Assembly: GCA_938083505.1 (NCBI GenBank)
Contig: CALKCF010000007.1
Coordinates: forward strand, 118,715-182,714
Length of the DNA: 64,000 nucleotides
Reading direction: 5' to 3'
DNA from: an uncultured archaeon
GTDB taxonomy: Archaea > Thermoproteota > Nitrososphaeria_A > Caldarchaeales > Wolframiiraptoraceae
A program made the position numbers and the translations under genes. The notes under the pieces are model-generated. The model had not been told where the DNA came from. It ran no database searches and saw nothing but the letters and a program-made list of their open reading frames with translations. Positions within the stretch are counted from its first letter, which is position 1; each line of letters begins with the position of its first letter. This document shows, piece by piece, positions 1-64,000 of the stretch.

Positions 1-1
1 T

Positions 2-388
2 CTTAGAACACATTCAAAACAAGTAATGTTAGGAGATTTGAATGTTAGAATAGAGCCACAATATGTGGAGACTCTTGCTAAGAATGTTGACTATTTTACG
101 ATTAGAACATCTTCATGGTTAGACATACTTTACCCTGACAACTTTAATAATGTCACGTTTAACAATTATAAAGAACGTTTACCCGAACTACTGTCCTCTA
201 TACCAGAGGATGTAAAACATAAGGTGCTTTTTAGTATTAACGCCATAGATATCGCAGATGGTTGGATGACTCCAGCAATAGCGCTTCAAGAAGATATAGA
301 TGCTTCATCAAAGTTTAAAATGAACGGGTATGTGATATATCACACAAACAAGTACTTACCATATAGAATAACTCCTTCAACTAAGTAA
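2..388 (+). CDS. C-terminal part of a hypothetical protein, truncated by the window edge
   Basis: Reading frame is open upstream of the listed ATG back to the window start; no family recognised. Confidence 0.5.
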   Translation, partial: LRTHSKQVMLGDLNVRIEPQYVETLAKNVDYFTIRTSSWLDILYPDNFNNVTFNNYKERLPELLSSIPEDVKHKVLFSINAIDIADGWMTPAIALQEDIDASSKFKMNGYVIYHTNKYLPYRITPSTK

Positions 389-404
389 AGAATGTTCAAA
401 CTTA

Positions 405-869
405 TTACTGCTGTAGCCTCCTCCACTTAGGCACATGGGGATATATCTTTCCGTCTACCGAAACCCGTCCGCATCCTAAACACAGATCCTTATAAAACGC
501 AACAACATACCTTGCCGTGATAAACTTCTCAAGTTGTAGTGGTGCTCCCTCCATCCAGAGCTTACTCTGCTCTTTAGTTAGTTCTATTCGGTTCTTCTTA
601 ATTCTGTTACAGAGAAGCTGTGAACCTTCAATCGAAAGCACAACGTCATTCCCCTTAACTTTTGCTACATATAAACCCAATGAATGTACACCTTGCATTT
701 TTTCCGCGACCCTTATCGTATCATTCGTCGTCAGTCTAATTTTACCTTCACCAACTTGAATCAAAACTTTATCTGAAAAATCTTCAGCATCATAACACCT
801 CTTGAGCATTGCTTGGAAGGCTGACTTTTTTGAAGAGTTTAACAAAACTATTTTTTCATCAACTATCAC
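405..869 (-). CDS. PUA-like RNA-binding protein, RsmF/NOL1-associated C-terminal-type domain
   Basis: 154 aa; CxxCGRV...YPHVPKWRR C-terminus typical of NOL1/NOP2/Sun-associated domains; overlaps the downstream end of the NSUN-type methyltransferase gene. Confidence 0.65.
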   Translation of the reverse strand: MIVDEKIVLLNSSKKSAFQAMLKRCYDAEDFSDKVLIQVGEGKIRLTTNDTIRVAEKMQGVHSLGLYVAKVKGNDVVLSIEGSQLLCNRIKKNRIELTKEQSKLWMEGAPLQLEKFITARYVVAFYKDLCLGCGRVSVDGKIYPHVPKWRRLQQ

Positions 870-1800
870 CTTCTTTTACTATCTTTGCTATAAAGAACCC
901 CTCAGCTTCATGTTCATATGGATAAACTCTTACACATCGTTCGAGCTCAGGGTTGTACTTATTGTGTTGCCATTCCAGAAGTCCTTTGTTTATTTTTAAC
1001 CCCTCAAGTCGTATGTTCTCTAAGCGCGCATTAGGTTTATTTGCAAGAAGACGATCTATGACCCATTCGTTCTCCTGCGGGCTGAGCGTGCATGTGGCGT
1101 AGATCATTATGCCACCAACCTTCAAACATTCAAAGCCAGAGATAGCTAGGCTGAGCTGAAGTTTAGACAATCGCTCGGAAGTCCGAAAGCTCCATTTTTT
1201 TGCAGCACTCCAATCTTTGCTTACTATACCGAGTGATGTACACGGCGCGTCAACAAGAACTTTGTCAAAAAATCCTTTGGCCCATAATGGAAATTTCCTA
1301 CCATCGACCTGCGTGATAATACAGTTTATAACCCCGCACCTTTGAACATTAGAAGAGAGCGCCCTTATCCTCTTAATGTTCACATCATTTGCGACTATTA
1401 CACCCTCTCCTTGTAAAGCTTGTGCTATCTGTGTAGTTTTGCTACCTGGAGCGGCACAAAGGTCTAGAACGAGTTCACCAGGTTTAGGTGATAGTACCTC
1501 AACCGGAGCCATGGATACTGCGCCTTGAATGTATATTAGACCAAGCATATGCTCGAGCGTGTTTGAGACATTAACGTCGTTTACGACCCAATACCCATAT
1601 CTTGCCCAAGGTATCTTTTTAAGCTCTATACTCCTTTCTCTTAGCATGCTTAGCACATACTCCTCTCTGGCCTTTAATGTGTTGATTCTAATGGATTGTC
1701 GTATCGGTTTTTGATAACTTTCTAGCAAACTTTTAACATCTATATCCGGTATGCTGTACAAAAGGTTTCTGAGGTCCTCACTTATATTAATGGTGCTCAA
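859..1800 (-). CDS. NOL1/NOP2/Sun family RNA m5C methyltransferase
   Basis: Motifs DLCAAPGSKTTQIA, DAPCTSLG, YATCTLSPQENEWVI. Confidence 0.93.
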   Translation of the reverse strand: MSTINISEDLRNLLYSIPDIDVKSLLESYQKPIRQSIRINTLKAREEYVLSMLRERSIELKKIPWARYGYWVVNDVNVSNTLEHMLGLIYIQGAVSMAPVEVLSPKPGELVLDLCAAPGSKTTQIAQALQGEGVIVANDVNIKRIRALSSNVQRCGVINCIITQVDGRKFPLWAKGFFDKVLVDAPCTSLGIVSKDWSAAKKWSFRTSERLSKLQLSLAISGFECLKVGGIMIYATCTLSPQENEWVIDRLLANKPNARLENIRLEGLKINKGLLEWQHNKYNPELERCVRVYPYEHEAEGFFIAKIVKEGDS

Positions 1801-1824
1801 TGTTCATCACACGAGTTATTGCAC

Positions 1825-2448
1825 CTACTTGAATACTTCTCCAGTTTTGTCGGCCCATATTACGAGATCAAGGACCTCTGGCCTCATATTCAAATCCTTA
1901 GCAAATTCTATAAACTTCTTTTCAAGTTTCAGGTACGTTCTTTTTGTTAAAATTTTTGGAACTTCTTCTACAATCCCAGCCTCTTTCATACCTCTCAGTA
2001 TGTGTCTATCCAAAACAGACAATCCTTCATAACCAATGTTCCTCAAAAAATGGCTCGCCTCTTTATAACCCAAGCCCTTTATGTTTTTAACGAGCCACTC
2101 TCTTGCCTTAAAACCATCTGGAGGTAAATTCCTTAACGACTTCAAATAATTCCTTGCAGCAATTATATATTTAGCCTTTGACCTGGGAAATCGAACACCA
2201 GTCTTCCTTAATACGGATGTTATACTATCTTCGTCACCATAAAGTAGTAATGATTCTTTCTTTAGGATTGATATTGCCGCGTCTGCAGCCCTCGCTCTAG
2301 TCTGAGGAGTACACAGACAAAAACAAAGCTCCGCAAATATTTCCTCATCGCTTTTTTGTAAAACATCTTTAAATTCCCTAAGCCTGTCCTCTATCTCTTC
2401 ACGCCTCTCTTCGTAAATCTTCAAATACCTGCTAGCAGCATCATTCAT
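1825..2448 (-). CDS. ogg: N-glycosylase/DNA lyase, Ogg2-type 8-oxoguanine glycosylase
   Basis: LCTPQTRARAADAA, HhH IKGLGYKEASHFLRNIG, catalytic Asp context VLDRHILR; start trimmed to MNDAAS to abut the upstream gene. Confidence 0.88.
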   Translation of the reverse strand: MNDAASRYLKIYEERREEIEDRLREFKDVLQKSDEEIFAELCFCLCTPQTRARAADAAISILKKESLLLYGDEDSITSVLRKTGVRFPRSKAKYIIAARNYLKSLRNLPPDGFKAREWLVKNIKGLGYKEASHFLRNIGYEGLSVLDRHILRGMKEAGIVEEVPKILTKRTYLKLEKKFIEFAKDLNMRPEVLDLVIWADKTGEVFK

Positions 2449-2449
2449 G

Positions 2450-3934
2450 CTATTTGTTTTTCTCAACTCTTGGTATATGTAGTTGTTTATCGGAAAGTTC
2501 GAAAAATAGCCTAGTTTTGCCCATCGTCTCCACATCGACTTCCCTAACCTTGACAACGACTGGTATGTCCCTGACCAAATATCCTATAAGTAAGCAGTAA
2601 CGCGGAGGTAGGGATGCTGCCATTATCTTCACACTTTCAGAATCTATGCGTGAAGTTTTTGCTATCGCTTCTAAATCAGCTTCGTTAGTGAAGTTAAAAA
2701 GAATTATGTTATCCGCCTGTCTGTATATTGTTTCAGGGATAGAATCGGGCTGATTCGTCACAAAGATTGGTGATAAACCTAAATGTCTCATTCTTGTCAC
2801 TATGTCATCCCAGTACGTGTCCCTTAAATAAAGATGTGCCTCTTCAGCCACAAGGAATATTGGGGGCAACTTCTTTGCTTGCAATAATTCAGTAAGTTTA
2901 CTAACTAAATATTCGACAACCATCCTTCTCGTCGGAGGTAGCAGGTCTCTTAGGTTAACTACGAGCATTTTACCGTCAATACATTTGATAATTTTCTCAA
3001 AAGACGTTACGCAATCCTCATCATCTGTAATAATGCCTGTAGCCTCTATTGCCATAAGCCTACTCATCAATGCCTCTTTTACGGACTCATGTAGCTGTGT
3101 CTTTTGAATAACATCTATTAAATCTCTAAGGGTAACCTTACCCTTATTCCTTTTCAGAACGTTCCATATCCTAAAGAATTCCCGACTACTACTTGATGGT
3201 GTATCGTAGACGTGAATTAGTATATCCATAAAGGTCCTAAGGCCAACATCCTCCGTCCTAACTTTGAAGTTCTTACCAGGCTCCAGCACTTCATGCCGAA
3301 GGGCTATATTGCTCTGACTTCCATCAACCTTTCTCTTCAGATTTACGTATTCTCCGTTAATATCAAGCACTATAACCAAGGCCCCATACTCAACCAATGT
3401 AGTTGATATTAGCTTCGTTATGTGAGATTTTCCGGTTTCTTTCTTCCCAGTTATTATGGTCAATCTACCATCGAAGGATTCTGCATCAACCCAAAAGTCT
3501 TCCCCTCCTACTGTTCCAATGTGTACTTTTCGCTTACCCAGTAACTTCATTACGTTCCTTAATAAGTCGGCTTTCGCGACGGAGATGTTTGACCTAAATC
3601 TTGAAGGGAGCCATGAACTATTATTCGCAATTCTATCTCCATCTACAATGCACCTTATCTTACACCTTATCATTCTCGCTTCCTTTATCATAATTGTCAG
3701 CGAGCCTGTATCAAATGGGTCGAAGATGTTTTCATGATTCACGATTTCTAGCGAAACTTCGCGTAACATGTCTTCTAGTATGCCAGGAATATCTGCATAG
3801 TTTACATCTATCACTTGAGCAAGTATAAACTTATCTCCTTCGCTTAGTAAAAGATACTGACCTTTTTCCACCAGAATTTCTTGAGGAAATGCCAATACAT
3901 CCAACGTGTCTTTTTGCTTAGAAAAAATCTTCAT
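2450..3934 (-). CDS. herA: HerA-like ATPase (DUF87/HAS-barrel)
   Basis: Walker A ITGKKETGKSH, Walker B PPIFLVAEEAH, sensor VTNQPDSIP; adjacent to NurA. Confidence 0.85.
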   Translation of the reverse strand: MKIFSKQKDTLDVLAFPQEILVEKGQYLLLSEGDKFILAQVIDVNYADIPGILEDMLREVSLEIVNHENIFDPFDTGSLTIMIKEARMIRCKIRCIVDGDRIANNSSWLPSRFRSNISVAKADLLRNVMKLLGKRKVHIGTVGGEDFWVDAESFDGRLTIITGKKETGKSHITKLISTTLVEYGALVIVLDINGEYVNLKRKVDGSQSNIALRHEVLEPGKNFKVRTEDVGLRTFMDILIHVYDTPSSSSREFFRIWNVLKRNKGKVTLRDLIDVIQKTQLHESVKEALMSRLMAIEATGIITDDEDCVTSFEKIIKCIDGKMLVVNLRDLLPPTRRMVVEYLVSKLTELLQAKKLPPIFLVAEEAHLYLRDTYWDDIVTRMRHLGLSPIFVTNQPDSIPETIYRQADNIILFNFTNEADLEAIAKTSRIDSESVKIMAASLPPRYCLLIGYLVRDIPVVVKVREVDVETMGKTRLFFELSDKQLHIPRVEKNK

Positions 3935-3936
3935 AT

Positions 3937-4998
3937 CTAATGCCCGTCTAACGGATTGAAAAGGCTACTCCTTACATCGCCCATGTTAAAAGAATCTATA
4001 TTGAGCTTCTGCTTTAACAATTTCTGCAAAACTAACACGTCTACCTTATTAAATGTGCAATAATTGTGAGCTAACAATAGCGTCTCCGGATATCCGTATA
4101 TTATAGCATCGCTGCTGAGAAGATTATCAATTATGCACAAGGCATCATCCATTTCCCTTTCACTTACATCAAGCCTATAAGGAAAGAAAGTCCTAGATAG
4201 ATGTGATACTAATATCCTGCCGAATTTATGAATTTTAAGAGAAGAACATACAGCATCGCTTACATCAATAACGCACGGGGGGTCTATATTCGGCACTAGT
4301 GATGTTATCCTAGTTCCCAGATAGGACAAGTATGTCGATTTCGAGAAAGCAAGCACAACGTTGCCGTTTCGTTCAGCCTCATTAAGCGCCTCACGAATTA
4401 ATTGTAAGGAGTTGTCAGCTGGTCCAGCAGTTAACGAACCATCAAACAGTAGTATCGAGTCGGAAAACGCTGATGCTAAAGAACGCTGAAGCCATTTTTC
4501 AAGTAAGCTGCCTATGCTTCTATGTATCGTCTCAAAGCTTTCATTGAACGGCTGACCCTCGACGAGCTCTGACATAAAGGTGAACAAAGGCAGGTTATCT
4601 TCAAAAGATACGAAAAAGATGATGGGGCCAATTATCCATGACTCGATGCTTCCGGATCTTTTTCTCCTTACTACAGAACCCCTTAAAGCAGCGAAGTAAC
4701 CAAAAGGCCCCTCAGACAGCTTTATAACCGAAGTATCACATGCGATCACGTCGCACATCCTACCGGAAGGTCTCACTTTGTAAGCCTTAAGTGGCGGTAT
4801 CTTGTCAAACTCTACTATGACATCATGGCCAATATGATGGTAAAACCCATCAATACTAATGGTTAGTAAGGTCTTTCTTAGGTTTTCTATAGAACCCATC
4901 CCCATTTTAGAAAATGCTTTAAATACCTCTAAGAAGTTCTCAACAATGGGGGTCTCAATGTTTATGAATATGTTCATCCGCTCCTTCAATACTAACAC
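3937..4998 (-). CDS. nurA: NurA-domain 5'-3' nuclease
   Basis: NurA-like acidic motifs (VIACDTSVIKL, LLFDGSLTAGP) and operon with HerA. Confidence 0.75.
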   Translation of the reverse strand: MLVLKERMNIFINIETPIVENFLEVFKAFSKMGMGSIENLRKTLLTISIDGFYHHIGHDVIVEFDKIPPLKAYKVRPSGRMCDVIACDTSVIKLSEGPFGYFAALRGSVVRRKRSGSIESWIIGPIIFFVSFEDNLPLFTFMSELVEGQPFNESFETIHRSIGSLLEKWLQRSLASAFSDSILLFDGSLTAGPADNSLQLIREALNEAERNGNVVLAFSKSTYLSYLGTRITSLVPNIDPPCVIDVSDAVCSSLKIHKFGRILVSHLSRTFFPYRLDVSEREMDDALCIIDNLLSSDAIIYGYPETLLLAHNYCTFNKVDVLVLQKLLKQKLNIDSFNMGDVRSSLFNPLDGH

Positions 4999-5046
4999 TA
5001 CAAATCTATGTGCTTATAAATTTTGCGCAATTTGGGTAATTTGCTC

Positions 5047-5478
5047 ATGTCACAAGAAAGGATAAAGGTTAAGATAACCATAGGAAAGGCGAACGTGGAG
5101 ATAGAAGCACCTCCCGATTTGCTAGAGAGATCTATAAAGGAGGTTATGGCTGCCCTCGGTGTCTCAAATACGTTAGAACCTGAGCCTGAATCCCAAAGGC
5201 GCACAAGGTCAGCCGAGACGTCCACCTGCAGGGGGTTGGTGGAAAGTATACTTAAAGAAGGGTGGTTCTCCACGCCGAGACAGTTGTCGGAGGTTGTGGC
5301 AGAGTTGGCCAGAAGAGGACACCATTACGATCCCACCGCTGTAGCCCACGTTTTATTGGATATGGTAAGGGAGGGTGGCCTAGTTAGAACAGGCCGTCCC
5401 AGAAGGTATTTGTATTCAGAACGGCCCGTATCAGCGGCTAAAGTGGAAACCGAAGAAAGCGAACCCAGAAGCGAGTAG
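5047..5478 (+). CDS. Conserved hypothetical, N-terminal beta-beta-alpha domain plus winged-helix-like C-terminus
   Basis: N-terminus KVKITIGKANVEIEAPPDLLERSIKEVM resembles the two minus-strand neighbours; start trimmed to MSQERIKV. Confidence 0.65.
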   Translation: MSQERIKVKITIGKANVEIEAPPDLLERSIKEVMAALGVSNTLEPEPESQRRTRSAETSTCRGLVESILKEGWFSTPRQLSEVVAELARRGHHYDPTAVAHVLLDMVREGGLVRTGRPRRYLYSERPVSAAKVETEESEPRSE

Positions 5479-5970
5479 TTATGCTTTTTCGACTTTGCCT
5501 TCCACAAACTCCTTAATGCCTAACATTGTTATAACATAGTCCCCTCTATCTAAGCGTCTGATGTAGCCCTTCCGCAAAAGCAGGCTTAGCTTTCCCGATA
5601 TAGTCTTCTCAGGCTTAGCTATACTTTTCGCAAGCTCAGAAGCATTTATGGAGGGCGACTCCGTCAGACCTAGTCCATGTTCGAGATACCTCTTTGTGCA
5701 TAAAAGCATTATCGCCTCTGAAACCGATAAAGTGTTTAGAGGTTTAAGTAAAAAGAAACCTTCTGCCTGATTATAAGCTAGGTACTCTTTCAATTTTTCG
5801 ATTAAATCTTGAATACCTACAGAGTAGCTTATCTTACTTGCAAGCGAGTACGAGGGCATTACCTTCTCCATAAAGAATATTATGCTTTTGTAGACATCCT
5901 CAGGTTTTCCCTCAAAATCTGCCCGGACATCTTTATACTGTATTGAGACCTTCATAAAATCTTCGCCCAT
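5479..5970 (-). CDS. Conserved hypothetical with winged-helix C-terminus, paralogue of neighbours
   Basis: KVSIQYKDVRADFEGKPEDVYKSI N-terminal motif; C-terminal HTH KTISGKLSLLLRKGYIRRLDRGDYVIT. Confidence 0.65.
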   Translation of the reverse strand: MGEDFMKVSIQYKDVRADFEGKPEDVYKSIIFFMEKVMPSYSLASKISYSVGIQDLIEKLKEYLAYNQAEGFFLLKPLNTLSVSEAIMLLCTKRYLEHGLGLTESPSINASELAKSIAKPEKTISGKLSLLLRKGYIRRLDRGDYVITMLGIKEFVEGKVEKA

Positions 5971-5972
5971 GA

Positions 5973-6443
5973 TCAGACCTCCTCTACCAGCATGTTGATG
6001 GCGGATGTATTAAAAATATACCTTCCACTGTTAACCTTTATGACAAGACCAGACTTTCTCATATCGCTTAGCCTAGCTCTCGTAACCCTTTCCTCTAAAC
6101 CCGTGGCTGCCGAAATCTCCTTAGGAGAAAGCGCGTCATTTTCCAGAAGCCCAAGCACCCTACCCACGTATGCGGCCGCAAGACATAGGAGTATTTTTTT
6201 CTTTGCGTCCGCCCGGGTTGAGACGATTATCCTACCATTTGTTATCTGAACATTTCCCGAAAGCAATAAGGCGATGTGGGAAACGTCGGCAGTTCCCATA
6301 AATTTCTTTAATATGGATAGAGACGGATAAAGCTCTGAAAGATACTTGTTAACGCTCATCCATACCTCTTCATAATTTCCGTCAAACTCGACGGAAATGT
6401 CGTCATGTTGTATTCTTATCTTAAGACCTTTCGCATTTTGCAA
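5973..6443 (-). CDS. Conserved hypothetical with winged-helix C-terminus, paralogue of neighbours
   Basis: KIRIQHDDISVEFDGNYEEVWMSV motif; C-terminal HTH EERVTRARLSDMRKSGLVIKVNSGRYIF. Confidence 0.65.
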   Translation of the reverse strand: MQNAKGLKIRIQHDDISVEFDGNYEEVWMSVNKYLSELYPSLSILKKFMGTADVSHIALLLSGNVQITNGRIIVSTRADAKKKILLCLAAAYVGRVLGLLENDALSPKEISAATGLEERVTRARLSDMRKSGLVIKVNSGRYIFNTSAINMLVEEV

Positions 6444-6510
6444 AGTCTTTAACCAATATATGAATTAAGAAATACATACATTAAAATTTATCGTTGTTAA
6501 ATAGTTTTTA

Positions 6511-8427
6511 TTAAAGAGTGTCGGATTTGAGTTCCTGAATCGCCTTTAATAGCATGCTGTTTATGAGTGCGCCATTAACCCTGCCCCTGTAATCTTTCAT
6601 AAGCTTACCCATCAGCTTAGCCACGGCTTTCCTTTCGTCATTAAGAATCTCTTGTTTATGTTCTTTAACGAGTGTCTTAATCTTATCCTCCACCTCTGAA
6701 GTCGGAGGAGACCAAAGACGGAGCTCCTCTATAATTTGCTCAACATTTTGTCCTTTTTGGGCTACGGCCGTTAAGACATCCCTAACAGCTTCCTTCGCGA
6801 CCTTACCACATGACACGAGTTCAAAGAATCTCATCATGTGCGCTTTGGTTATCTTCTCAATATTAATTCCATCCCTCCTTAAACTTCTGAGCAGTTCCGT
6901 CAACGTAGAGGCCACAAGAGTGGGGGGTGCTCCGGTTTTTGAGACGATGTCCTCGAAATCTTCAACCACCTCACTGTCTATAAGGTCATTTGCAAGCTGC
7001 TTGCTAAGCCCATACCTCTCTACGAGTTGTTGAGCCGTCGTGTCCAAAGTGGGTGGAAGCCTTGCTTTTAGAGACTCAATATAATCTTGTGAAATTACAA
7101 TTGGTGGTATGTCAGTCTCTGGATACATCCTTGCTGAGCCCGGCCTCGGCCTCATATAAACGGTTGTCCCATCAGGTCTTGCTGCCCTAGTTTCTTCAGG
7201 CACACCGTCCAAGGCTTCCACAGCTCTTTCTTTAATAACATTTATTGCATCTAATGCTTTGCCTTCTTCAGCTGCCACTATGACCACAGCATCGGATTCT
7301 CCAGCATGCGTTACATCTCTGAGAACCTTGACTTCCTCAACTGTTATTCCATAATTAGGGAGCTCATCCGTATGGAATATACCTTCTACTTCGCTCCATA
7401 CCTTTACCCTTCCTGCAATCTCTGCACCGAGTCTTATACCGGGCGAGGGGTGTAGAGCCAACAATCCAGCAAATCCCTTTAATACTATTGCGTATACAAC
7501 GCCGCCCGCCTCGATCTGTCTTTTGATTACCCTGCTGGAAGTTTTAGAAAATATGGAGGTAACATCAACTGGTTTTGCGCCCCAGATATCTTCTTTTTTA
7601 ACACCACGCTTCAACAATTCCTCTTTTATCCACAAAAGATGCATCTGCCGCTTAACTTCGTTTTCCACAACCTTCTGGATGAGCTCAAGTTCTTGGACAC
7701 CTTTTATCTCAACTGGTGCTCCACCTCGGATTGATATATTCAAATCTTGTCTGACGGTCCCTATACCTCTCTTAACTTTACCCGTTGCCCTTAATATCCT
7801 CCCTATGGCATAAGCTACTTCTATGGCCTCTTCAGGTGATTCAATGACGGGTTCTGTCGAAACTTCTATCAATGGTATGCCGAGTCTTGATAGGTCGTAA
7901 TGAACCTCGTCCTTTCTAACCTCTATTATCCTAGCGGCATCTTCCTCGAGCGTTATTGCTTGTATGGGTATTATTTTGTTCTTTATCTTTATTTGTCCTC
8001 CTATTGCGACTACACACGTGCGCTGGAACCCTGTCGTGTTAGAACCGTCTATGACTATCTTACGCATTACATGCACCTCATCAACCGGTTTAGAGTCAAG
8101 TAAAAGAGCAACTGTAAGGGCCACTTCAAGAGCCTCAGGATTTAAGTTATGCGGAGGTTCCTCGTCCATCTCGACCAGGCAAACATTTTTGAGATCTGCA
8201 TGGTAGATTATCGTCTTTCTTTTTCTTGATTCAAACATTGCAGCTGCGTCTACCATACCCAATTCGCTTTGAACTTCTCTCAGCCTTCTCATGAAAGTTA
8301 TGCTTTCTGCACCTTCAACAGCCTCCGTAGGACAGTCGCAAAACAACTTCTTTTTTGTGTTTAGTTGCCTATGTATCTCCAGACCGACTTTTAACCCTAC
8401 TTTCGAGTAATCCTCCATATTCACCAC
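6511..8427 (-). CDS. gatE: Glutamyl-tRNA(Gln) amidotransferase subunit E
   Basis: KVGLEIHRQLNTKKKLFCDCPTE and the GatB/E organisation; 638 aa; overlaps gatD. Confidence 0.97.
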   Translation of the reverse strand: MVNMEDYSKVGLKVGLEIHRQLNTKKKLFCDCPTEAVEGAESITFMRRLREVQSELGMVDAAAMFESRKRKTIIYHADLKNVCLVEMDEEPPHNLNPEALEVALTVALLLDSKPVDEVHVMRKIVIDGSNTTGFQRTCVVAIGGQIKIKNKIIPIQAITLEEDAARIIEVRKDEVHYDLSRLGIPLIEVSTEPVIESPEEAIEVAYAIGRILRATGKVKRGIGTVRQDLNISIRGGAPVEIKGVQELELIQKVVENEVKRQMHLLWIKEELLKRGVKKEDIWGAKPVDVTSIFSKTSSRVIKRQIEAGGVVYAIVLKGFAGLLALHPSPGIRLGAEIAGRVKVWSEVEGIFHTDELPNYGITVEEVKVLRDVTHAGESDAVVIVAAEEGKALDAINVIKERAVEALDGVPEETRAARPDGTTVYMRPRPGSARMYPETDIPPIVISQDYIESLKARLPPTLDTTAQQLVERYGLSKQLANDLIDSEVVEDFEDIVSKTGAPPTLVASTLTELLRSLRRDGINIEKITKAHMMRFFELVSCGKVAKEAVRDVLTAVAQKGQNVEQIIEELRLWSPPTSEVEDKIKTLVKEHKQEILNDERKAVAKLMGKLMKDYRGRVNGALINSMLLKAIQELKSDTL

Positions 8428-9761
8428 GAGCCAGTATTGGGCAAACTTCTCGAATAAATCTCTCCGGCGATATTCGTCAGCATAAGTTTTTTAACTTCAT
8501 CCAATTCGGCACCGTCAGCAAGGTTGCCGAATGTCCACATAAGCTTAACGAGTGCAACCTCGGATAGCATGTCATCAAGCGGAACCACACCTGCTTTTTG
8601 TAAATCCCTGCCACTATCATATACATTCATATTGACCCTTCCGAACTTACACTGAGATGTCATACCTATGAATATGCCATCCTTCGTTAGCTCCCTTATA
8701 ACTGGTACCCAATCTGAGGAAACATGCCCTAATCCTGTCCCCTCTATTATGAAACCCTTTGTTCCCTTCTCGGCTAGAATTGTTAGTATGTCGGGTTTCA
8801 TGGATGGGAAGAACTTAATGAGAAATGCTCTCTCATCAAACTTTGGTTTATAGATATACTCACTAGACCCCCTTGGGTTTAGATCGTTAGCCACTATCTT
8901 AAGCTCACCATGCTGATAGTAAGCAATTGGTTGCGAATTTACTGAACGGAAGGCATCCCTGCTACTTGTATGTAGCTTGATGACCCTAGTACCCCTATGT
9001 ATGGCTATAACGTCGTCGGAGTGCCATTTATGCATAGCAACAACAACTTCACCGAAAGGCGCTCTGGCTGCTGTTGCGACAGCTGCAATTAAGTTAGTAG
9101 CAGCATCGCTTGAAGGTCTGTCCGAAGACCTTTGCGCACCAACAAGAACGATTGGAATAGGTGGCCTCTGGAGTGCGAAGCTAAGTGCCGCAGCCGTATA
9201 TCCCATAGTATCTGTGCCATGCGTTAAGACCACACCATCTATGCTTTTACGAATAAAGCGGTCTATAGCTTCGGCCATTCCGATCCAATGTTGAATGCGA
9301 ACGTTCTCACTAAACACGTTATATAGCGCCTCGGTGTTTATATTCGCGATTTCTACAAGTTCGGGAATTATTGCTAGAAGATCGTTCGCGTCTAAAGCGG
9401 GCCTAACTGCTCCAGTCCTATATTCTACTCTGCTGGCTATAGTTCCGCCTGTACTGATTATGACAACATTTGGAAGGTCACTTACAGTTTGTGGTTTAGG
9501 CAGTCGCACGAACGTCGGCTTTACTCCAGCAGAAATTTTAGATATAGTGGTACTCTCTGTCACCCTTATGCCTATGTTATAGCCATTAGGCAGTTTTAGC
9601 GTTATGTGTTTTGGGTCTGCCAGCTCGTATCTAACCATCAGTATACCTCTATATCTTCTGCCGTTTGATACTACCTCGACTTCATCTCCGACACTTACGT
9701 TTTCCCGCTCTAGAAGTTCCTTTATAATGCCTGAGTATCCATGCAACTCTGATGCATTCAT
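8421..9761 (-). CDS. gatD: Glutamyl-tRNA(Gln) amidotransferase subunit D (asparaginase-like)
   Basis: VVIISTGGTIASRVEYRTGAV and GVVLTHGTDTMGYTA asparaginase motifs; next to gatE. Confidence 0.97.
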   Translation of the reverse strand: MNASELHGYSGIIKELLERENVSVGDEVEVVSNGRRYRGILMVRYELADPKHITLKLPNGYNIGIRVTESTTISKISAGVKPTFVRLPKPQTVSDLPNVVIISTGGTIASRVEYRTGAVRPALDANDLLAIIPELVEIANINTEALYNVFSENVRIQHWIGMAEAIDRFIRKSIDGVVLTHGTDTMGYTAAALSFALQRPPIPIVLVGAQRSSDRPSSDAATNLIAAVATAARAPFGEVVVAMHKWHSDDVIAIHRGTRVIKLHTSSRDAFRSVNSQPIAYYQHGELKIVANDLNPRGSSEYIYKPKFDERAFLIKFFPSMKPDILTILAEKGTKGFIIEGTGLGHVSSDWVPVIRELTKDGIFIGMTSQCKFGRVNMNVYDSGRDLQKAGVVPLDDMLSEVALVKLMWTFGNLADGAELDEVKKLMLTNIAGEIYSRSLPNTGSW

Positions 9762-9848
9762 GCAGTCCGACTTACGCTTTATTTACACGATATATTAACT
9801 TATTGTGTTACGAAAGTTTTTATAAGAATTGTTACAGGTATTCTCGAA

Positions 9849-11039
9849 ATGTGTACGAAGAGAACGTCCAGTAAAGCTCATAAGATAACCCAAGAAGGTG
9901 CCTTTGCAGTTCTTGCAAAAGCAAAGGAGGTTGAAGCAAAGGGGAAGAATGTGATACATATGGAGATTGGCGAACCGGATTTTGACACACCAGAGAATAT
10001 AAAGAGGGCGGCCATCGATGCTCTGTTAAAGGGTGCAACACACTATACACCGACGCCTGGTATGCCAGAACTCAGAAAGGCTATTGCAGAGAAAGTCTCC
10101 GCCGATTTAGATGTTAACGTTGATTGGAAGAATGTGCTTGTAACCCTTGGATGTAAAGAGGCAATATTCGCATCCATAATGTCGGTCGTGGATAATGGTG
10201 ATGAAGTAATATATCCAAATCCAGGGTATCCTGCATACGAATCAATCACAGCATATGCAGGTGGAAAACCCGTGCCGTTAAGGTTGAACGAAAATAACGA
10301 ATTTAGAATGACGCCTGAAGAGGTTAATGAACTAATGACCGACAGAACAAAGGCAATAATTATTAATTCACCCCATAACCCATGCGGCTCAGTTCTGAGG
10401 AAAGAGGATGTAAAAGGTATTGTGGAGATTGCGGAAGATAGGAACGCATTTGTGATATCTGACGAAATATATTATCCTATCTTATTTGATGGGCTGAAGC
10501 ACTACTCACCGTTACCGTTTGCAAAAAAGGACAACGTAATATTAGTGGATGGTTTTTCTAAAAGGTACGCAATGACCGGTTGGAGGCTTGGGTATGCAGT
10601 AGTTCCCTCAGACCTCGTTGAGCCTATGACTAAACTATTGAATAACATGACCTCATGTCCTAGCCAATTCGTTCAGTATGCAGGTATAGAGGCGCTTAAG
10701 GGACCCCAAGATTCCGTAAAGCGAATGGTGAAGGCATACGAAGGACGGAGGAACGTGGTGATTGAAGAGTTAAAGAAGATAGATAACATCACATACCTAA
10801 GACCTCAGGGTGCGTTTTACGCGTTCGTTAACGTTCAAAGGATTTTATCACGCGTCGATATGAACTCCGAACAACTCGTCACTAGGTTGATCGAAGATTA
10901 TGGTGTGGCTGTCCTTCATGGCTCGTCCATGGGCTCATATGGTGAAGGTTTTATAAGGATTAGCTTTGCAAATTCTGTCGAAAACCTAATCGAAGGTATA
11001 TCTAGACTTGAAAGAGCGTTTAACGAGATGCTAAGATAG
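9849..11039 (+). CDS. Class I/II pyridoxal-phosphate aminotransferase
   Basis: IEIGEPDFDTPENI-type motif, INSPHNPCGSVL, DGFSKRYAMTGWRLGY PLP-Lys motif. Confidence 0.93.
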   Translation: MCTKRTSSKAHKITQEGAFAVLAKAKEVEAKGKNVIHMEIGEPDFDTPENIKRAAIDALLKGATHYTPTPGMPELRKAIAEKVSADLDVNVDWKNVLVTLGCKEAIFASIMSVVDNGDEVIYPNPGYPAYESITAYAGGKPVPLRLNENNEFRMTPEEVNELMTDRTKAIIINSPHNPCGSVLRKEDVKGIVEIAEDRNAFVISDEIYYPILFDGLKHYSPLPFAKKDNVILVDGFSKRYAMTGWRLGYAVVPSDLVEPMTKLLNNMTSCPSQFVQYAGIEALKGPQDSVKRMVKAYEGRRNVVIEELKKIDNITYLRPQGAFYAFVNVQRILSRVDMNSEQLVTRLIEDYGVAVLHGSSMGSYGEGFIRISFANSVENLIEGISRLERAFNEMLR

Positions 11040-11720
11040 TAGCCTAGCCTCAAATACTACGGCCGTCCAGCAAGGCCTCATGTACTTATCGTACACTATG
11101 CTGGCGTTCGGTAGTTTAGCTATGTAGGTCTCCAAATTTTTCAAAAGTTTGCTGAAAGTAACGATTATGTATCCCATGCATTTATAACTCATGCCTAACT
11201 GGACGAACGTCTTAGTCGTTATGTCTATGCCGACTATTGATATTGTCGGAATTATGAGTCTGCCACCCGGTCTCAGGTGTTCCTTCGCACCTTTTAAAAC
11301 AGTGTTCAAAACCATCCTACCATCTGGCCCTCCATATGTCTCGGGTTTCAATGGTTTTGGCGACGGAGTCATGGGTGGATTTGAAATTATTACGTCAAAG
11401 TATTCGTCTTCTACAGGCTCGTAAAGATTTCCTTGTCTAACATCGATATTATATGCGGCGTTCAGCTCTGCGTTAGCTTTTGCCATCGCTACAGCATCGG
11501 GTGAAATATCCGTAGCCACACAACTTCTAGCACCAAGCTTAGATGCTACTATCGCCAAAAAGCCGCTACCAGTGCCTAAGTCTAAAACATGCTCATCACC
11601 TTTTAAGGTGATACAGCTCGCAATCAACTTCGAGACGGCTAATGGTCGGTAAACCCTTTTGTCATCGTAAAGCTTAATCGTCAGGTTGCCGACCTTTACC
11701 GTCATTAGTCTCCTGTACAT
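11031..11720 (-). CDS. SAM-dependent methyltransferase (HemK/PrmC-like)
   Basis: VLDLGTGSGFLAIVASKLGA and VIISNPPMTP motifs. Confidence 0.85.
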   Translation of the reverse strand: MYRRLMTVKVGNLTIKLYDDKRVYRPLAVSKLIASCITLKGDEHVLDLGTGSGFLAIVASKLGARSCVATDISPDAVAMAKANAELNAAYNIDVRQGNLYEPVEDEYFDVIISNPPMTPSPKPLKPETYGGPDGRMVLNTVLKGAKEHLRPGGRLIIPTISIVGIDITTKTFVQLGMSYKCMGYIIVTFSKLLKNLETYIAKLPNASIVYDKYMRPCWTAVVFEARLLS

Positions 11721-11836
11721 GGCCGAGCTAACTATGGTTTGGTATCACGATTACCCTTCTATATGTTGTACGGATTTATAGTTAAGCTTTAAGGATGACT
11801 AAAAACACGGTAGAATATGAGAAGAGAAGACAGGCA

Positions 11837-11846
11837 TATAAATAAG
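11837..11846 (+). promoter_or_regulatory. Candidate TATA box (box A) of the tRNA-Ala gene
   Basis: TATAAATA-type sequence about 25-30 nt upstream of the mature tRNA 5' end; approximate position. Confidence 0.5.
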
Positions 11847-11867
11847 ATGTACTTGAAGTTTTATACA

Positions 11868-11941
11868 GGGCCGGTAGCTCAGTCTGGAAGAGCACTCGGT
11901 TTGCACCCGAGAGGTCCGGGGTTCAAATCCCCGCCGGTCCA
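11868..11941 (+). tRNA. tRNA-Ala (anticodon TGC)
   Basis: GGGCCGG/CCGGTCC acceptor with the G3:U70 alanine identity pair, D-stem GCTC/GAGC, anticodon arm CTCGG-TTTGCAC-CCGAG, T-arm CGGGG-TTCAAAT-CCCCG, discriminator A. Confidence 0.96.
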
Positions 11942-12067
11942 TTTTTTAAGTGAATCCTTTAACTGAATGAAGGTTAAAAGAACGGAAAGAGAAATCCCAT
12001 TACAAATAGATGTAGTGGGCGGATAGACATCTTCTTACATTGCAGAAAAATTCCGAATCCATTCCTC

Positions 12068-14089
12068 CTATGCTGCAAAACGTGAACTTTTTCTCTTAAT
12101 GTAGTGTGCAAGCATGGCCATCATTACGGCAGCCGAAAGCGCATCGTAAATAAGGTCGATATAGTTGTTTGAGTATTTAATTTCAATATCAACATCGTCT
12201 TTAACACTCTTCATTTCGAATAAGATAAAGTTAGGACCTACGACTCTCGATGATAACTTCTTGCCGTTAGCGTATGCTACCCATCTATTATCGTAGTTCG
12301 TCTTGAAGAGTAAACTGTATTCACCATCAAGGTTGTATGCCCTTATCTTTATCAGGTTGTCATTTTCTATGGTATATTGAAAAGTTACACTTTCATCACA
12401 GTTATCAACTAACTCCAAGTAAGACCGAAGGTCTTCGAGGTCGAAAAGGTTGTCTATGATGGGGATCTGACCCCCTGTTCTGACGAGTTGTAGGGGTTCA
12501 GGACAACTTAATGGAACCTCGTATATCCTGACGCCGTCAACTTCCTTCACCAACCTCAGAACTCCCTCAAACTTTTCGGGATAAAGATAATCTTTGTAAG
12601 GAAGCGAGGCCCAGGGCATGTCGACCACCACGTATCTTATGTTATAGGCTTTTAACCAAAGAAGGATTAACGAGGAGTTTCGATTTGTGTTGATAAAGTA
12701 ACTTAAATGCGACCAAAGCAGATTGAAACTTCCAGAAAGATCATACCCGCCCCTCAGTTGAGGGACATCGGTGAAAACGTTTATCCAGAACGCTATGGAA
12801 CCCGTTGCGTATACCCTCGGGCCGAACCTGTTATCGAATAGTACATCAAGCTCTTCAGCAACCCGTCTCTCAATAGAGTGCTCGAGGTCACCAGACCTCA
12901 AGACGGTCCAACAGTTTGTCAGACCATTTAAGAAGCTAACCAGCACTACTACCGAAAGTAGGATGGCTATTATGATCGTCGATCTTCTCTTCAACTTCAC
13001 GAATGTAGTCACCAGAGAAGAGCTTACTAATCCGCAAAGGAAGGCATCAAACTCAGACCCATATCTAACGGCTTGTGGGAGGAGCCCTATGCTAGCGAAC
13101 CTGTTTGATAAGGTCACCATAAGAAAAAACAACGTGAGCAATAAAGATGTTGCTATAAAGGGCTTATTTTTGGAATGAACATACTTTGAAGCCGCATAAG
13201 AAGCTGCAAGGATCACTATGACTGTAATGATGAGTGGAAGGGTCAGCGGAGCACCCTCCATCGTCATCTGAGCATATATTATAGCAGCCTGTATGTACTC
13301 TGGGTCGTATGCAAAGATTCCAAGACCTATGGCCAGCAAGTACGCTAAGATGAGCCTCTTAATAGCACCCCAACCCTCTAGCACGGCTATACCGATAATT
13401 ATCACCGCAAGTGAGACAGCCGCTATTAGGTTGGTTAGGTTGACAAAACATATCGCGAAGGGTAAAAAGATACCATAAATCTTCTTTCTTTTAACGGTAT
13501 AATGGTAGAATAAGGCGGACGTTAGGAGTGCCAGTGCTAAGCCGAGTATATGTGGTGTTTCACCGTAAAGAGCAGTAACAGTCACATAATCTGGGTAAGG
13601 CGGAAAATTCGGGAACTCGTATATCGTCCTATGGGCTGAAGGTAACGTTACATAGAATAAACTCGTTAGAAATGCAGCGACATGCGAGACGGATAATCTC
13701 CAGGCGAATACGTAAAGGGCTAGCGGTAGAAATATAAGTGAGAACGCGGCAACTCTTCTGTAAGCTTCCTCAACACCTACGTTAAGTACAAAGGAAAACG
13801 CGTTGATTATGTAGAGAAAGCCGGGAGAGTAGGACAGCTTGAAGGGATAGCCGCCGTACCATAGGGGTTGCCATCCTGTAATCGGAAAGTTATCGCGCAA
13901 AAACTTCGACTGTGTTATGTACGCCCCTTCTATGGACGCAAAGTTCCATGTATATTTTCCGAAGAACAATGGATGAGCTTGGAGTAAAGCAAGGATCACG
14001 ATCGAGATTATGAAGAGTATTGGAACGTATCGTTTCCAGTCAGACATGTTAAAATGTACTGAATGCTTGACCAAAAAGTTTTTGATCAA
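12068..14089 (-). CDS. Large polytopic membrane protein (YfhO / 6-pyruvoyl-tetrahydropterin-synthase-related membrane protein type)
   Basis: 673 aa, many hydrophobic TM segments, C-terminal extracytoplasmic domain. Confidence 0.6.
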   Translation of the reverse strand: MIKNFLVKHSVHFNMSDWKRYVPILFIISIVILALLQAHPLFFGKYTWNFASIEGAYITQSKFLRDNFPITGWQPLWYGGYPFKLSYSPGFLYIINAFSFVLNVGVEEAYRRVAAFSLIFLPLALYVFAWRLSVSHVAAFLTSLFYVTLPSAHRTIYEFPNFPPYPDYVTVTALYGETPHILGLALALLTSALFYHYTVKRKKIYGIFLPFAICFVNLTNLIAAVSLAVIIIGIAVLEGWGAIKRLILAYLLAIGLGIFAYDPEYIQAAIIYAQMTMEGAPLTLPLIITVIVILAASYAASKYVHSKNKPFIATSLLLTLFFLMVTLSNRFASIGLLPQAVRYGSEFDAFLCGLVSSSLVTTFVKLKRRSTIIIAILLSVVVLVSFLNGLTNCWTVLRSGDLEHSIERRVAEELDVLFDNRFGPRVYATGSIAFWINVFTDVPQLRGGYDLSGSFNLLWSHLSYFINTNRNSSLILLWLKAYNIRYVVVDMPWASLPYKDYLYPEKFEGVLRLVKEVDGVRIYEVPLSCPEPLQLVRTGGQIPIIDNLFDLEDLRSYLELVDNCDESVTFQYTIENDNLIKIRAYNLDGEYSLLFKTNYDNRWVAYANGKKLSSRVVGPNFILFEMKSVKDDVDIEIKYSNNYIDLIYDALSAAVMMAMLAHYIKRKSSRFAA

Positions 14090-14097
14090 GAGAATGC

Positions 14098-14832
14098 TTA
14101 GCGGTACAAACTACGCAAAGAGCTTATGAGCGATGGCACGTCTTGCTTAAGCGATAGAACGAACGGTAGGGCTTCTTGCTCTGCTAGTATTATAGCTAAC
14201 TCGTCTACGTCCTCAGGTTTCTTAGGTCCGTGGATCACAATCATCCTGGGCTTTATCGGATATATCTTCACAGCGATTATTGGTGAGCGACCTCTACTGA
14301 CACCGACGAAGACCAACACCCTCATGGAATTCGTACCGAATAGTTTCAGAAAATCCGTCGCGTCCATGAACTTTATGGCATTCAGGCTGTCCACGACAGT
14401 ATATCCGTATACTGGCTGGTTCTGCCCTTCCTTGCCAGCCAGAATTATGCCCTCCACGGCTTCTACAACATCTTTTACGGACTTTGTCCCAGGAAACTCT
14501 GCTATGTCTAAGATTACGTTGCTGAGGTCTTTCGTCGTTGTCGTGAACTTCTTTATATGAACCCCGCCCTTTTTAGAATCTATCTCTATCAATGCGATGA
14601 CGAATTTTCTAAGGAAGATAGTTCCTGGTGATTTTCTTCTATTTTTTTCGTAGTCGTTTAAAACCGATGGCGCTATGCCCATATGCTTGGCCAGCTCGCT
14701 CTGGTTAAGCTCGAACAGAAGTCTCCATTTCTTCATCACTTCACCGGGAGTTTTAGAGAGTATGATCTCGCCAGCTATCCTATTCATTAGGGCCTCTTCT
14801 GACGCTCCATACGGGCCAGCTGGGCTATCCAT
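14098..14832 (-). CDS. HTH (XRE-type) transcriptional regulator with C-terminal sensor-like domain
   Basis: LFELNQSELAKHMGIAPSVLNDYEKNRRKSPG helix-turn-helix. Confidence 0.85.
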   Translation of the reverse strand: MDSPAGPYGASEEALMNRIAGEIILSKTPGEVMKKWRLLFELNQSELAKHMGIAPSVLNDYEKNRRKSPGTIFLRKFVIALIEIDSKKGGVHIKKFTTTTKDLSNVILDIAEFPGTKSVKDVVEAVEGIILAGKEGQNQPVYGYTVVDSLNAIKFMDATDFLKLFGTNSMRVLVFVGVSRGRSPIIAVKIYPIKPRMIVIHGPKKPEDVDELAIILAEQEALPFVLSLKQDVPSLISSLRSLYR

Positions 14833-14899
14833 TGTCCTGCTATTATGGGTTTTGACCTAAATATATTAATATTCTAGTGCTGAAGTTAACGCAATTAGG

Positions 14900-15637
14900 A
14901 TGCAAAAGAAGAAAAGTGCACATATGAATAGGGTTAAACCACCCGTCGCGATAGAAGTCTCGGATATTTTAAACCTAGCTAGGCTGGCCATGAGTAGGGT
15001 CGACGTCCAACCATTATTTTGGTACTTCAAGTGGAAAAACCGGCCGATACTTGGTTACCTTTCGTCCATACCGTATTGGTACGGAAATCTACCGATATTT
15101 GCGTATACAAAATTCGACGGTGAATTGAAAAGTTACATAGCATATATGAGTGTCGAGAAAGAGGAGGTTTTGCTGACCAATAGTAATGACGACAATCGAT
15201 ACATTTACGGTGCGATTATTGAAACAGAGGACAAGCCTCCGTTTATAACAGAGGCGCTTTCCGGACGTAACATGTTGAAAGAGAAACCAATACTCATAAA
15301 GGCGGGAAACATAAACTCTTTAATCAGGATGCTGATCATACTGTCGGACACGAATTCTTCACCGCCTCTATGGTACTTTGAATTCAAGGGCAAGCACGTG
15401 ATAGGTCTTATGGCTCCGTTCTTTGACTATTATGACGCTAACGCCCTACCGGTTTTCTTCTACGTAGAAAGTGACGCAAAGCCTCCTGCATCATTCATAA
15501 GGTACATCTCGCTCAAAAGCGGAGAAGAAATATCTTACGTACCATGCATAAGCGATATGAAGTACTTCTACGGCAGGATAGTGAACGTTAAGTCTATGCC
15601 ATTCTTTACCAGCCTGGGTTTAGGACACCGTAAGTAA
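14900..15637 (+). CDS. Hypothetical protein with two tandem copies of a domain of about 80 aa
   Basis: Internal repeat: PLFWYFKWKNRPILGYLS...RYIYGAIIETEDKPPF and PPLWYFEFKGKHVIGLMA...KYFYGRIVNVKSMPFF. Confidence 0.7.
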   Translation: MQKKKSAHMNRVKPPVAIEVSDILNLARLAMSRVDVQPLFWYFKWKNRPILGYLSSIPYWYGNLPIFAYTKFDGELKSYIAYMSVEKEEVLLTNSNDDNRYIYGAIIETEDKPPFITEALSGRNMLKEKPILIKAGNINSLIRMLIILSDTNSSPPLWYFEFKGKHVIGLMAPFFDYYDANALPVFFYVESDAKPPASFIRYISLKSGEEISYVPCISDMKYFYGRIVNVKSMPFFTSLGLGHRK

Positions 15638-15839
15638 TTTTATTAATCCTCTTGAATTCTGCTTGTTTCGAATGTTGTAGAAGTTTTTAGGCATTAACTA
15701 CAAGATTTTCTTTTTTAAAGATAAAGTTTAAAGATAAAGCTCGGACAAAACCTGATAAATGTTGGAATTTTAGCCCAATACGGCGTTAAAATTTATTAGA
15801 TGGTTAAGTTAGCCGTTGTTTCTGGAGTGTGAGTATTGT

Positions 15840-17501
15840 ATGGCCTCAGCTGAAGTAGGTGTAGCACAACCAGTTATAATTCTAAAAGAAGGGACACAAA
15901 GGTCTAGGGGTAGGGATGCACAATCCTCAAACATCATGGTTGCAAAAATTATAGCGGAGAGTATGAGGTCGTCGCTTGGACCAAGAGGAATGGATAAGAT
16001 GTTAGTTGACAGTTTTGGAGACGTTGTTATAACGAACGACGGTGCCACAATACTCAAGGAGATGGATGTTGAACACCCTGTGGCTAAAATGCTCGTCGAG
16101 GTAGCTAAGGCACAGGACTCTGAGGTTGGTGACGGGACAACTACGGCCGTTGTCTTGGCAGGAGAGCTCCTTGCCAAAGCTGAAGAATTGATCGAGAAAG
16201 AGGTACATCCAACTGTAATAATCGAGGGGTACCGTAAAGCGGCCATAAAGTCCCTTGAAGTACTCGATGAGATAAGCTACCCGGTAAGTCCAGACGATAG
16301 GGAGACACTAATTAAGGTCGCTAAGACCTCGATAGCAAGCAAGCTCGTATCCGAGGAGGCAGACTACCTATCGAACTTAGCAGTAGATGCTGTGCTGAAG
16401 GTTGCCGAGAAAGTTGACGGAAAATGGCATGTCGACTTAGATGACATACTACTCGTTAAGAAGAGCGGCCAATCATTACGCGACACGAAGCTCGTCGAAG
16501 GCATCGTTTTAGATAAAGAAGTAGTTCATCCAGATATGCCGAAAATCGTCAGGAACGCAAAGATAGCAATACTCGACGCACCCCTGGAAATTGAGAAGAC
16601 AGAATTCGACGCAAAGCTCCACATTGAAACTCCGGAACAGATGAGGGCTTTCATGAAGCAAGAAGAGGATATGCTGAGGGAGATGGTTAACAAGATTATA
16701 TCGGTCGGCGCAAATGTCGTCATCTGTCAAAAGGGTATTGATGACCTAGCGCAGTACTTCCTCGCAAAGGCAGGTATCTTAGCGGTGCGCAGGGTTAAGA
16801 AGTCCGACATGGACAAACTCGCTAAGGCCACAAACGGTAGAGTTATCTCGAGAATCGACGACTTAACACCTGAAGATTTAGGAAAGGCAGTCCTTGTTGA
16901 AGAAAGACGCGTAGGTGAAGATAAGATGGTCTTCATTGAAGGATGTGAGAACCCGAAAGCTATAAGCATACTTATTAGGGGAGGCACACAGAGGATAGTT
17001 GACGAGGCTGAGCGCTCACTAAAGGATGCGATAAACGTTGTCAAAGATGTTATAGTTGAGGGTAAGGTGGTAGCTGGCGGTGGTGCTCCTGAAGTAGAGC
17101 TGGCTATGAAGCTCCGCGATTATGCAAATACCTTAGCTGGCAAGGAGCAACTAGCCGTGAACAAGTTTGCCGAGGCGTTAGAGATAGTGCCGTCACAACT
17201 CGCCGAGAATGCGGGCATGGACCCGATAGAGACAATAGTTAACCTAACGAGTGAACACAAGAAGGGCATTAAGTGGGCAGGTGTTGACGTGTTTAACGCT
17301 AAGATAGCGGACATGTTTAAGCAAAACGTCATAGAGCCGTTGCTAGTGAAGAAGCAGACGATAAAGTCAGCAGTCGAGGCTGCTTCGATGATTCTTAAGA
17401 TAGACGATATAATTGCTGCATCGAGATTAGAAGAAAAGACTCCAAAGACTGGAAAGGAAGAAGGAAAAGTTGGAGAAGGAGAAGAAGGATCTTTCGAGTG
17501 A
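15840..17501 (+). CDS. ths: Thermosome (group II chaperonin) subunit
   Basis: [46 protein letters not shown]; start trimmed to MASAEVGV. Confidence 0.98.
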
Positions 17502-17733
17502 ATATAAAGGACTAACAAAGTATGAGAAAACAAGGATAATCGGTGGAAGGGCACTTCAACTTTCGCTCGGTGCCTTCCCACTTGTTGAGACGAAGCCTGG
17601 TGATACCGTAATAGACATCGCCAAACGAGAACTTGAAGCGGGCGTCTTGCCGATCATAATCAGACGGAAAAGGCCTGACGGCTCTTACGTTGATATTCAT
17701 CTCCAAGAGCTTCTTGAAGAACAAACTGTTTAA
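17470..17733 (+). CDS. rpoK: DNA-directed RNA polymerase subunit K (Rpb6 homologue)
   Basis: [26 protein letters not shown] signature; 87 aa; overlaps the thermosome 3' end in another frame. Confidence 0.95.
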
Positions 17734-17857
17734 TTTTTTTATTTTTAAAATTATTAGTACATATTACTCGAATGTTTTTAACATCAACCCTTATAAGAAA
17801 ACAAATAGCTTCTCCCTATCATTATACGCATAACATCTAACGGGTGACGTCGAAAGT

Positions 17858-18955
17858 ATGTACAGGGCGGGAATAAGAGAGCTTGAAGCATCCTACAAAA
17901 AGCTCTCGTCTTGGTATTACAAAATCGCAAGGTCAAACACCTTGAGCATTACAAGGGCTTTTATAGATAATCATAGCCCATCTAAGTTTGTGCGGATTTT
18001 GGCCAGCCCTTTATGTTTTGATCTTTTAACAGTCGCTACTGGGTTGGATGAGCTAGATAGTGGATCTACCACGATCCTTGGTGCTATACTAAAAGACGTA
18101 CTCACTCCTGCTGATGGTGTAGTTATACTGGGTGGGAAGAATCTTGCTAGATTCGACGTTTCTAGCGAGCTCGATACTATCGCCGTCGAGCTTGGCCTTA
18201 CGAGTGTAGATGTTGAATACCTGAAGTACTGTAGCCGAATGGTGGCAAAGGTGGATGAAGCAGCCATACAAGATGGTTTTCACTTATACCATCACATGAT
18301 GGCAGTATCTTATGATGGTTTTTGGGCCGTCATTCAACAGGGAATTAACCCAATAACTTGCAAGGCCAGAAGGTACCACTGGTTTTCCGGCAAACTCAAA
18401 AGCTTTGTGGAAGAGCCACATGAGGGCATAGTCAGCCAAGAAAAGTCGAAGCTTGTGCTAGATATGACCGCGAAAGAGAGCGAGGAAGCAAGGCGCGCAT
18501 CAATCGAGCTCATAGTGTACGATTTCAAAAAATTAAAGCATGTATACAATGCCGCCCAAAAAAGGACGCAAACAAACCTTTCCTTATGGTTTGATTCGCC
18601 CAAGGTCGAGACCTTCGTTGAATTACCGCTCAGGATAAACTGGAAGCTGCTCAAAAGCATCAGCTCAAATCCACCCTCAAACTATGAGGGTCTATTGGCA
18701 ATAAGAGGTATAGGACCGGAAACCGTAAGGTTCCTCGCATTCGGATGCAGATGGTTGTACGGCATACTACCGAGCATGAACGACCCTGCCGTAATCTTGG
18801 ACGAGTGCGCCACTTACGTTCCGAGCAAAGAAGAGGAGAAGATAGTTTTTGATATGATTTTAGCAATAGAATCATCTAACATTCTTGCCGATTTGAAAAA
18901 TCGAATACTCCATAAAGTAAATGTATGGTTGATTCAAAGGGGACTCAATACCTAA
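17858..18955 (+). CDS. DUF763 family protein
   Basis: [38 protein letters not shown] motif. Confidence 0.8.
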
Positions 18956-20036
18956 CCTTGCTTATGCCCCCTATGAATTCTTCGACCATATTCCTCGCGA
19001 CTTCGTCTGGGTAATGGACTGGTGGTGACTTCATGAAGTATGCTGACGGACCTATTAATACACCAGATATGCCCCTATCCATTGCTATCTTTACGCAACG
19101 TATTGCGTCTATGGCAACACCGGCTGAGTTAGGCGAGTCCCATACCTCAAGCTTCAGCTCTATGTTAAGGGGCGCATTACCGAAAGCTTTTCCCTCTATT
19201 CTGATGTAGGCCCACTTCCTATCTAAAAGCCACGGGACGTAATCGCTAGGTCCGATATGAACATTCTGCTCGCCTATGTCGTAAGGTATGAGCGACGTGA
19301 CGGCTTGTGTTTTGGAGATCTTCTTGGAAGTTAGCCTCTCCCTCTCAAGCATGTTTAAGAAATCTGTGTTCCCGCCTACATTCAGTTGCATTATCCTCTC
19401 GACCTTCACGCCCCTGTCAACGAGTAGCTTCACGAGAACTCTGTTTACAATAGTAGCGCCAACCTGAGATTTAATATCGTCACCAATAATAGGTACGCCC
19501 CTCTTCTCGAATATCTTCTGCCAACGTGGTTCTCTAGCTATGAAAACCGGTATGCCGTTGACAAAACCACAGCCTGCCGCAAGCACCTGTTCGACGTACC
19601 ACTTGGTAGCGAACTCGCTTCCTACCGGTAGGAAGTTTATTACAACGTCGACCTTGTTGCTTTTCAGAACATCAGCAACGTCAACCGTAGGTGATGGGTG
19701 CTTTTCGATTATCTCAGATAGATACTTCCCTAAACCATCATGCGTCATGCCCCTCAGCACCTCAACACCAAGCCTCGGAACTTCTGTGAACTTTAGGGTA
19801 TTATTCGGCGGCGTGAATATCGCCTCAGAGAGGTCCTTCCCTACTTTGTTCTTGTCTATATCAAAGGCCGCCGCAAACTCTATGTCGGAAACATGATAAT
19901 TTCCAAGCCTTACGTGCATAAGACCGGGTACGAACTCATCATCGTCCGCGTTTTTATAGAACTCGACACCTTGTACAAGCGCTGATGCGCAATTACCTAC
20001 GCCAATTATGCCTACTCTAATCTTGCCCATACCCAC
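18945..20036 (-). CDS. ino1: Myo-inositol-1-phosphate synthase
   Basis: [47 protein letters not shown]. Confidence 0.95.
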
Positions 20037-20069
20037 TTCCTAGTATTTTAGGATCATAAACTACTATTA

Positions 20070-20402
20070 TTAATCTTTTCTCTCACCAAAAAGTTGAAAC
20101 TGGAGGTTATCTAGGAATTCTTTAGCTTTCTCGAGAAGCTCCTCGCCCTTACTCGTTATCCTGTAATACCTCCTAGGTGGTCCTGATTCGCTCGGAACGG
20201 TTTTGGATACCGCTATGAGTCCCTCTTTTTGTAGCGTGTAAATCACAACGTAGCACGTAACCTTCCCTGGCTTAAACCCAAATCTCTTCTCTATCATCCT
20301 CTCGACCTCATAGCCGTAAAGAGGCCCTTCCTTCAGCAGGCTGAGTACGTAAAGCCAAAGGTTCTCCTTCGTCAGCTTTCGAACGAGACGCCGGAATGCC
20401 AT
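20070..20402 (-). CDS. PadR family transcriptional regulator
   Basis: YVLSLLKEGPLYGYEVERMIEKRFG, SGPPRRYYRITSKGEELL. Confidence 0.92.
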   Translation of the reverse strand: MAFRRLVRKLTKENLWLYVLSLLKEGPLYGYEVERMIEKRFGFKPGKVTCYVVIYTLQKEGLIAVSKTVPSESGPPRRYYRITSKGEELLEKAKEFLDNLQFQLFGERKD

Positions 20403-20496
20403 GGTTAAGCCGTATGATGTGATAACCCTTCAGATAAGAACGTTTTGTCGAACATGTTAATATCAAACCATCGTCTCGCTTAGTTATGATGCAACT

Positions 20497-21279
20497 TTGT
20501 TAGATATCAGCAATTTGAAGGCTGTAATTCTAGACCTAGACGGTTGTGTGTACATAGGTGAAAGACCGGTTGAGGGCGCGGCTAACACAATCGAGGAGCT
20601 GAGACGTATGGGCTACCGTATACTCTTTCTGACCAATAATTCGACGCTATCAACAGCAGGTTACATTAACAAACTTAACAGGATGGGCATACGAATCAAA
20701 GATGAGGAAATACTAACCTCAGGTGTGGCAACCGCGAAGTACATCTACGAAGTTTATGGCCCTTCTAGGATACTCGCTGTGACGGAGAAAGGCTTTATCG
20801 AAGAGGCGAGACGAATGAATCATATCGTGGTGCCTTTTGAGAACTTTCAAGAAGCAGATATAGTCGTTGCTGGATTGGATCGTGAATTCAATTACCAAAA
20901 GTTAAGGGCGGCTGCTAAAACGATAATGTCCGGTGCGAAGTTTATTGCTACGAACGAGGATAGAACGCTTCCGACGGAAACGGGTTTAGACCCCGGTGCG
21001 GGCTCAATCGTGGCAGCAATCAAAGTCGCAACTGGTGTCGAGCCAATAGTTATAGGAAAACCCTCCAAAATTATAGTAAACATGGCGCTCGAAATGCTAA
21101 ACGTTAAGAACTATGAGGCGATACTTGTCGGCGATAAAATGGAAACAGACATCAAAGCAGCAGCATCCACAGGCATGCTTAGCGTCCTTATCTCAAACTT
21201 AGAGCCCGTTGGAGATCCAAGACCAGACTTTGTGATCAGCAGCATAACTTTATTACCAAGGCTCCTATCACGAAGATAG
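20497..21279 (+). CDS. HAD-superfamily IIA hydrolase (NagD / p-nitrophenylphosphatase-like)
   Basis: AVILDLDGCVYIGERPVEGA, FLTNNST, VGDKMETDIKAA. Confidence 0.93.
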   Translation: MLDISNLKAVILDLDGCVYIGERPVEGAANTIEELRRMGYRILFLTNNSTLSTAGYINKLNRMGIRIKDEEILTSGVATAKYIYEVYGPSRILAVTEKGFIEEARRMNHIVVPFENFQEADIVVAGLDREFNYQKLRAAAKTIMSGAKFIATNEDRTLPTETGLDPGAGSIVAAIKVATGVEPIVIGKPSKIIVNMALEMLNVKNYEAILVGDKMETDIKAAASTGMLSVLISNLEPVGDPRPDFVISSITLLPRLLSRR

Positions 21280-21738
21280 GGTGCTGAAGATATACACGTT
21301 AGGACTTTCCTTTAAAGTTCGCAGGACAACCCTAGTCTCAGTTGATATCACGCCCTCCATTTTTCCTATCTCATCAAGTATTTTTGCAAGGGCCTCCCTG
21401 TCCTTTACTTTCAGCTTGAGCAAACAATAATAATCTCCAGTCACATCATGAACCTCCTGCACCTCGGGAAAAGAGACCAGTACCTCTAGTACCTTGTCAT
21501 ATAAGTGCGGTTGCGCCTTTACCGCAATAAAAGCTGTCATCGTTTTCCCCATCTTATTTTCGTCAATTATAGCTTGAAACTTTTTGATGTAACCCTGCTT
21601 GATTAGCTTCTTTATTCTGCTGTAGACCGCAGCTTCGCTTATACCAAGCCTCCTAGCTATCTCGGAATAAGAAGCTCTACCGTTTTCTTGGAGTATGTTA
21701 AGAATCATTATGTCTTTTTCGTCCAATCCAGCTTTCAT
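21268..21738 (-). CDS. Lrp/AsnC family transcriptional regulator
   Basis: LDEKDIMILNILQENGRASYSEIARRLGISEAAVYSRIKKLIKQGYI plus C-terminal RAM domain. Confidence 0.95.
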   Translation of the reverse strand: MKAGLDEKDIMILNILQENGRASYSEIARRLGISEAAVYSRIKKLIKQGYIKKFQAIIDENKMGKTMTAFIAVKAQPHLYDKVLEVLVSFPEVQEVHDVTGDYYCLLKLKVKDREALAKILDEIGKMEGVISTETRVVLRTLKESPNVYIFSTLSS

Positions 21739-21807
21739 AATCGTCCATAATACGTGTTTTAGGAATATTAAGATTATGTTTATAAATAGTCAACTGCGCC
21801 TAAAGAA

Positions 21808-22773
21808 TTGACGGTTATGCCAACTACGGTCGCTTTAGTTAAGGGTCCTGAGATTCTGAAGTACAGCTTTCCGGCATCGCACCCGATGAATTATCGCAGA
21901 ATTGAGAACTTCTACAAAAAGGTAGAAGCCTTATCCAAAGAAATGTTGGATGCATTGGTGATTGTTACGCCCAAAATGGCGACTACAGAGGAGATAGCGC
22001 TATTTCATGACACCAATTATATAGAATTTGTGAAGAAAAAGTCCCTAGAGGGCAGGGGTTATCTAGACTCTGGTGATACACCAGCCTTTCCTGGAATCTT
22101 TGAAGCGGCCTGTTACGTAGTAGGCTCGACGCTTGAGCTCTGTAGAGTTATTCTTTCAGGAAGTATAAAGAGGGGGTTCAATCCTATGGGCGGCCTCCAC
22201 CACGCCAGGAGGTCATCGGCTTCGGGCTTTTGCGTCTTTAATGACCCCGCAGTGGCCATAACTTACTTACTTAACGTGGCAAACCTCGAGGTCGTAGCGT
22301 ACGTAGACATAGACGCTCACCACGGAGACGGTGTTTGTTATGAGTTCTACGACGATAAAAGGGTTGTGTTTGCAGACATACACCAAGATGGTAGGACACT
22401 CTATCCTGGCACCGGTTTTAGGCATGAAAGGGGATTGGGCGAGGCTGAAGGCTTAAAGCTGAACATACCTTTGCCACCAGGCTCAGGCGACGAGGAGTTT
22501 GAGGCCGCTATGTATGAAGTAAAGGATTTCCTCATGGCACACGATTTCGATTTTATACTCTTCCAATGTGGGGCTGACGGTATAATGGGAGACCCGATCA
22601 CCGATTTGAACTATACAGCGGCTTCACATAGGCTCGCTGCGGAGATTCTATGCGATGTTGCAAACAAGAAATGTGGTGGTAGGATACTCGCCATGGGTGG
22701 CGGCGGCTACAACCCAGAAAATACGGCAGAGGCTTGGACTAACGTCGTGAAAGTTTTCATCGAAAGGACTTAG
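21808..22773 (+). CDS. Histone deacetylase / acetoin utilisation (AcuC)-like deacetylase
   Basis: GGLHHARRSSASGFCVFNDPAVAI, YVDIDAHHGDGV, ALGGGGYN-type MGGGGYNPEN. Confidence 0.95.
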   Translation: MTVMPTTVALVKGPEILKYSFPASHPMNYRRIENFYKKVEALSKEMLDALVIVTPKMATTEEIALFHDTNYIEFVKKKSLEGRGYLDSGDTPAFPGIFEAACYVVGSTLELCRVILSGSIKRGFNPMGGLHHARRSSASGFCVFNDPAVAITYLLNVANLEVVAYVDIDAHHGDGVCYEFYDDKRVVFADIHQDGRTLYPGTGFRHERGLGEAEGLKLNIPLPPGSGDEEFEAAMYEVKDFLMAHDFDFILFQCGADGIMGDPITDLNYTAASHRLAAEILCDVANKKCGGRILAMGGGGYNPENTAEAWTNVVKVFIERT

Positions 22774-23408
22774 CACGACATGAATTTCATGACCTGCCTA
22801 GATATCAGCTTGGAGAGTCTTACGGGTTCTGGTAAGCGGCCATGTAGCGTGAACTTATCCAACAACCTCTTACCGACGTTCAGCTCAACACCTAAGCATC
22901 TGATGAACACTGTGTATCCGGTCCTGAGTCTTACTGCATGCCTTGCACCATTCCTCTCGTAAACTTCAACCCGGGCCTGCCAGTCATTAGGAAAATTTTT
23001 TATGAAGTATTCTCTTATACCTTCGGACTCTTCGTAAGTAATGCATACCAATGGCAAACCAATTGTCTCATACACGACGTTAAGGTCTACTACATTGTAC
23101 CAGCTTATCACACAACCGCTCAGAATTATGGCGTTTATGTCCGTCCTATCAAGCCTCCTATACAGCGAGATGATTGCCTCAGTTGCATCCATGCCGCCCA
23201 CACTGCATTTAGCTATCGCCAGACCATCCACTATGAAGTCGCTCCTCATTACAACCCCTGCCAATATCGAGTTTTTATTGAGCATCTTATCAAAACTCTC
23301 GGCTATTCCGAGGACACGGATTGCTGGCTTATCCAGCCTTAACTTCAGGTGGCTACCCCTCCTGCCAGTAGACCTCGCCGGGCTCCAGGACAGCACCATC
23401 CGGAACAT
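22770..23408 (-). CDS. DUF99 family protein (endonuclease V-related)
   Basis: RVLGIAESF...AGVVMRSDFIVDG...INAIILSGCVISWYNVVDL; the start may be downstream of the listed ATG. Confidence 0.82.
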   Translation of the reverse strand: MFRMVLSWSPARSTGRRGSHLKLRLDKPAIRVLGIAESFDKMLNKNSILAGVVMRSDFIVDGLAIAKCSVGGMDATEAIISLYRRLDRTDINAIILSGCVISWYNVVDLNVVYETIGLPLVCITYEESEGIREYFIKNFPNDWQARVEVYERNGARHAVRLRTGYTVFIRCLGVELNVGKRLLDKFTLHGRLPEPVRLSKLISRQVMKFMSC

Positions 23409-24525
23409 TGCTATACGGTGATATGACCGCGCCGAATTCCCTCTTGCTTGTATCTATCAGTCTGCCTGCAACCATAACCTTTACCGTCTCCTGGCCGACC
23501 GCCTTATACCGCGTAGTGCATCCGACACCGAGCGTAGCACCCTCGCCGACGACCGAGTAGAATATTACGGACCCCTCGCCAATTTTTACGTTCTCTAAGA
23601 TGAGCGAATTACCTAACGTAGCACCATCCCCAACCGACGTACCCTCTAACACGACAGTGTATGGTAAGATCGAGGAACCTTTGCCCAATTTTACGTTCTC
23701 GCCCAAGAAGCATGGACCGAAGAGTCTAGCACCGTTTTCTGTTTCGACGTGTGTGCCCGGACGCAAGAGTTTTCCGCTCTTGGGCGAATAGTTATGTTTA
23801 GACGATAAGTAGTCTAGGAATGTGATGTTGGCGTCCAATAAATCCCATGCCCTTCCAATATCGAACCATAAATTTTTGTTCATCTTTAGCACACATATTT
23901 TATGTCCGTCCTTGACAAGTAGGTTCAGTACGTCTGTCAGCTCGTATTCGCCCCTCGCTGACGGTTTAATCCTAGAAAAATACTTGACGGATTCTGATGG
24001 AAGTATGTATGCTCCAGCGTTCACGTAAGCCTCGTGGAAACCTTCTGCAGGCTTTTCCATTATGTGTTCCAGCATTCCATTTCTCTCTTCCAGAACACCA
24101 AAGTTGCTCGCATCTTTGACCCTAACGGCCAGTATGACACCATCGCAGGCACCTTCATTGAAAGAGGAAAGCATTTTCCCCACGACATCCTCTGTTATGG
24201 TTATGTCACCGTAGACGAGAAGGAAAGCATCCTCACCTTCGAGAAAATCCTTACATACATAAAGCGCATGGGCCGTGCCTAGTAACTCTCTCTGCTGAAT
24301 ATACGTTATCTCCATCGAAAGCCTTTCTCGGTCGACCGCGCGCCTGATCAATTCATCCATGTAAGCGACAGTTATGCCAACGTCCCTTATTCTATTGCTG
24401 ACTAGGGTCTCAAGCACCCTAATCAACACGGGTTTATCGACGAGCGGCAAAAGGTGCTTAGCCTTGAAACTCGTGAGGGGTTTTAGTCTTTTGCCTAGGC
24501 CTGCGGCGAAAACTACGGCCTTCAA
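23353..24525 (-). CDS. Sugar-1-phosphate nucleotidyltransferase with left-handed beta-helix domain (GlmU-like)
   Basis: KAVVFAAGLGKRLKPLTSFKAKHLLPL, hexapeptide-repeat C-terminus. Confidence 0.93.
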   Translation of the reverse strand: MKAVVFAAGLGKRLKPLTSFKAKHLLPLVDKPVLIRVLETLVSNRIRDVGITVAYMDELIRRAVDRERLSMEITYIQQRELLGTAHALYVCKDFLEGEDAFLLVYGDITITEDVVGKMLSSFNEGACDGVILAVRVKDASNFGVLEERNGMLEHIMEKPAEGFHEAYVNAGAYILPSESVKYFSRIKPSARGEYELTDVLNLLVKDGHKICVLKMNKNLWFDIGRAWDLLDANITFLDYLSSKHNYSPKSGKLLRPGTHVETENGARLFGPCFLGENVKLGKGSSILPYTVVLEGTSVGDGATLGNSLILENVKIGEGSVIFYSVVGEGATLGVGCTTRYKAVGQETVKVMVAGRLIDTSKREFGAVISPYSNVPDGAVLEPGEVYWQEG

Positions 24526-24588
24526 CGATCTCTACCAAACCTACATCACTTTAAAAGATATTAAGCTTTAGTCTGAACTTTTGCTGGT

Positions 24589-25626
24589 ATGGGCATAACT
24601 TTCGTGGGCATTGGCCTAGGTCCAAGACGCCATATCACGGAGGCAGCAATTGAAAGCATCAAAGCAGCAGACATGGTGTTCCTCGACACTTACACGGGAA
24701 CGCTTCCTAATGAAACTGTAGAATTTCTTCGCACGATAAGCAGGCATTTAATACTAGCTGACCGCTACCTGCTGGAGGACGGTGTCGGTTTTGTGCTAAC
24801 CGAGGCCACCAAGAAAGACGTGGTTATAGCGGTTCAAGGTGACCCGTTTATAGCCACAACACATATATCAATAATGCTTGAGGCGCATAAGCGTGGAATT
24901 GCTTGTAAGGTGATTAGCGGCATATCTTCATATTCAGTAGCGGCAAGCCTGTCCGGCCTCCAAGCTTACAAATTTGGCAGGGCTGTTACGTTACCAATTG
25001 AAGGAAATATCGAGCATGTAAAATCTGTATACAAAAGCATCTCGGAGAACATGTCCAGAGGTTTGCACACGCTTGTCTTCCTCGACACTAAGGATGGTGG
25101 TTTGACGATACCTGTTGCCCTCGGCCGCTTAAGAGAGTTGGAGAGCACACTCAGAAAGGGCTTGGTAGCAGACGACAGACTTGTCATAGCCCTTGCAAGG
25201 CTAGGATACGAGGACGGGCTCATAAGGGCTGGAAGGGTTGCAGAGTTGGTTACCGCGAGTTTCCCGGAACCTCCGCACATGCTGATATTCCCTGGAAAGT
25301 TGCATTTTTTAGAGCGTGAGGCGCTTATAAGACTTCTTGGCGCTCCTCGTGAATGTGTAGAGGCCTATGAGCCGGTAGGGTACGAGGTTGATAAGGTGAG
25401 GCGCTACATAGATGCCTGTGAGAGGGTTTTATCCAAGTTGGGCAGCTCGGCGAAGGAGACGAAGATCAATGAGGTACTGAGTATTGCCAAAAGCTACCTA
25501 GACGATTCGAAATTTTTCCTGAAGTCAGGGGACCTTTTTGATTCGTTAGCCGCGATCTCGTATTGCGAGGGGCTGCTTGATACTCTGAGGATTATGGGCT
25601 ACGTTGAGTTTGATTGGAAGCCATAG
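24589..25626 (+). CDS. dphB: Diphthine synthase fused to a C-terminal DUF357-like helical domain
   Basis: N-terminus MGITFVGIGLGPRRHITEAAIESIKAADMVFLDTYTG; C-terminal YIDACERVL...AKSYLDDSKFFLKSGDLFDSLAAISYCEGLLDTLR. Confidence 0.92.
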   Translation: MGITFVGIGLGPRRHITEAAIESIKAADMVFLDTYTGTLPNETVEFLRTISRHLILADRYLLEDGVGFVLTEATKKDVVIAVQGDPFIATTHISIMLEAHKRGIACKVISGISSYSVAASLSGLQAYKFGRAVTLPIEGNIEHVKSVYKSISENMSRGLHTLVFLDTKDGGLTIPVALGRLRELESTLRKGLVADDRLVIALARLGYEDGLIRAGRVAELVTASFPEPPHMLIFPGKLHFLEREALIRLLGAPRECVEAYEPVGYEVDKVRRYIDACERVLSKLGSSAKETKINEVLSIAKSYLDDSKFFLKSGDLFDSLAAISYCEGLLDTLRIMGYVEFDWKP

Positions 25627-27392
25627 TTCTTCGCTCTTTTATAGTTTGTTGGCCTAAGTGCTCCGGCCAAAGCCTCTGATATGTGTTTTATGTTGGCCGC
25701 GCACGACCTATATAACTCTTCGTAGACCTTCAGGGCTTGCTCTAGGCACTCATTATATGTCTTAGCACCTCTGCTGAGCATCTCCATGAAATCCTCTACG
25801 AATTTTCTCGTATCTGGTGTAACGAGTCTCTCGTCCACGCTGGACAAGGCCTCAATAAGCCTCATACCCAGTTCTGTCGGATAAAAACTTCTGCCTCTCT
25901 TCACGACATAGCCCCTTTCCACCACTATCTTAGGATACTCAGCGCGTGTGGCATCGGTTCCTATGCCGTTCTTTTCCATGAGCTCCAATAGTGCAGACTC
26001 CGTGAGCCTTGGCGGAGGCCTGGTTTTCTCTTCCTTCAGCTCCGACTTAATGACCCCTAAGGTATCACCAGGTGACAGTTTAGGTATGGGCGTGTCCTTT
26101 GGCATAAAGTACTCGAATATTGTGAAGAACCCTTTCCGGGCGATGACCGTGCCCGACGCCCTTACGATAGCATTTCCTACGCTTATCTCCGCTGAGCTTC
26201 CCATCAGCCTGGCGTTGTCGAATAATACATTCGCGGCAAACCTCCTCGCTATGTATTCCCAGACAGTTCGCTTAAGCGAACTGTCTTTGGTGTAAGGCTT
26301 TATAGGATATATCGGAGGATGGGCACCATCGTCCTTTCTTCCGTTAAGCGGTTCAATTCGCATCTTGTCCAAGTCTCCAAGTAGCCTGGATAGGTCGGAG
26401 CGGGCCAAAGCCTCGATGGGCTCTCTGAAGTTAAAGTCGTGCCTAAACCTATTAGTCTCGGTCCTCGGGTACGAGCAGTAACCCTCGGCGTAAAGCTCCT
26501 CTGCTATGGAGAGCAACATGTCTGCTGAGATGCCCGTTATCTTCGTCAAATCTTTGAGGAGTGTGTCGGTATCAAGAGGCAATGGTCTTTGAATCGTCTT
26601 TTCCTCTTCGTCGTAGGATAGGACGCTCCCGTTCTTCTGCCCCTCAACGCTTTTCCAAATAACCTTGGCCTTTTCGGCATCTTTCATATTTTCGCTCTTG
26701 GCCTCAAACTCCTCGCCGTCCCATGTCCTGAACCTTATCCGAATGTACCAGAACGGCTTCGCTATAAAGGAAATTATTTCCCTCTCCCGCTTAACGATGA
26801 AGCCCAGAGTAGGTGATTGGCAGGAGCCCCACGATATGAGTCTGACATTTTGGCGCTTTCTCGTCTCTTTTGTAAGCAGCCTCGTGAAGGCCGCACCCGT
26901 CACGAGGTCGAAGTGTTGTCTGAACATAGCCTTCATGACCCAGTTCATCCTTAAGGAGTCCTCGAGGCTGTTCCATGCCCTCCAAAGCTCGCTTGGATTC
27001 GTCGAGTTAAACCTCATCCGCTTATATGGTGCCTGGTTTCCCCTATTGGTCCTATAGATCGAAAGTATCTCGTAACCGATCAACTCACCTTCTGGATCAT
27101 TATCGGTCGCTATGATGAGCGTTTCGGTTTTTTTGAAAACCTTTTCAAGCTTTTTGTAAGACCTTTCGTCGGAGACGATGTTTCTAAATTCTCTGACTGA
27201 AAATAACTTGGATGGGTCTATGTTGTTCCATTCATAACCTTCAGGAAAGTCCGCATTCAGCACATGCCCTCTAACAGAAGTGATGTAAGCGTTTACGCCT
27301 TTATCCTTCAGAGCCCTCGCTATGCTTCTTGCAACGCTAGGTTTTTCCGCCACTATTATGTATGAATACCCCTCGTCTTCACCCACATGCAT
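25599..27392 (-). CDS. topA: DNA topoisomerase IA (TopA/topo III-like)
   Basis: IIVAEKPSVARSIARAL, IATDNDPEGELIGYEIL, SYPRTETNRF catalytic Tyr, GIGTDATRAEYP. Confidence 0.95.
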   Translation of the reverse strand: MHVGEDEGYSYIIVAEKPSVARSIARALKDKGVNAYITSVRGHVLNADFPEGYEWNNIDPSKLFSVREFRNIVSDERSYKKLEKVFKKTETLIIATDNDPEGELIGYEILSIYRTNRGNQAPYKRMRFNSTNPSELWRAWNSLEDSLRMNWVMKAMFRQHFDLVTGAAFTRLLTKETRKRQNVRLISWGSCQSPTLGFIVKREREIISFIAKPFWYIRIRFRTWDGEEFEAKSENMKDAEKAKVIWKSVEGQKNGSVLSYDEEEKTIQRPLPLDTDTLLKDLTKITGISADMLLSIAEELYAEGYCSYPRTETNRFRHDFNFREPIEALARSDLSRLLGDLDKMRIEPLNGRKDDGAHPPIYPIKPYTKDSSLKRTVWEYIARRFAANVLFDNARLMGSSAEISVGNAIVRASGTVIARKGFFTIFEYFMPKDTPIPKLSPGDTLGVIKSELKEEKTRPPPRLTESALLELMEKNGIGTDATRAEYPKIVVERGYVVKRGRSFYPTELGMRLIEALSSVDERLVTPDTRKFVEDFMEMLSRGAKTYNECLEQALKVYEELYRSCAANIKHISEALAGALRPTNYKRAKNYGFQSNST

Positions 27393-27492
27393 CCAGCCTT
27401 ATTGGAATGAATGCATGGAACTTTACTTTATTACGTTTATGCATATTAGGGTTTAAACAAGAAATAAATAACCGTAAATTTGCAATAACTTC

Positions 27493-27858
27493 ATGAATGG
27501 AAGAAACGAGTCGTGCTATAATTGGGTGCACATCCCAGAGGATAGACTAAAATCTAACATAAGTAGGAAGGCAATACACGGGGAAAATATTACAATCGGC
27601 ATGTTCTTCCTCAAGAAGGGGGCAAAAGTCGAATCGCACAAGCACGTTAACGAGCAGATGAGCTGTGTCCTGTCTGGAGCCGTAAAGTTCATCATGGTTG
27701 ATGGAAAGGAGTACGTGGTATCACAAGGTATGGTAATGCATATTCCACCCAATGTTGAGCATGCGGCCATAGCATTAGAAGACTCTGTTGTTATGGACGT
27801 CTTCAGTCCTCCAAGAGAAGATTGGAAAAAAGGTGCTGATCAGTATCTAAGAAAATAA
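27493..27858 (+). CDS. Cupin-domain protein
   Basis: GAKVESHKHVNEQMSCVLSGAVKFIM, VMHIPPNVEHAA. Confidence 0.9.
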   Translation: MNGRNESCYNWVHIPEDRLKSNISRKAIHGENITIGMFFLKKGAKVESHKHVNEQMSCVLSGAVKFIMVDGKEYVVSQGMVMHIPPNVEHAAIALEDSVVMDVFSPPREDWKKGADQYLRK

Positions 27859-27906
27859 ATAGAACGTTTAAAAATGACACCTATTCTTTCTACAAGATAA
27901 TAGGCG

Positions 27907-28389
27907 ATGTCGTTGAGGGCGGATGCTGCTAGGAAGAAAACAGTCATAGCCTCTGGTGCCTTCGATATCTTGCATCCAGGCCACATAAAGTTTTTGGAAG
28001 AGGCTAAGCGTGTAGGTGGTAAAAATTCCACGCTCATAGTAATCGTTGCTAGGGATAAGACTGTGAAAGAGAATAAGGGAAGGGATACCGTCTTCAGCGA
28101 GGATGCTAGGCTCCATATGGTTCAAGCCCTGAAGCCCGTGGATAAGGCGGTCTTGGGATATCGGCCTTTTTCTTTCGAGAAAGTGGTCAAAAAGTACAGG
28201 CCGAATATCGTGGTCTTTGGCTACGACCAGGTATGGCTTATGGAAAAGTTCAAGAAACTATGTCGGAGAAAGAAGTTGAACATCAATATTAAGGTGTTGA
28301 AGAAGTATGACCTCGGAAACATTAACAGCAGCTCGGAGGTAATAAAGAAAATCAAGAAGCTTCGGACGTTTAAAAGAAGAGCAGGATAA
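27907..28389 (+). CDS. Cytidylyltransferase family protein (archaeal FAD synthase RibL-like)
   Basis: ASGAFDILHPGHIKFLEEAKRVG, VFGYDQ. Confidence 0.9.
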   Translation: MSLRADAARKKTVIASGAFDILHPGHIKFLEEAKRVGGKNSTLIVIVARDKTVKENKGRDTVFSEDARLHMVQALKPVDKAVLGYRPFSFEKVVKKYRPNIVVFGYDQVWLMEKFKKLCRRKKLNINIKVLKKYDLGNINSSSEVIKKIKKLRTFKRRAG

Positions 28390-28558
28390 TACCTGCGATA
28401 ATCAGCAACGTTATCATGAAAAGCATTAATCCGCTTGTAAGCGAAAACACGAAAGAAGGTGTTGTGAGCCAATAGAGGAAAAGAGAGCCGAAGGCAAGTA
28501 TAATCGCTCCTAGAATCTTTGTCCATATTCTAACCAAATACGACTTTATAGTGCTCAT
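28370..28558 (-). CDS. Small two-TM hypothetical membrane protein
   Basis: 62 aa, two hydrophobic helices. Confidence 0.5.
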   Translation of the reverse strand: MSTIKSYLVRIWTKILGAIILAFGSLFLYWLTTPSFVFSLTSGLMLFMITLLIIAGIILLFF

Positions 28559-28740
28559 GCTTTCTCTTCAATCTTCTTGATACCGAGAATTATATTTATG
28601 TTACGCAGAGTTGTGCGATGTGCAGGTAAGATGTTTCAGGGTTTGATAAACGGATAATCTCGATGTGATATTCTTCGTCAAGTTTTCAAGAAGGGCTAAA
28701 TAGTTCGCTGAAAGGAGTGAACTTCGAAGGTAGATAATGA

Positions 28741-29373
28741 ATGAAAATAACAGGAATAACAAGAAAAAGGGATGATGAGGAAAAGTTGGTAGGAGTGGCC
28801 AATATGAGCTTTGCTAGAGATAGGTTAATGGATGTCATTACGCAACTAAAGATTCAAGCGGAAAAACTGAACAGGACGTCCCAGAGACTCGCAGCAAGGG
28901 GCAAGGAGTTATTTGAGATGTGTGTAAGGGCGGAACAGGAGAGGGACAAGGGCAGGGCGACGATATACGCCAACGAAATAGCTCAACTCAGGAAGATATC
29001 CCGTACAATTTTGAAGAGTCAGCTTTCCCTAGAGAAAGTAATCCTAAGGTTGGAGACCGTGAAGGAATTCGGAGACGTCATGAACGTCCTCGGCCCGGCA
29101 ACGAGTATAATAAGGCAAGTGCAGTCAGAGATCTCTGGATTAGTCCCAGAGGTTGCCTATAACCTAAGGCAAGTTGACGAGATGCTCGAGGGCATAATCG
29201 TTGAGGCTGGAAGCGTAACCGGCGCATCTGTCCAAGTTATGGTGAGCGACAGTGAGGCACAGAGGATACTCGAGGAGGCTGCTGAAATAGCTGCCCAGCG
29301 TATGAAGAGCACATTCCCTGACTTACCAGAAGGTTACAGGCACCTAGAAACATCGACCGAGCCGAAGCAGTAG
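28741..29373 (+). CDS. cdvB: ESCRT-III/Snf7-family cell-division protein (CdvB-like)
   Basis: Long helical Snf7-like core (SRTILKSQLSLEKVILRLETVKEFGDVMNVLGPATSIIRQVQSEISGLVPEV). Confidence 0.9.
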   Translation: MKITGITRKRDDEEKLVGVANMSFARDRLMDVITQLKIQAEKLNRTSQRLAARGKELFEMCVRAEQERDKGRATIYANEIAQLRKISRTILKSQLSLEKVILRLETVKEFGDVMNVLGPATSIIRQVQSEISGLVPEVAYNLRQVDEMLEGIIVEAGSVTGASVQVMVSDSEAQRILEEAAEIAAQRMKSTFPDLPEGYRHLETSTEPKQ

Positions 29374-29470
29374 TCAAACGTCAGTATACCAATAGCTTCA
29401 GCGACCTAAAAAACCAAGGACGAAACGTGACCTACCAAAAAATGAGGGGTGTTAATGCTGATGTGCCTGC

Positions 29471-31063
29471 TTAGAATTGCGTTTTCGACGGCAACCTCCT
29501 TAAGACTCCGAGCTCGTAAACGTAACCATCGACTATAGCATTTAAACTTGCTTCCAGTATATTTTTTGATACATGCGTCGTTGTCCAAGTATTACCTTCA
29601 GATGCGAATTCAACGAAGACTCTTACGGATGCTGCTGTACCATCTTCGCTGTCTACAACGCTTACCTTGTAGTTGACAAGCCTCGTACCCCTTAAATCCG
29701 GGAACCTGCTTGATAGAGCCTCCCTAAGAGCTATGTCCAATGCGTGAACCGGGCCAACACCTTCTCCCATTGCTACGACACTACTTCCGCCCATGTCTAT
29801 TGACACGATTGCTTTAGATACGGGCCTATTACCAGATTTGAAAGTCTCGACCCACCAGAAAGTTACTTTAAAGCACGTTGGGTCGATTCCTAAGGACTTT
29901 AACATTAGGAGCTTTACAGTAGCGTCAGCAGACTCAAGATGATACCCCTCAGCCTCCAGCCTCTTTATTTCCTCTAGGCACTTTGTCGTATCCTGTTTAG
30001 ATAACTCTAGTCCGAGCTCCTTTGCTATGTTCACGAGCGCGGACCTTCCTGAGAGCTCTGATACGGACATCGTTCTGCTGTTTCCGACAAGGTCCGGATC
30101 TACGTGCTCGTAAGTACTTGGATTTTTCAGCACAGCATCTACATGTACCCCGGCCTTATGTGCGAATGCATTTCTTCCAGTATAAGGTTGTCCCAAAATT
30201 TCTGGCATACCCGTAACTTCGTAAATATATCTTGAGGTCTTTGTCAGCATCTTTAAACCATCCTTATTCTTAAGAACACTGTACCCCATCTTCAGTTTTA
30301 GGTTTGGTATTATTTGACATAGGTCGGCATTCCCACATCTTTCTCCAAGCCCGTTTATGGTTCCTTGCACGTGTCGAACACCAGATTCCACAGCAGTCAA
30401 CGTGTTAGCAACAGCAAGACCTGAATCGTTATGTGCATGTATCCCCAGCTGACAACAGTCGATGTGATTCTTGACATAGGATGTTATACTTTTTATCTCG
30501 CTAAATAGAGAGCCGCCATTAGTGTCACAAAGTACAATAGCCCTGGACTTCGAAGCGCATGCGGCCTTCACAACTTCCATGGCATAATCTTTATCGTCTT
30601 TAAATCCGTCGTAAAAATGCTCTGCATCGAATATAACGTCCAAACCATGCTCCCTAAGGTAGTCTATAGTCTCGGTAATCAGCTGTATGTTCTCCTCTGG
30701 TGTGCACTTAAGAACTTCTCTAACGTGTAGGGTCCAACTTTTCCCGAATATAACAGCGTACTCTACATCTGAGTTCAGTATAGCATTCAAAGATTGGTCC
30801 TCACTTACCCTTACGTCCTTTCGTTTTGTGCTACCGAACGCGGCCATCTTGCTATTCTTTAAGGATATTTCTTTAAAGGTTTTGAAGAACTCTTCGTCCT
30901 TTGGGTTTGAGCCTGGCCATCCTACTTCAATTATGTCTATACCGAGTTCATCCAGCACCCTTACTATGTTAAGCTTATCTTGGAGGGTAAAGGTGATGCC
31001 CCTTGTCTGCGCTCCGTCTCTGAGCGTAGTATCGAGAATTTCAACGTAATCGAAGCCGTTCAC
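29471..31063 (-). CDS. cimA: (R)-citramalate synthase / isopropylmalate synthase family
   Basis: VEILDTTLRDGAQTRGITFTLQDKLNI, GIHAHNDSGLAVANTL, 530 aa with C-terminal regulatory domain. Confidence 0.93.
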   Translation of the reverse strand: MNGFDYVEILDTTLRDGAQTRGITFTLQDKLNIVRVLDELGIDIIEVGWPGSNPKDEEFFKTFKEISLKNSKMAAFGSTKRKDVRVSEDQSLNAILNSDVEYAVIFGKSWTLHVREVLKCTPEENIQLITETIDYLREHGLDVIFDAEHFYDGFKDDKDYAMEVVKAACASKSRAIVLCDTNGGSLFSEIKSITSYVKNHIDCCQLGIHAHNDSGLAVANTLTAVESGVRHVQGTINGLGERCGNADLCQIIPNLKLKMGYSVLKNKDGLKMLTKTSRYIYEVTGMPEILGQPYTGRNAFAHKAGVHVDAVLKNPSTYEHVDPDLVGNSRTMSVSELSGRSALVNIAKELGLELSKQDTTKCLEEIKRLEAEGYHLESADATVKLLMLKSLGIDPTCFKVTFWWVETFKSGNRPVSKAIVSIDMGGSSVVAMGEGVGPVHALDIALREALSSRFPDLRGTRLVNYKVSVVDSEDGTAASVRVFVEFASEGNTWTTTHVSKNILEASLNAIVDGYVYELGVLRRLPSKTQF

Positions 31064-31162
31064 CTCGAACTTTTTGGCACTATAAATGATGAACTTGTAT
31101 AAAAATATTTTAGATAAAGTGTAGCGAAAGATGCGGTATGTAGAGTTAAGGTTGTTGTAGCA

Positions 31163-31560
31163 TTACTTTCTTTTAGGCTGAACAAGCTCGTATATGACGC
31201 CGTAAATGTGTTTTGGTTCTACGAACGCTATCAACATGTGCAGCACTTCGCTTATCGACTCCTCATCTGTGAAAGACATTCCAAGCTTCCTCAACCTATC
31301 GACCTCCTCTTTTATGTTACTAACTTCTACGCCGATATGATGCAAACCCTCATCTTTTTCCTCAAGCAATCTGTAAAGCTGAGAGTTGGGAGGGGTTGGC
31401 TGTAAAAGTTCGAGAATCGTGTCATCGAACTTTATCCACACGAGCTTCAGTTTCCTTTTTCATCAATTACGTATTCGCCGACTATTAACACTCTTAAGAA
31501 AGTTTCTTTCACAGTATCGGCATTTTTTACAACTACGCTAACATGATGCAACCTTGCCAT
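31163..31560 (-). pseudogene. Methylmalonyl-CoA epimerase (VOC family), frame-disrupted
   Basis: N-terminal MARLHHVSVVVKNADTVKETFLRVLIVGEYVIDEKGN* (31560-31447) continues as KLKLVWIKFDDTILELLQPTPPNSQLYRLLEEKDEGLHHIGVEV in the -1 frame (31163..31441 ORF). Confidence 0.75.
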
Positions 31561-31664
31561 GCCATGCCGTTTGTTGAGAACAAATATTAAGGGTCATGCT
31601 GTCGCAGGCTCCTAAGCGCCTCCTAATAAGGTCACCATGTATAAAAGAGCTCAAGGCAGAGGCG

Positions 31665-32519
31665 CTAATAGCGGCGCGAGAATGCTTTGCTTAACGCTTC
31701 GTAGTCCTCTAAGCTCATCGACCAACCTACAGACCCCGCATTTTCTTTAACGTGCTCGATTTTCACAGCTTTAGGTATCGCTATAACGCTTGGCCTCCTT
31801 ACAACCCAATTAAGTGCCACCTGAGAGTACGTCTTTTTATATTTCTCAGCTAAGCTCTGCAACGCATCTGCCTCGTGCCTATCCAAGTGTTTCCTAGGTT
31901 CCGAGAGTTTACCGCGTGAAAGCGGACTGTACGCAATCACAGTTATTTTTTCTTTTTCGCAGAAAGGTAGTAGGTCACGTTCTATGCTTCTATCTAGTAA
32001 GCTGTACTCGACTTGGTTCGATACTATCTCTTCGCTGGCGAGCGCCACCATGGCCTCCTCTAGCTCGCTTACTGAAAAGTTGCTGACACCTATGAACCTC
32101 ACAAGGCCTTCCTTAACTAGCCTCTCCATTGCCCTCATCGTTTCCCTGATGGGTATTCTCGGGTTTGGCCAGTGAATCTGGTAGAGATCTATGGTCTTAA
32201 CGTTAAGCCTGCTAAGGCTGGCCTTCGCAGACTTTATCACGGAATCGTAGGACAGGTGCTCCGGAGATACCTTCGTCGCGATGAAGAGCTCTGTCTTTGA
32301 GTCCGCTATGGCTCTGCCCACAACCTCCTCAGAGTGTCCAGCTCCATAAGCCTCGGCCGTATCGATAAGCGTCATACCCAATTCTATTCCAAGCTTAAGG
32401 GCCGCTATGGCTTCCGCATCTCTGCTATCGTCCCTGCTGTAGAATCCGCCTATGCCCCAAGTCCCCTGACCCAAGGCTGGAACCTTACAACCGGCCCTAC
32501 CTAACTCCCTATACTCCAC
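31665..32519 (-). CDS. Aldo/keto reductase
   Basis: IDTAEAYGAGHSEEVVGRA, LYQIHWPNP, IGVSNFSVSELEEA. Confidence 0.95.
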   Translation of the reverse strand: MEYRELGRAGCKVPALGQGTWGIGGFYSRDDSRDAEAIAALKLGIELGMTLIDTAEAYGAGHSEEVVGRAIADSKTELFIATKVSPEHLSYDSVIKSAKASLSRLNVKTIDLYQIHWPNPRIPIRETMRAMERLVKEGLVRFIGVSNFSVSELEEAMVALASEEIVSNQVEYSLLDRSIERDLLPFCEKEKITVIAYSPLSRGKLSEPRKHLDRHEADALQSLAEKYKKTYSQVALNWVVRRPSVIAIPKAVKIEHVKENAGSVGWSMSLEDYEALSKAFSRRY

Positions 32520-32645
32520 GCCGATATTCTGTACACGGTAGGATTTTAGATTTCTGAATTAGTTCAGAGCCGAGGAAAAATTTTCTGACATGCTGAACTA
32601 ATCGGTTGGCATGCGGTACCCATGGCACTATAGGCACATCATCCC

Positions 32646-33509
32646 TTACTGGACCTTAGCAGCGGATTGCAACAAAAGGGCCTCCGCATAAGCTTTCTTG
32701 AGAAGGTACGGCAGCGTCTCTTTTGTTACGTACGAGGCCTCTATGGCAACGGCAAGCGCCTTCATATAAGCCAACGCTATAACCTGCGCCGAGGTCTCCT
32801 TGGTTACGTAACTGATGTTCACGGCAAAGTTGAACGCGTTCTTTACTGCCGCCTCAATCTCTCGTCTAGTCTTATCCAAGTCTATGAGTAGCTCATCGCC
32901 CGAGTAAATTCTGCCTCCCTCGTAAGCCGCCTCGATCATTACTCCCTTCAGTACGGCCTTTATGTCCAGTTTCATGAGAAGGCTAGCCAATGCTGGTGAT
33001 ATCACGTCACCCTTCTTCGCTACGAGCGTATCTTTAGCTATCCAGATGCTGCCACCGTCTATCCTCGTCGGTATCTTCATCTTACCTAACTCGCTCAATA
33101 TAGGGCCTGGTGGTATGCCCGTGTTGCACTCTGGAATTATAACATCAACATCAGCTTTTTCGCCTGCCTTTGCATGCATGAGCACCCTGTTCTTCTGTAG
33201 TATGAGCGCGAGCTTGAATGCTGATACGTCACTGAATATCAGGCCGATGGGGTTGAGCTTATCCTCCACGAGACTCTTTAGTTGAGTTATGCCGGCCTTT
33301 TCGGCTGCCTTAATAAAGAGCGTTTTTTTAGTCACCTTAAACACAGTATTTTGTCTAAGCTTCGCTCTCAACTCATGCAAGACATTTGCCCTCACGCCCG
33401 TAAGCCCGAACACGGCGATCACTGGGTACTTTTTTATGCAGTCTACAAGTTCGGCTAGTTCACGTTCTTTCCAAGCCCTGCCAGCTCTTTTCTTTAGAAC
33501 CAACGCCAA
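32646..33509 (-). CDS. rpl10: Ribosomal protein uL10 (P0), without the usual C-terminal acidic tail
   Basis: ELVDCIKKYPVIAVFGLTGVRANVLHELRAKLR, GIPPGPILSELGK; helical spine motifs SYVTKET. Confidence 0.93.
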   Translation of the reverse strand: MALVLKKRAGRAWKERELAELVDCIKKYPVIAVFGLTGVRANVLHELRAKLRQNTVFKVTKKTLFIKAAEKAGITQLKSLVEDKLNPIGLIFSDVSAFKLALILQKNRVLMHAKAGEKADVDVIIPECNTGIPPGPILSELGKMKIPTRIDGGSIWIAKDTLVAKKGDVISPALASLLMKLDIKAVLKGVMIEAAYEGGRIYSGDELLIDLDKTRREIEAAVKNAFNFAVNISYVTKETSAQVIALAYMKALAVAIEASYVTKETLPYLLKKAYAEALLLQSAAKVQ

Positions 33510-33555
33510 CTTAGTTCACCGACCTTTAACACATCGAGCTTAATATATCCCTCGC

Positions 33556-34230
33556 TTACTTTTCCTCGATTTCAACCTTTACCGGCTTGCCCATGGTTTT
33601 TTTGACGTATATAGACGCTATGTTCTTGAACCTCTTCTCTAACTTTTCCACGATTCTGTTGATCACTGTCTCCGCATTTTCAGCCAGCGCCTTAGAATCC
33701 ATGTCTTCCGTTCCGATAATGCAGCCGAGTTTCGGACCCTTTCGCAACCTAAGGGTCACACTTCTTGAATACTTTTCTACGAACTTATCGAGTTCCGTGC
33801 CTGGGGGTATGGGCACCGGCGCTTTACCCTTCGCACCTAGTACTGCACCGAGTGCTTTCGCCGCTATGCTCATCATAGAAGGTTCGACGAGGAAGTAATC
33901 GTAGCTCCTTGCGAGCTTCTTTGCCATCCTCTTGTTACCTACTAAAGCCTCAAGGTCTTCCTTTCCTAAGACCTTGTCCACTGTCGATATCTTTTCTGCC
34001 TTGAGCGCCATATCGCCGGATGCTATCACGCATATCTTCCTCTTCTTTTTTCCGAGGGCGTGTGGGAGCTCGATGGTTTCCGTAAACCTATTCTCTGGTT
34101 TTGTTAGGTCTACATCTTTTACATTCATCGTGAGCTCAATCGATTGAAGAAACTTCCTAGTAGGTGACTTCTTTGCAGCTTCTATGGCATCCAATAGCTT
34201 AGACGATAGTGTTCTTAACAAACTAACCAC
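33556..34230 (-). CDS. rpl1: Ribosomal protein uL1
   Basis: SPTRKFLQSIELTMNVKDVDLTKPENR; operon position. Confidence 0.95.
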   Translation of the reverse strand: MVSLLRTLSSKLLDAIEAAKKSPTRKFLQSIELTMNVKDVDLTKPENRFTETIELPHALGKKKRKICVIASGDMALKAEKISTVDKVLGKEDLEALVGNKRMAKKLARSYDYFLVEPSMMSIAAKALGAVLGAKGKAPVPIPPGTELDKFVEKYSRSVTLRLRKGPKLGCIIGTEDMDSKALAENAETVINRIVEKLEKRFKNIASIYVKKTMGKPVKVEIEEK

Positions 34231-34705
34231 CTAGCATGCTATCATATATGCCCGAATCTACCTCTTTAAGTACCTGCTTAGGTTCTTTACCATCAACCTT
34301 TATTCCTATACTCACACACGTACCAATGACTTGCTTCAGTGCAGCTTTTAAGGTCTTGGCTCGTAGGTCTGGCACCTTTATCTTTGCTATCTTAATGGCA
34401 GCGTCCATTGATAGGTTGCCAACGTATTCCTTACCAGGGTTGCCCGAGCCCTTCTTAACTGCCGCCTCTTTTACTATCAAGGCCGCAACCGTTGGTGTTC
34501 CTACCTTAACCGAAAACTCTTTTGTATCTGTGTCAACACTTATCTCGACTGGGACGCGCATTCCCATAAATTCTGCCGTGACTTCGTTTATCTTTTCCAC
34601 GATCATGGGCACGTTTAACCCGAGCGGTCCTAAAGAAGAACCTATGGGCGGTCCTGCCGTAGCTTTACCTCCTTCTATGATGAATTTGAACCGCTTCTCA
34701 GGCAT
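34223..34705 (-). CDS. rpl11: Ribosomal protein uL11
   Basis: IEGGKATAGPPIGSSLGPLGLNVPMIVEKINE. Confidence 0.97.
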   Translation of the reverse strand: MPEKRFKFIIEGGKATAGPPIGSSLGPLGLNVPMIVEKINEVTAEFMGMRVPVEISVDTDTKEFSVKVGTPTVAALIVKEAAVKKGSGNPGKEYVGNLSMDAAIKIAKIKVPDLRAKTLKAALKQVIGTCVSIGIKVDGKEPKQVLKEVDSGIYDSMLGG

Positions 34706-34707
34706 CC

Positions 34708-35178
34708 TTAACTCGCACCCCCTTTCCGAGAAGAGAGAATTTTTATCTGGTCAACCGATATTGATATCGGTAAGGGGAACGCCGCTTCAGACAACTCAAC
34801 AGTAACCTCCCTCTTGGTCCTATCTACTCTTATGACTTTACCAGTTATCCCCTTCAACGGACCAGCAATTATCTCGACAGAATCCCCTTCTGAGAGAATA
34901 TCTATTATAAGTTTCTCGACTAAGTGGTTAGATATTTCCTTTATATCTATCGGCATTGCAGGTCTACTCTTTATGTGTCTGATTCCTTGTATGAGAGCAT
35001 TTATAACTTCCTTACTTTTCGCCTCAACAAAGATGTAACCTTTAACGTCTGGGAGTGTTAGGATAGAAGCTACTTCTGCGTTCTCGCCTCTTACCCTACT
35101 CTCCAGTATCTTGGCTACGTTCCTCTCTTGCCCCGCTGTCGTCTTTATCGCGAATAGTTTATACTTCTCCACACTCAA
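34708..35178 (-). CDS. spt5: Transcription elongation factor Spt5/NusG
   Basis: FAIKTTAGQERNVAKIL; KOW motif VEIIAGPLKGITGKVIRVD. Confidence 0.95.
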   Translation of the reverse strand: MSVEKYKLFAIKTTAGQERNVAKILESRVRGENAEVASILTLPDVKGYIFVEAKSKEVINALIQGIRHIKSRPAMPIDIKEISNHLVEKLIIDILSEGDSVEIIAGPLKGITGKVIRVDRTKREVTVELSEAAFPLPISISVDQIKILSSRKGGAS

Positions 35179-35282
35179 ACCTTAGCATCCCCAAGCCTCA
35201 ACGATTATCAGGCCTTTAACTACCCCCTTTAACCAAACCGTCCTTAAATATCTATTTTTTGCCTGCTCAACATCCTTTAATG

Positions 35283-35453
35283 TTAAATCGTCTGGAGAGC
35301 TAGGGCTACAAATCTTACTATAAAAGCGATCGCACCTAACACAATTATGCCCAGAAACGTGATTTTTAAAGCTATCATAAACTCGGTCCTACTAGGCTTC
35401 TTCGCCACCTTCATGAGTGTCTTTACGGATTTAAAGAACTCGATAAGCTTCAT
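35283..35453 (-). CDS. secE: Preprotein translocase subunit SecE (Sec61 gamma)
   Basis: 56-aa ORF absent from the supplied track: MKLIEFFKSVKTLMKVAKKPSRTEFMIALKITFLGIIVLGAIAFIVRFVALALQTI; canonical position upstream of nusG/spt5. Confidence 0.93.
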   Translation of the reverse strand: MKLIEFFKSVKTLMKVAKKPSRTEFMIALKITFLGIIVLGAIAFIVRFVALALQTI

Positions 35454-36007
35454 GTTTTTTCGCTAAACTTTTCTTTCGTGTATGATATATCTTTTTTCTT
35501 AAAGGATTTTCCCGCCTCATAAAGATAGAGTTTATGTAACCTTCCATCCTCTGTGGAGACCTTGCTCGCCACGATTAAAGGTTGCCATTCTAGAACCGGA
35601 AAGTCATGGGTGATGAGTTTCGTCCCAGGTTTAGTATAGAACTCGAGTCTTGGTTTTAGAATTTTCAAAGCGTCAGGGGTCAGATACAACGTTATAACAT
35701 CCGCCGAGCTGACGTCAAACTTGAATAGATCCCCCCTTATTATTCTGAAGTTTTTGATACCTTTTTCTAGCAGCTTATTATAGGCATAGCTCGCCAGATT
35801 AGGGTTGGACTCCACACCTATAACGGAACACCCATAGTTACTGGCCGCCTCTACCAATATTCTCCCATCTCCACAGCCTAGGTCGACGAGTAGTTGCCCT
35901 TCTCTCGGCTCTACAAGATCTAGCATCAGCTTGACCGTGTCAATCGGTGACGGATAGAAGGGTATCTTCGGAGAATAGTGCTTTCTTAAAATGTATGGAT
36001 ACGACAT
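35450..36007 (-). CDS. Class I SAM-dependent methyltransferase
   Basis: LLVDLGCGDGRILVEAASNYGCSVIGVESNP. Confidence 0.88.
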   Translation of the reverse strand: MSYPYILRKHYSPKIPFYPSPIDTVKLMLDLVEPREGQLLVDLGCGDGRILVEAASNYGCSVIGVESNPNLASYAYNKLLEKGIKNFRIIRGDLFKFDVSSADVITLYLTPDALKILKPRLEFYTKPGTKLITHDFPVLEWQPLIVASKVSTEDGRLHKLYLYEAGKSFKKKDISYTKEKFSEKT

Positions 36008-36039
36008 AACCCGCGTATAGTTAAACAGAGGGGCTTGGA

Positions 36040-36972
36040 TTAAAATTTTCTTCCATCCTGAAGTAAGTACAATAGTAAAGCAGCCTCGGTATGCAGCCTG
36101 TTAGCAGCCTGTTGCCAAACCATGGATTTCTTGCCATCGATCACGGATGCCTCCACTTCTTCTTCCCTATGCGCTGGTAAACAATGCATGAATATCGCGT
36201 CAGGTTTTGCTAAGGACATCAACTTCTCTGTTACCTTGTATCTCGGATAAAAAACCTTCAACCTCTTCTCCCTTTCTTCCTCCTGACCCATGGAAACAAA
36301 AACGTCTGTGTAGACAACGTCGGCATCCCTTACAGCCTCTTCTGGATTTTCTGTCAACTCTATTGAACTCCCAGACATCCTCATCCACTCCTTCGCTTGT
36401 GTTATCACGTTTTTTGGTGGCTGATATTCCTTAGGTGATGCCACCGAAATTCTGGCACCAAGTAGTGAACATGCTTGGATGAGAGAATTACAAACATTGT
36501 TTCCGTCACCGATGTAGGCAACTTTTACCCCTTGGATGCTACCCTTTAGCTCCTTGATCGTCATCATATCAGCAAGTCCTTGGCAAGGATGAAATCTATC
36601 ACTTAAGGCGTTGATTATCGGTACCGAGCTGTATCTTGCCATCTCAGAAAGCGTCTCATGCTTACAGACTCTTGCAACGATGGCGTCCACGTAAGCCGAC
36701 AGCGCGTGTGCGGTATCACTCAACGGCTCTCCTCTGCTCACTTGCATCTCGCTAACACTGAGCGGAACGCTTTCACCACCAAGCCTTGCTATCGCTACTT
36801 GAAAGGATACTCTGGTTCTAGTAGACGGTTTTTCGAAAATCAAAGCTACGGACTTGCCGGATAGTGGTTTATTATCGGGATATCCTTTCTTCTTAAAATT
36901 TATAGCCATGTCTATTATGCGTAGTATTTCTTCTGCGGTATATCCTTCAAAATCTAAGAAGTGTCTAACCAT
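36040..36972 (-). CDS. argF: Ornithine carbamoyltransferase
   Basis: FEKPSTRTRVSFQVAIARLGG, DRFHPCQGLADMMT, FMHCLPAHREEEV. Confidence 0.96.
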   Translation of the reverse strand: MVRHFLDFEGYTAEEILRIIDMAINFKKKGYPDNKPLSGKSVALIFEKPSTRTRVSFQVAIARLGGESVPLSVSEMQVSRGEPLSDTAHALSAYVDAIVARVCKHETLSEMARYSSVPIINALSDRFHPCQGLADMMTIKELKGSIQGVKVAYIGDGNNVCNSLIQACSLLGARISVASPKEYQPPKNVITQAKEWMRMSGSSIELTENPEEAVRDADVVYTDVFVSMGQEEEREKRLKVFYPRYKVTEKLMSLAKPDAIFMHCLPAHREEEVEASVIDGKKSMVWQQAANRLHTEAALLLYLLQDGRKF

Positions 36973-37109
36973 GTCAAAACCGTATTACAAATAAATATTT
37001 AAGCGTACTAACTTGTGAAGCAATGGTAACCTTTATCTTAACTATCACCTATAACGTGACGTAGTCTAGGGGGGCGGTTTTCATATTCTTTGACGAAGAA
37101 GGAGAGGCG

Positions 37110-38918
37110 TTGGATAAAATACTGGAAGCGTTAGCCTCACCTATAAGGATTGAGATGCTGAAACAACTCTCTAAACATGATATGAACTACACGGAATTGA
37201 TACGCTCAGTGGGCATGAATCCTCAGAAAGATGCAGGAAAGTTCTCTTACCACTTGAAGAAGCTTCTCAGCTCTAAGCTCATAAGAATTAATGAGAAGAC
37301 GAAACTTTATGAGCTTTCTCATAGCGGTAGGGCAATGCTTGATGTAATTGAACAGGCAATAAGGAAGCTAGCAGGCTCGGACTTACTGATTGTCAGACGT
37401 AGCGAGTGCTCGATAGAACCCTTTGATAAGAATAAGATAGTGAACGCTTTGGTCAAGGAAGCTGGCATGCCAGCAAAACTTGCCCATAAAGTCGCATCCA
37501 TCGTGGAAGAAAAGCTTCTTGACCTTAAAATAGAGTACCTATCCGCACCCTTGATTAGGGAAATTGTAAACTCCATTTTGATAGACCAAGGGTTAGAAAA
37601 GTACAGACATAAGCTTACAAGGGTTGGCATGCCCATTTATGATGTCGCTCAGACGATCAAGAACGCTTCAAAGCAAGGTGGAACCACCGCTATCATGAAG
37701 TCTGCGGCAAATTCGGTTTTGAAGGAGTACGTGCTACTTAACGTGCTGCCAAGAAACGTAGCTGACGCTTATCTCTCCGGAATGGTAGACATTTGCTTTC
37801 TGGAATCATGGGTTACGTCAATTTATGGTAAGGCATACGATATACGTACACTAAATGATGCTGAGGGCGCAGATATGCGCGAGGCACTCATAATGAATTT
37901 CATGAGAGATGTGTTTGCTGTTGAAAAAGAATTTCTTCTTTACAATCTTAACGACGTTATGGCGAACAAAAAATTATTAAAACAACTTGTATCGGCACTC
38001 GTAAAAACTTCATCCCTAAGTATGTTTGAGGACCCTAAGTTTGTGCTTAACGTTGTCGAGAACTCGGAATGTGTAGAAGATTTTATAGAGAGTTTTGACA
38101 AGTATCAAAAGGATAACATCTCAATTGTATTAAGTAAAGATTTGATTGAGAGAATGTCCACACGTTACATTTCCAAAGAGGGGCTCGAATTAATATTCTC
38201 AAGATGTCCCAAATCAGAGATTTTAACGAGCGATGGATACAAAATCTCCATTAAGGATGCAGAAAATACCGAAAGCTTTCTATGTGGTGTGGCCGTGTTG
38301 AATATGCCAAGGTTGGCACTGCAGTCTGCGGGCAACGAGGAAGAATTTATGGAGTCCGTGAGAAGAACTATGCAGTTTATTATAACAGCCTTTATAAAGA
38401 AGATGAACCTGACAGACGTGCTTTATGGGGACGTAAACATAAAACACCAATTTATAGTATCACCATGCGGCATGTTCGAGGCGATAAAATGCTTAACGGG
38501 AAAATATCCGACCAACGAATCTTCCGATATTTTGTTAAATGTGTTGAGGGAAATGGTTAAGCTGACGTTGAAGAGCTCTAAAAAGAACTTCCAAACAGGG
38601 GTCGCTAATGTCTGTCCCCCACAATCCTCTAAGAGGATGACCAAGTCTGATATAGAGAGGTTTGGCTTCAAAACGATATCGAGCCTATCCTTCCATGCAA
38701 TGACATCTAACTTTGCCTATTCGACAACCATCGTGCCCCATGACGCGAAAATGCCGCAGGAAGATAGGCTACAGCTTGAGGTAAAAGTCGCCAACGTTTT
38801 GAACGGTGGTTATATGGTAATGCTGTCTAAACCTTCGAAGGACAAGGAAGCACAAGAAACCATCAACATTATCAAGAGGTACTTAGAAGCCGGCTGCGAT
38901 TCCCTAAAATTCATTTAG
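37110..38918 (+). CDS. HTH - ATP-cone - NrdD-like multidomain protein
   Basis: ArsR-like wHTH (LASPIRIEMLKQLSKHDMNYTELIRSVGM), then an ATP-cone-like region (IVRRSECSIEPFDKNKIVNALVKEAGM...), then an anaerobic RNR-like region without a recognisable C-terminal glycyl-radical motif. Confidence 0.7.
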   Translation: MDKILEALASPIRIEMLKQLSKHDMNYTELIRSVGMNPQKDAGKFSYHLKKLLSSKLIRINEKTKLYELSHSGRAMLDVIEQAIRKLAGSDLLIVRRSECSIEPFDKNKIVNALVKEAGMPAKLAHKVASIVEEKLLDLKIEYLSAPLIREIVNSILIDQGLEKYRHKLTRVGMPIYDVAQTIKNASKQGGTTAIMKSAANSVLKEYVLLNVLPRNVADAYLSGMVDICFLESWVTSIYGKAYDIRTLNDAEGADMREALIMNFMRDVFAVEKEFLLYNLNDVMANKKLLKQLVSALVKTSSLSMFEDPKFVLNVVENSECVEDFIESFDKYQKDNISIVLSKDLIERMSTRYISKEGLELIFSRCPKSEILTSDGYKISIKDAENTESFLCGVAVLNMPRLALQSAGNEEEFMESVRRTMQFIITAFIKKMNLTDVLYGDVNIKHQFIVSPCGMFEAIKCLTGKYPTNESSDILLNVLREMVKLTLKSSKKNFQTGVANVCPPQSSKRMTKSDIERFGFKTISSLSFHAMTSNFAYSTTIVPHDAKMPQEDRLQLEVKVANVLNGGYMVMLSKPSKDKEAQETINIIKRYLEAGCDSLKFI

Positions 38919-39285
38919 ACTTTAGCAAAAGAATTGCCTTTGCTAAATCTCCGCCTACTTCTATGAGTGTCCTCTTTGCCTCCTCCTCAGACACACCTGC
39001 CTGGAGCGCCACGATGGCTATGTCGTCTGGCGACGGTTCGTAGACTGGAGCTTTTTCTTCACTTACTGTAACTTTCTGCTCAGAAACCTCGCCACCTATG
39101 ATCTGATAGACCTTTTCTCCACCAACTTGTAAAATCACGACGGTGGGCTCTTTTATTACTATGTCCCTATCCGGCAGACGAAGCACAACCTCCTTAGCAA
39201 CGTTTTGCTCTGTAACATCAAGACCCAAACTACTAAGTAGCTTTGATTGTATCCTTCTAAGTTCGCGCGAGCTCAACTTTCTCAT
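38911..39285 (-). CDS. nac: Nascent polypeptide-associated complex protein
   Basis: NAC-like domain plus C-terminal UBA (PDDIAIVALQAGVSEEEAKRTLIEVGGDLAKAI). Confidence 0.92.
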   Translation of the reverse strand: MRKLSSRELRRIQSKLLSSLGLDVTEQNVAKEVVLRLPDRDIVIKEPTVVILQVGGEKVYQIIGGEVSEQKVTVSEEKAPVYEPSPDDIAIVALQAGVSEEEAKRTLIEVGGDLAKAILLLKSK

Positions 39286-39752
39286 AGGGCTTCACTCCTA
39301 AACTTTCTAACCTTCACGGCTAAGCCCCGTCTAAATTTACCCATTTCACAACCGCTAATCACGGCCTTACCCACGGCTAGTAGTTCGCCTTTATCGTTTT
39401 CTATGATAACTTCGTCGCCTGGCAGAATCTTTGGGTCAGCCTTAAGAACATGCTTAGAAAATAAGGACTTACCCTCGGCGATGAATTTGGTAGCATCATC
39501 TGATGCTATGACCTTAAACCTACCATACGGTAGCAATTCCCTCAATCTCATAGCACCTTCAACTGTCAATGCTATCAAGCCGTCATTGCACCTAATAGTC
39601 GCCAGAAGCTTGCCGTTCAAGTATACTCTCCTGGGTTTACCTGTACGTTTTGATACCTCGATAACGACGTTGTCCGGGAAAAGGTGTTCGCCTACATCCA
39701 TTCCGAATTGGTAATTCGAAATCGCCCTGATCACGTCCAACAACTCAGCCAC
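39282..39752 (-). CDS. PUA-domain RNA-binding protein
   Basis: GRFKVIASDDATKFIAEGKSLFSKHVLKADPKILPGDEVIIEN. Confidence 0.88.
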   Translation of the reverse strand: MAELLDVIRAISNYQFGMDVGEHLFPDNVVIEVSKRTGKPRRVYLNGKLLATIRCNDGLIALTVEGAMRLRELLPYGRFKVIASDDATKFIAEGKSLFSKHVLKADPKILPGDEVIIENDKGELLAVGKAVISGCEMGKFRRGLAVKVRKFRSEAL

Positions 39753-40998
39753 CCTCTATCCTGAACGATTTAACCAGACTGAGCCTCTTCAACTTTTCGG
39801 CTAAGTAGTTAGGCGTCTCAACTTTTAACTCTATGAGTCCACCTTCATATTTCAATTCTAAAACATTTGACTTTTCGCATATCTCAGATAAGACTTTTAC
39901 AGAACTTTCATCGCTTCCGTCTAACTTGGCTGTTGCTATTACGTAATTTCCCATCATCGAGGCTATATTTTGCTCTAGGAGGTCTATGTTAGTACGGTAC
40001 AAGGCCGATATCATCACATATGGTAGGGCCAGACCGAGCTTCTCAACTTTTTTTTCGGCATCGCCTACGAGGTCTATCTTGTTTAATATGACAAGCATCG
40101 GTATGGAGTGCGCTCCTATCAAGCCTAAAGTTTCTAGCGAATAGGTGAGCTTCTCCTTAATAACTTCTATAGGTTCTGAAAAATCTGCGACCAAAAGTAT
40201 TAGATCCGAGAATAGTATCTCGCTCAACGTGGAATGAAATGCATCGATAAGCATTGACGGTAGGTTTTTGATGAATCCTACGGTATCGGATAGGAACGCA
40301 CTTTTACCTCTTATCTTGACAAGCCTTATCGTCGTGGATAATGTTGTGAAGAGCCTGTTATCAACTGGCACGTTTTCTGATGTCAGCGCGTTGAAGAGCG
40401 TCGATTTGCCAGCATTAGTGTAACCAACAAGCGATATTGTTGGAATTCCGTACTTTTCTCTTCTAAGCCTGAACAATTCGCGCCTTTTCTTTATGCTGGC
40501 CAGCTTTTTAGTTAACGTATGTATTCTCTTGTTGATCTCGTTATAATAAACGTCAGCTTCATAAGCACCAAGTCCGTGGAAACCTGGCTGTTCGCCCATT
40601 TTCGCAAGCCTAACTTTTTCCCTAGCTCTCGAGAGTTCGTATTTTAGCTCCGCTAACTTAATTTGCAACTTAGCTTCTTTTGAGGAAGCGTGCAGGGAAA
40701 ATATTTCCAGTATTAGTTGGGTTCTTGACATAACAGGGACACCAAGGGCTTTTGCCAGGTTATATTCTTGTACGGTCTTTACGTCATTTTCAAAAATCAC
40801 CTTTTCTACGTTTAATCTTTTGACGACGTCCTTTAACTCTGCTAGCTTTCCAGGCCCAATATTATACTTTGGGTGCGGGTAGCGACGCTGCGCGAGCTCA
40901 TATACTACCTCGTAGCCTGCAGTTACACATAACTCCCTAAGCTCGTTTAAGTTCGGCTTCTCACCAGGCCGTATACAATGAACTATTGCTACCCTCAA
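39745..40998 (-). CDS. hflX: GTPase HflX
   Basis: YKIGPGKL-like YNIGPGKLAELK, G1 GYTNAGKSTLFNALT, DTVGFIKNLP. Confidence 0.95.
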   Translation of the reverse strand: MRVAIVHCIRPGEKPNLNELRELCVTAGYEVVYELAQRRYPHPKYNIGPGKLAELKDVVKRLNVEKVIFENDVKTVQEYNLAKALGVPVMSRTQLILEIFSLHASSKEAKLQIKLAELKYELSRAREKVRLAKMGEQPGFHGLGAYEADVYYNEINKRIHTLTKKLASIKKRRELFRLRREKYGIPTISLVGYTNAGKSTLFNALTSENVPVDNRLFTTLSTTIRLVKIRGKSAFLSDTVGFIKNLPSMLIDAFHSTLSEILFSDLILLVADFSEPIEVIKEKLTYSLETLGLIGAHSIPMLVILNKIDLVGDAEKKVEKLGLALPYVMISALYRTNIDLLEQNIASMMGNYVIATAKLDGSDESSVKVLSEICEKSNVLELKYEGGLIELKVETPNYLAEKLKRLSLVKSFRIEGG

Positions 40999-41030
40999 AG
41001 GCTTATATATAGTACTTTTTATGATTTATA

Positions 41031-41414
41031 TCAACCTTCCTTCTTTTCGGCTTCGAGCTTCTTCATAATATCGCCCAACGTATACCCACCAAGTTGTGGT
41101 TTGCTGAGAAATGGCTTATACTGATAATCCTCCACCTCACTCACCTCTTCTATTATCTGTATTTTCAAAAACTTCTCGAGCTTCTTAGCAAGCTCGATGG
41201 GGGGTTTGACTTCTCCCTGTTCGATTTTCTTAATGAGCGTTACTTTCTCGTTTAATTGCGTAGCAAGCTCCTCTTGTGACAAACCCATACGCTCTCTTGC
41301 GCTCTTTATCCTTACGTGAAAACCCTCCACATAATCGATTTTCTCCACAGGTATAAGGCTTTTTGAAGTCGTTCTCTTCTTAGGTTCGACCCTTTTCTGA
41401 AACTTAGAAGTCAT
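41031..41414 (-). CDS. mbf1: Multiprotein bridging factor 1-like HTH protein
   Basis: RIKSARERMGLSQEELATQLNEKVTLIKKIEQGEVKPPIELAKKLEKFL. Confidence 0.9.
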   Translation of the reverse strand: MTSKFQKRVEPKKRTTSKSLIPVEKIDYVEGFHVRIKSARERMGLSQEELATQLNEKVTLIKKIEQGEVKPPIELAKKLEKFLKIQIIEEVSEVEDYQYKPFLSKPQLGGYTLGDIMKKLEAEKKEG

Positions 41415-41503
41415 GCTGATTCATTAAAAGTACTCAAAATATCCTAATATATTTAATGCAAACACCGTTAGTTTTGTGATTAAATGTTTAATTTTAACGA
41501 TAT

Positions 41504-42235
41504 TTGTGTAAAGTTTGTATGATCTTCGTGGATAGTAAAGAGGCGTCGAAAAGCAAGAGTATCCTCGAAATGTTAACGAATGTGCTGGGCCAGCAGGTCG
41601 GTATAAAGAACTTAGAAGTTGGGGATTACCTCCTCGATGGTGCTGAGGGCATGGCCGTTATCGAAAGGAAAACGATAAACGACCTGCTGAACTCTCTGAA
41701 ACCTGATGAATCTGGTCGTGGGAGAATATGGTCCCAGTTAGATAGATTCTCAGAAATGGATTCCTTTGAGAAGATTCTGATAATCGAGGGATGGTTGGGT
41801 GCAATAAGGAGGATGACGGAATGGAATGAAGCCAGCGTCTACAGAGTAATAGAAAGTATTCAAAGGTACTACGAGGTCATCGTTGTTTATACGCCGGACT
41901 GGAAAGGTACTGGAGCTTACGTCATAGCAAAATACAAGAGTCTCTCGGAGAAACCGGAACCAAGGGACATAAGACTTCGGGTAAGCTCTGCTTCTATGAC
42001 GCCAGAAGAACAGGCACTCTATATTGTGGAAGGACTTCCGAGGGTTGGACCTAGTTTAGCAAAAGCTTTCCTCAAAACCTATGGTTCTGTGAGGAACGTG
42101 TTCAACGCATTAGCTTCGAAACCTATCGAACTCTTAAGGGATGAGGTAGCTAAGTTTTTAGGTAGAAAACCTCCAGAGGTTGTTATAAGGAACGCTAAGG
42201 ACATTATCGTAAGAGAGGTAAAATTAGAAGATTAA
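41504..42235 (+). CDS. xpf: ERCC4/XPF-type nuclease without helicase domain
   Basis: IERKTINDLLNSL nuclease motif and C-terminal HhH2 (VEGLPRVGPSLAKAFLKTYGSVRNVFNA). Confidence 0.92.
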   Translation: MCKVCMIFVDSKEASKSKSILEMLTNVLGQQVGIKNLEVGDYLLDGAEGMAVIERKTINDLLNSLKPDESGRGRIWSQLDRFSEMDSFEKILIIEGWLGAIRRMTEWNEASVYRVIESIQRYYEVIVVYTPDWKGTGAYVIAKYKSLSEKPEPRDIRLRVSSASMTPEEQALYIVEGLPRVGPSLAKAFLKTYGSVRNVFNALASKPIELLRDEVAKFLGRKPPEVVIRNAKDIIVREVKLED

Positions 42236-42251
42236 AGATGTTATATGCAAT

Positions 42252-43091
42252 TTAACCAAAACTGCCCAGTAGTAACGATGCAGCGGTGGCGACCATAATT
42301 ATAAGCAATGTTTCTAACGACATTTTCCTCCAACTTATCCGAGATTTCTTGGAACGGTATTTAATGAGATACGCGTTCATTGCACCTACAATCGCTAATG
42401 CCATTATGAGATTAGCCGGTTCTGGTAAAAACATGTATGCGACGACAGGAATACCTCCTGCTAGAAAAGTCGTTAAGCTACATATAAGTGCAGCGTACAA
42501 ATTAGACAGTCTTACCTCCTTATGAAGTAACATGAATAGCCTCTTAACTAGCATAAGGGATTTGTTGCGCTCATTTTTGTCGGGGATATCGCTCAAGCTG
42601 AACCTCATCAAAATTTGGATAGACCGCATATCTGCTAAATCCTCAGTTATTCCACCTAAAAGAAAACTGGAAAAGTTCGTTATGGCTACAGCCACCAACG
42701 TTAAAAGGACAGCAAATGTTACGACCTTAGTAAGTATGCCGGACAAGAAAACAGAAAGAACCACGACAAGTCCTGCTATTGAACCATCCACGAGGCCGGC
42801 TACAACTTCAAGTATGGGCTCTCTCTTCAGAAGAAGGTTTCTCCACTCTTTGCCCAACTTTATACCTTGAGGTGTCGGTCGGATGTAATCACCATCTTCA
42901 ATTATTAGTCCCTCAGAGACCATTTCTTTTAAGGACTTATCTAAGTCACTCACCTCAACGCAAACATCATCGGCACAAATTTCATCGATGCGCTTTTTGA
43001 GAATAGCCTTATGTATTGTAGTCCTTCTTTTCAAATTCAACAGAACAAACACTTTTATAACATCAGACAACTCTTGAACTTCAAATGACAC
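42252..43091 (-). CDS. VIT1/CCC1-family membrane protein with N-terminal wHTH-like region
   Basis: VAGLVDGSIAGLVVVLSVFLSG, SSFLLGGITEDLADM. Confidence 0.72.
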   Translation of the reverse strand: MSFEVQELSDVIKVFVLLNLKRRTTIHKAILKKRIDEICADDVCVEVSDLDKSLKEMVSEGLIIEDGDYIRPTPQGIKLGKEWRNLLLKREPILEVVAGLVDGSIAGLVVVLSVFLSGILTKVVTFAVLLTLVAVAITNFSSFLLGGITEDLADMRSIQILMRFSLSDIPDKNERNKSLMLVKRLFMLLHKEVRLSNLYAALICSLTTFLAGGIPVVAYMFLPEPANLIMALAIVGAMNAYLIKYRSKKSRISWRKMSLETLLIIMVATAASLLLGSFG

Positions 43092-43299
43092 TCAGTATTT
43101 CACCGTTCGCATTATTACTTAATATCTTATCAATTTAATAACCCTTCTGCACCTACGTATATAAATATGGCTACTGAAGGTTTGTTTTCAGCAAACCATC
43201 AAATTTTTGGGTTATAATTCATAAGTTAAGATAAAAATAGTTTTAAGCTCCCCTTACATTTTATGCTCTAAATATGTGTTACGGAAAGGCTGACGTGAG

Positions 43300-43920
43300 T
43301 TGAATAAATTACGCATGCCGAATAGGATCTCAGAACTCTTAAGCGTTCCATGGGTAAGGTCCTCCCTGATTTTAGGTGGAGTGCTTGTAGTTATAGGTGC
43401 GGCATTGATTTTGATCTTCAAATTTTTGAACATTGGGAATTCTCCACTTTTCATAGATGTAAAAACCCTCGTTATGAAGTACGGGCTCTTAGGCATATTT
43501 ATAGTCACAATATTGGCTGGTACCATTGTACCCGTTGGGAGTCCGGCGCTTGTCGTAATGGTATCATCTTTTGGTGTCCATCCCATACCCTTAACGGTTG
43601 TAGCCACGTTTGGCTTCACTGTGGGCATGGTAATAAACTACATGTTGGCTTACGGTTTTGGAAGACCATTCGTAGTGAAGAAGTTAGGGATGGAAAGGCT
43701 TGAAGAAATATCCGCGTTATGGAATCGATGGGGATGGTTCATATATGTGTTGTTTGGGATTGTGCCAGTGCTCCCGGTTGAGTTCCTGGCACTCTTCTGC
43801 GGGTTAATTAAAGTGCAATTCAGCCGCTTTCTTATCTTAAGCTTCATTCCACGCTTAGTGGTATTCGCTTTTCTATCTTACTTCGGAGTTCAACTTGGTT
43901 GGTGGCTTGAAATAATATAA
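43300..43920 (+). CDS. DedA/VTT-type (SNARE-associated) membrane protein
   Basis: YGLLGIFIVTILAGTIVPVGSPALVVMVSSFGV, 206 aa TM protein. Confidence 0.82.
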   Translation: MNKLRMPNRISELLSVPWVRSSLILGGVLVVIGAALILIFKFLNIGNSPLFIDVKTLVMKYGLLGIFIVTILAGTIVPVGSPALVVMVSSFGVHPIPLTVVATFGFTVGMVINYMLAYGFGRPFVVKKLGMERLEEISALWNRWGWFIYVLFGIVPVLPVEFLALFCGLIKVQFSRFLILSFIPRLVVFAFLSYFGVQLGWWLEII

Positions 43921-44222
43921 TAACGCGCACGCGCCCCAACATCTTCTGCACCTTACTGCTATTGTTATTTTCAAGGGACCGTTAGCTGGAGCTGATCTCA
44001 AGCATATAATAAACATACATAAATACTAAAATACTAAAAACTTAATGGTGAGACATGTCAAAAACAAAGGTGTTAAAGTTCCGTTAGAGAAAGGTGTTTA
44101 TGGGAGAGTTTGGTAGTATAGATTTATGTTGATAATGTAAACTTCACAGAGGAGTTGAAAGTAACCTTAAAATAACCTTAAAATATGAGAATTATAAATT
44201 ATATTATGAGAAGTGATGTTTA

Positions 44223-45458
44223 TTGGGTGGATTTTCTGAGGAGGACAGGAAGAAGTTTCTGAAAGAGGTTATTAGACAATTACACGCTGGCGTGCCTCTA
44301 CATGAGGTTAAAGAAAACTTTAAGCATGTGTTAGATGGAGTAAGCCCGCTTGAGATAGCCAAAATGGAACAGGAACTCATAAGTGAAGGTATATCAAGAG
44401 AAGAGATTCAAAGGTTATGCGACGTTCACTTAGCAATTTTCAAAGAACAGCTGGAAAAGCAGAAGATTGATGTACCCTCAACTACCCCCATTGGTATCCT
44501 AATGGAGGAGCACAACGTGCTCCAACGAATGGTCGAAAAACTTAGCATTTTAACTGAAAAATTACAGAAGGCAGAAAGTTTAGACGAGATTGTCAAAGAA
44601 TTTTCACAACTAAAGCATGTTGTAAAGGAGCTTTTAGATGCAGAAAAGCATTACTTAAGGGAAGAAAACGTCCTATTCCCAGTTTTGGAGAAGCATGGAA
44701 TAACTGAGCCGCCGGCAATAATGTGGATGGAGCATAACCAACTTAGGGAAAAAAAGAGGCAGCTTAAGGCCCTAATCGAGAACGTCACGAAAATTGGCTT
44801 TTTAGACTTTAAGAAGCAGCTTGGCGAACTGGCAAAAGCATTGAGCGAGATGCTCAACAGTCATATTTACAAGGAGAACAACATCCTATTCCCAATTGCT
44901 CAGCGCGTCGTCACGGAACAAGAATGGACTACTATAAGAGCTGATTTTGATGAAATTGGATATTGTTGCTTCATACCAGAACATTTGATAGCAAAACCGA
45001 CTAAAGGGTTTGAAAAATCAACATCCGAGGAGAAAGCCATGCTTGAAGATGCATTACAGTTTGAAACTGGAACGTTGACGAAAGAGGAAGTCGAGGCCAT
45101 TTTGAACACGTTACCCGTGGACATAACATTCGTGGATAAGGATGACGTTGTTAAATATTTTAATAAATCAGCTGAACGTATCTTTATAAGGACGAGGGCT
45201 GTTTTAGGCAGGAAGGTTCAGCTTTGTCATCCGCAAAAAAGTATCCACATAGTCAACAGAATCCTAGAAGCCTTCAAGAAAAGCGAAAAAGACGTGGCTG
45301 AATTTTGGATACAAAAAGGCGACCGCCTAATTCACATAAGATACTTCGCCGTAAGAGACAATGACGGCAAGTATTTGGGCACTATGGAAGTAACACAAGA
45401 CATAACAGACCTAAAGAAAATCGAAGGTGAGAAACACCTCCTAGACTGGGAAGACTAA
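44223..45458 (+). CDS. DUF438 - hemerythrin - PAS domain protein
   Basis: FLKEVIRQLHAGVPLHEVKENFKHVLDGVSPLEIAKMEQELI; HHE motifs; C-terminal PAS (LPVDITFVDKDDVVKYFNKSAERIF). Confidence 0.88.
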   Translation: MGGFSEEDRKKFLKEVIRQLHAGVPLHEVKENFKHVLDGVSPLEIAKMEQELISEGISREEIQRLCDVHLAIFKEQLEKQKIDVPSTTPIGILMEEHNVLQRMVEKLSILTEKLQKAESLDEIVKEFSQLKHVVKELLDAEKHYLREENVLFPVLEKHGITEPPAIMWMEHNQLREKKRQLKALIENVTKIGFLDFKKQLGELAKALSEMLNSHIYKENNILFPIAQRVVTEQEWTTIRADFDEIGYCCFIPEHLIAKPTKGFEKSTSEEKAMLEDALQFETGTLTKEEVEAILNTLPVDITFVDKDDVVKYFNKSAERIFIRTRAVLGRKVQLCHPQKSIHIVNRILEAFKKSEKDVAEFWIQKGDRLIHIRYFAVRDNDGKYLGTMEVTQDITDLKKIEGEKHLLDWED

Positions 45459-45686
45459 TCCCTAATCCTCTTCCTTATCTAACATAAAAAAATTTATTCG
45501 TAGCGTGTTAAGTAATTAGAAAAAATTAAGAGTAAATTCAGAGAAAGAAAAAATCTGAGTGAAATTTTTTAAGTCTGCTTTATATCATTATTGCTTATTT
45601 ATTGCTCAATTTTGCTTTGAAGCTCAGTTTTTCTTGGCGTTCCTTCTCTAACTCCTCTTTAGATGGTGCCTCAGGCTTTTTTGCCA

Positions 45687-45848
45687 TTAAGGATAAGACT
45701 TTTTTCGCCGCGCACTAGCATCTCGTAGGTTTCCCCTTACAAGTTTTCCAGCCTCAGTTTTCCCAGTTAAATAGAAGCGAATTGTCTGCTCACCCCTTCC
45801 AAGTTCTTCTGCTATCCGCGGAACGGTCATGTCGGCTTTCTTTCTCAT
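45687..45848 (-). CDS. Small HTH-like protein, possibly remnant
   Basis: 53 aa, MRKKADMTVPRIAEELGRGEQTIRFYLTGKTEAGKLVRGNLRDASARRKKSYP; absent from the supplied track. Confidence 0.4.
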   Translation of the reverse strand: MRKKADMTVPRIAEELGRGEQTIRFYLTGKTEAGKLVRGNLRDASARRKKSYP

Positions 45849-45899
45849 AAAGGCTCCTGGCTGTCACAGCCAAAGAGTTTATCCAAGTTATTCAGTCTT

Positions 45900-46284
45900 T
45901 AGGGTCTGCCGCTGCACATTTTCTCGATAACATCATATCTTGAAACAGTACCCAAAAGGAGAACTGCCTCAAGTCCTTCTATAAATTCCTCTATATGTAA
46001 CACTCAAACAAAGTTTTCTCTAGATAGACGACTATGTCTTTGCTTGATGCATCGCCGCTCAGGAGGATATGGCCATAGCGCCTCATCAGGCTCAGACACT
46101 CCCAAGGCATATTTGCGGCTATAGTTAGCCATGATCACCTCGGCTATCGAGGCCCAGTCGATGCCCGGAGCGTCAGAATATGATCCAACACCCCCGCCAT
46201 GAGCGTTTGAACATGCTCCAAAGCGGCCCATGATACTCGAATGCCCTGGAGAAGATGCTCCAGAAGCCTCTGCGGGGCTCGATT
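45900..46284 (-). pseudogene. Degenerate coding region left of the element boundary
   Basis: Protein-like segments in shifting frames with stops (RLLEHLLQGIRVSWAALEHVQTLMAGVLDHILTLRAS..., SWLTIAANMPWECLSLMRRYGHILLSGDASSKDIVVYLEKTLF, EEFIEGLEAVLLLGTVSRYDVIEKM). Confidence 0.4.
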
Positions 46285-46299
46285 TGGACCGGGCGGTAT
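46285..46299 (+). repeat. attL core direct repeat TGGACCGGGCGGTAT
   Basis: Identical to 58623-58637. Confidence 0.75.
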
Positions 46300-46311
46300 G
46301 CAATTAAATAA

Positions 46312-46325
46312 TTAAGCGAATCCTT
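46312..46325 (+). repeat. Left arm-type site TTAAGCGAATCCTT
   Basis: Perfect inverted partner of 58600-58613. Confidence 0.7.
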
Positions 46326-46561
46326 TTTAGAGTTTTCTTATTTTTCCTGTTTGTGGTTGGTATATTTGGCCTTGTTGTGTTAGGCGCCATATGGCTGTTT
46401 CAACAGCCGCCTTTTCCGGGCTCTCCTCTTCATAAGCCCGTTGGACAACTTCTTCTATTGTTATTGTTTTATTTTGGAGGTTTTCCATGAGCCATTTCAT
46501 GGCTTGGCTTTAAGCCTTTAGTCTGTATTGTTTGGGTTTCCAAAGCTCTTTTCTGGGCGGG

Positions 46562-46918
46562 CTAGCTACCTCTGCTTGAATCGTTTGGGCGCTTACTGTT
46601 GTAGCCTGCGTTGTTTGCGGCTAGTAGTCCATTAGGGTTATGGTTGGCACGGCTTTCTCTTTCAAGAGTTCTGGCAGCTTCCTGTTTAGGCTGGCTTATT
46701 ATTCGCTTCATTTTTCTTGCTCTTGAAATGCTTGACCAGTAGAAAGCCTCGTCAACCGTGTCTTCGGCTATTAGGATTGTTACTTTTCCTGCCACGCGTC
46801 TTCCTGTTATGCCCCTGCGTTGTATGTAGCGTATCTCGCTTGGAACAGGCTCATAAAAGACTACGTGGTCAACTTCAGGAATGTCTAAGCCTTCCCCGTC
46901 CCCCGTAGCATTTGCCAC
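46562..46918 (-). pseudogene. Fragment of a Hef/Mph1-type (ERCC4-associated) helicase C-terminal domain
   Basis: EGLDIPEVDHVVFYEPVPSEIRYIQRRGITGRRVAGKVTILIAEDTVDEAFYWSSISRARKMKRI; no helicase N-terminus upstream. Confidence 0.75.
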
Positions 46919-47042
46919 AGAGCAGTTGAAGATTCAACAAGTCATCCGCATACAAGTGGAGATTCTCGGTGGAACCACAATTTTGACATTTACCGCCTAA
47001 CTTTTCCATTAGAAGCTGACAGACTCGCCTACTCACACGCAT
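46875..47042 (-). CDS. Small zinc-finger / degenerate HNH-like ORF
   Basis: 55 aa MRVSRRVCQLLMEKLGGKCQNCGSTENLHLYADDLLNLQLLCGKCYGGRGRLRHS; two CxxC pairs; absent from the track. Confidence 0.4.
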   Translation of the reverse strand: MRVSRRVCQLLMEKLGGKCQNCGSTENLHLYADDLLNLQLLCGKCYGGRGRLRHS

Positions 47043-47437
47043 TAATGATCACTTCCTGTTAACGGTTTTTAACGGATAACGGGGGGAGGGGTACAGATGT
47101 AAAAATTTTCGATCTATTTAAAAGTATCCTTTAACATGCCAACATTGAAAAATCCGTACAATCCGTTACTTTTTTAAAAGAAGCCCAAAAAACTTCTTTC
47201 CTCACATTTCGCAACTCCGAATTTATCGAACTTTTTGTTTACACCGCAAATTCTACGAGAACATCGCAAGACTTAATAAACAAGGACAGACGAAAATCCG
47301 TTAACAACCGTAACATACGTAACACTAAGACTTAAGAAATAAGATTAAAAGGCATCGGCCATTCAATAACGCTCATTTAGCTTTCACGTATGTTAAATAT
47401 TTGTTCCGGTTTAAAACGTTATGCCGGCTGTTTCAAA

Positions 47438-48640
47438 CTATTGAATCACCTTTTTAATGACGTCAAACCGTTTAGGGTCTCCCTGTAGCACCCCAATCAT
47501 AATAACTAAAAAGTTCAAGAAGGTAGTTATCTTTGTTGCAATCGCCGCCAATAATCCGTGCTTCCACCCCATCACTTTCCCTATACTCCAAAACCTAAGC
47601 GCATACCATGAAGCCACAGATGCTAAACCAATAACGGATTGCTCCCAGGTGAGGTGTAAGAGTCCAACTAATGAAAGAAGAAGCCCCAATTGGGAAAAAG
47701 GATAGAAAACGAACGCGCAGAAGTGGACGAAAATAAACCTTAATGCATGGTTTAGAGGCAACATTCTTTTTATGTAAACGATGTTGAAGTTGCCCCATAT
47801 CCACCTTCTTCTCTGTTTCACCGCGTCTTTGAAGGAAAGAGGTGGAGTTATCAAGACAGGCTTATCCGAGTTATAAACCTTAAAGCCTGCAACCTCTGCC
47901 TTATGAAGCCAGTACATGTCCTCATTGCCCATTACAGGAACGTTCTCCAAAGTTTTGCCGTTGATGGGTTTAAATTCGTAGTCTAAGGCTTGCTCCACAT
48001 ACTTGTAATATATTTGAGATTCGCCGTGTCCATACAAAACCCGTCCAACATTAGTGAAGAAGTTGCAAGTGTGCATGCAAGTGTAGGGTCGTTCATAGTC
48101 AAGCAGCAGCCCAAACTTTGAAGTTGTCCTAGGCTTAATTGTCCCGACAACAACGTCTGCATCTACGCTTAAAGCGTCAAGTATTAATTCTCGGCTAACC
48201 ACTGAGTCGTCGTCGCTTTGTATCACCATGTACTTGGATGGAAGCAAACCTTTTTCAGCCAGTTGCAGCCTATACCGACGCGCATACTCTAAAGCTCTAG
48301 CTTTCACGTGGGCGAAACATTTGAAAGCTTTCGGGACAACGACTACGCGGTCAGCGTTGTATCTTGTCGGGTTGTCTCCTTCTTCAATCACTACCCAACA
48401 CTGCAACGGCAGAGGCAAATCATATTTGCGAACCGTGTCAAAAATTTTGTTAACACATTCAGCGTTACCAACCGTTGGAATTTGGAGGATTATTAGGTCT
48501 GCTTTGTCGTTATGGGGGTTAAAACGCTTAAACTTCTTTGCGCTAACAGCTCCAATAACTGCTTCCGCCAGAAAGAATAATGGAGCAAACCATGAAGCAA
48601 GAATTAACCATTTAACTATTTCAAAAATGATGCTTAACAT
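47438..48640 (-). CDS. Family 2-like membrane glycosyltransferase
   Basis: VIQSDDDSVVSRELILDAL (DxD), KQRRRWIWGN (Q/RxxRW), C-terminal TM helices. Confidence 0.88.
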   Translation of the reverse strand: MLSIIFEIVKWLILASWFAPLFFLAEAVIGAVSAKKFKRFNPHNDKADLIILQIPTVGNAECVNKIFDTVRKYDLPLPLQCWVVIEEGDNPTRYNADRVVVVPKAFKCFAHVKARALEYARRYRLQLAEKGLLPSKYMVIQSDDDSVVSRELILDALSVDADVVVGTIKPRTTSKFGLLLDYERPYTCMHTCNFFTNVGRVLYGHGESQIYYKYVEQALDYEFKPINGKTLENVPVMGNEDMYWLHKAEVAGFKVYNSDKPVLITPPLSFKDAVKQRRRWIWGNFNIVYIKRMLPLNHALRFIFVHFCAFVFYPFSQLGLLLSLVGLLHLTWEQSVIGLASVASWYALRFWSIGKVMGWKHGLLAAIATKITTFLNFLVIMIGVLQGDPKRFDVIKKVIQ

Positions 48641-49370
48641 TTTCGTTAACCATCTCCGCCGCTTCTAGAATTTTAGGGTTCAAACCGTTTCGCCGAAAAT
48701 CATTAATCAAATGTTTAACGTCTTTCGGTAGGCATCTGCCTCCGTAAGGTTTTCCAAAGAATTTTGTTCCCCATTTGCCGCCTTCCCATTCACCTAAAAC
48801 CTTCGCTGGGTCACATGCCTGTGCAACAGTTTTAATGTCGGCTCCTATCTTTTTGCAAAGTAGGTAAAGCTCGTTCCAGAAGCTTATGCTCACAGCCCTA
48901 AGCGAGTTGGTTGAAAGTTTTATCAGCTCGCTTGTCGTCGGATCTGTGCGGTAAACTGTTGTGGTTAAAGGGGCGTAGAGCCTTTCAAGCTGTTCTCCGT
49001 GCTTATGGCAGCATTCACCTATAACAATTCTTGAAGGGTTCACCACATCCTTCAAGGTGTGTTTTTCTCTGAGGAACTCCGGGTTGTGGCAGATGTGGCG
49101 CTTATATTTCTCCATTAAAGTTTTAGTTGTCCCCACTGGAACTGTGCTTTTAATAACGTAAAGTCCTTGAACTTCAATTTCAATTAACGTTTGCAAAGCT
49201 TTCTCCACCTCATGTTCAGGAGTGCAGATGAAGGTTGCGTCCACCTCTTTTTCGATTTTGTTTTTACCTTTGAACGGGTCATAGATGAACGTTTGGTGTC
49301 CCAGCTTCCGCATTAGGTACGCTTGTGCGGAGCCAACTACGCCGTAGCCGACAATTTGAATTTTCATCAC
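48621..49370 (-). CDS. UDP-glucose/GDP-mannose dehydrogenase family protein (short form)
   Basis: KIQIVGYGVVGSAQAYLMRKLGH; STVPVGTTKTL; GTKFFGKPYGGRCLPKDVKHLI catalytic Cys motif. Confidence 0.9.
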   Translation of the reverse strand: MMKIQIVGYGVVGSAQAYLMRKLGHQTFIYDPFKGKNKIEKEVDATFICTPEHEVEKALQTLIEIEVQGLYVIKSTVPVGTTKTLMEKYKRHICHNPEFLREKHTLKDVVNPSRIVIGECCHKHGEQLERLYAPLTTTVYRTDPTTSELIKLSTNSLRAVSISFWNELYLLCKKIGADIKTVAQACDPAKVLGEWEGGKWGTKFFGKPYGGRCLPKDVKHLINDFRRNGLNPKILEAAEMVNENVKHHF

Positions 49371-49463
49371 ACTTCACTGACATATATTGTATGCGAAAAG
49401 TTTTAATAGGCTTTTCGCTGTGGCAAAACTCCCCGCTACGCCCCTCAAACAAAAAGAGGAAGA

Positions 49464-49712
49464 TTATAGGCGTAGGCATTTAGGGTTAGTTCTAATGGCT
49501 CGCCAAAAGGCTGGGCTTTTAGAAGCCATGTTAATGTCCCTTAACTGTTCATGGGTAATCCTTAGAATAACCCAATTGCAAAAGTAGAAGTCTTCACTAT
49601 CGTAGGTTTCATGGCTCTCGCTGTCATGCCATTTCATTAGCATATTAAGTAAAGCCCTTGTGTAAGCCCATAGGATATAACCACAATTTCGACATTTAAC
49701 CACAAAAGGCAT
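49464..49712 (-). CDS. Hypothetical protein with CxxC motif
   Basis: MPFVVKCRNCGYILWAYTRALLNMLMKWHDSES... Confidence 0.4.
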   Translation of the reverse strand: MPFVVKCRNCGYILWAYTRALLNMLMKWHDSESHETYDSEDFYFCNWVILRITHEQLRDINMASKSPAFWRAIRTNPKCLRL

Positions 49713-49952
49713 GGCTAACCAACCCCTTTTAATGTTTGGGTGTAGTGGTTTAGAGTGCCACTCGATAAGCCCTTATTCCTGTGCACACAGCTTGAATTGC
49801 ATATACTCCTTCCACATTTCATAAACGTAGCCTTCCTTGAATGTTAGGAGGTAGCCCCTAACCCATTCGCCCTTCGAAGAGGCTGCAAATTTGCCTCCTT
49901 TGCTGAACCTCTCCAAAAATTTCAACCTCGAATGGGTAGGGAGCCCTCTCCA

Positions 49953-50796
49953 CTAACCTACACCCTTAAAGATTTCTACAGCTTTTGGAATTGAAACCTT
50001 CTCTTCCTCTGTTATTCCGCGGTAGAACTGGACTGTTGTGTCAAAACCTCGAGTGCCTAGCCACATACTTGCTTACAAGGTCTAAGGGGACCCCTCTGTT
50101 TCTCAGGCTTGTAATTCGCGAATGCCTCAAGATATGGGGCCTTAAATCTCTGCCCCGGAATTCTATCCCGGCCCTCTTGCAGTCCATCTTAAAAGCCATT
50201 TCAACAGCTCTCGCAGTTATCTCGAAAAGCTTCTGTTTCCCGAGAATATTGTCGTATTTTAGCAGCATTTCCTTGATCCATGGCTCAAGCTTGTATGTAG
50301 CCTTCTCCTCCCTTTTCTTCTTCAAAATATTGAAAGTGATTGTGCCTTTTTCGAGGTCCAAATCTTTCCTTGTTAGGGCTAATACTTCGCCTAGACGGCG
50401 GGCGTAAGCGTAGCATAAAGCGTAGATAATCCTGCGGATCGGCGAAGGCGTGTTGGTGATAAGCCTCGCAGCTTCATCATCCGTTAAGAAGTCAACCTCT
50501 CCAACATTGCGGGGCGGAATCCTCTTCTTCAAAAGTTTAAGCTTCTTCTCATCCACGTCTAGCATCATGATTTCAAAGTAGCTGAGAACATCATAGGTGT
50601 AGACGCCCAATGTGCTGCTGCTTAAACCACGCTTCAGCAGCTCGTCAATCCAGAGGTTAAGCGACTCAAGGCCTGGCTGCAAACCATTCTTCTCGAGGAA
50701 ACTGTCGTATTGTTTTAGGACTACTTCTTTCCGCTGTAAACATGATTTGGGATAGAGATCCTTAGCTCTAAACTTGAAGGTTTTAATGTCAAGCAC
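49953..50796 (-). CDS. int: Archaeal tyrosine recombinase/integrase, +1 frame-disrupted before the catalytic Tyr
   Basis: 0-frame ORF 50041..50796 has the R..HxxR core (YARRLGEVLAL, RPHILRHSRITSL) and ends VARHSRF-UGA; the +1 frame continues DTTVQFYRGITEEEKVSIPKAVEIFKGVG* (50042-49953). Confidence 0.88.
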
Positions 50797-50831
50797 AATT
50801 ATTAAAATTTAATAAAGGGAATATAAAAATT

Positions 50832-51041
50832 TCAGCCCATGAGTTTCGCCAATTCTTCCTTCAGAAGCTTTCGCTCTTCTTCTGTGAAGACCTTTCTGAT
50901 TTCCTCTCGGACCTCATCCTTAACCGAGTCGCCTTGAACCAGAATCTTTGTTAGAAGCTCTATGCATATGGTTTTCTTGCTGTCCTCTTTTATGACGGCG
51001 CATACTCTGCGGGCTGTTTCGCGGGCCATCAATTCAATCAC
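50832..51041 (-). CDS. Small hypothetical element protein (family A, copy 2)
   Basis: 69 aa, GTG start overlapping the upstream stop; resembles 51038..51247. Confidence 0.6.
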   Translation of the reverse strand: MIELMARETARRVCAVIKEDSKKTICIELLTKILVQGDSVKDEVREEIRKVFTEEERKLLKEELAKLMG

Positions 51042-51247
51042 TCAACACCCAGCTCCCTCAACCTCTCCTTAACGGTTTTCCTGCAGTCTTCCGGAAGCTC
51101 GGCTAAGGCTTCAAAGCCTTTGCCTTCCACGAGGATTTTGTGGAGAACCGCTCTGCACTTAGCCTTGTTCGCTTCTCCAACGGCTTCACAGACGTCCTCA
51201 ACAATTTCCTTAGACATCAGAACCTTGATCCCCTCCTCGTCGTTCAC
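51038..51247 (-). CDS. Small hypothetical element protein (family A, copy 1)
   Basis: 69 aa, GTG start overlapping the upstream stop. Confidence 0.6.
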   Translation of the reverse strand: MNDEEGIKVLMSKEIVEDVCEAVGEANKAKCRAVLHKILVEGKGFEALAELPEDCRKTVKERLRELGVE

Positions 51248-51390
51248 TCCAACACCTCCTTTAATATTTTTAATGCTTTACGCTTAAAAGCTTCCGGCGG
51301 AGTCAAATACTCCTCAAGCCTATCCATCTTCAACTTTTCAGCCCTAAGCAATGTTTCGCCTAGGACTGTTGCCTCGCTTCCACGCTTCAT
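51244..51390 (-). CDS. Small hypothetical element protein
   Basis: 48 aa MKRGSEATVLGETLLRAEKLKMDRLEEYLTPPEAFKRKALKILKEVLE; overlaps neighbours by 4 nt; absent from the track. Confidence 0.55.
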   Translation of the reverse strand: MKRGSEATVLGETLLRAEKLKMDRLEEYLTPPEAFKRKALKILKEVLE

Positions 51391-51641
51391 CCTTCTAGGA
51401 CTGTGTTCAGGGATTCAGCAAAGCGGGTGCAGAAAGCCTCAGGCTTCTTTTCAGCCTCCCTTATAACCCTGTCAAAGAGTTTAAGGTAAACGTCATCCAT
51501 GTTTTTTATGCTGGCATAATACATCAAGTCCGTAAGCCACCTGATGGCTTCGCTTGCACGATCCTTGGATAAGGCCTCGAGGATTTTTGCTGTGGCCTCT
51601 AACAAGACCTGCTTAGGCTCAGCTTCCAATACGTTCACCAA
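51387..51641 (-). CDS. Hypothetical helical element protein
   Basis: 84 aa; first gene of the overlapping series. Confidence 0.6.
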   Translation of the reverse strand: MVNVLEAEPKQVLLEATAKILEALSKDRASEAIRWLTDLMYYASIKNMDDVYLKLFDRVIREAEKKPEAFCTRFAESLNTVLEG

Positions 51642-51686
51642 ACAAGAATGGTGGAAACAAAAATAAAAATGCGTCGAATATGGCTG

Positions 51687-52214
51687 TTAGGCGTTCTCTG
51701 CTCCGATAATGATTATGTCGAAACTGAAGCTTGTGATGCCGCCTATGTTTGAAGCAACTGAAAGTGTTAAATCTGCTGATACGCTATCTCCAGGATCTGA
51801 AACTTGGTCTTGGCGGTTCTAACTTAAAGTCAGATAGTTTGAAGCTGACGATGGATTCCAGTTGTCGACTTCCATGCTCAGCCTAATTGGAACATTGCCT
51901 TCATTCTTCACGTAGACCGTGAACTGTTTACTTGAGCCTGGCTCCAGAAAGCCCCAATCGATATACGATACTGGAATGGTGCAACCGCTGTCGGAGTAGA
52001 CGCCTACACCAACAGCCTTTATATTCCCAACGCTGGAAATTATCCGCTTGGCAACAAGGGCTCCCAACACTGTTGCAACTATACATACAAGGGCGATTGC
52101 CAAAACCGTTGCCAAAGCGATTCTATGCATCGCCATGTTCTTCACCAGCAAGAGCTTAGCAGAAAAAGAGGGGGAATGCACCAGGCGCCAGGCAAGTTGT
52201 CTACATGGCTTCAA
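51687..52214 (-). pseudogene. Membrane-anchored pilin/flagellin-like beta-domain protein with in-frame amber codon
   Basis: ORF 51819..52214 ends ...NYLTLS-TAG; same frame continues NRQDQVSDPGDSVSADLTLSVASNIGGITSFSFDIIIIGAENA* to 51687. Confidence 0.7.
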
Positions 52215-52409
52215 AGGCTGCCTTCATGTTCGAGAAAAGCTTCTCAAACACGAGCTGGTAGACTACCTGATAACATCCAGGATAATTAAGCCTCTCGTCA
52301 ACCTCCTCAACATTTTAATAAAAGCCAGAGAAGCCGAAATCTACAAAGAAAAAGAGAAACTCGTAGAAATCTTCTCAAAAATCATTTAATCACTCTGACA
52401 AATCGTCCT

Positions 52410-52940
52410 TCATTTTAATTCTTGCTCAATAAGGTGCCAAGCGTCAAGAAACTCGGTGTAGTTTGTTAGTTCATTATCAATGCTAGCTGTTACTCTTTCA
52501 TCCCAAACGTTTGAACCTCCAAAATGGAAGCAGAAGGAGTATACTCCTCTCTTTCCTGGGTCTTTAACCGTCATTCTCTTCTCGAGTTCAGCGCTTGGAA
52601 CAATGAGGAATTTGTTTTCGAAACGACTTATCCTGTGTTCTCCAACAAGCGGCAGGTAGGTGATGAAGACATAAAAATCAACTTTGCCTCTGTTTTTAAG
52701 GAATTTTGCCCTCTTGATTTGATGCCAACTGTGTCCCACATGCCCGCTTTTCCATCTGCGACCAATGTAATAACGTGACTCTTTAACCTGGATTCCCACG
52801 TGCTTATCACCTTTAACAACCAGCAAATCTAAGCCAACATCACGCACAGGAAAATACACCTCACACTTCAGCCTTTTCATGATTTCCTCTGCAACTATGC
52901 ATTCACCAGGCTCTAAAGACCAAACGTTTCTAACAGGCAC
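52410..52940 (-). CDS. PD-(D/E)xK-type nuclease-like protein
   Basis: FPVRDVGLDLLVVKGDKHVGIQVKESRYY resembles the restriction-endonuclease-like active-site layout. Confidence 0.5.
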   Translation of the reverse strand: MPVRNVWSLEPGECIVAEEIMKRLKCEVYFPVRDVGLDLLVVKGDKHVGIQVKESRYYIGRRWKSGHVGHSWHQIKRAKFLKNRGKVDFYVFITYLPLVGEHRISRFENKFLIVPSAELEKRMTVKDPGKRGVYSFCFHFGGSNVWDERVTASIDNELTNYTEFLDAWHLIEQELK

Positions 52941-53176
52941 TTACACCACAAAAAACAAAGTGTTAAAGCATTATAAATAAATTCTATCGATACTTTCGGT
53001 TAGACGTTACTAACAGAACACATAGAAAAGCAAGCAATTTAAACATAAAATCGCAAAGCAAGCATGTTTTAGGCTTAGAATAGATGCTATGGGAAACGAT
53101 AGAAACCCTTCACAATTTTTATCCAATATTAATTTAATAAGGCAACATAAGGAGTATTGGAACCGTGCATAAACCT

Positions 53177-53899
53177 TCATGGTCGATACTTAGCTAACCA
53201 TGGGATAAGTTCCGCGAGTGTTTTTATGCGATTTCCGGTGAAATCAGGATATCTGTCTTCTCTGTCTATGAGCAGCGCCTCCATTCCAGTGTTAATGGCT
53301 CCTTCGTAATCATCTTTTGGATCATCCCCTACATAGATGCAGCTTCCGGTTTTAATGCCCATTAAAGAAGCTGCATGTTCGAAGATTCTGCGGTCTGGCT
53401 TCTTTATTCCGAACTCTACAGAAGTAACTATAACTTCAAACGAGTTGTTAAGGCCTGCTTTGGCTAAATTCTGGTAGACTAGGCTCGGATAATGGGTGTT
53501 GCTTATCAGTCCCAGCCTATGACTTTTCGAAAGCTGTTTAATAACTCTTGTGCTTTCATCAAAAGGCTTGACACCTCGATTCCATTCCCATAAAAATGTC
53601 TCCGCCAGCAGCTTTACAAAGCTAGAAGTAGGAGGTTTAGACGGGAAATTTTCCCTCAAGAAATTTTTGACAAAATCGAAAAAATGAAACTCTACGCAAT
53701 CAACATAGGATTCCGCCTCCATCCGACTTAAGCAGTCTTCCCAACTCCGCTTGAAAACCTCAAGTTCAACTTCATAACCGTATTTTTTGAGGAGTCGCCA
53801 GGTCCGTTTACCCCCATCCACAAATAGGGATTCAGGGACACTTAGCAATGTTCCAAATAAATCAAAGATGAGCACTTTTTTCATGTTCTCCACTTCCAT
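53177..53899 (-). CDS. HAD-superfamily hydrolase
   Basis: LIFDLFGTLLSVPESLF, LGLISNTHYPSL, KKPDRRIFEHA, YVGDDPKDDYEGA. Confidence 0.93.
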   Translation of the reverse strand: MEVENMKKVLIFDLFGTLLSVPESLFVDGGKRTWRLLKKYGYEVELEVFKRSWEDCLSRMEAESYVDCVEFHFFDFVKNFLRENFPSKPPTSSFVKLLAETFLWEWNRGVKPFDESTRVIKQLSKSHRLGLISNTHYPSLVYQNLAKAGLNNSFEVIVTSVEFGIKKPDRRIFEHAASLMGIKTGSCIYVGDDPKDDYEGAINTGMEALLIDREDRYPDFTGNRIKTLAELIPWLAKYRP

Positions 53900-54025
53900 A
53901 TATTATTGTTAGGAAACTTACACTAGGAAAATAAACTTAACGAATAACAGCAGCCTCGATTTATAGACTTTCTATGAGGATTTTGTAGTTGTTAAAGGAA
54001 GGAAACTAAATATGAGTGAAAGTCA

Positions 54026-54541
54026 TCATGGGTTTAGGTGTTGAGTTTGCGAGAGTTTTGGCAAGGGGATGGCTGGAACTGAAAGGATCTCCCCCTTAGC
54101 CATTATGTATTCGAACCCTCCCCCCACCTCCTCAACCCAAAAGCCGAGGGCTACTGCCGGCTTAAGCTTCTTCGCCTCCCTCATGCTTTTCCATACTGTA
54201 ATTGAAGTGTCAAACTCGATTTTGCCAGCCCTGTTAGGCAGCTGTGGAAGGTGTTCCGCCAACTTTCTAGCTAGCTCATTAACGCTTTCGGCTGTAAGTC
54301 CAACGGTTGCTAGAGGCGCAACCCTCTCAATTATCCGCCTAATCACAACTTCTGGTATTCTAAACTCCCTGACAAGCTCCCCAATTCTTTCGGGCGGGAC
54401 GGCTGGCGCGGCTGGAGCGCCAATCCTCTCGGATATTGCCTGCAAAAGCTTTAACTGCTGCTCCTCAACCCTAAGAAGCAAAACGATTAGCTCGTCCACC
54501 CTTGTGAGAACGTCTAAAAGCCTTTGAATGGGGATCTCCAT
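54026..54541 (-). CDS. Hypothetical element protein with N-terminal coiled-coil-like region
   Basis: 171 aa; part of the co-oriented module. Confidence 0.55.
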   Translation of the reverse strand: MEIPIQRLLDVLTRVDELIVLLLRVEEQQLKLLQAISERIGAPAAPAVPPERIGELVREFRIPEVVIRRIIERVAPLATVGLTAESVNELARKLAEHLPQLPNRAGKIEFDTSITVWKSMREAKKLKPAVALGFWVEEVGGGFEYIMAKGEILSVPAIPLPKLSQTQHLNP

Positions 54542-54567
54542 TGCAACCTTTCCGCTAGTTCAAGTTT

Positions 54568-54906
54568 TTACAGGTTGTAGGCTTGCAGCATAACTGAAAT
54601 AGTGTTTGCGCTGGCTACTGCCTTGATGTTTTGGCCAGGATTCATGGTGAAAAGGGGCGAATCCACAGACCTGTAAACGTCTAAAGTGGCATAGGCGTCT
54701 AAAGTTATGGGTGGAAGTGTCCTCTCAACCGTTGCTTCCCGTTCAATTGTAAGCGTCAGCGTGTTTGCAGTCGCCGCGTTGTTATGTATCAGCATACCAT
54801 AGACTTTTCGTGCAAACTTGTTAGGCGGAACCGTATTGTTTGTCAATGGAACCTTGCTTGTTCCGACTTCCGCTTCCATTTCGAAAGTGTCTTCGGGCTT
54901 GGCCAA
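54568..54906 (-). CDS. Hypothetical beta-rich protein, candidate virion/surface component
   Basis: 112 aa; Thr/Asn/Val-rich alternating pattern (ATANTLTLTIEREATVERTLPPITLDAYATLDVY). Confidence 0.55.
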   Translation of the reverse strand: MAKPEDTFEMEAEVGTSKVPLTNNTVPPNKFARKVYGMLIHNNAATANTLTLTIEREATVERTLPPITLDAYATLDVYRSVDSPLFTMNPGQNIKAVASANTISVMLQAYNL

Positions 54907-54908
54907 AC

Positions 54909-55628
54909 CTAGCTTCCTCCTGCTAAAACTCTCTCTATTGTGGCTTTGTCAACCTCTGTTGGGGGAGCCCATTCCTCTGGCACTGTCCACGTGAAGTGTC
55001 TGAGTCCTCCAACGGTTAGGAACCTGCATGGTGGCTTCTGCCTCAGCATTCCCTCGATCACGTTTCTGTTTGTTATTTGTATGGTGTCGTAGCCTGCTCC
55101 AAGAATGCGCATGCTTGGCCTTATGGGTCTTCCAGAGTCGTTCTTAAGCCCAATTTCTATGCTTAGCTTATGGTATAGAACGCATTCAGTAGCCACTGTG
55201 GGATTGTCATAGGGGCTCAGCCATCCCGGAATGTAATCGCGTTTGTCTCCAACTTTTGGAGGCTCAACCTTGTAGCCCCAGCCTGTCTGTGGCGTGCCCG
55301 CTGGAATACTCCTGTAAAGCCATATCTCGCTTGGTCTAATGCCAAATGCGAAATGCAGTATCCTGAAGGGCCTCTCCTCCCACACGGCCAGTATGTCAGG
55401 CTCCTCTCCCAGGGCTGTTTCTCCCATGATTTTGAAGTCAACTGTTTCTCCCTCGGGAATTTCCGGAAGCTCGCCGTCATAGGTTCTGTGAAGGGGATAT
55501 CTTCGCATGACACGGAAAAAGTAGAGGGCGAATACAGGCTCTTTAGCCACAGCCTTTGGAAGAATAATAGCCAAGTTCATGTTCTCGTCAAAGATAGACT
55601 CAACTATAGGCTTATTCAACTCAACCAT
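54909..55628 (-). CDS. Hypothetical protein, candidate structural component
   Basis: 239 aa, no recognised family; 3 nt from the next gene. Confidence 0.55.
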   Translation of the reverse strand: MVELNKPIVESIFDENMNLAIILPKAVAKEPVFALYFFRVMRRYPLHRTYDGELPEIPEGETVDFKIMGETALGEEPDILAVWEERPFRILHFAFGIRPSEIWLYRSIPAGTPQTGWGYKVEPPKVGDKRDYIPGWLSPYDNPTVATECVLYHKLSIEIGLKNDSGRPIRPSMRILGAGYDTIQITNRNVIEGMLRQKPPCRFLTVGGLRHFTWTVPEEWAPPTEVDKATIERVLAGGS

Positions 55629-55697
55629 ACAGTTTTTAACCTCCGTTCAGAAAAACTTCGGGAGTTCATTGTTTTGTTCAGCTCCCTGCAAGGGAAA

Positions 55698-55871
55698 CTA
55701 GCCCTTCTCAGAAGTGGTGGTCACGGTCACTGTTACTGGCGCGAAATCGTAGGCGGCTGTATCGGCTTCTCCGGCTGTAACTCCCCCATGCGTATGCGAT
55801 GGCAGGTCAACAGTAACCGTTACTGAATGTTTATGTTGCCTGTGCCCTGCAAGGTATCCGGGTTTTGGCAT
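55698..55871 (-). CDS. Small His-rich beta hypothetical protein
   Basis: 57 aa MPKPGYLAGHRQHKHSVTVTVDLPSHTHGGVTAGEADTAAYDFAPVTVTVTTTSEKG; absent from the track. Confidence 0.5.
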   Translation of the reverse strand: MPKPGYLAGHRQHKHSVTVTVDLPSHTHGGVTAGEADTAAYDFAPVTVTVTTTSEKG

Positions 55872-55883
55872 TTATTCAGCCTC

Positions 55884-56582
55884 CTATGCGCCTGGTCTGG
55901 CTAGTGCTGGCACATCTTTGCCGTAGCCTATCCATACGCCAACCGGAAACGCGTAGGTTGTAACAGTAGCGCCTGCGGTTTTCGACTCAACCTTTCCATC
56001 AATGTCTAACGTTGCATCGGCGATAACTGGGTGTGGAAACTCGAAAACCTGCATATCCGTAGCCTTCATGATAAGGGTGGCTTCAATGGGGTACTGTGGA
56101 ACTCCATCCACATCCACAACTTGAACAGCCGTCAAGGGAGCTGTGGGGCTAAGCTCTATTATGTCCGTGATGATGAAGATCTGCTTTGCCGGAATCGTTA
56201 GTTTGCCGGCTGTTGGGGGAATAATGTTGAAGGTTCCAACGTATTTCCCAGCGGCAAGCGTTATATCCCTTTCATACGTGAAGTTTTCGCCTATGTGTTC
56301 TGGTCGGAGCTGCATCAAAACAATGTCGTCGCTCTTAGCATATTGAAGCGGCATAATGTTACGCTTCTCCTTCTCCTTAAACTCGGCTAAGACCTGGCAG
56401 ACAAGCTCAAGGTTCCTCGTCAAACCCGGAACCTCAAAAGTTCTCTCCGAAATATTCAACGTCCTAATCTTCGCCAACTCATGCTTCACAATGTCGTATT
56501 CCGTCCCAAAAGGCTCAACCTTGCGGCTGAGAACAGACTTGGCATCTATCTCGAGCAACCTCTTTAACTCTTCAATTTCCAT
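55884..56582 (-). CDS. Hypothetical beta-rich protein, candidate major structural component
   Basis: 232 aa; helical N-terminus then a long beta-rich region (AAGKYVGTFNIIPPTAGKLTIPAKQIFIITDIIELSP...). Confidence 0.55.
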   Translation of the reverse strand: MEIEELKRLLEIDAKSVLSRKVEPFGTEYDIVKHELAKIRTLNISERTFEVPGLTRNLELVCQVLAEFKEKEKRNIMPLQYAKSDDIVLMQLRPEHIGENFTYERDITLAAGKYVGTFNIIPPTAGKLTIPAKQIFIITDIIELSPTAPLTAVQVVDVDGVPQYPIEATLIMKATDMQVFEFPHPVIADATLDIDGKVESKTAGATVTTYAFPVGVWIGYGKDVPALARPGA

Positions 56583-56654
56583 ACAACCAACTCCATTTAA
56601 CAGCTGGAAAAGAATATTAAAATGATGGTATCAGTAAGTATTGGTTAGACTAAA

Positions 56655-56816
56655 ATGGCTGAGGAGCTGGTTTTCACGGCTCAGGTTCAAAAGATCTACA
56701 GAATAGCCATACCGAGAACAATTTATAAGGCGTTGGATATTAAGCCCGGAGACTATGTTGAGGTTAGAGTAAAGAAGGTCAGCATCAAGCCTAAGGGATA
56801 CCCGCTAACTCGCTGA
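56655..56816 (+). CDS. AbrB/SpoVT-like small DNA-binding protein
   Basis: 53 aa MAEELVFTAQVQKIYRIAIPRTIYKALDIKPGDYVEVRVKKVSIKPKGYPLTR; absent from the track. Confidence 0.7.
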   Translation: MAEELVFTAQVQKIYRIAIPRTIYKALDIKPGDYVEVRVKKVSIKPKGYPLTR

Positions 56817-56839
56817 AACTTAAATTTCTAGCTTTGACA

Positions 56840-57172
56840 TCAGCGGCTCATTACGTAGCCTGTCTTCGGCTTCTCCTTTTCAGCCCCTGAAAGCTGATAC
56901 TCGGCTTTTCTCTCTACGCTGGGCAGGATATCCTCCAGCTTAGGGAGGGTTGGGAGTTTACCGAGAACCTCAGGCAGCTTAGGCGCCCTTGGAACAACAG
57001 CCTCAGGAGCCTTTCCAGCCTCTAAGGAAGTTTGAAGTTTCAAGAGGGTTGACTGCGGACCTGGAGGCAGCTCCACCTTCAAGGCTTCTTTAACCAAGCT
57101 TTCAAACTGGCTTTCAGGCGCTGCCAAAAGCTGCGTGAAGGATGATATTTTGGGAAGCTCCTGCGGAGGCAT
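56840..57172 (-). CDS. Pro/Leu-rich hypothetical element protein
   Basis: 110 aa with repeated LPxL segments. Confidence 0.5.
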   Translation of the reverse strand: MPPQELPKISSFTQLLAAPESQFESLVKEALKVELPPGPQSTLLKLQTSLEAGKAPEAVVPRAPKLPEVLGKLPTLPKLEDILPSVERKAEYQLSGAEKEKPKTGYVMSR

Positions 57173-57424
57173 CTACTTCTTCACTGCCTTTGTAGGCACG
57201 TCGAGGGCTTGGGCTATACCCTCGCCTATGTTTTCAATGGCAGTTCCAATACTCTTTGCAATGCTGTCAGCCACCCTGTGGGGACCAGCAGAGCCCAACG
57301 GCCCCTTATCTATAGCTGAAGACACAGATTCGGACAGCTCCTTTGGAACACGTACTAGGCTGTCTAAAACGTCGTCCGCAACCCTATGTGGAGGCTTAGC
57401 CGTTAAATCGGGGAGTTCGGGCAT
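57173..57424 (-). CDS. Hypothetical element protein with PHRVAD internal repeat
   Basis: 83 aa; PPHRVADDVLDSLVRV and GPHRVADSIAKSIGTA. Confidence 0.5.
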   Translation of the reverse strand: MPELPDLTAKPPHRVADDVLDSLVRVPKELSESVSSAIDKGPLGSAGPHRVADSIAKSIGTAIENIGEGIAQALDVPTKAVKK

Positions 57425-57436
57425 TCAACCACCAAA

Positions 57437-57772
57437 TCAATAATAAACGTTCATATTTTTAATTTTTTCTATTCCGTAAAAACCTTTAATGCAGCTAAAA
57501 ACTGAGGGCAGCCACTTATTCTCCTTAACGAAGCGCTCGTACTCTTCAGGCTTCATCAAACGCTTAAGCTCGGCGTAAGCCATATCCGACGCCACGTCGC
57601 CGGCGAATGGTATGACGTCTGCGAGGTCGTCCATCAAAGCGTAGCGGAGAACCTCCCTCTGCCTATCATCAAGCTTTGGCATGGGTTTCGGAGGAAAATC
57701 TGGGAGCTCAACGCTTGGGAGCTCAACCTCTAAAAGCGGAATTTTAAACTTTTCCAAAATTTTTATGGGCAT
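57437..57772 (-). CDS. Hypothetical element protein
   Basis: 111 aa; Pro-rich N-terminus and ADVIPFAGDVASDMAYAELKRLMKPEEYERFVKENKWLPS. Confidence 0.55.
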   Translation of the reverse strand: MPIKILEKFKIPLLEVELPSVELPDFPPKPMPKLDDRQREVLRYALMDDLADVIPFAGDVASDMAYAELKRLMKPEEYERFVKENKWLPSVFSCIKGFYGIEKIKNMNVYY

Positions 57773-57785
57773 ACTGCAAGCCTAC

Positions 57786-58475
57786 TTATTGAAGCTTAGA
57801 CCACGTTAAAAGCCCGTAGCCTTTATCGGCAGATTTCTCTCCGAAGCGAGCCATCCTAGCCTTAACATCTTCAATATTGCTGAGTATGCCCCTGTCTATG
57901 GCTAAAGCCGCAAGCCCTGAGCAATGGGGTGTAGCCATCGACGTGCCAATCATCAAGTCGAAGCCGTCTGGAACCAAGTCGTAGAAGGCGTCGTACCATA
58001 GGCTCACCGCAGCTACGATTTGGCTTTCTCTGTCTCCGCCTATGCCGGCTACATCTGGCTTCAAGAAGTTTCCCCCGTATTTTTGGTAGTCCCTGTCATA
58101 GGCGTCCTTGTTATCCCTGTACCATCTTGCTTGCGGCCCACGCGATGAATAGCTTGACGTTTCCATTGTCTTCCAGTCTACGGCAGCCACACATAAAACG
58201 TATGGGCTGGCTCCCGGGCTGTTTATGCTCCATTCCTCGCCGTCGTTTCCAGCCGCGACTATGAAGTTTGTGCCATACTGCCTGTAAAGCTTCTCAGCCA
58301 AAACACATTCGGGATCCTCTTCAACGCTTCCCTCCAATGGACCGCCGAGACTCATGTTCACAACCTTACAGCCTTTCACTGCGCACATCTCCATAGCCTT
58401 CATGATCTGGAAGCTTGAGCATGGACCAAATGCGGTGAACACTTTAACATGGTAGCTGGATGGAGCCAAAGCCAC
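57786..58475 (-). CDS. Subtilisin-like serine protease (S8), atypical or truncated N-terminus
   Basis: CKVVNMSLGGP, NFIVAAGNDGEEWSINSPGASPYVLCVAAVDW, catalytic Ser GTSMATPHCSGLAA; the frame is open upstream to about 58637. Confidence 0.9.
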   Translation of the reverse strand: MALAPSSYHVKVFTAFGPCSSFQIMKAMEMCAVKGCKVVNMSLGGPLEGSVEEDPECVLAEKLYRQYGTNFIVAAGNDGEEWSINSPGASPYVLCVAAVDWKTMETSSYSSRGPQARWYRDNKDAYDRDYQKYGGNFLKPDVAGIGGDRESQIVAAVSLWYDAFYDLVPDGFDLMIGTSMATPHCSGLAALAIDRGILSNIEDVKARMARFGEKSADKGYGLLTWSKLQ

Positions 58476-58599
58476 GGGAATGAAGGTTCCATACCGTGAG
58501 AGGCATGGTTGACCGAAGGCGCATGAATGGGCCCAGCTATTATGAACTATGAAACCGCTGGCCGAATAGTTGCCATATGTTGTATCCGCTAAATCGTAG

Positions 58600-58613
58600 A
58601 AGGATTCGCTTAA
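58600..58613 (-). repeat. Right arm-type site AAGGATTCGCTTAA
   Basis: Reverse complement of 46312-46325. Confidence 0.7.
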
Positions 58614-58622
58614 AAAATTAAG

Positions 58623-58637
58623 TGGACCGGGCGGTAT
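58623..58637 (+). repeat. attR core direct repeat TGGACCGGGCGGTAT
   Basis: Identical to 46285-46299. Confidence 0.75.
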
Positions 58638-58837
58638 CTACACTTAATTGGGTGCGAGTCCACATTGTACGGAGTAATTTGAAAGGATTCAGGGAATGCG
58701 GTCGAAAAAGCGAGGGTCTAGGCTTCTCCATATAGCTGAAGGAAGCAAATGAAAAGACTGCTCGAGGTGCTGACGAAAATTTTTATCATCCACCGAATGC
58801 CATCATCGGTGAAGCGTTAGGGAGGGAATAAGGGGAG

Positions 58838-61800
58838 TTGAGGAAACTCCTTAGCTTAGGAATAATCTTCCTGCTTCTTACTTCAATCCTAGCGAATTTT
58901 GTTCCCGCTCTTCCCATTGAAGCTCAACAGCAGAGCTATGGATGGAAAGATGAGTTTAACTATCGAGGTTTGGACGAGGTGCAGGAAATCAAGCTTGTTA
59001 ATGATAGGCAATTTACTTTTGATGGCGGAGATGATTTTTATCCATTATGGAGCCCCGATGGATCAAAACTCCTCTTCTTGCGCGCAGTACCTTCTCTTGA
59101 GGAATGGAATGCTTCTTTATGGATTTCAGACCTTAAGGGAAAATTAATTGGCCCAATGATGGGAACGGTACTCACTGATGTTGGATGGAGTCCAGATAGC
59201 ACCAAAATCGCTTATTCGTCACTCAAAGTGAGGTATTCAGTCAGGTATTCTTGGAACTATTTTTGGGATGAATTACACATTTTTGATACTTCGACATCGG
59301 AGGATAAGGTAATTCTGACTACAGGAAAGAATGAGACGATTTCTTATCGTCTTTTAGCCCCTACAAGAAGTTTGGATTGGTTACCAAGAGGTGGAGGAAT
59401 AGTGTTCACACATTTCAGCATGTTTCGGCCTCAATTACCATTTTTCGCGAAAAGTCAAATCAACATCATTAGTGAGGATGGAAAATATCTTAAAACTCTT
59501 GTGGAAAGGGATGTGAGAACCGACCTCAGCATTATAAGTGACCTATTTGTTAGCAGTAGCGGGGATATTATTGGATTTTCAGAAATTCGTTTCAGTGAAT
59601 TGCCTCTGCAACCATACTCCGAGTCGATTAATCGACTATGGCTTATGAATGTTGATGGAAGCAATCAGCAATTAATTTTAGAGCTTCCAAGCCATCCAGG
59701 CCTTTTTTCCCCAATAAAATCTATCAGCTTCTTAGATGAATCCAAGATACTCATTGAAAGATGGAATATTAGACTTCTTGAGGAGCCGCCTGGGAGAATG
59801 GATTTTGAAAAATTCGAAATCGGCATCATCGACATAAGCACCAAGAAATTTACATCACTACTAACGTTTTCCCTTGAAACAGTTCCTTTTAGCTTTATAG
59901 GAATTTCAAGAAAACAACCTTCATTTAACAATAAATTCCTTTATGCAAACATAACAACAACCGGTGATTACTCTGTGGAATATAGCATTTGGTTATTTGA
60001 TGTTAAAGACCATACTAAGAAAGTATTACTGTCTAAACCATTTAAAAGAGAGTGGTTAGAGAAATGGTCATTTCTCGTGCTATTATTTCTTTTTCACGGT
60101 GTTAGCGTAAGTCCTACTGGAGAAAGAATAGCCTACTTATATCCAGATGGTGAAGGTGAGCATATGAAGATCTGGGTAGCGGAGGTGGAAGGGCTTGCAC
60201 CTAAAGTAACGAGGCTTAATGTAGAAGTTGTTGATCCAAGTCCTCCAGATGGTGCTAGGAGAAGCCCACCAATAACTTTTAGGGCAAGGGTAACTTCTGA
60301 TGGCCAGCCTGTTCGGGATGCCTTCGTGACCTTCTACATGGGCGATGGCGGAACCAGTTATATTGGACAATCGAACATAAGAACGGATGCTAATGGCTAT
60401 GCTGAGGTTAGGGACTGGGATCCAAAATGGGATCATGAAGTAACATTTAGATGGTGGGCTGAAGCATGGAAGGAAGGATATGAAAGCGGAATATCGGAAA
60501 AGAGAAGTCTAATTTATGTTCCCGCATCTAAATTAGACATTACAGATATCGCTAGTGGTCCTTTTGGAGTTATAATCTTTAAGGTTAAGAATCAAGCGAC
60601 AAAAACGGTAAAGATAAACTCCTATGAGATATATGTAAATGATAAGAAGACAGGATGGAATGATAATGTATCTGAGGAATTGCCTAAAGGAGAAGAATAC
60701 TTATTTGTTACTCCCTTTTCTTTTAGCAGTTTAACTGAGGTAACGAAGGTAAAAGTAATAGTAAACTACAATGGGAAAGATAGTTGGTTAGAAGAGAGTT
60801 GGTCTGAGAGGGACGTTGAAGAAAGATTATTAAAGGCTAGAGATTATTTAAAGAATTTAGGTGTAAGGGATATACCTGAGGACATCCCAAAAATAAGCTA
60901 CCCAGCCAACGTGAAGCAACCATACTATGATTATGGAACAGATACCATATATGTACCAGTTAATTATACCCAGTCTGACTTTGTAATTTTGCACGAATAT
61001 GGACATTTTATCGAAGATAAGTGGTATTTGTTTAATATGCCAGATGATTGGGAGGGAGATTGCCAGAGAATTGGGAAAAAGAATGCTATGAAGGAGGGAT
61101 GGGCTCATTTTCTTGCCTCCCTTGCTCGAAATTCTCCAAAAATTCTTGAGGCGCAGCCTGTTGGAATTAATATGGATTTTGAAGACCCATTCTCTAATAC
61201 AATCTTTTGTGCTCATACAATGGATAAACGGCAAGAAAACGAAGCATGTGTTGTTTCAGTTGCAGGTATTTTCTGGGATCTTTATGACCCTGCTAATGAG
61301 GAGTTCGATCAACTTCAAATTTCACCAGAAGAGCTTGTATCTTTAATAAAAGAGAGTATGAAATGGAATAGTGAAGGGTTTAAAACATTTTACATCAATT
61401 TTAACGCCAAATATAGAGGAACCGATTTACCAGAAAAGCTTGATAAGTTATTACTGGAAGGATATGGCATCAGCTATATCAACCTGAAAACAGAATTTCT
61501 TGTAGCTTCACTTCACTCACCGGCAAATCTTCATGCATATGATTCTGAAGGTAAACATGTAGGAGTGAATGAACGGGGTGAAATAGAGATAGAGATACCG
61601 AATTCGTATTATACAGGTCCTGATGCTGAACCGGAGGAAATTATAATTTTCGGTCAAAGCGAGGGGATAACTTTTAAAATTGAGGGAATCGCTGAAGGTA
61701 ACTTCAGCCTATTAATAGAGCAGAAAAAGGATAATTACATAAAAAGAGTGGAGTACAGGAACATTTTTATCACAAACTCTACATATGCCATAGTTGAAAT

Positions 61801-62071
61801 AGGTCTTTCCAACCCTGAATATGTGATGTCCTTAGATTATGATAAAGATGGGATAATAGATGAGAAAAAGGTACCAAATGTGACAGAGGGGACTCTTCCT
61901 TCAGAAACGGTTGGACCATTTTTACTTTTGGAATGCTTTTATGTCTTTTTGACAATCGCTACAATAATCATTGCAGCTTTTTTAATACTAAAATTTAGAA
62001 AGAAGACTAAGATCAAGTCTGATAAAAACCGAGTAAATGAATTTAAATTCATCCTTTTAAGGACTTACTAA
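58838..62071 (+). CDS. Secreted, membrane-anchored protein with TolB/WD40-like propeller repeats and HExxH metallopeptidase domain
   Basis: Signal peptide; FYPLWSPDGSKLLFLRA / VGWSPDSTKIAYSS propeller motifs; FVILHEYGHFIED...EGWAHFLASLA; C-terminal TM plus basic tail. Confidence 0.8.
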   Translation: MRKLLSLGIIFLLLTSILANFVPALPIEAQQQSYGWKDEFNYRGLDEVQEIKLVNDRQFTFDGGDDFYPLWSPDGSKLLFLRAVPSLEEWNASLWISDLKGKLIGPMMGTVLTDVGWSPDSTKIAYSSLKVRYSVRYSWNYFWDELHIFDTSTSEDKVILTTGKNETISYRLLAPTRSLDWLPRGGGIVFTHFSMFRPQLPFFAKSQINIISEDGKYLKTLVERDVRTDLSIISDLFVSSSGDIIGFSEIRFSELPLQPYSESINRLWLMNVDGSNQQLILELPSHPGLFSPIKSISFLDESKILIERWNIRLLEEPPGRMDFEKFEIGIIDISTKKFTSLLTFSLETVPFSFIGISRKQPSFNNKFLYANITTTGDYSVEYSIWLFDVKDHTKKVLLSKPFKREWLEKWSFLVLLFLFHGVSVSPTGERIAYLYPDGEGEHMKIWVAEVEGLAPKVTRLNVEVVDPSPPDGARRSPPITFRARVTSDGQPVRDAFVTFYMGDGGTSYIGQSNIRTDANGYAEVRDWDPKWDHEVTFRWWAEAWKEGYESGISEKRSLIYVPASKLDITDIASGPFGVIIFKVKNQATKTVKINSYEIYVNDKKTGWNDNVSEELPKGEEYLFVTPFSFSSLTEVTKVKVIVNYNGKDSWLEESWSERDVEERLLKARDYLKNLGVRDIPEDIPKISYPANVKQPYYDYGTDTIYVPVNYTQSDFVILHEYGHFIEDKWYLFNMPDDWEGDCQRIGKKNAMKEGWAHFLASLARNSPKILEAQPVGINMDFEDPFSNTIFCAHTMDKRQENEACVVSVAGIFWDLYDPANEEFDQLQISPEELVSLIKESMKWNSEGFKTFYINFNAKYRGTDLPEKLDKLLLEGYGISYINLKTEFLVASLHSPANLHAYDSEGKHVGVNERGEIEIEIPNSYYTGPDAEPEEIIIFGQSEGITFKIEGIAEGNFSLLIEQKKDNYIKRVEYRNIFITNSTYAIVEIGLSNPEYVMSLDYDKDGIIDEKKVPNVTEGTLPSETVGPFLLLECFYVFLTIATIIIAAFLILKFRKKTKIKSDKNRVNEFKFILLRTY

Positions 62072-62605
62072 CTTACTACAATTAAAAGTGAAAGCATATC
62101 TTGCATTTATTTGCTTTACTCCTCCTTCTCCCCGAAGGATAATGTAACACCTCATCGCGTCTTCACTCTTAGGGAATTCTATACTACAATTTTCACTATT
62201 ATTTCCCAATACACATTTGCTACAGTAAGATAATACTACAGGTCTGCAGGAATTCCAATGTTCTTTATGAATGTGTGTAAATCGTATTCTAATAACAAAT
62301 CCCAAAATAAAAATGGTCGTGAGAAAAATCACATATATCAAGGAAACTTCAGGTCTAATTGTTTTTAACTTTCTGTAAATTATGACTAAACTGCAAGCGA
62401 CAATGTATGTAGAGAAAAACCAAAAAGGAGGAAGTATGAACGATTTTTTATGCATTTCACTTAATACAGGAACTCCAAATATTAAAAGTAACACTGATGT
62501 CTCGATTATTAGTAAAAAAGTAAATGCTTTTATAAAAATATTGTTGATATTATCACCTTTATCCACAAATAGCCAAAAATTCACAGAAGAAAAAAATGAT
62601 TCCAA
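62057..62605 (-). CDS. Hypothetical membrane protein
   Basis: 182 aa with about three hydrophobic helices and a Cys-rich C-terminal region. Confidence 0.5.
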   Translation of the reverse strand: MESFFSSVNFWLFVDKGDNINNIFIKAFTFLLIIETSVLLLIFGVPVLSEMHKKSFILPPFWFFSTYIVACSLVIIYRKLKTIRPEVSLIYVIFLTTIFILGFVIRIRFTHIHKEHWNSCRPVVLSYCSKCVLGNNSENCSIEFPKSEDAMRCYIILRGEGGVKQINARYAFTFNCSKLVSP

Positions 62606-62898
62606 AATTTAATAAGAGGAGAAATACTATGATCTTGAGTAAATCTGGCTTTAAGAACTCCTTAACGGCTTTCCAACCCATAAACTCATCTAATTAAAAA
62701 TTACTTTAAAATTATAAAAATAGTGATGACTCCCTATATCCATTTGTTTGATGCATTCCTTAATTGAGGCATATTATATCCTATTGTGATCAAAATTAGT
62801 TTACCACGCTCTCAACATTCAAAACAATAAAATTCTAGTTAAATCGAATATGACTGCCTTACCAAGAAATGTTTTAAAGTATGTGATAGCTCATGAAA

Positions 62899-62915
62899 TG
62901 ATACTGTCCGGAATT
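62899..62915 (+). repeat. IS left terminal inverted repeat
   Basis: TGATACTGTCCGGAATT. Confidence 0.9.
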
Positions 62916-62940
62916 TCTTAGTGAAAGACAAACTATTATC

Positions 62941-63624
62941 ATGGAATGGTTAAAGAAACTTGTCTCCAAATTGTTTAAATGGAATAGAGTTCCTCTAGAA
63001 ACTAAGTTGCAAGCGATAATAGATTGGCTTGAATGCTCCAGCTACAGGAAAGCCTCTAAAAAGCTTAGGTTGCAAGGTAAAAGGGCGAGCAAATCTTCCA
63101 TTTGGGAATGGGTCAATAAGCTTGCTAAAGCAATAGAGCTAAGAATTCCAAAAAAGGAGAGGGAATTTGTTGCCATGGATGAAACTTGCTTCAAAGCCAA
63201 TGGAGCTAAAGTCTTCATCTACTCTGCTTTGGATGTTGAGGAAAGAATTTGTCTTGGAGCTAAGGTATTTACCTCCAGGAATTATTTTACCACTAGCCTT
63301 TTCCTTGAGAAAGTTATGGTAGTATGCAAGAATAAGCCCACTTTCCTTGTTGATAAGGGTCCTTGGTATAAAGAGGTTTTTGAAAGCAGGCAAATTCCCT
63401 ACCAACATGTAACCTGGGGGAAGAGAAACCTGGTTGAGCGCTTCTTTGGTAGCTTAAAGCAAAGAACCAGGTTATTCTTCAACAACATCAATGTTAACTT
63501 CAAGCTTTTGCTTAAGCGCATGGAAGCTGGACTAAGAGATGGGGTAGCTATGCAGAGAATTGACCTCTTCCTAAAGCTATTTGTACATTGGTTCAATGAA
63601 ACAGGAAAGCCTAGAATGCCCTAG
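62941..63624 (+). CDS. IS6/IS240-family DDE transposase
   Basis: FVAMDETCFKANG, FLVDKGPWYKEVF, KRNLVERFFGSLKQRTRLFFNN. Confidence 0.92.
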   Translation: MEWLKKLVSKLFKWNRVPLETKLQAIIDWLECSSYRKASKKLRLQGKRASKSSIWEWVNKLAKAIELRIPKKEREFVAMDETCFKANGAKVFIYSALDVEERICLGAKVFTSRNYFTTSLFLEKVMVVCKNKPTFLVDKGPWYKEVFESRQIPYQHVTWGKRNLVERFFGSLKQRTRLFFNNINVNFKLLLKRMEAGLRDGVAMQRIDLFLKLFVHWFNETGKPRMP

Positions 63625-63796
63625 CTGTAAAAGAAAAATTCCGGTGCAGGAGCTAGAGTTTATTCTAGATGGCTTAATCTGGGATCAAAAGGAGCAGAGA
63701 GTAAAGTTCCCATTTCCTGAGAAAAGGATGAAAGATATAATACGTTGTTTTCGTTGCCCTTTTTGTAAAGCTGAAATTCCAGTTGAGAAAGAATAA
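63596..63796 (+). CDS. Zinc-ribbon protein encoded inside the IS
   Basis: MKQESLECPSCKRKIPVQELEF...IRCFRCPFCKAEIPVEKE; two CxxC knuckles; overlaps the transposase 3' end in another frame. Confidence 0.75.
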   Translation: MKQESLECPSCKRKIPVQELEFILDGLIWDQKEQRVKFPFPEKRMKDIIRCFRCPFCKAEIPVEKE

Positions 63797-63808
63797 ATTT
63801 TATCATTC

Positions 63809-63825
63809 AATTCCGGACAGTATCA
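63809..63825 (-). repeat. IS right terminal inverted repeat
   Basis: AATTCCGGACAGTATCA, reverse complement of the left end. Confidence 0.9.
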
Positions 63826-64000
63826 ATATTCGTTAAGTTGAATTTAAATCTTTGAAAGGATGCTTGAGTACTTCTCCATTCTCATCATTTTCCCTCAGGC
63901 TGAATAAGCCAAGTCATCCAGCAAAGCTCTATGGGCATATAACCACAAGCCAAAACAACTTCTTCAGCTTTTTAATGAATTCAATATCATCGTTAACAAA

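Follow-up and report, generated by a model that had tools for sequence, protein, structure and literature searches.

The 12.35-kb segment described here, which lies within a window of 64 kb (the whole stretch of DNA that was analysed), is probably a decayed, non-autonomous derivative of a ~56-kb element that targets tRNA-Ala genes; it would be a member of an array at tRNA-Ala(CGC), and 34 kb of the chromosome is inverted between att sites. The cognate enzyme of these att sites appears to be a tyrosine integrase of 435/443 aa whose gene lies beside the tRNA end, a type that is absent from the segment. The features on which this interpretation rests are listed in Table 1.

Table 1. Positions of the features in and around the segment, in window coordinates
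Feature	Coordinates	Strand	Remarks
tRNA-Ala(TGC) (11868-11941) with att right-arm footprint TTTTTTAAGTGAATCCTT (11942-11959)	11868..11959	+	Other breakpoint of the inversion
Chromosomal segment, 34 kb, inverted	11942..46284		From gene order compared with congener G003
Left att core, attR type	46285..46299	-	Minus-strand reading ATACCGCCCGGTCCA
Left-end module	46299..46895	-	Remnant of the C-terminal part of a Hef-like helicase, with frame breaks
Left arm TTAAGCGAATCCTT	46312..46325	+	TTAAGTGAGTCC at equal distance in the G061 element
Cargo glycosyltransferase family 2-like protein, 400 aa	47438..48640	-	Absent from the G061 element
Cargo UDP-glucose/GDP-mannose dehydrogenase-like protein, 249 aa	48621..49370	-	Appears shortened
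Tyrosine recombinase, 251 aa	50041..50796	-	Second recombinase, apparently not the cognate integrase
Cluster of conserved proteins	54026..57772	-	No recognised function
S8 (subtilisin-like) protease, 5'-truncated	57786..58622	-	Starts within the last residues of an intein
Right arm TTAAGCGAATCCTT	58600..58613	-	Identical to the right arm next to tRNA-Ala(GGC) of G061
Right core	58623..58637	-	Ends in element-type ATA, without tRNA T-arm
Outer right flank, read as degenerate left arm of a neighbouring element	58638..58661	+	GCGAGTCC at 58654-58661

The initial annotation of this DNA had described a 15-mer direct repeat, a 14-bp inverted pair with one half inside each copy and a joined attP with a core between symmetrical arm sites, and all of these descriptions hold. 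The 15-mer, TGGACCGGGCGGTAT, occurs in the same orientation at both ends of the segment and has no further copy in the 1.154-Mb genome (G000). In the circular attP junction predicted for the segment (AAGGATTCGCTTAAAAAATTAAGTGGACCGGGCGGTATGCAATTAAATAATTAAGCGAATCCTT), the symmetry centre of the arms and the core dyad ACCG-GG-CGGT lie no more than 1 bp apart. By itself, the direct repeat is within chance for 64 kb (three exact 15-mer direct repeats were observed against a mean of 2.7 in first-order Markov shuffles); the repeat together with inverted arms was found in 0 of 30 shuffles. Part of the minus-strand core, CCGCCCGGTCCA, is the 3' end of tRNA-Ala(CGC) in this genome and of tRNA-Ala(GGC) in the relative described below. 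A one-letter variant of the arm, TTAAGYGAATCCTT, has one further copy in the genome (11946-11959), and the 14-mer search also gave a match with one mismatch on contig C3. Dispersal of the repeats elsewhere in the genome had been named as an argument against an element; the further copy lies at the 3' end of tRNA-Ala(TGC), which makes it an att footprint and not one of a set of scattered repeats. The 14-mer was not accepted as a general motif of terminators or promoters, as it has only three genome copies, each at an att site or a tRNA-Ala end. Likewise, a hidden intron-bearing tRNA at the edge of the element was rejected, as ARAGORN and Rfam see no tRNA at either edge and the tRNA-Ala genes with anticodons TGC, CGC and GGC (the last intron-bearing) are all intact elsewhere. 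No exact empty site was found in relatives for the hemerythrin-like gene and the 0.8 kb next to the left core, and the gene at 44223-45458, also used in this search, is held by relatives in other contexts.

One protein of the segment matched, at 97% identity, contig JAGTQI010000001.1 (G061:C4) of the MAG Bathyarchaeota archaeon DGJ8_bin_44_34, which carries the ~56-kb relative. Copies of the left and right ends lie at 11540-11578 and 67498-67535 of that contig, and the right end is joined to tRNA-Ala(GGC) (67520-67595). The attL of this element consists of the tRNA 3' end and CTTAATTTTTTAAGCGAATCC, its attR of GGACTCACTTAATTATTTAATTGCAT, ACCGCCCGGTCCA and chromosome, and the ends of the window segment correspond to them nearly letter for letter. 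Because a relative with the same two ends sits in tRNA-Ala(GGC), the ends of the segment are genuine att ends with the 3' end of tRNA-Ala as native target; the original proposal of an integrated element bounded by att cores and inverted arms is thus corroborated by a genome that carries both ends independently. Moreover, window positions 49407-51694, 52153-52256, 54079-56599 and 56840-58607 match G061:C4 colinearly, at 92-97% identity. As the element DNA is 94-97% identical while aRF1 of G061, encoded on the same contig as the element, shares only 45-52% identity with aRF1 of G000 and its whole order, the transfer of the element between these distant archaeal lineages was recent.

The element is not intact: on the right, it breaks off within the intein of the S8 protease, a protein that is whole in the relative (870 aa, including the whole intein, with Intein_splicing and LAGLIDADG matches). 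Homology to G061 ends in the last intein residues, where the right arm starts; the stretch from the protease to the right end, where G061 has its integrase gene, has therefore been lost. The left 600 bp of the segment match instead the left end of a smaller element on another G061 contig (G061:C32; 85% DNA identity), in which the helicase ORF of 661 aa is whole. The segment is therefore a mosaic remnant, and overall it is a decayed deletion derivative of the larger element.

The ~56-kb element, which might be a virus or a plasmid, encodes ParB, RadA, an archaeo-eukaryotic primase, a HerA-like ATPase (HAS-barrel) and the conserved cluster; no virion hallmark was recognised in it. G061 and two further Bathyarchaeota contigs share the order of the 232-, 239- and 112-aa proteins in the cluster. 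The glycosyltransferase and sugar-nucleotide dehydrogenase genes of the segment have no counterpart in the G061 element. PHROG and Pfam gave no convincing matches to capsid, portal, terminase or other virion hallmarks. The structures that AlphaFold predicted for the 232- and 239-aa proteins were of low confidence (mean pLDDT 49.5 and 32.2), and Foldseek returned nothing for them at E<=0.001; no capsid is claimed. A relative of the element was found neither in IMG/VR nor in phage collections, and comparison of the 251-aa recombinase with plasmids gave generic matches only.

Gene order provides further information on the history of this locus. In G003, znu-type ABC genes are followed by tRNA-Ala(CGC), the equivalent of window positions 14098 to 43091, tRNA-Ala(TGC) and the equivalent of 11720 to 405 in reverse. 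In the congener, the 34-kb segment thus lies between convergent tRNA-Ala(CGC) and tRNA-Ala(TGC) genes; in the window, it comes after tRNA-Ala(TGC). Hence, the 34 kb from the end of tRNA-Ala(TGC) at 11941 to the left core at 46285 is inverted. A single inversion between the convergent tRNA-Ala 3' ends explains this order and requires tRNA-Ala(CGC) beyond the end of contig C7, which is also the end of the window. Arm sequence is present at both breakpoints, and the footprint after tRNA-Ala(TGC) shares an 18-nt identity with the arm of L119, a locus with a 94%-identical integrase; tRNA-Ala(TGC) of G003 has no such footprint. In G002 and G005, tRNA-Ala(CGC) is found on the same side but tRNA-Ala(GGC) on the far side; therefore, tRNA-Ala ends are repeated breakpoints in this genus.

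Beyond the right core, TAT is followed by CTACACTTAATTGGGTGCGAGTCC, which is neither chromosomal nor tRNA sequence. Within this flank, GCGAGTCC has the same spacing from the core as GCGAATCC in the left arm of the segment and GTGAGTCC in its G061 counterpart. Since the flank resembles a left arm belonging to a further element, the right core most probably joins two elements of an array, and an ordinary chromosomal attB does not fit this side. The left arm of the neighbouring element (element B) is degenerate. In all probability, the segment occupies the outer position in a tandem array at tRNA-Ala(CGC), which would explain why its own ends lack a tRNA. The tRNA-Ala(CGC) gene and int443, the gene of an intact 443-aa integrase, are located 6.8 kb away from one end of contig C1. 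As the ends of C1 and C7 do not overlap, we infer their joining into one array. Alternatively, the same integrase family might have used a secondary, non-tRNA site resembling the core, without any array. Such an event would account for the lack of a tRNA at either end, and, with no more than 5.4 kb of contig left on the right side, the second element is putative; however, it would leave unexplained the arm-like sequence at the exact left-arm distance in the outer right flank, and synteny places tRNA-Ala(CGC) past the contig end. We therefore consider a secondary site unlikely, although it deserves some weight.

With regard to the enzyme, the initial annotation placed a tyrosine integrase between the repeats. 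A recombinase ORF is indeed present, but it is frameshifted and does not belong to the family associated with these att sites. Compared with its 280-aa G061 copy (97% identity), the 251-aa recombinase has a 1-nt insertion at ~50043, which removes the C-terminus with the catalytic Tyr. In G061, this homologue is encoded in the interior of the ~56-kb element (27.4-28.2 kb), whereas the gene of an intact 435-aa tyrosine recombinase begins ~60 nt away from the tRNA, immediately inward of the right arm. The int443 protein is 60% identical to the latter, and its gene lies directly downstream of tRNA-Ala(CGC) on C1, with an arm at +21 after the tRNA; a broken homologue is found next to tRNA-Ile(GAT) on G061:C32. 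The R..YxxR..Y residues are common to these homologues (RPQSL, RPYVLRAY and EARYST in int443 and int435) and correspond to the signature of pNOB8-type integrases as given in a review (PMC8371274); a PDB search gave no useful relative of the integrase. Thus, integration of an intact element at an ordinary attB by the tyrosine integrase encoded in its interior is quite improbable, even though the segment contains such an ORF together with att cores and arms.

The break in the recombinase is unlikely to reflect a sequencing habit because the window's host genes are undamaged: across 27 kb, 30 of 32 host ORFs have the full length known from G005. The same count argues against an assembly chimera at one or both ends, which might be suspected in a MAG in which the break in the S8 intein coincides exactly with the right arm and the contig ends nearby; as the ends repeat a structure found independently in another genome, a chimera is very improbable. 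Casposons generate 14-15 bp duplications at tRNA 3' ends. A transposon or casposon, with the arms as terminal inverted repeats and the 15-mer as a target-site duplication, would be compatible with the end geometry alone but can be dismissed almost entirely, given that the scanned ORFs included no recognisable Cas1, polymerase or transposase, that the relative at tRNA-Ala has attL/attR-type hybrid ends and a tyrosine integrase, that the 15-nt identity takes in the element-specific ATA and not target sequence alone, and that no relatives at unrelated targets with unrelated 15-bp duplications were seen.

Taken as site-specific recombination, the events would be as follows. The ~56-kb element would enter the tRNA-Ala 3' end through the 435/443-aa pNOB8-type integrase, whose gene would normally lie just inside the tRNA-side end. 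The attP would comprise a tRNA 3'-end core between two inverted T-arm-like arms, of which the tRNA-side arm would end at +21 nt. The predicted order of the array is tRNA, int443, element B, core, window element, core and chromosome. The segment would have lost its own integrase by a deletion next to the right arm and, because of this loss, would depend on int443, acting in trans, for any mobility. The 34 kb between the two convergent tRNA-Ala genes would then have been inverted through recombination of the att sites at these genes, possibly catalysed by the same enzyme family.

The arrangement of tRNA and arm extends beyond these genomes. Of the 401 Thermoproteota genomes sampled, 52 carry the 435-aa integrase family, and an identifiable tRNA (Ala, Val, Lys, Arg, Ser, Gly, Glu or Ile) lies just upstream in 19 of the 30 loci fetched. 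In most of the loci next to a tRNA, a T-arm-like motif follows the tRNA at a fixed place and ends at +21 (e.g., GGGTTCAAGTCC, GGGTTCGGAACC, GGTTCAAAACC and GGGTTCGAGTCC), and the window arm AAGCGAATCC is a degenerate member of this set. The match to GGTTCRANNCC ending at +21 averages 5.95/9 in integrase loci vs. 2.54 in 59 control tRNAs, with a peak only at +21. Several loci with closely related integrases (G061, L119-L121 and L124) are not independent; among 13 divergent representatives, the mean match is 7.0/9, CC occupies +20/+21 in 11, and the difference from the controls has a Mann-Whitney p of ~5e-8, uncorrected for phylogenetic relatedness. In 3 of the 30 loci, the arm is not recognisable or the geometry is different. 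A spacing of 32 bp, or about three helical turns, separates the arm from the T-arm of the tRNA itself, and the integrase may bind to both. As T-arms differ little among tRNAs, a single lineage could switch tRNA genes through the short core alone. It can be proposed tentatively that this is a Thermoproteota-wide integrase family with att sites made of tRNA T-arm copies, in which GGTTCRANNCC is read in the tRNA and, one 32-bp period on, as the element arm, a change of the core alone moves a lineage among Ala, Val, Ile, Lys, Arg, Gly and Ser tRNAs, and convergent tRNA pairs serve as inversion sites.

Compared with known systems, the 435/443-aa enzymes resemble pNOB8-type archaeal integrases in the R..YxxR..Y residues, insertion at the tRNA 3' end and the position of the integrase gene at the tRNA end (PMC8371274). 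However, the att identity is 12-15 nt here vs. 40-50 bp in the Sulfolobales types, and inverted T-arm-like arms at fixed spacing do not feature in the att section of that review (PMC8371274). Cryptic integrated elements of Thaumarchaeota likewise have short att sites (mostly 8-26 bp), tRNA 3' targets and decayed copies, and tandem and nested integrations are known among them (PMC6563490); the present segment differs in its class, in being a deletion derivative of a 56-kb cross-class element and in the loss of its cognate integrase. Inversions at integrase target tRNAs are known in Thermococcales, where pTN3-type inversions also end at oppositely oriented tRNA genes targeted by the integrase (PMC5495485). 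Nonetheless, the pTN3 integrase is of the suicidal R..K..R..Y type (PMC5495485), whereas a pNOB8-type enzyme and two tRNA-Ala 3' ends with att arm footprints are concerned here.

From these observations, attL, attR and attP can be read completely for an integrase family that occurs in roughly one-eighth of the sampled Thermoproteota genomes, together with a concrete and testable rule for the position of the arm. They also document near-identical element DNA in two archaeal classes, whose host peptide release factors are only ~50% identical, and indicate that an integrase located between two repeats need not be the enzyme that placed them. Finally, they would tie this integrase family to site-to-site inversion of the chromosome between tRNA-Ala genes.

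The place where the neighbouring array member to the right of the 12.35-kb element (element B) is expected holds a gene for a 1077-aa protein, in which a WD40-like propeller, an Ig-like part and a probable metalloprotease part can be discerned, and relatives of which are almost absent within the order. The transposase-like ORF near the contig end might have caused the assembly break, although just a single copy was found in the source genome (G000).

Features discussed, with their positions
Feature	Location
Secreted-looking protein, 1077 aa	window 58838-62071
Transposase-like ORF near contig end	window 62941-63624
Second element, ~6 kb, at tRNA-Ile(GAT), Bathyarchaeota MAG DGJ8_bin_44_34 (G061)	L105 (G061:C32:36000-48000), 1091-7270
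Hef-like helicase, congener G004	L111 (G004:C8:33000-40371), 4605-6527
Subtilisin-like protease of mobile element, with intein	L076:6145-8757
Tyrosine recombinase, 403-aa frame	G000:C3:218140-218788
Broken second copy of cognate integrase C-terminus	L072 (G000:C1), 10735-11007

The smaller G061 element looks like a small defence-type island. Its integrase, which belongs to the family of int443 (the 443-aa integrase beside tRNA-Ala(CGC) in G000), is frameshifted. The element also has a DNA methylase gene and one that is probably a restriction gene, and its distal end encodes a 661-aa Hef-like helicase. The G004 helicase, which is 82% identical to the latter, lies a short way downstream of the ABC-permease/tRNA site that serves as the integration locus in G000, and is neighboured by a TnpB-like and a HEPN-like gene. 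In the subtilisin-like protease, the intein contains a LAGLIDADG domain and is inserted near the catalytic His.

Within G000, one tRNA with an identical flank is present at both the start of contig C1 (11-106) and the end of contig C3 (221444-221539), and these contigs probably overlap and join. The C3 recombinase, 25% identical to the 251-aa recombinase of the window, lies about 190 bp from tRNA-Arg(TCT) and possibly marks another integration site. On C1, the broken integrase copy, 2.7 kb past int443, suggests that more decayed array members lie downstream of tRNA-Ala(CGC).
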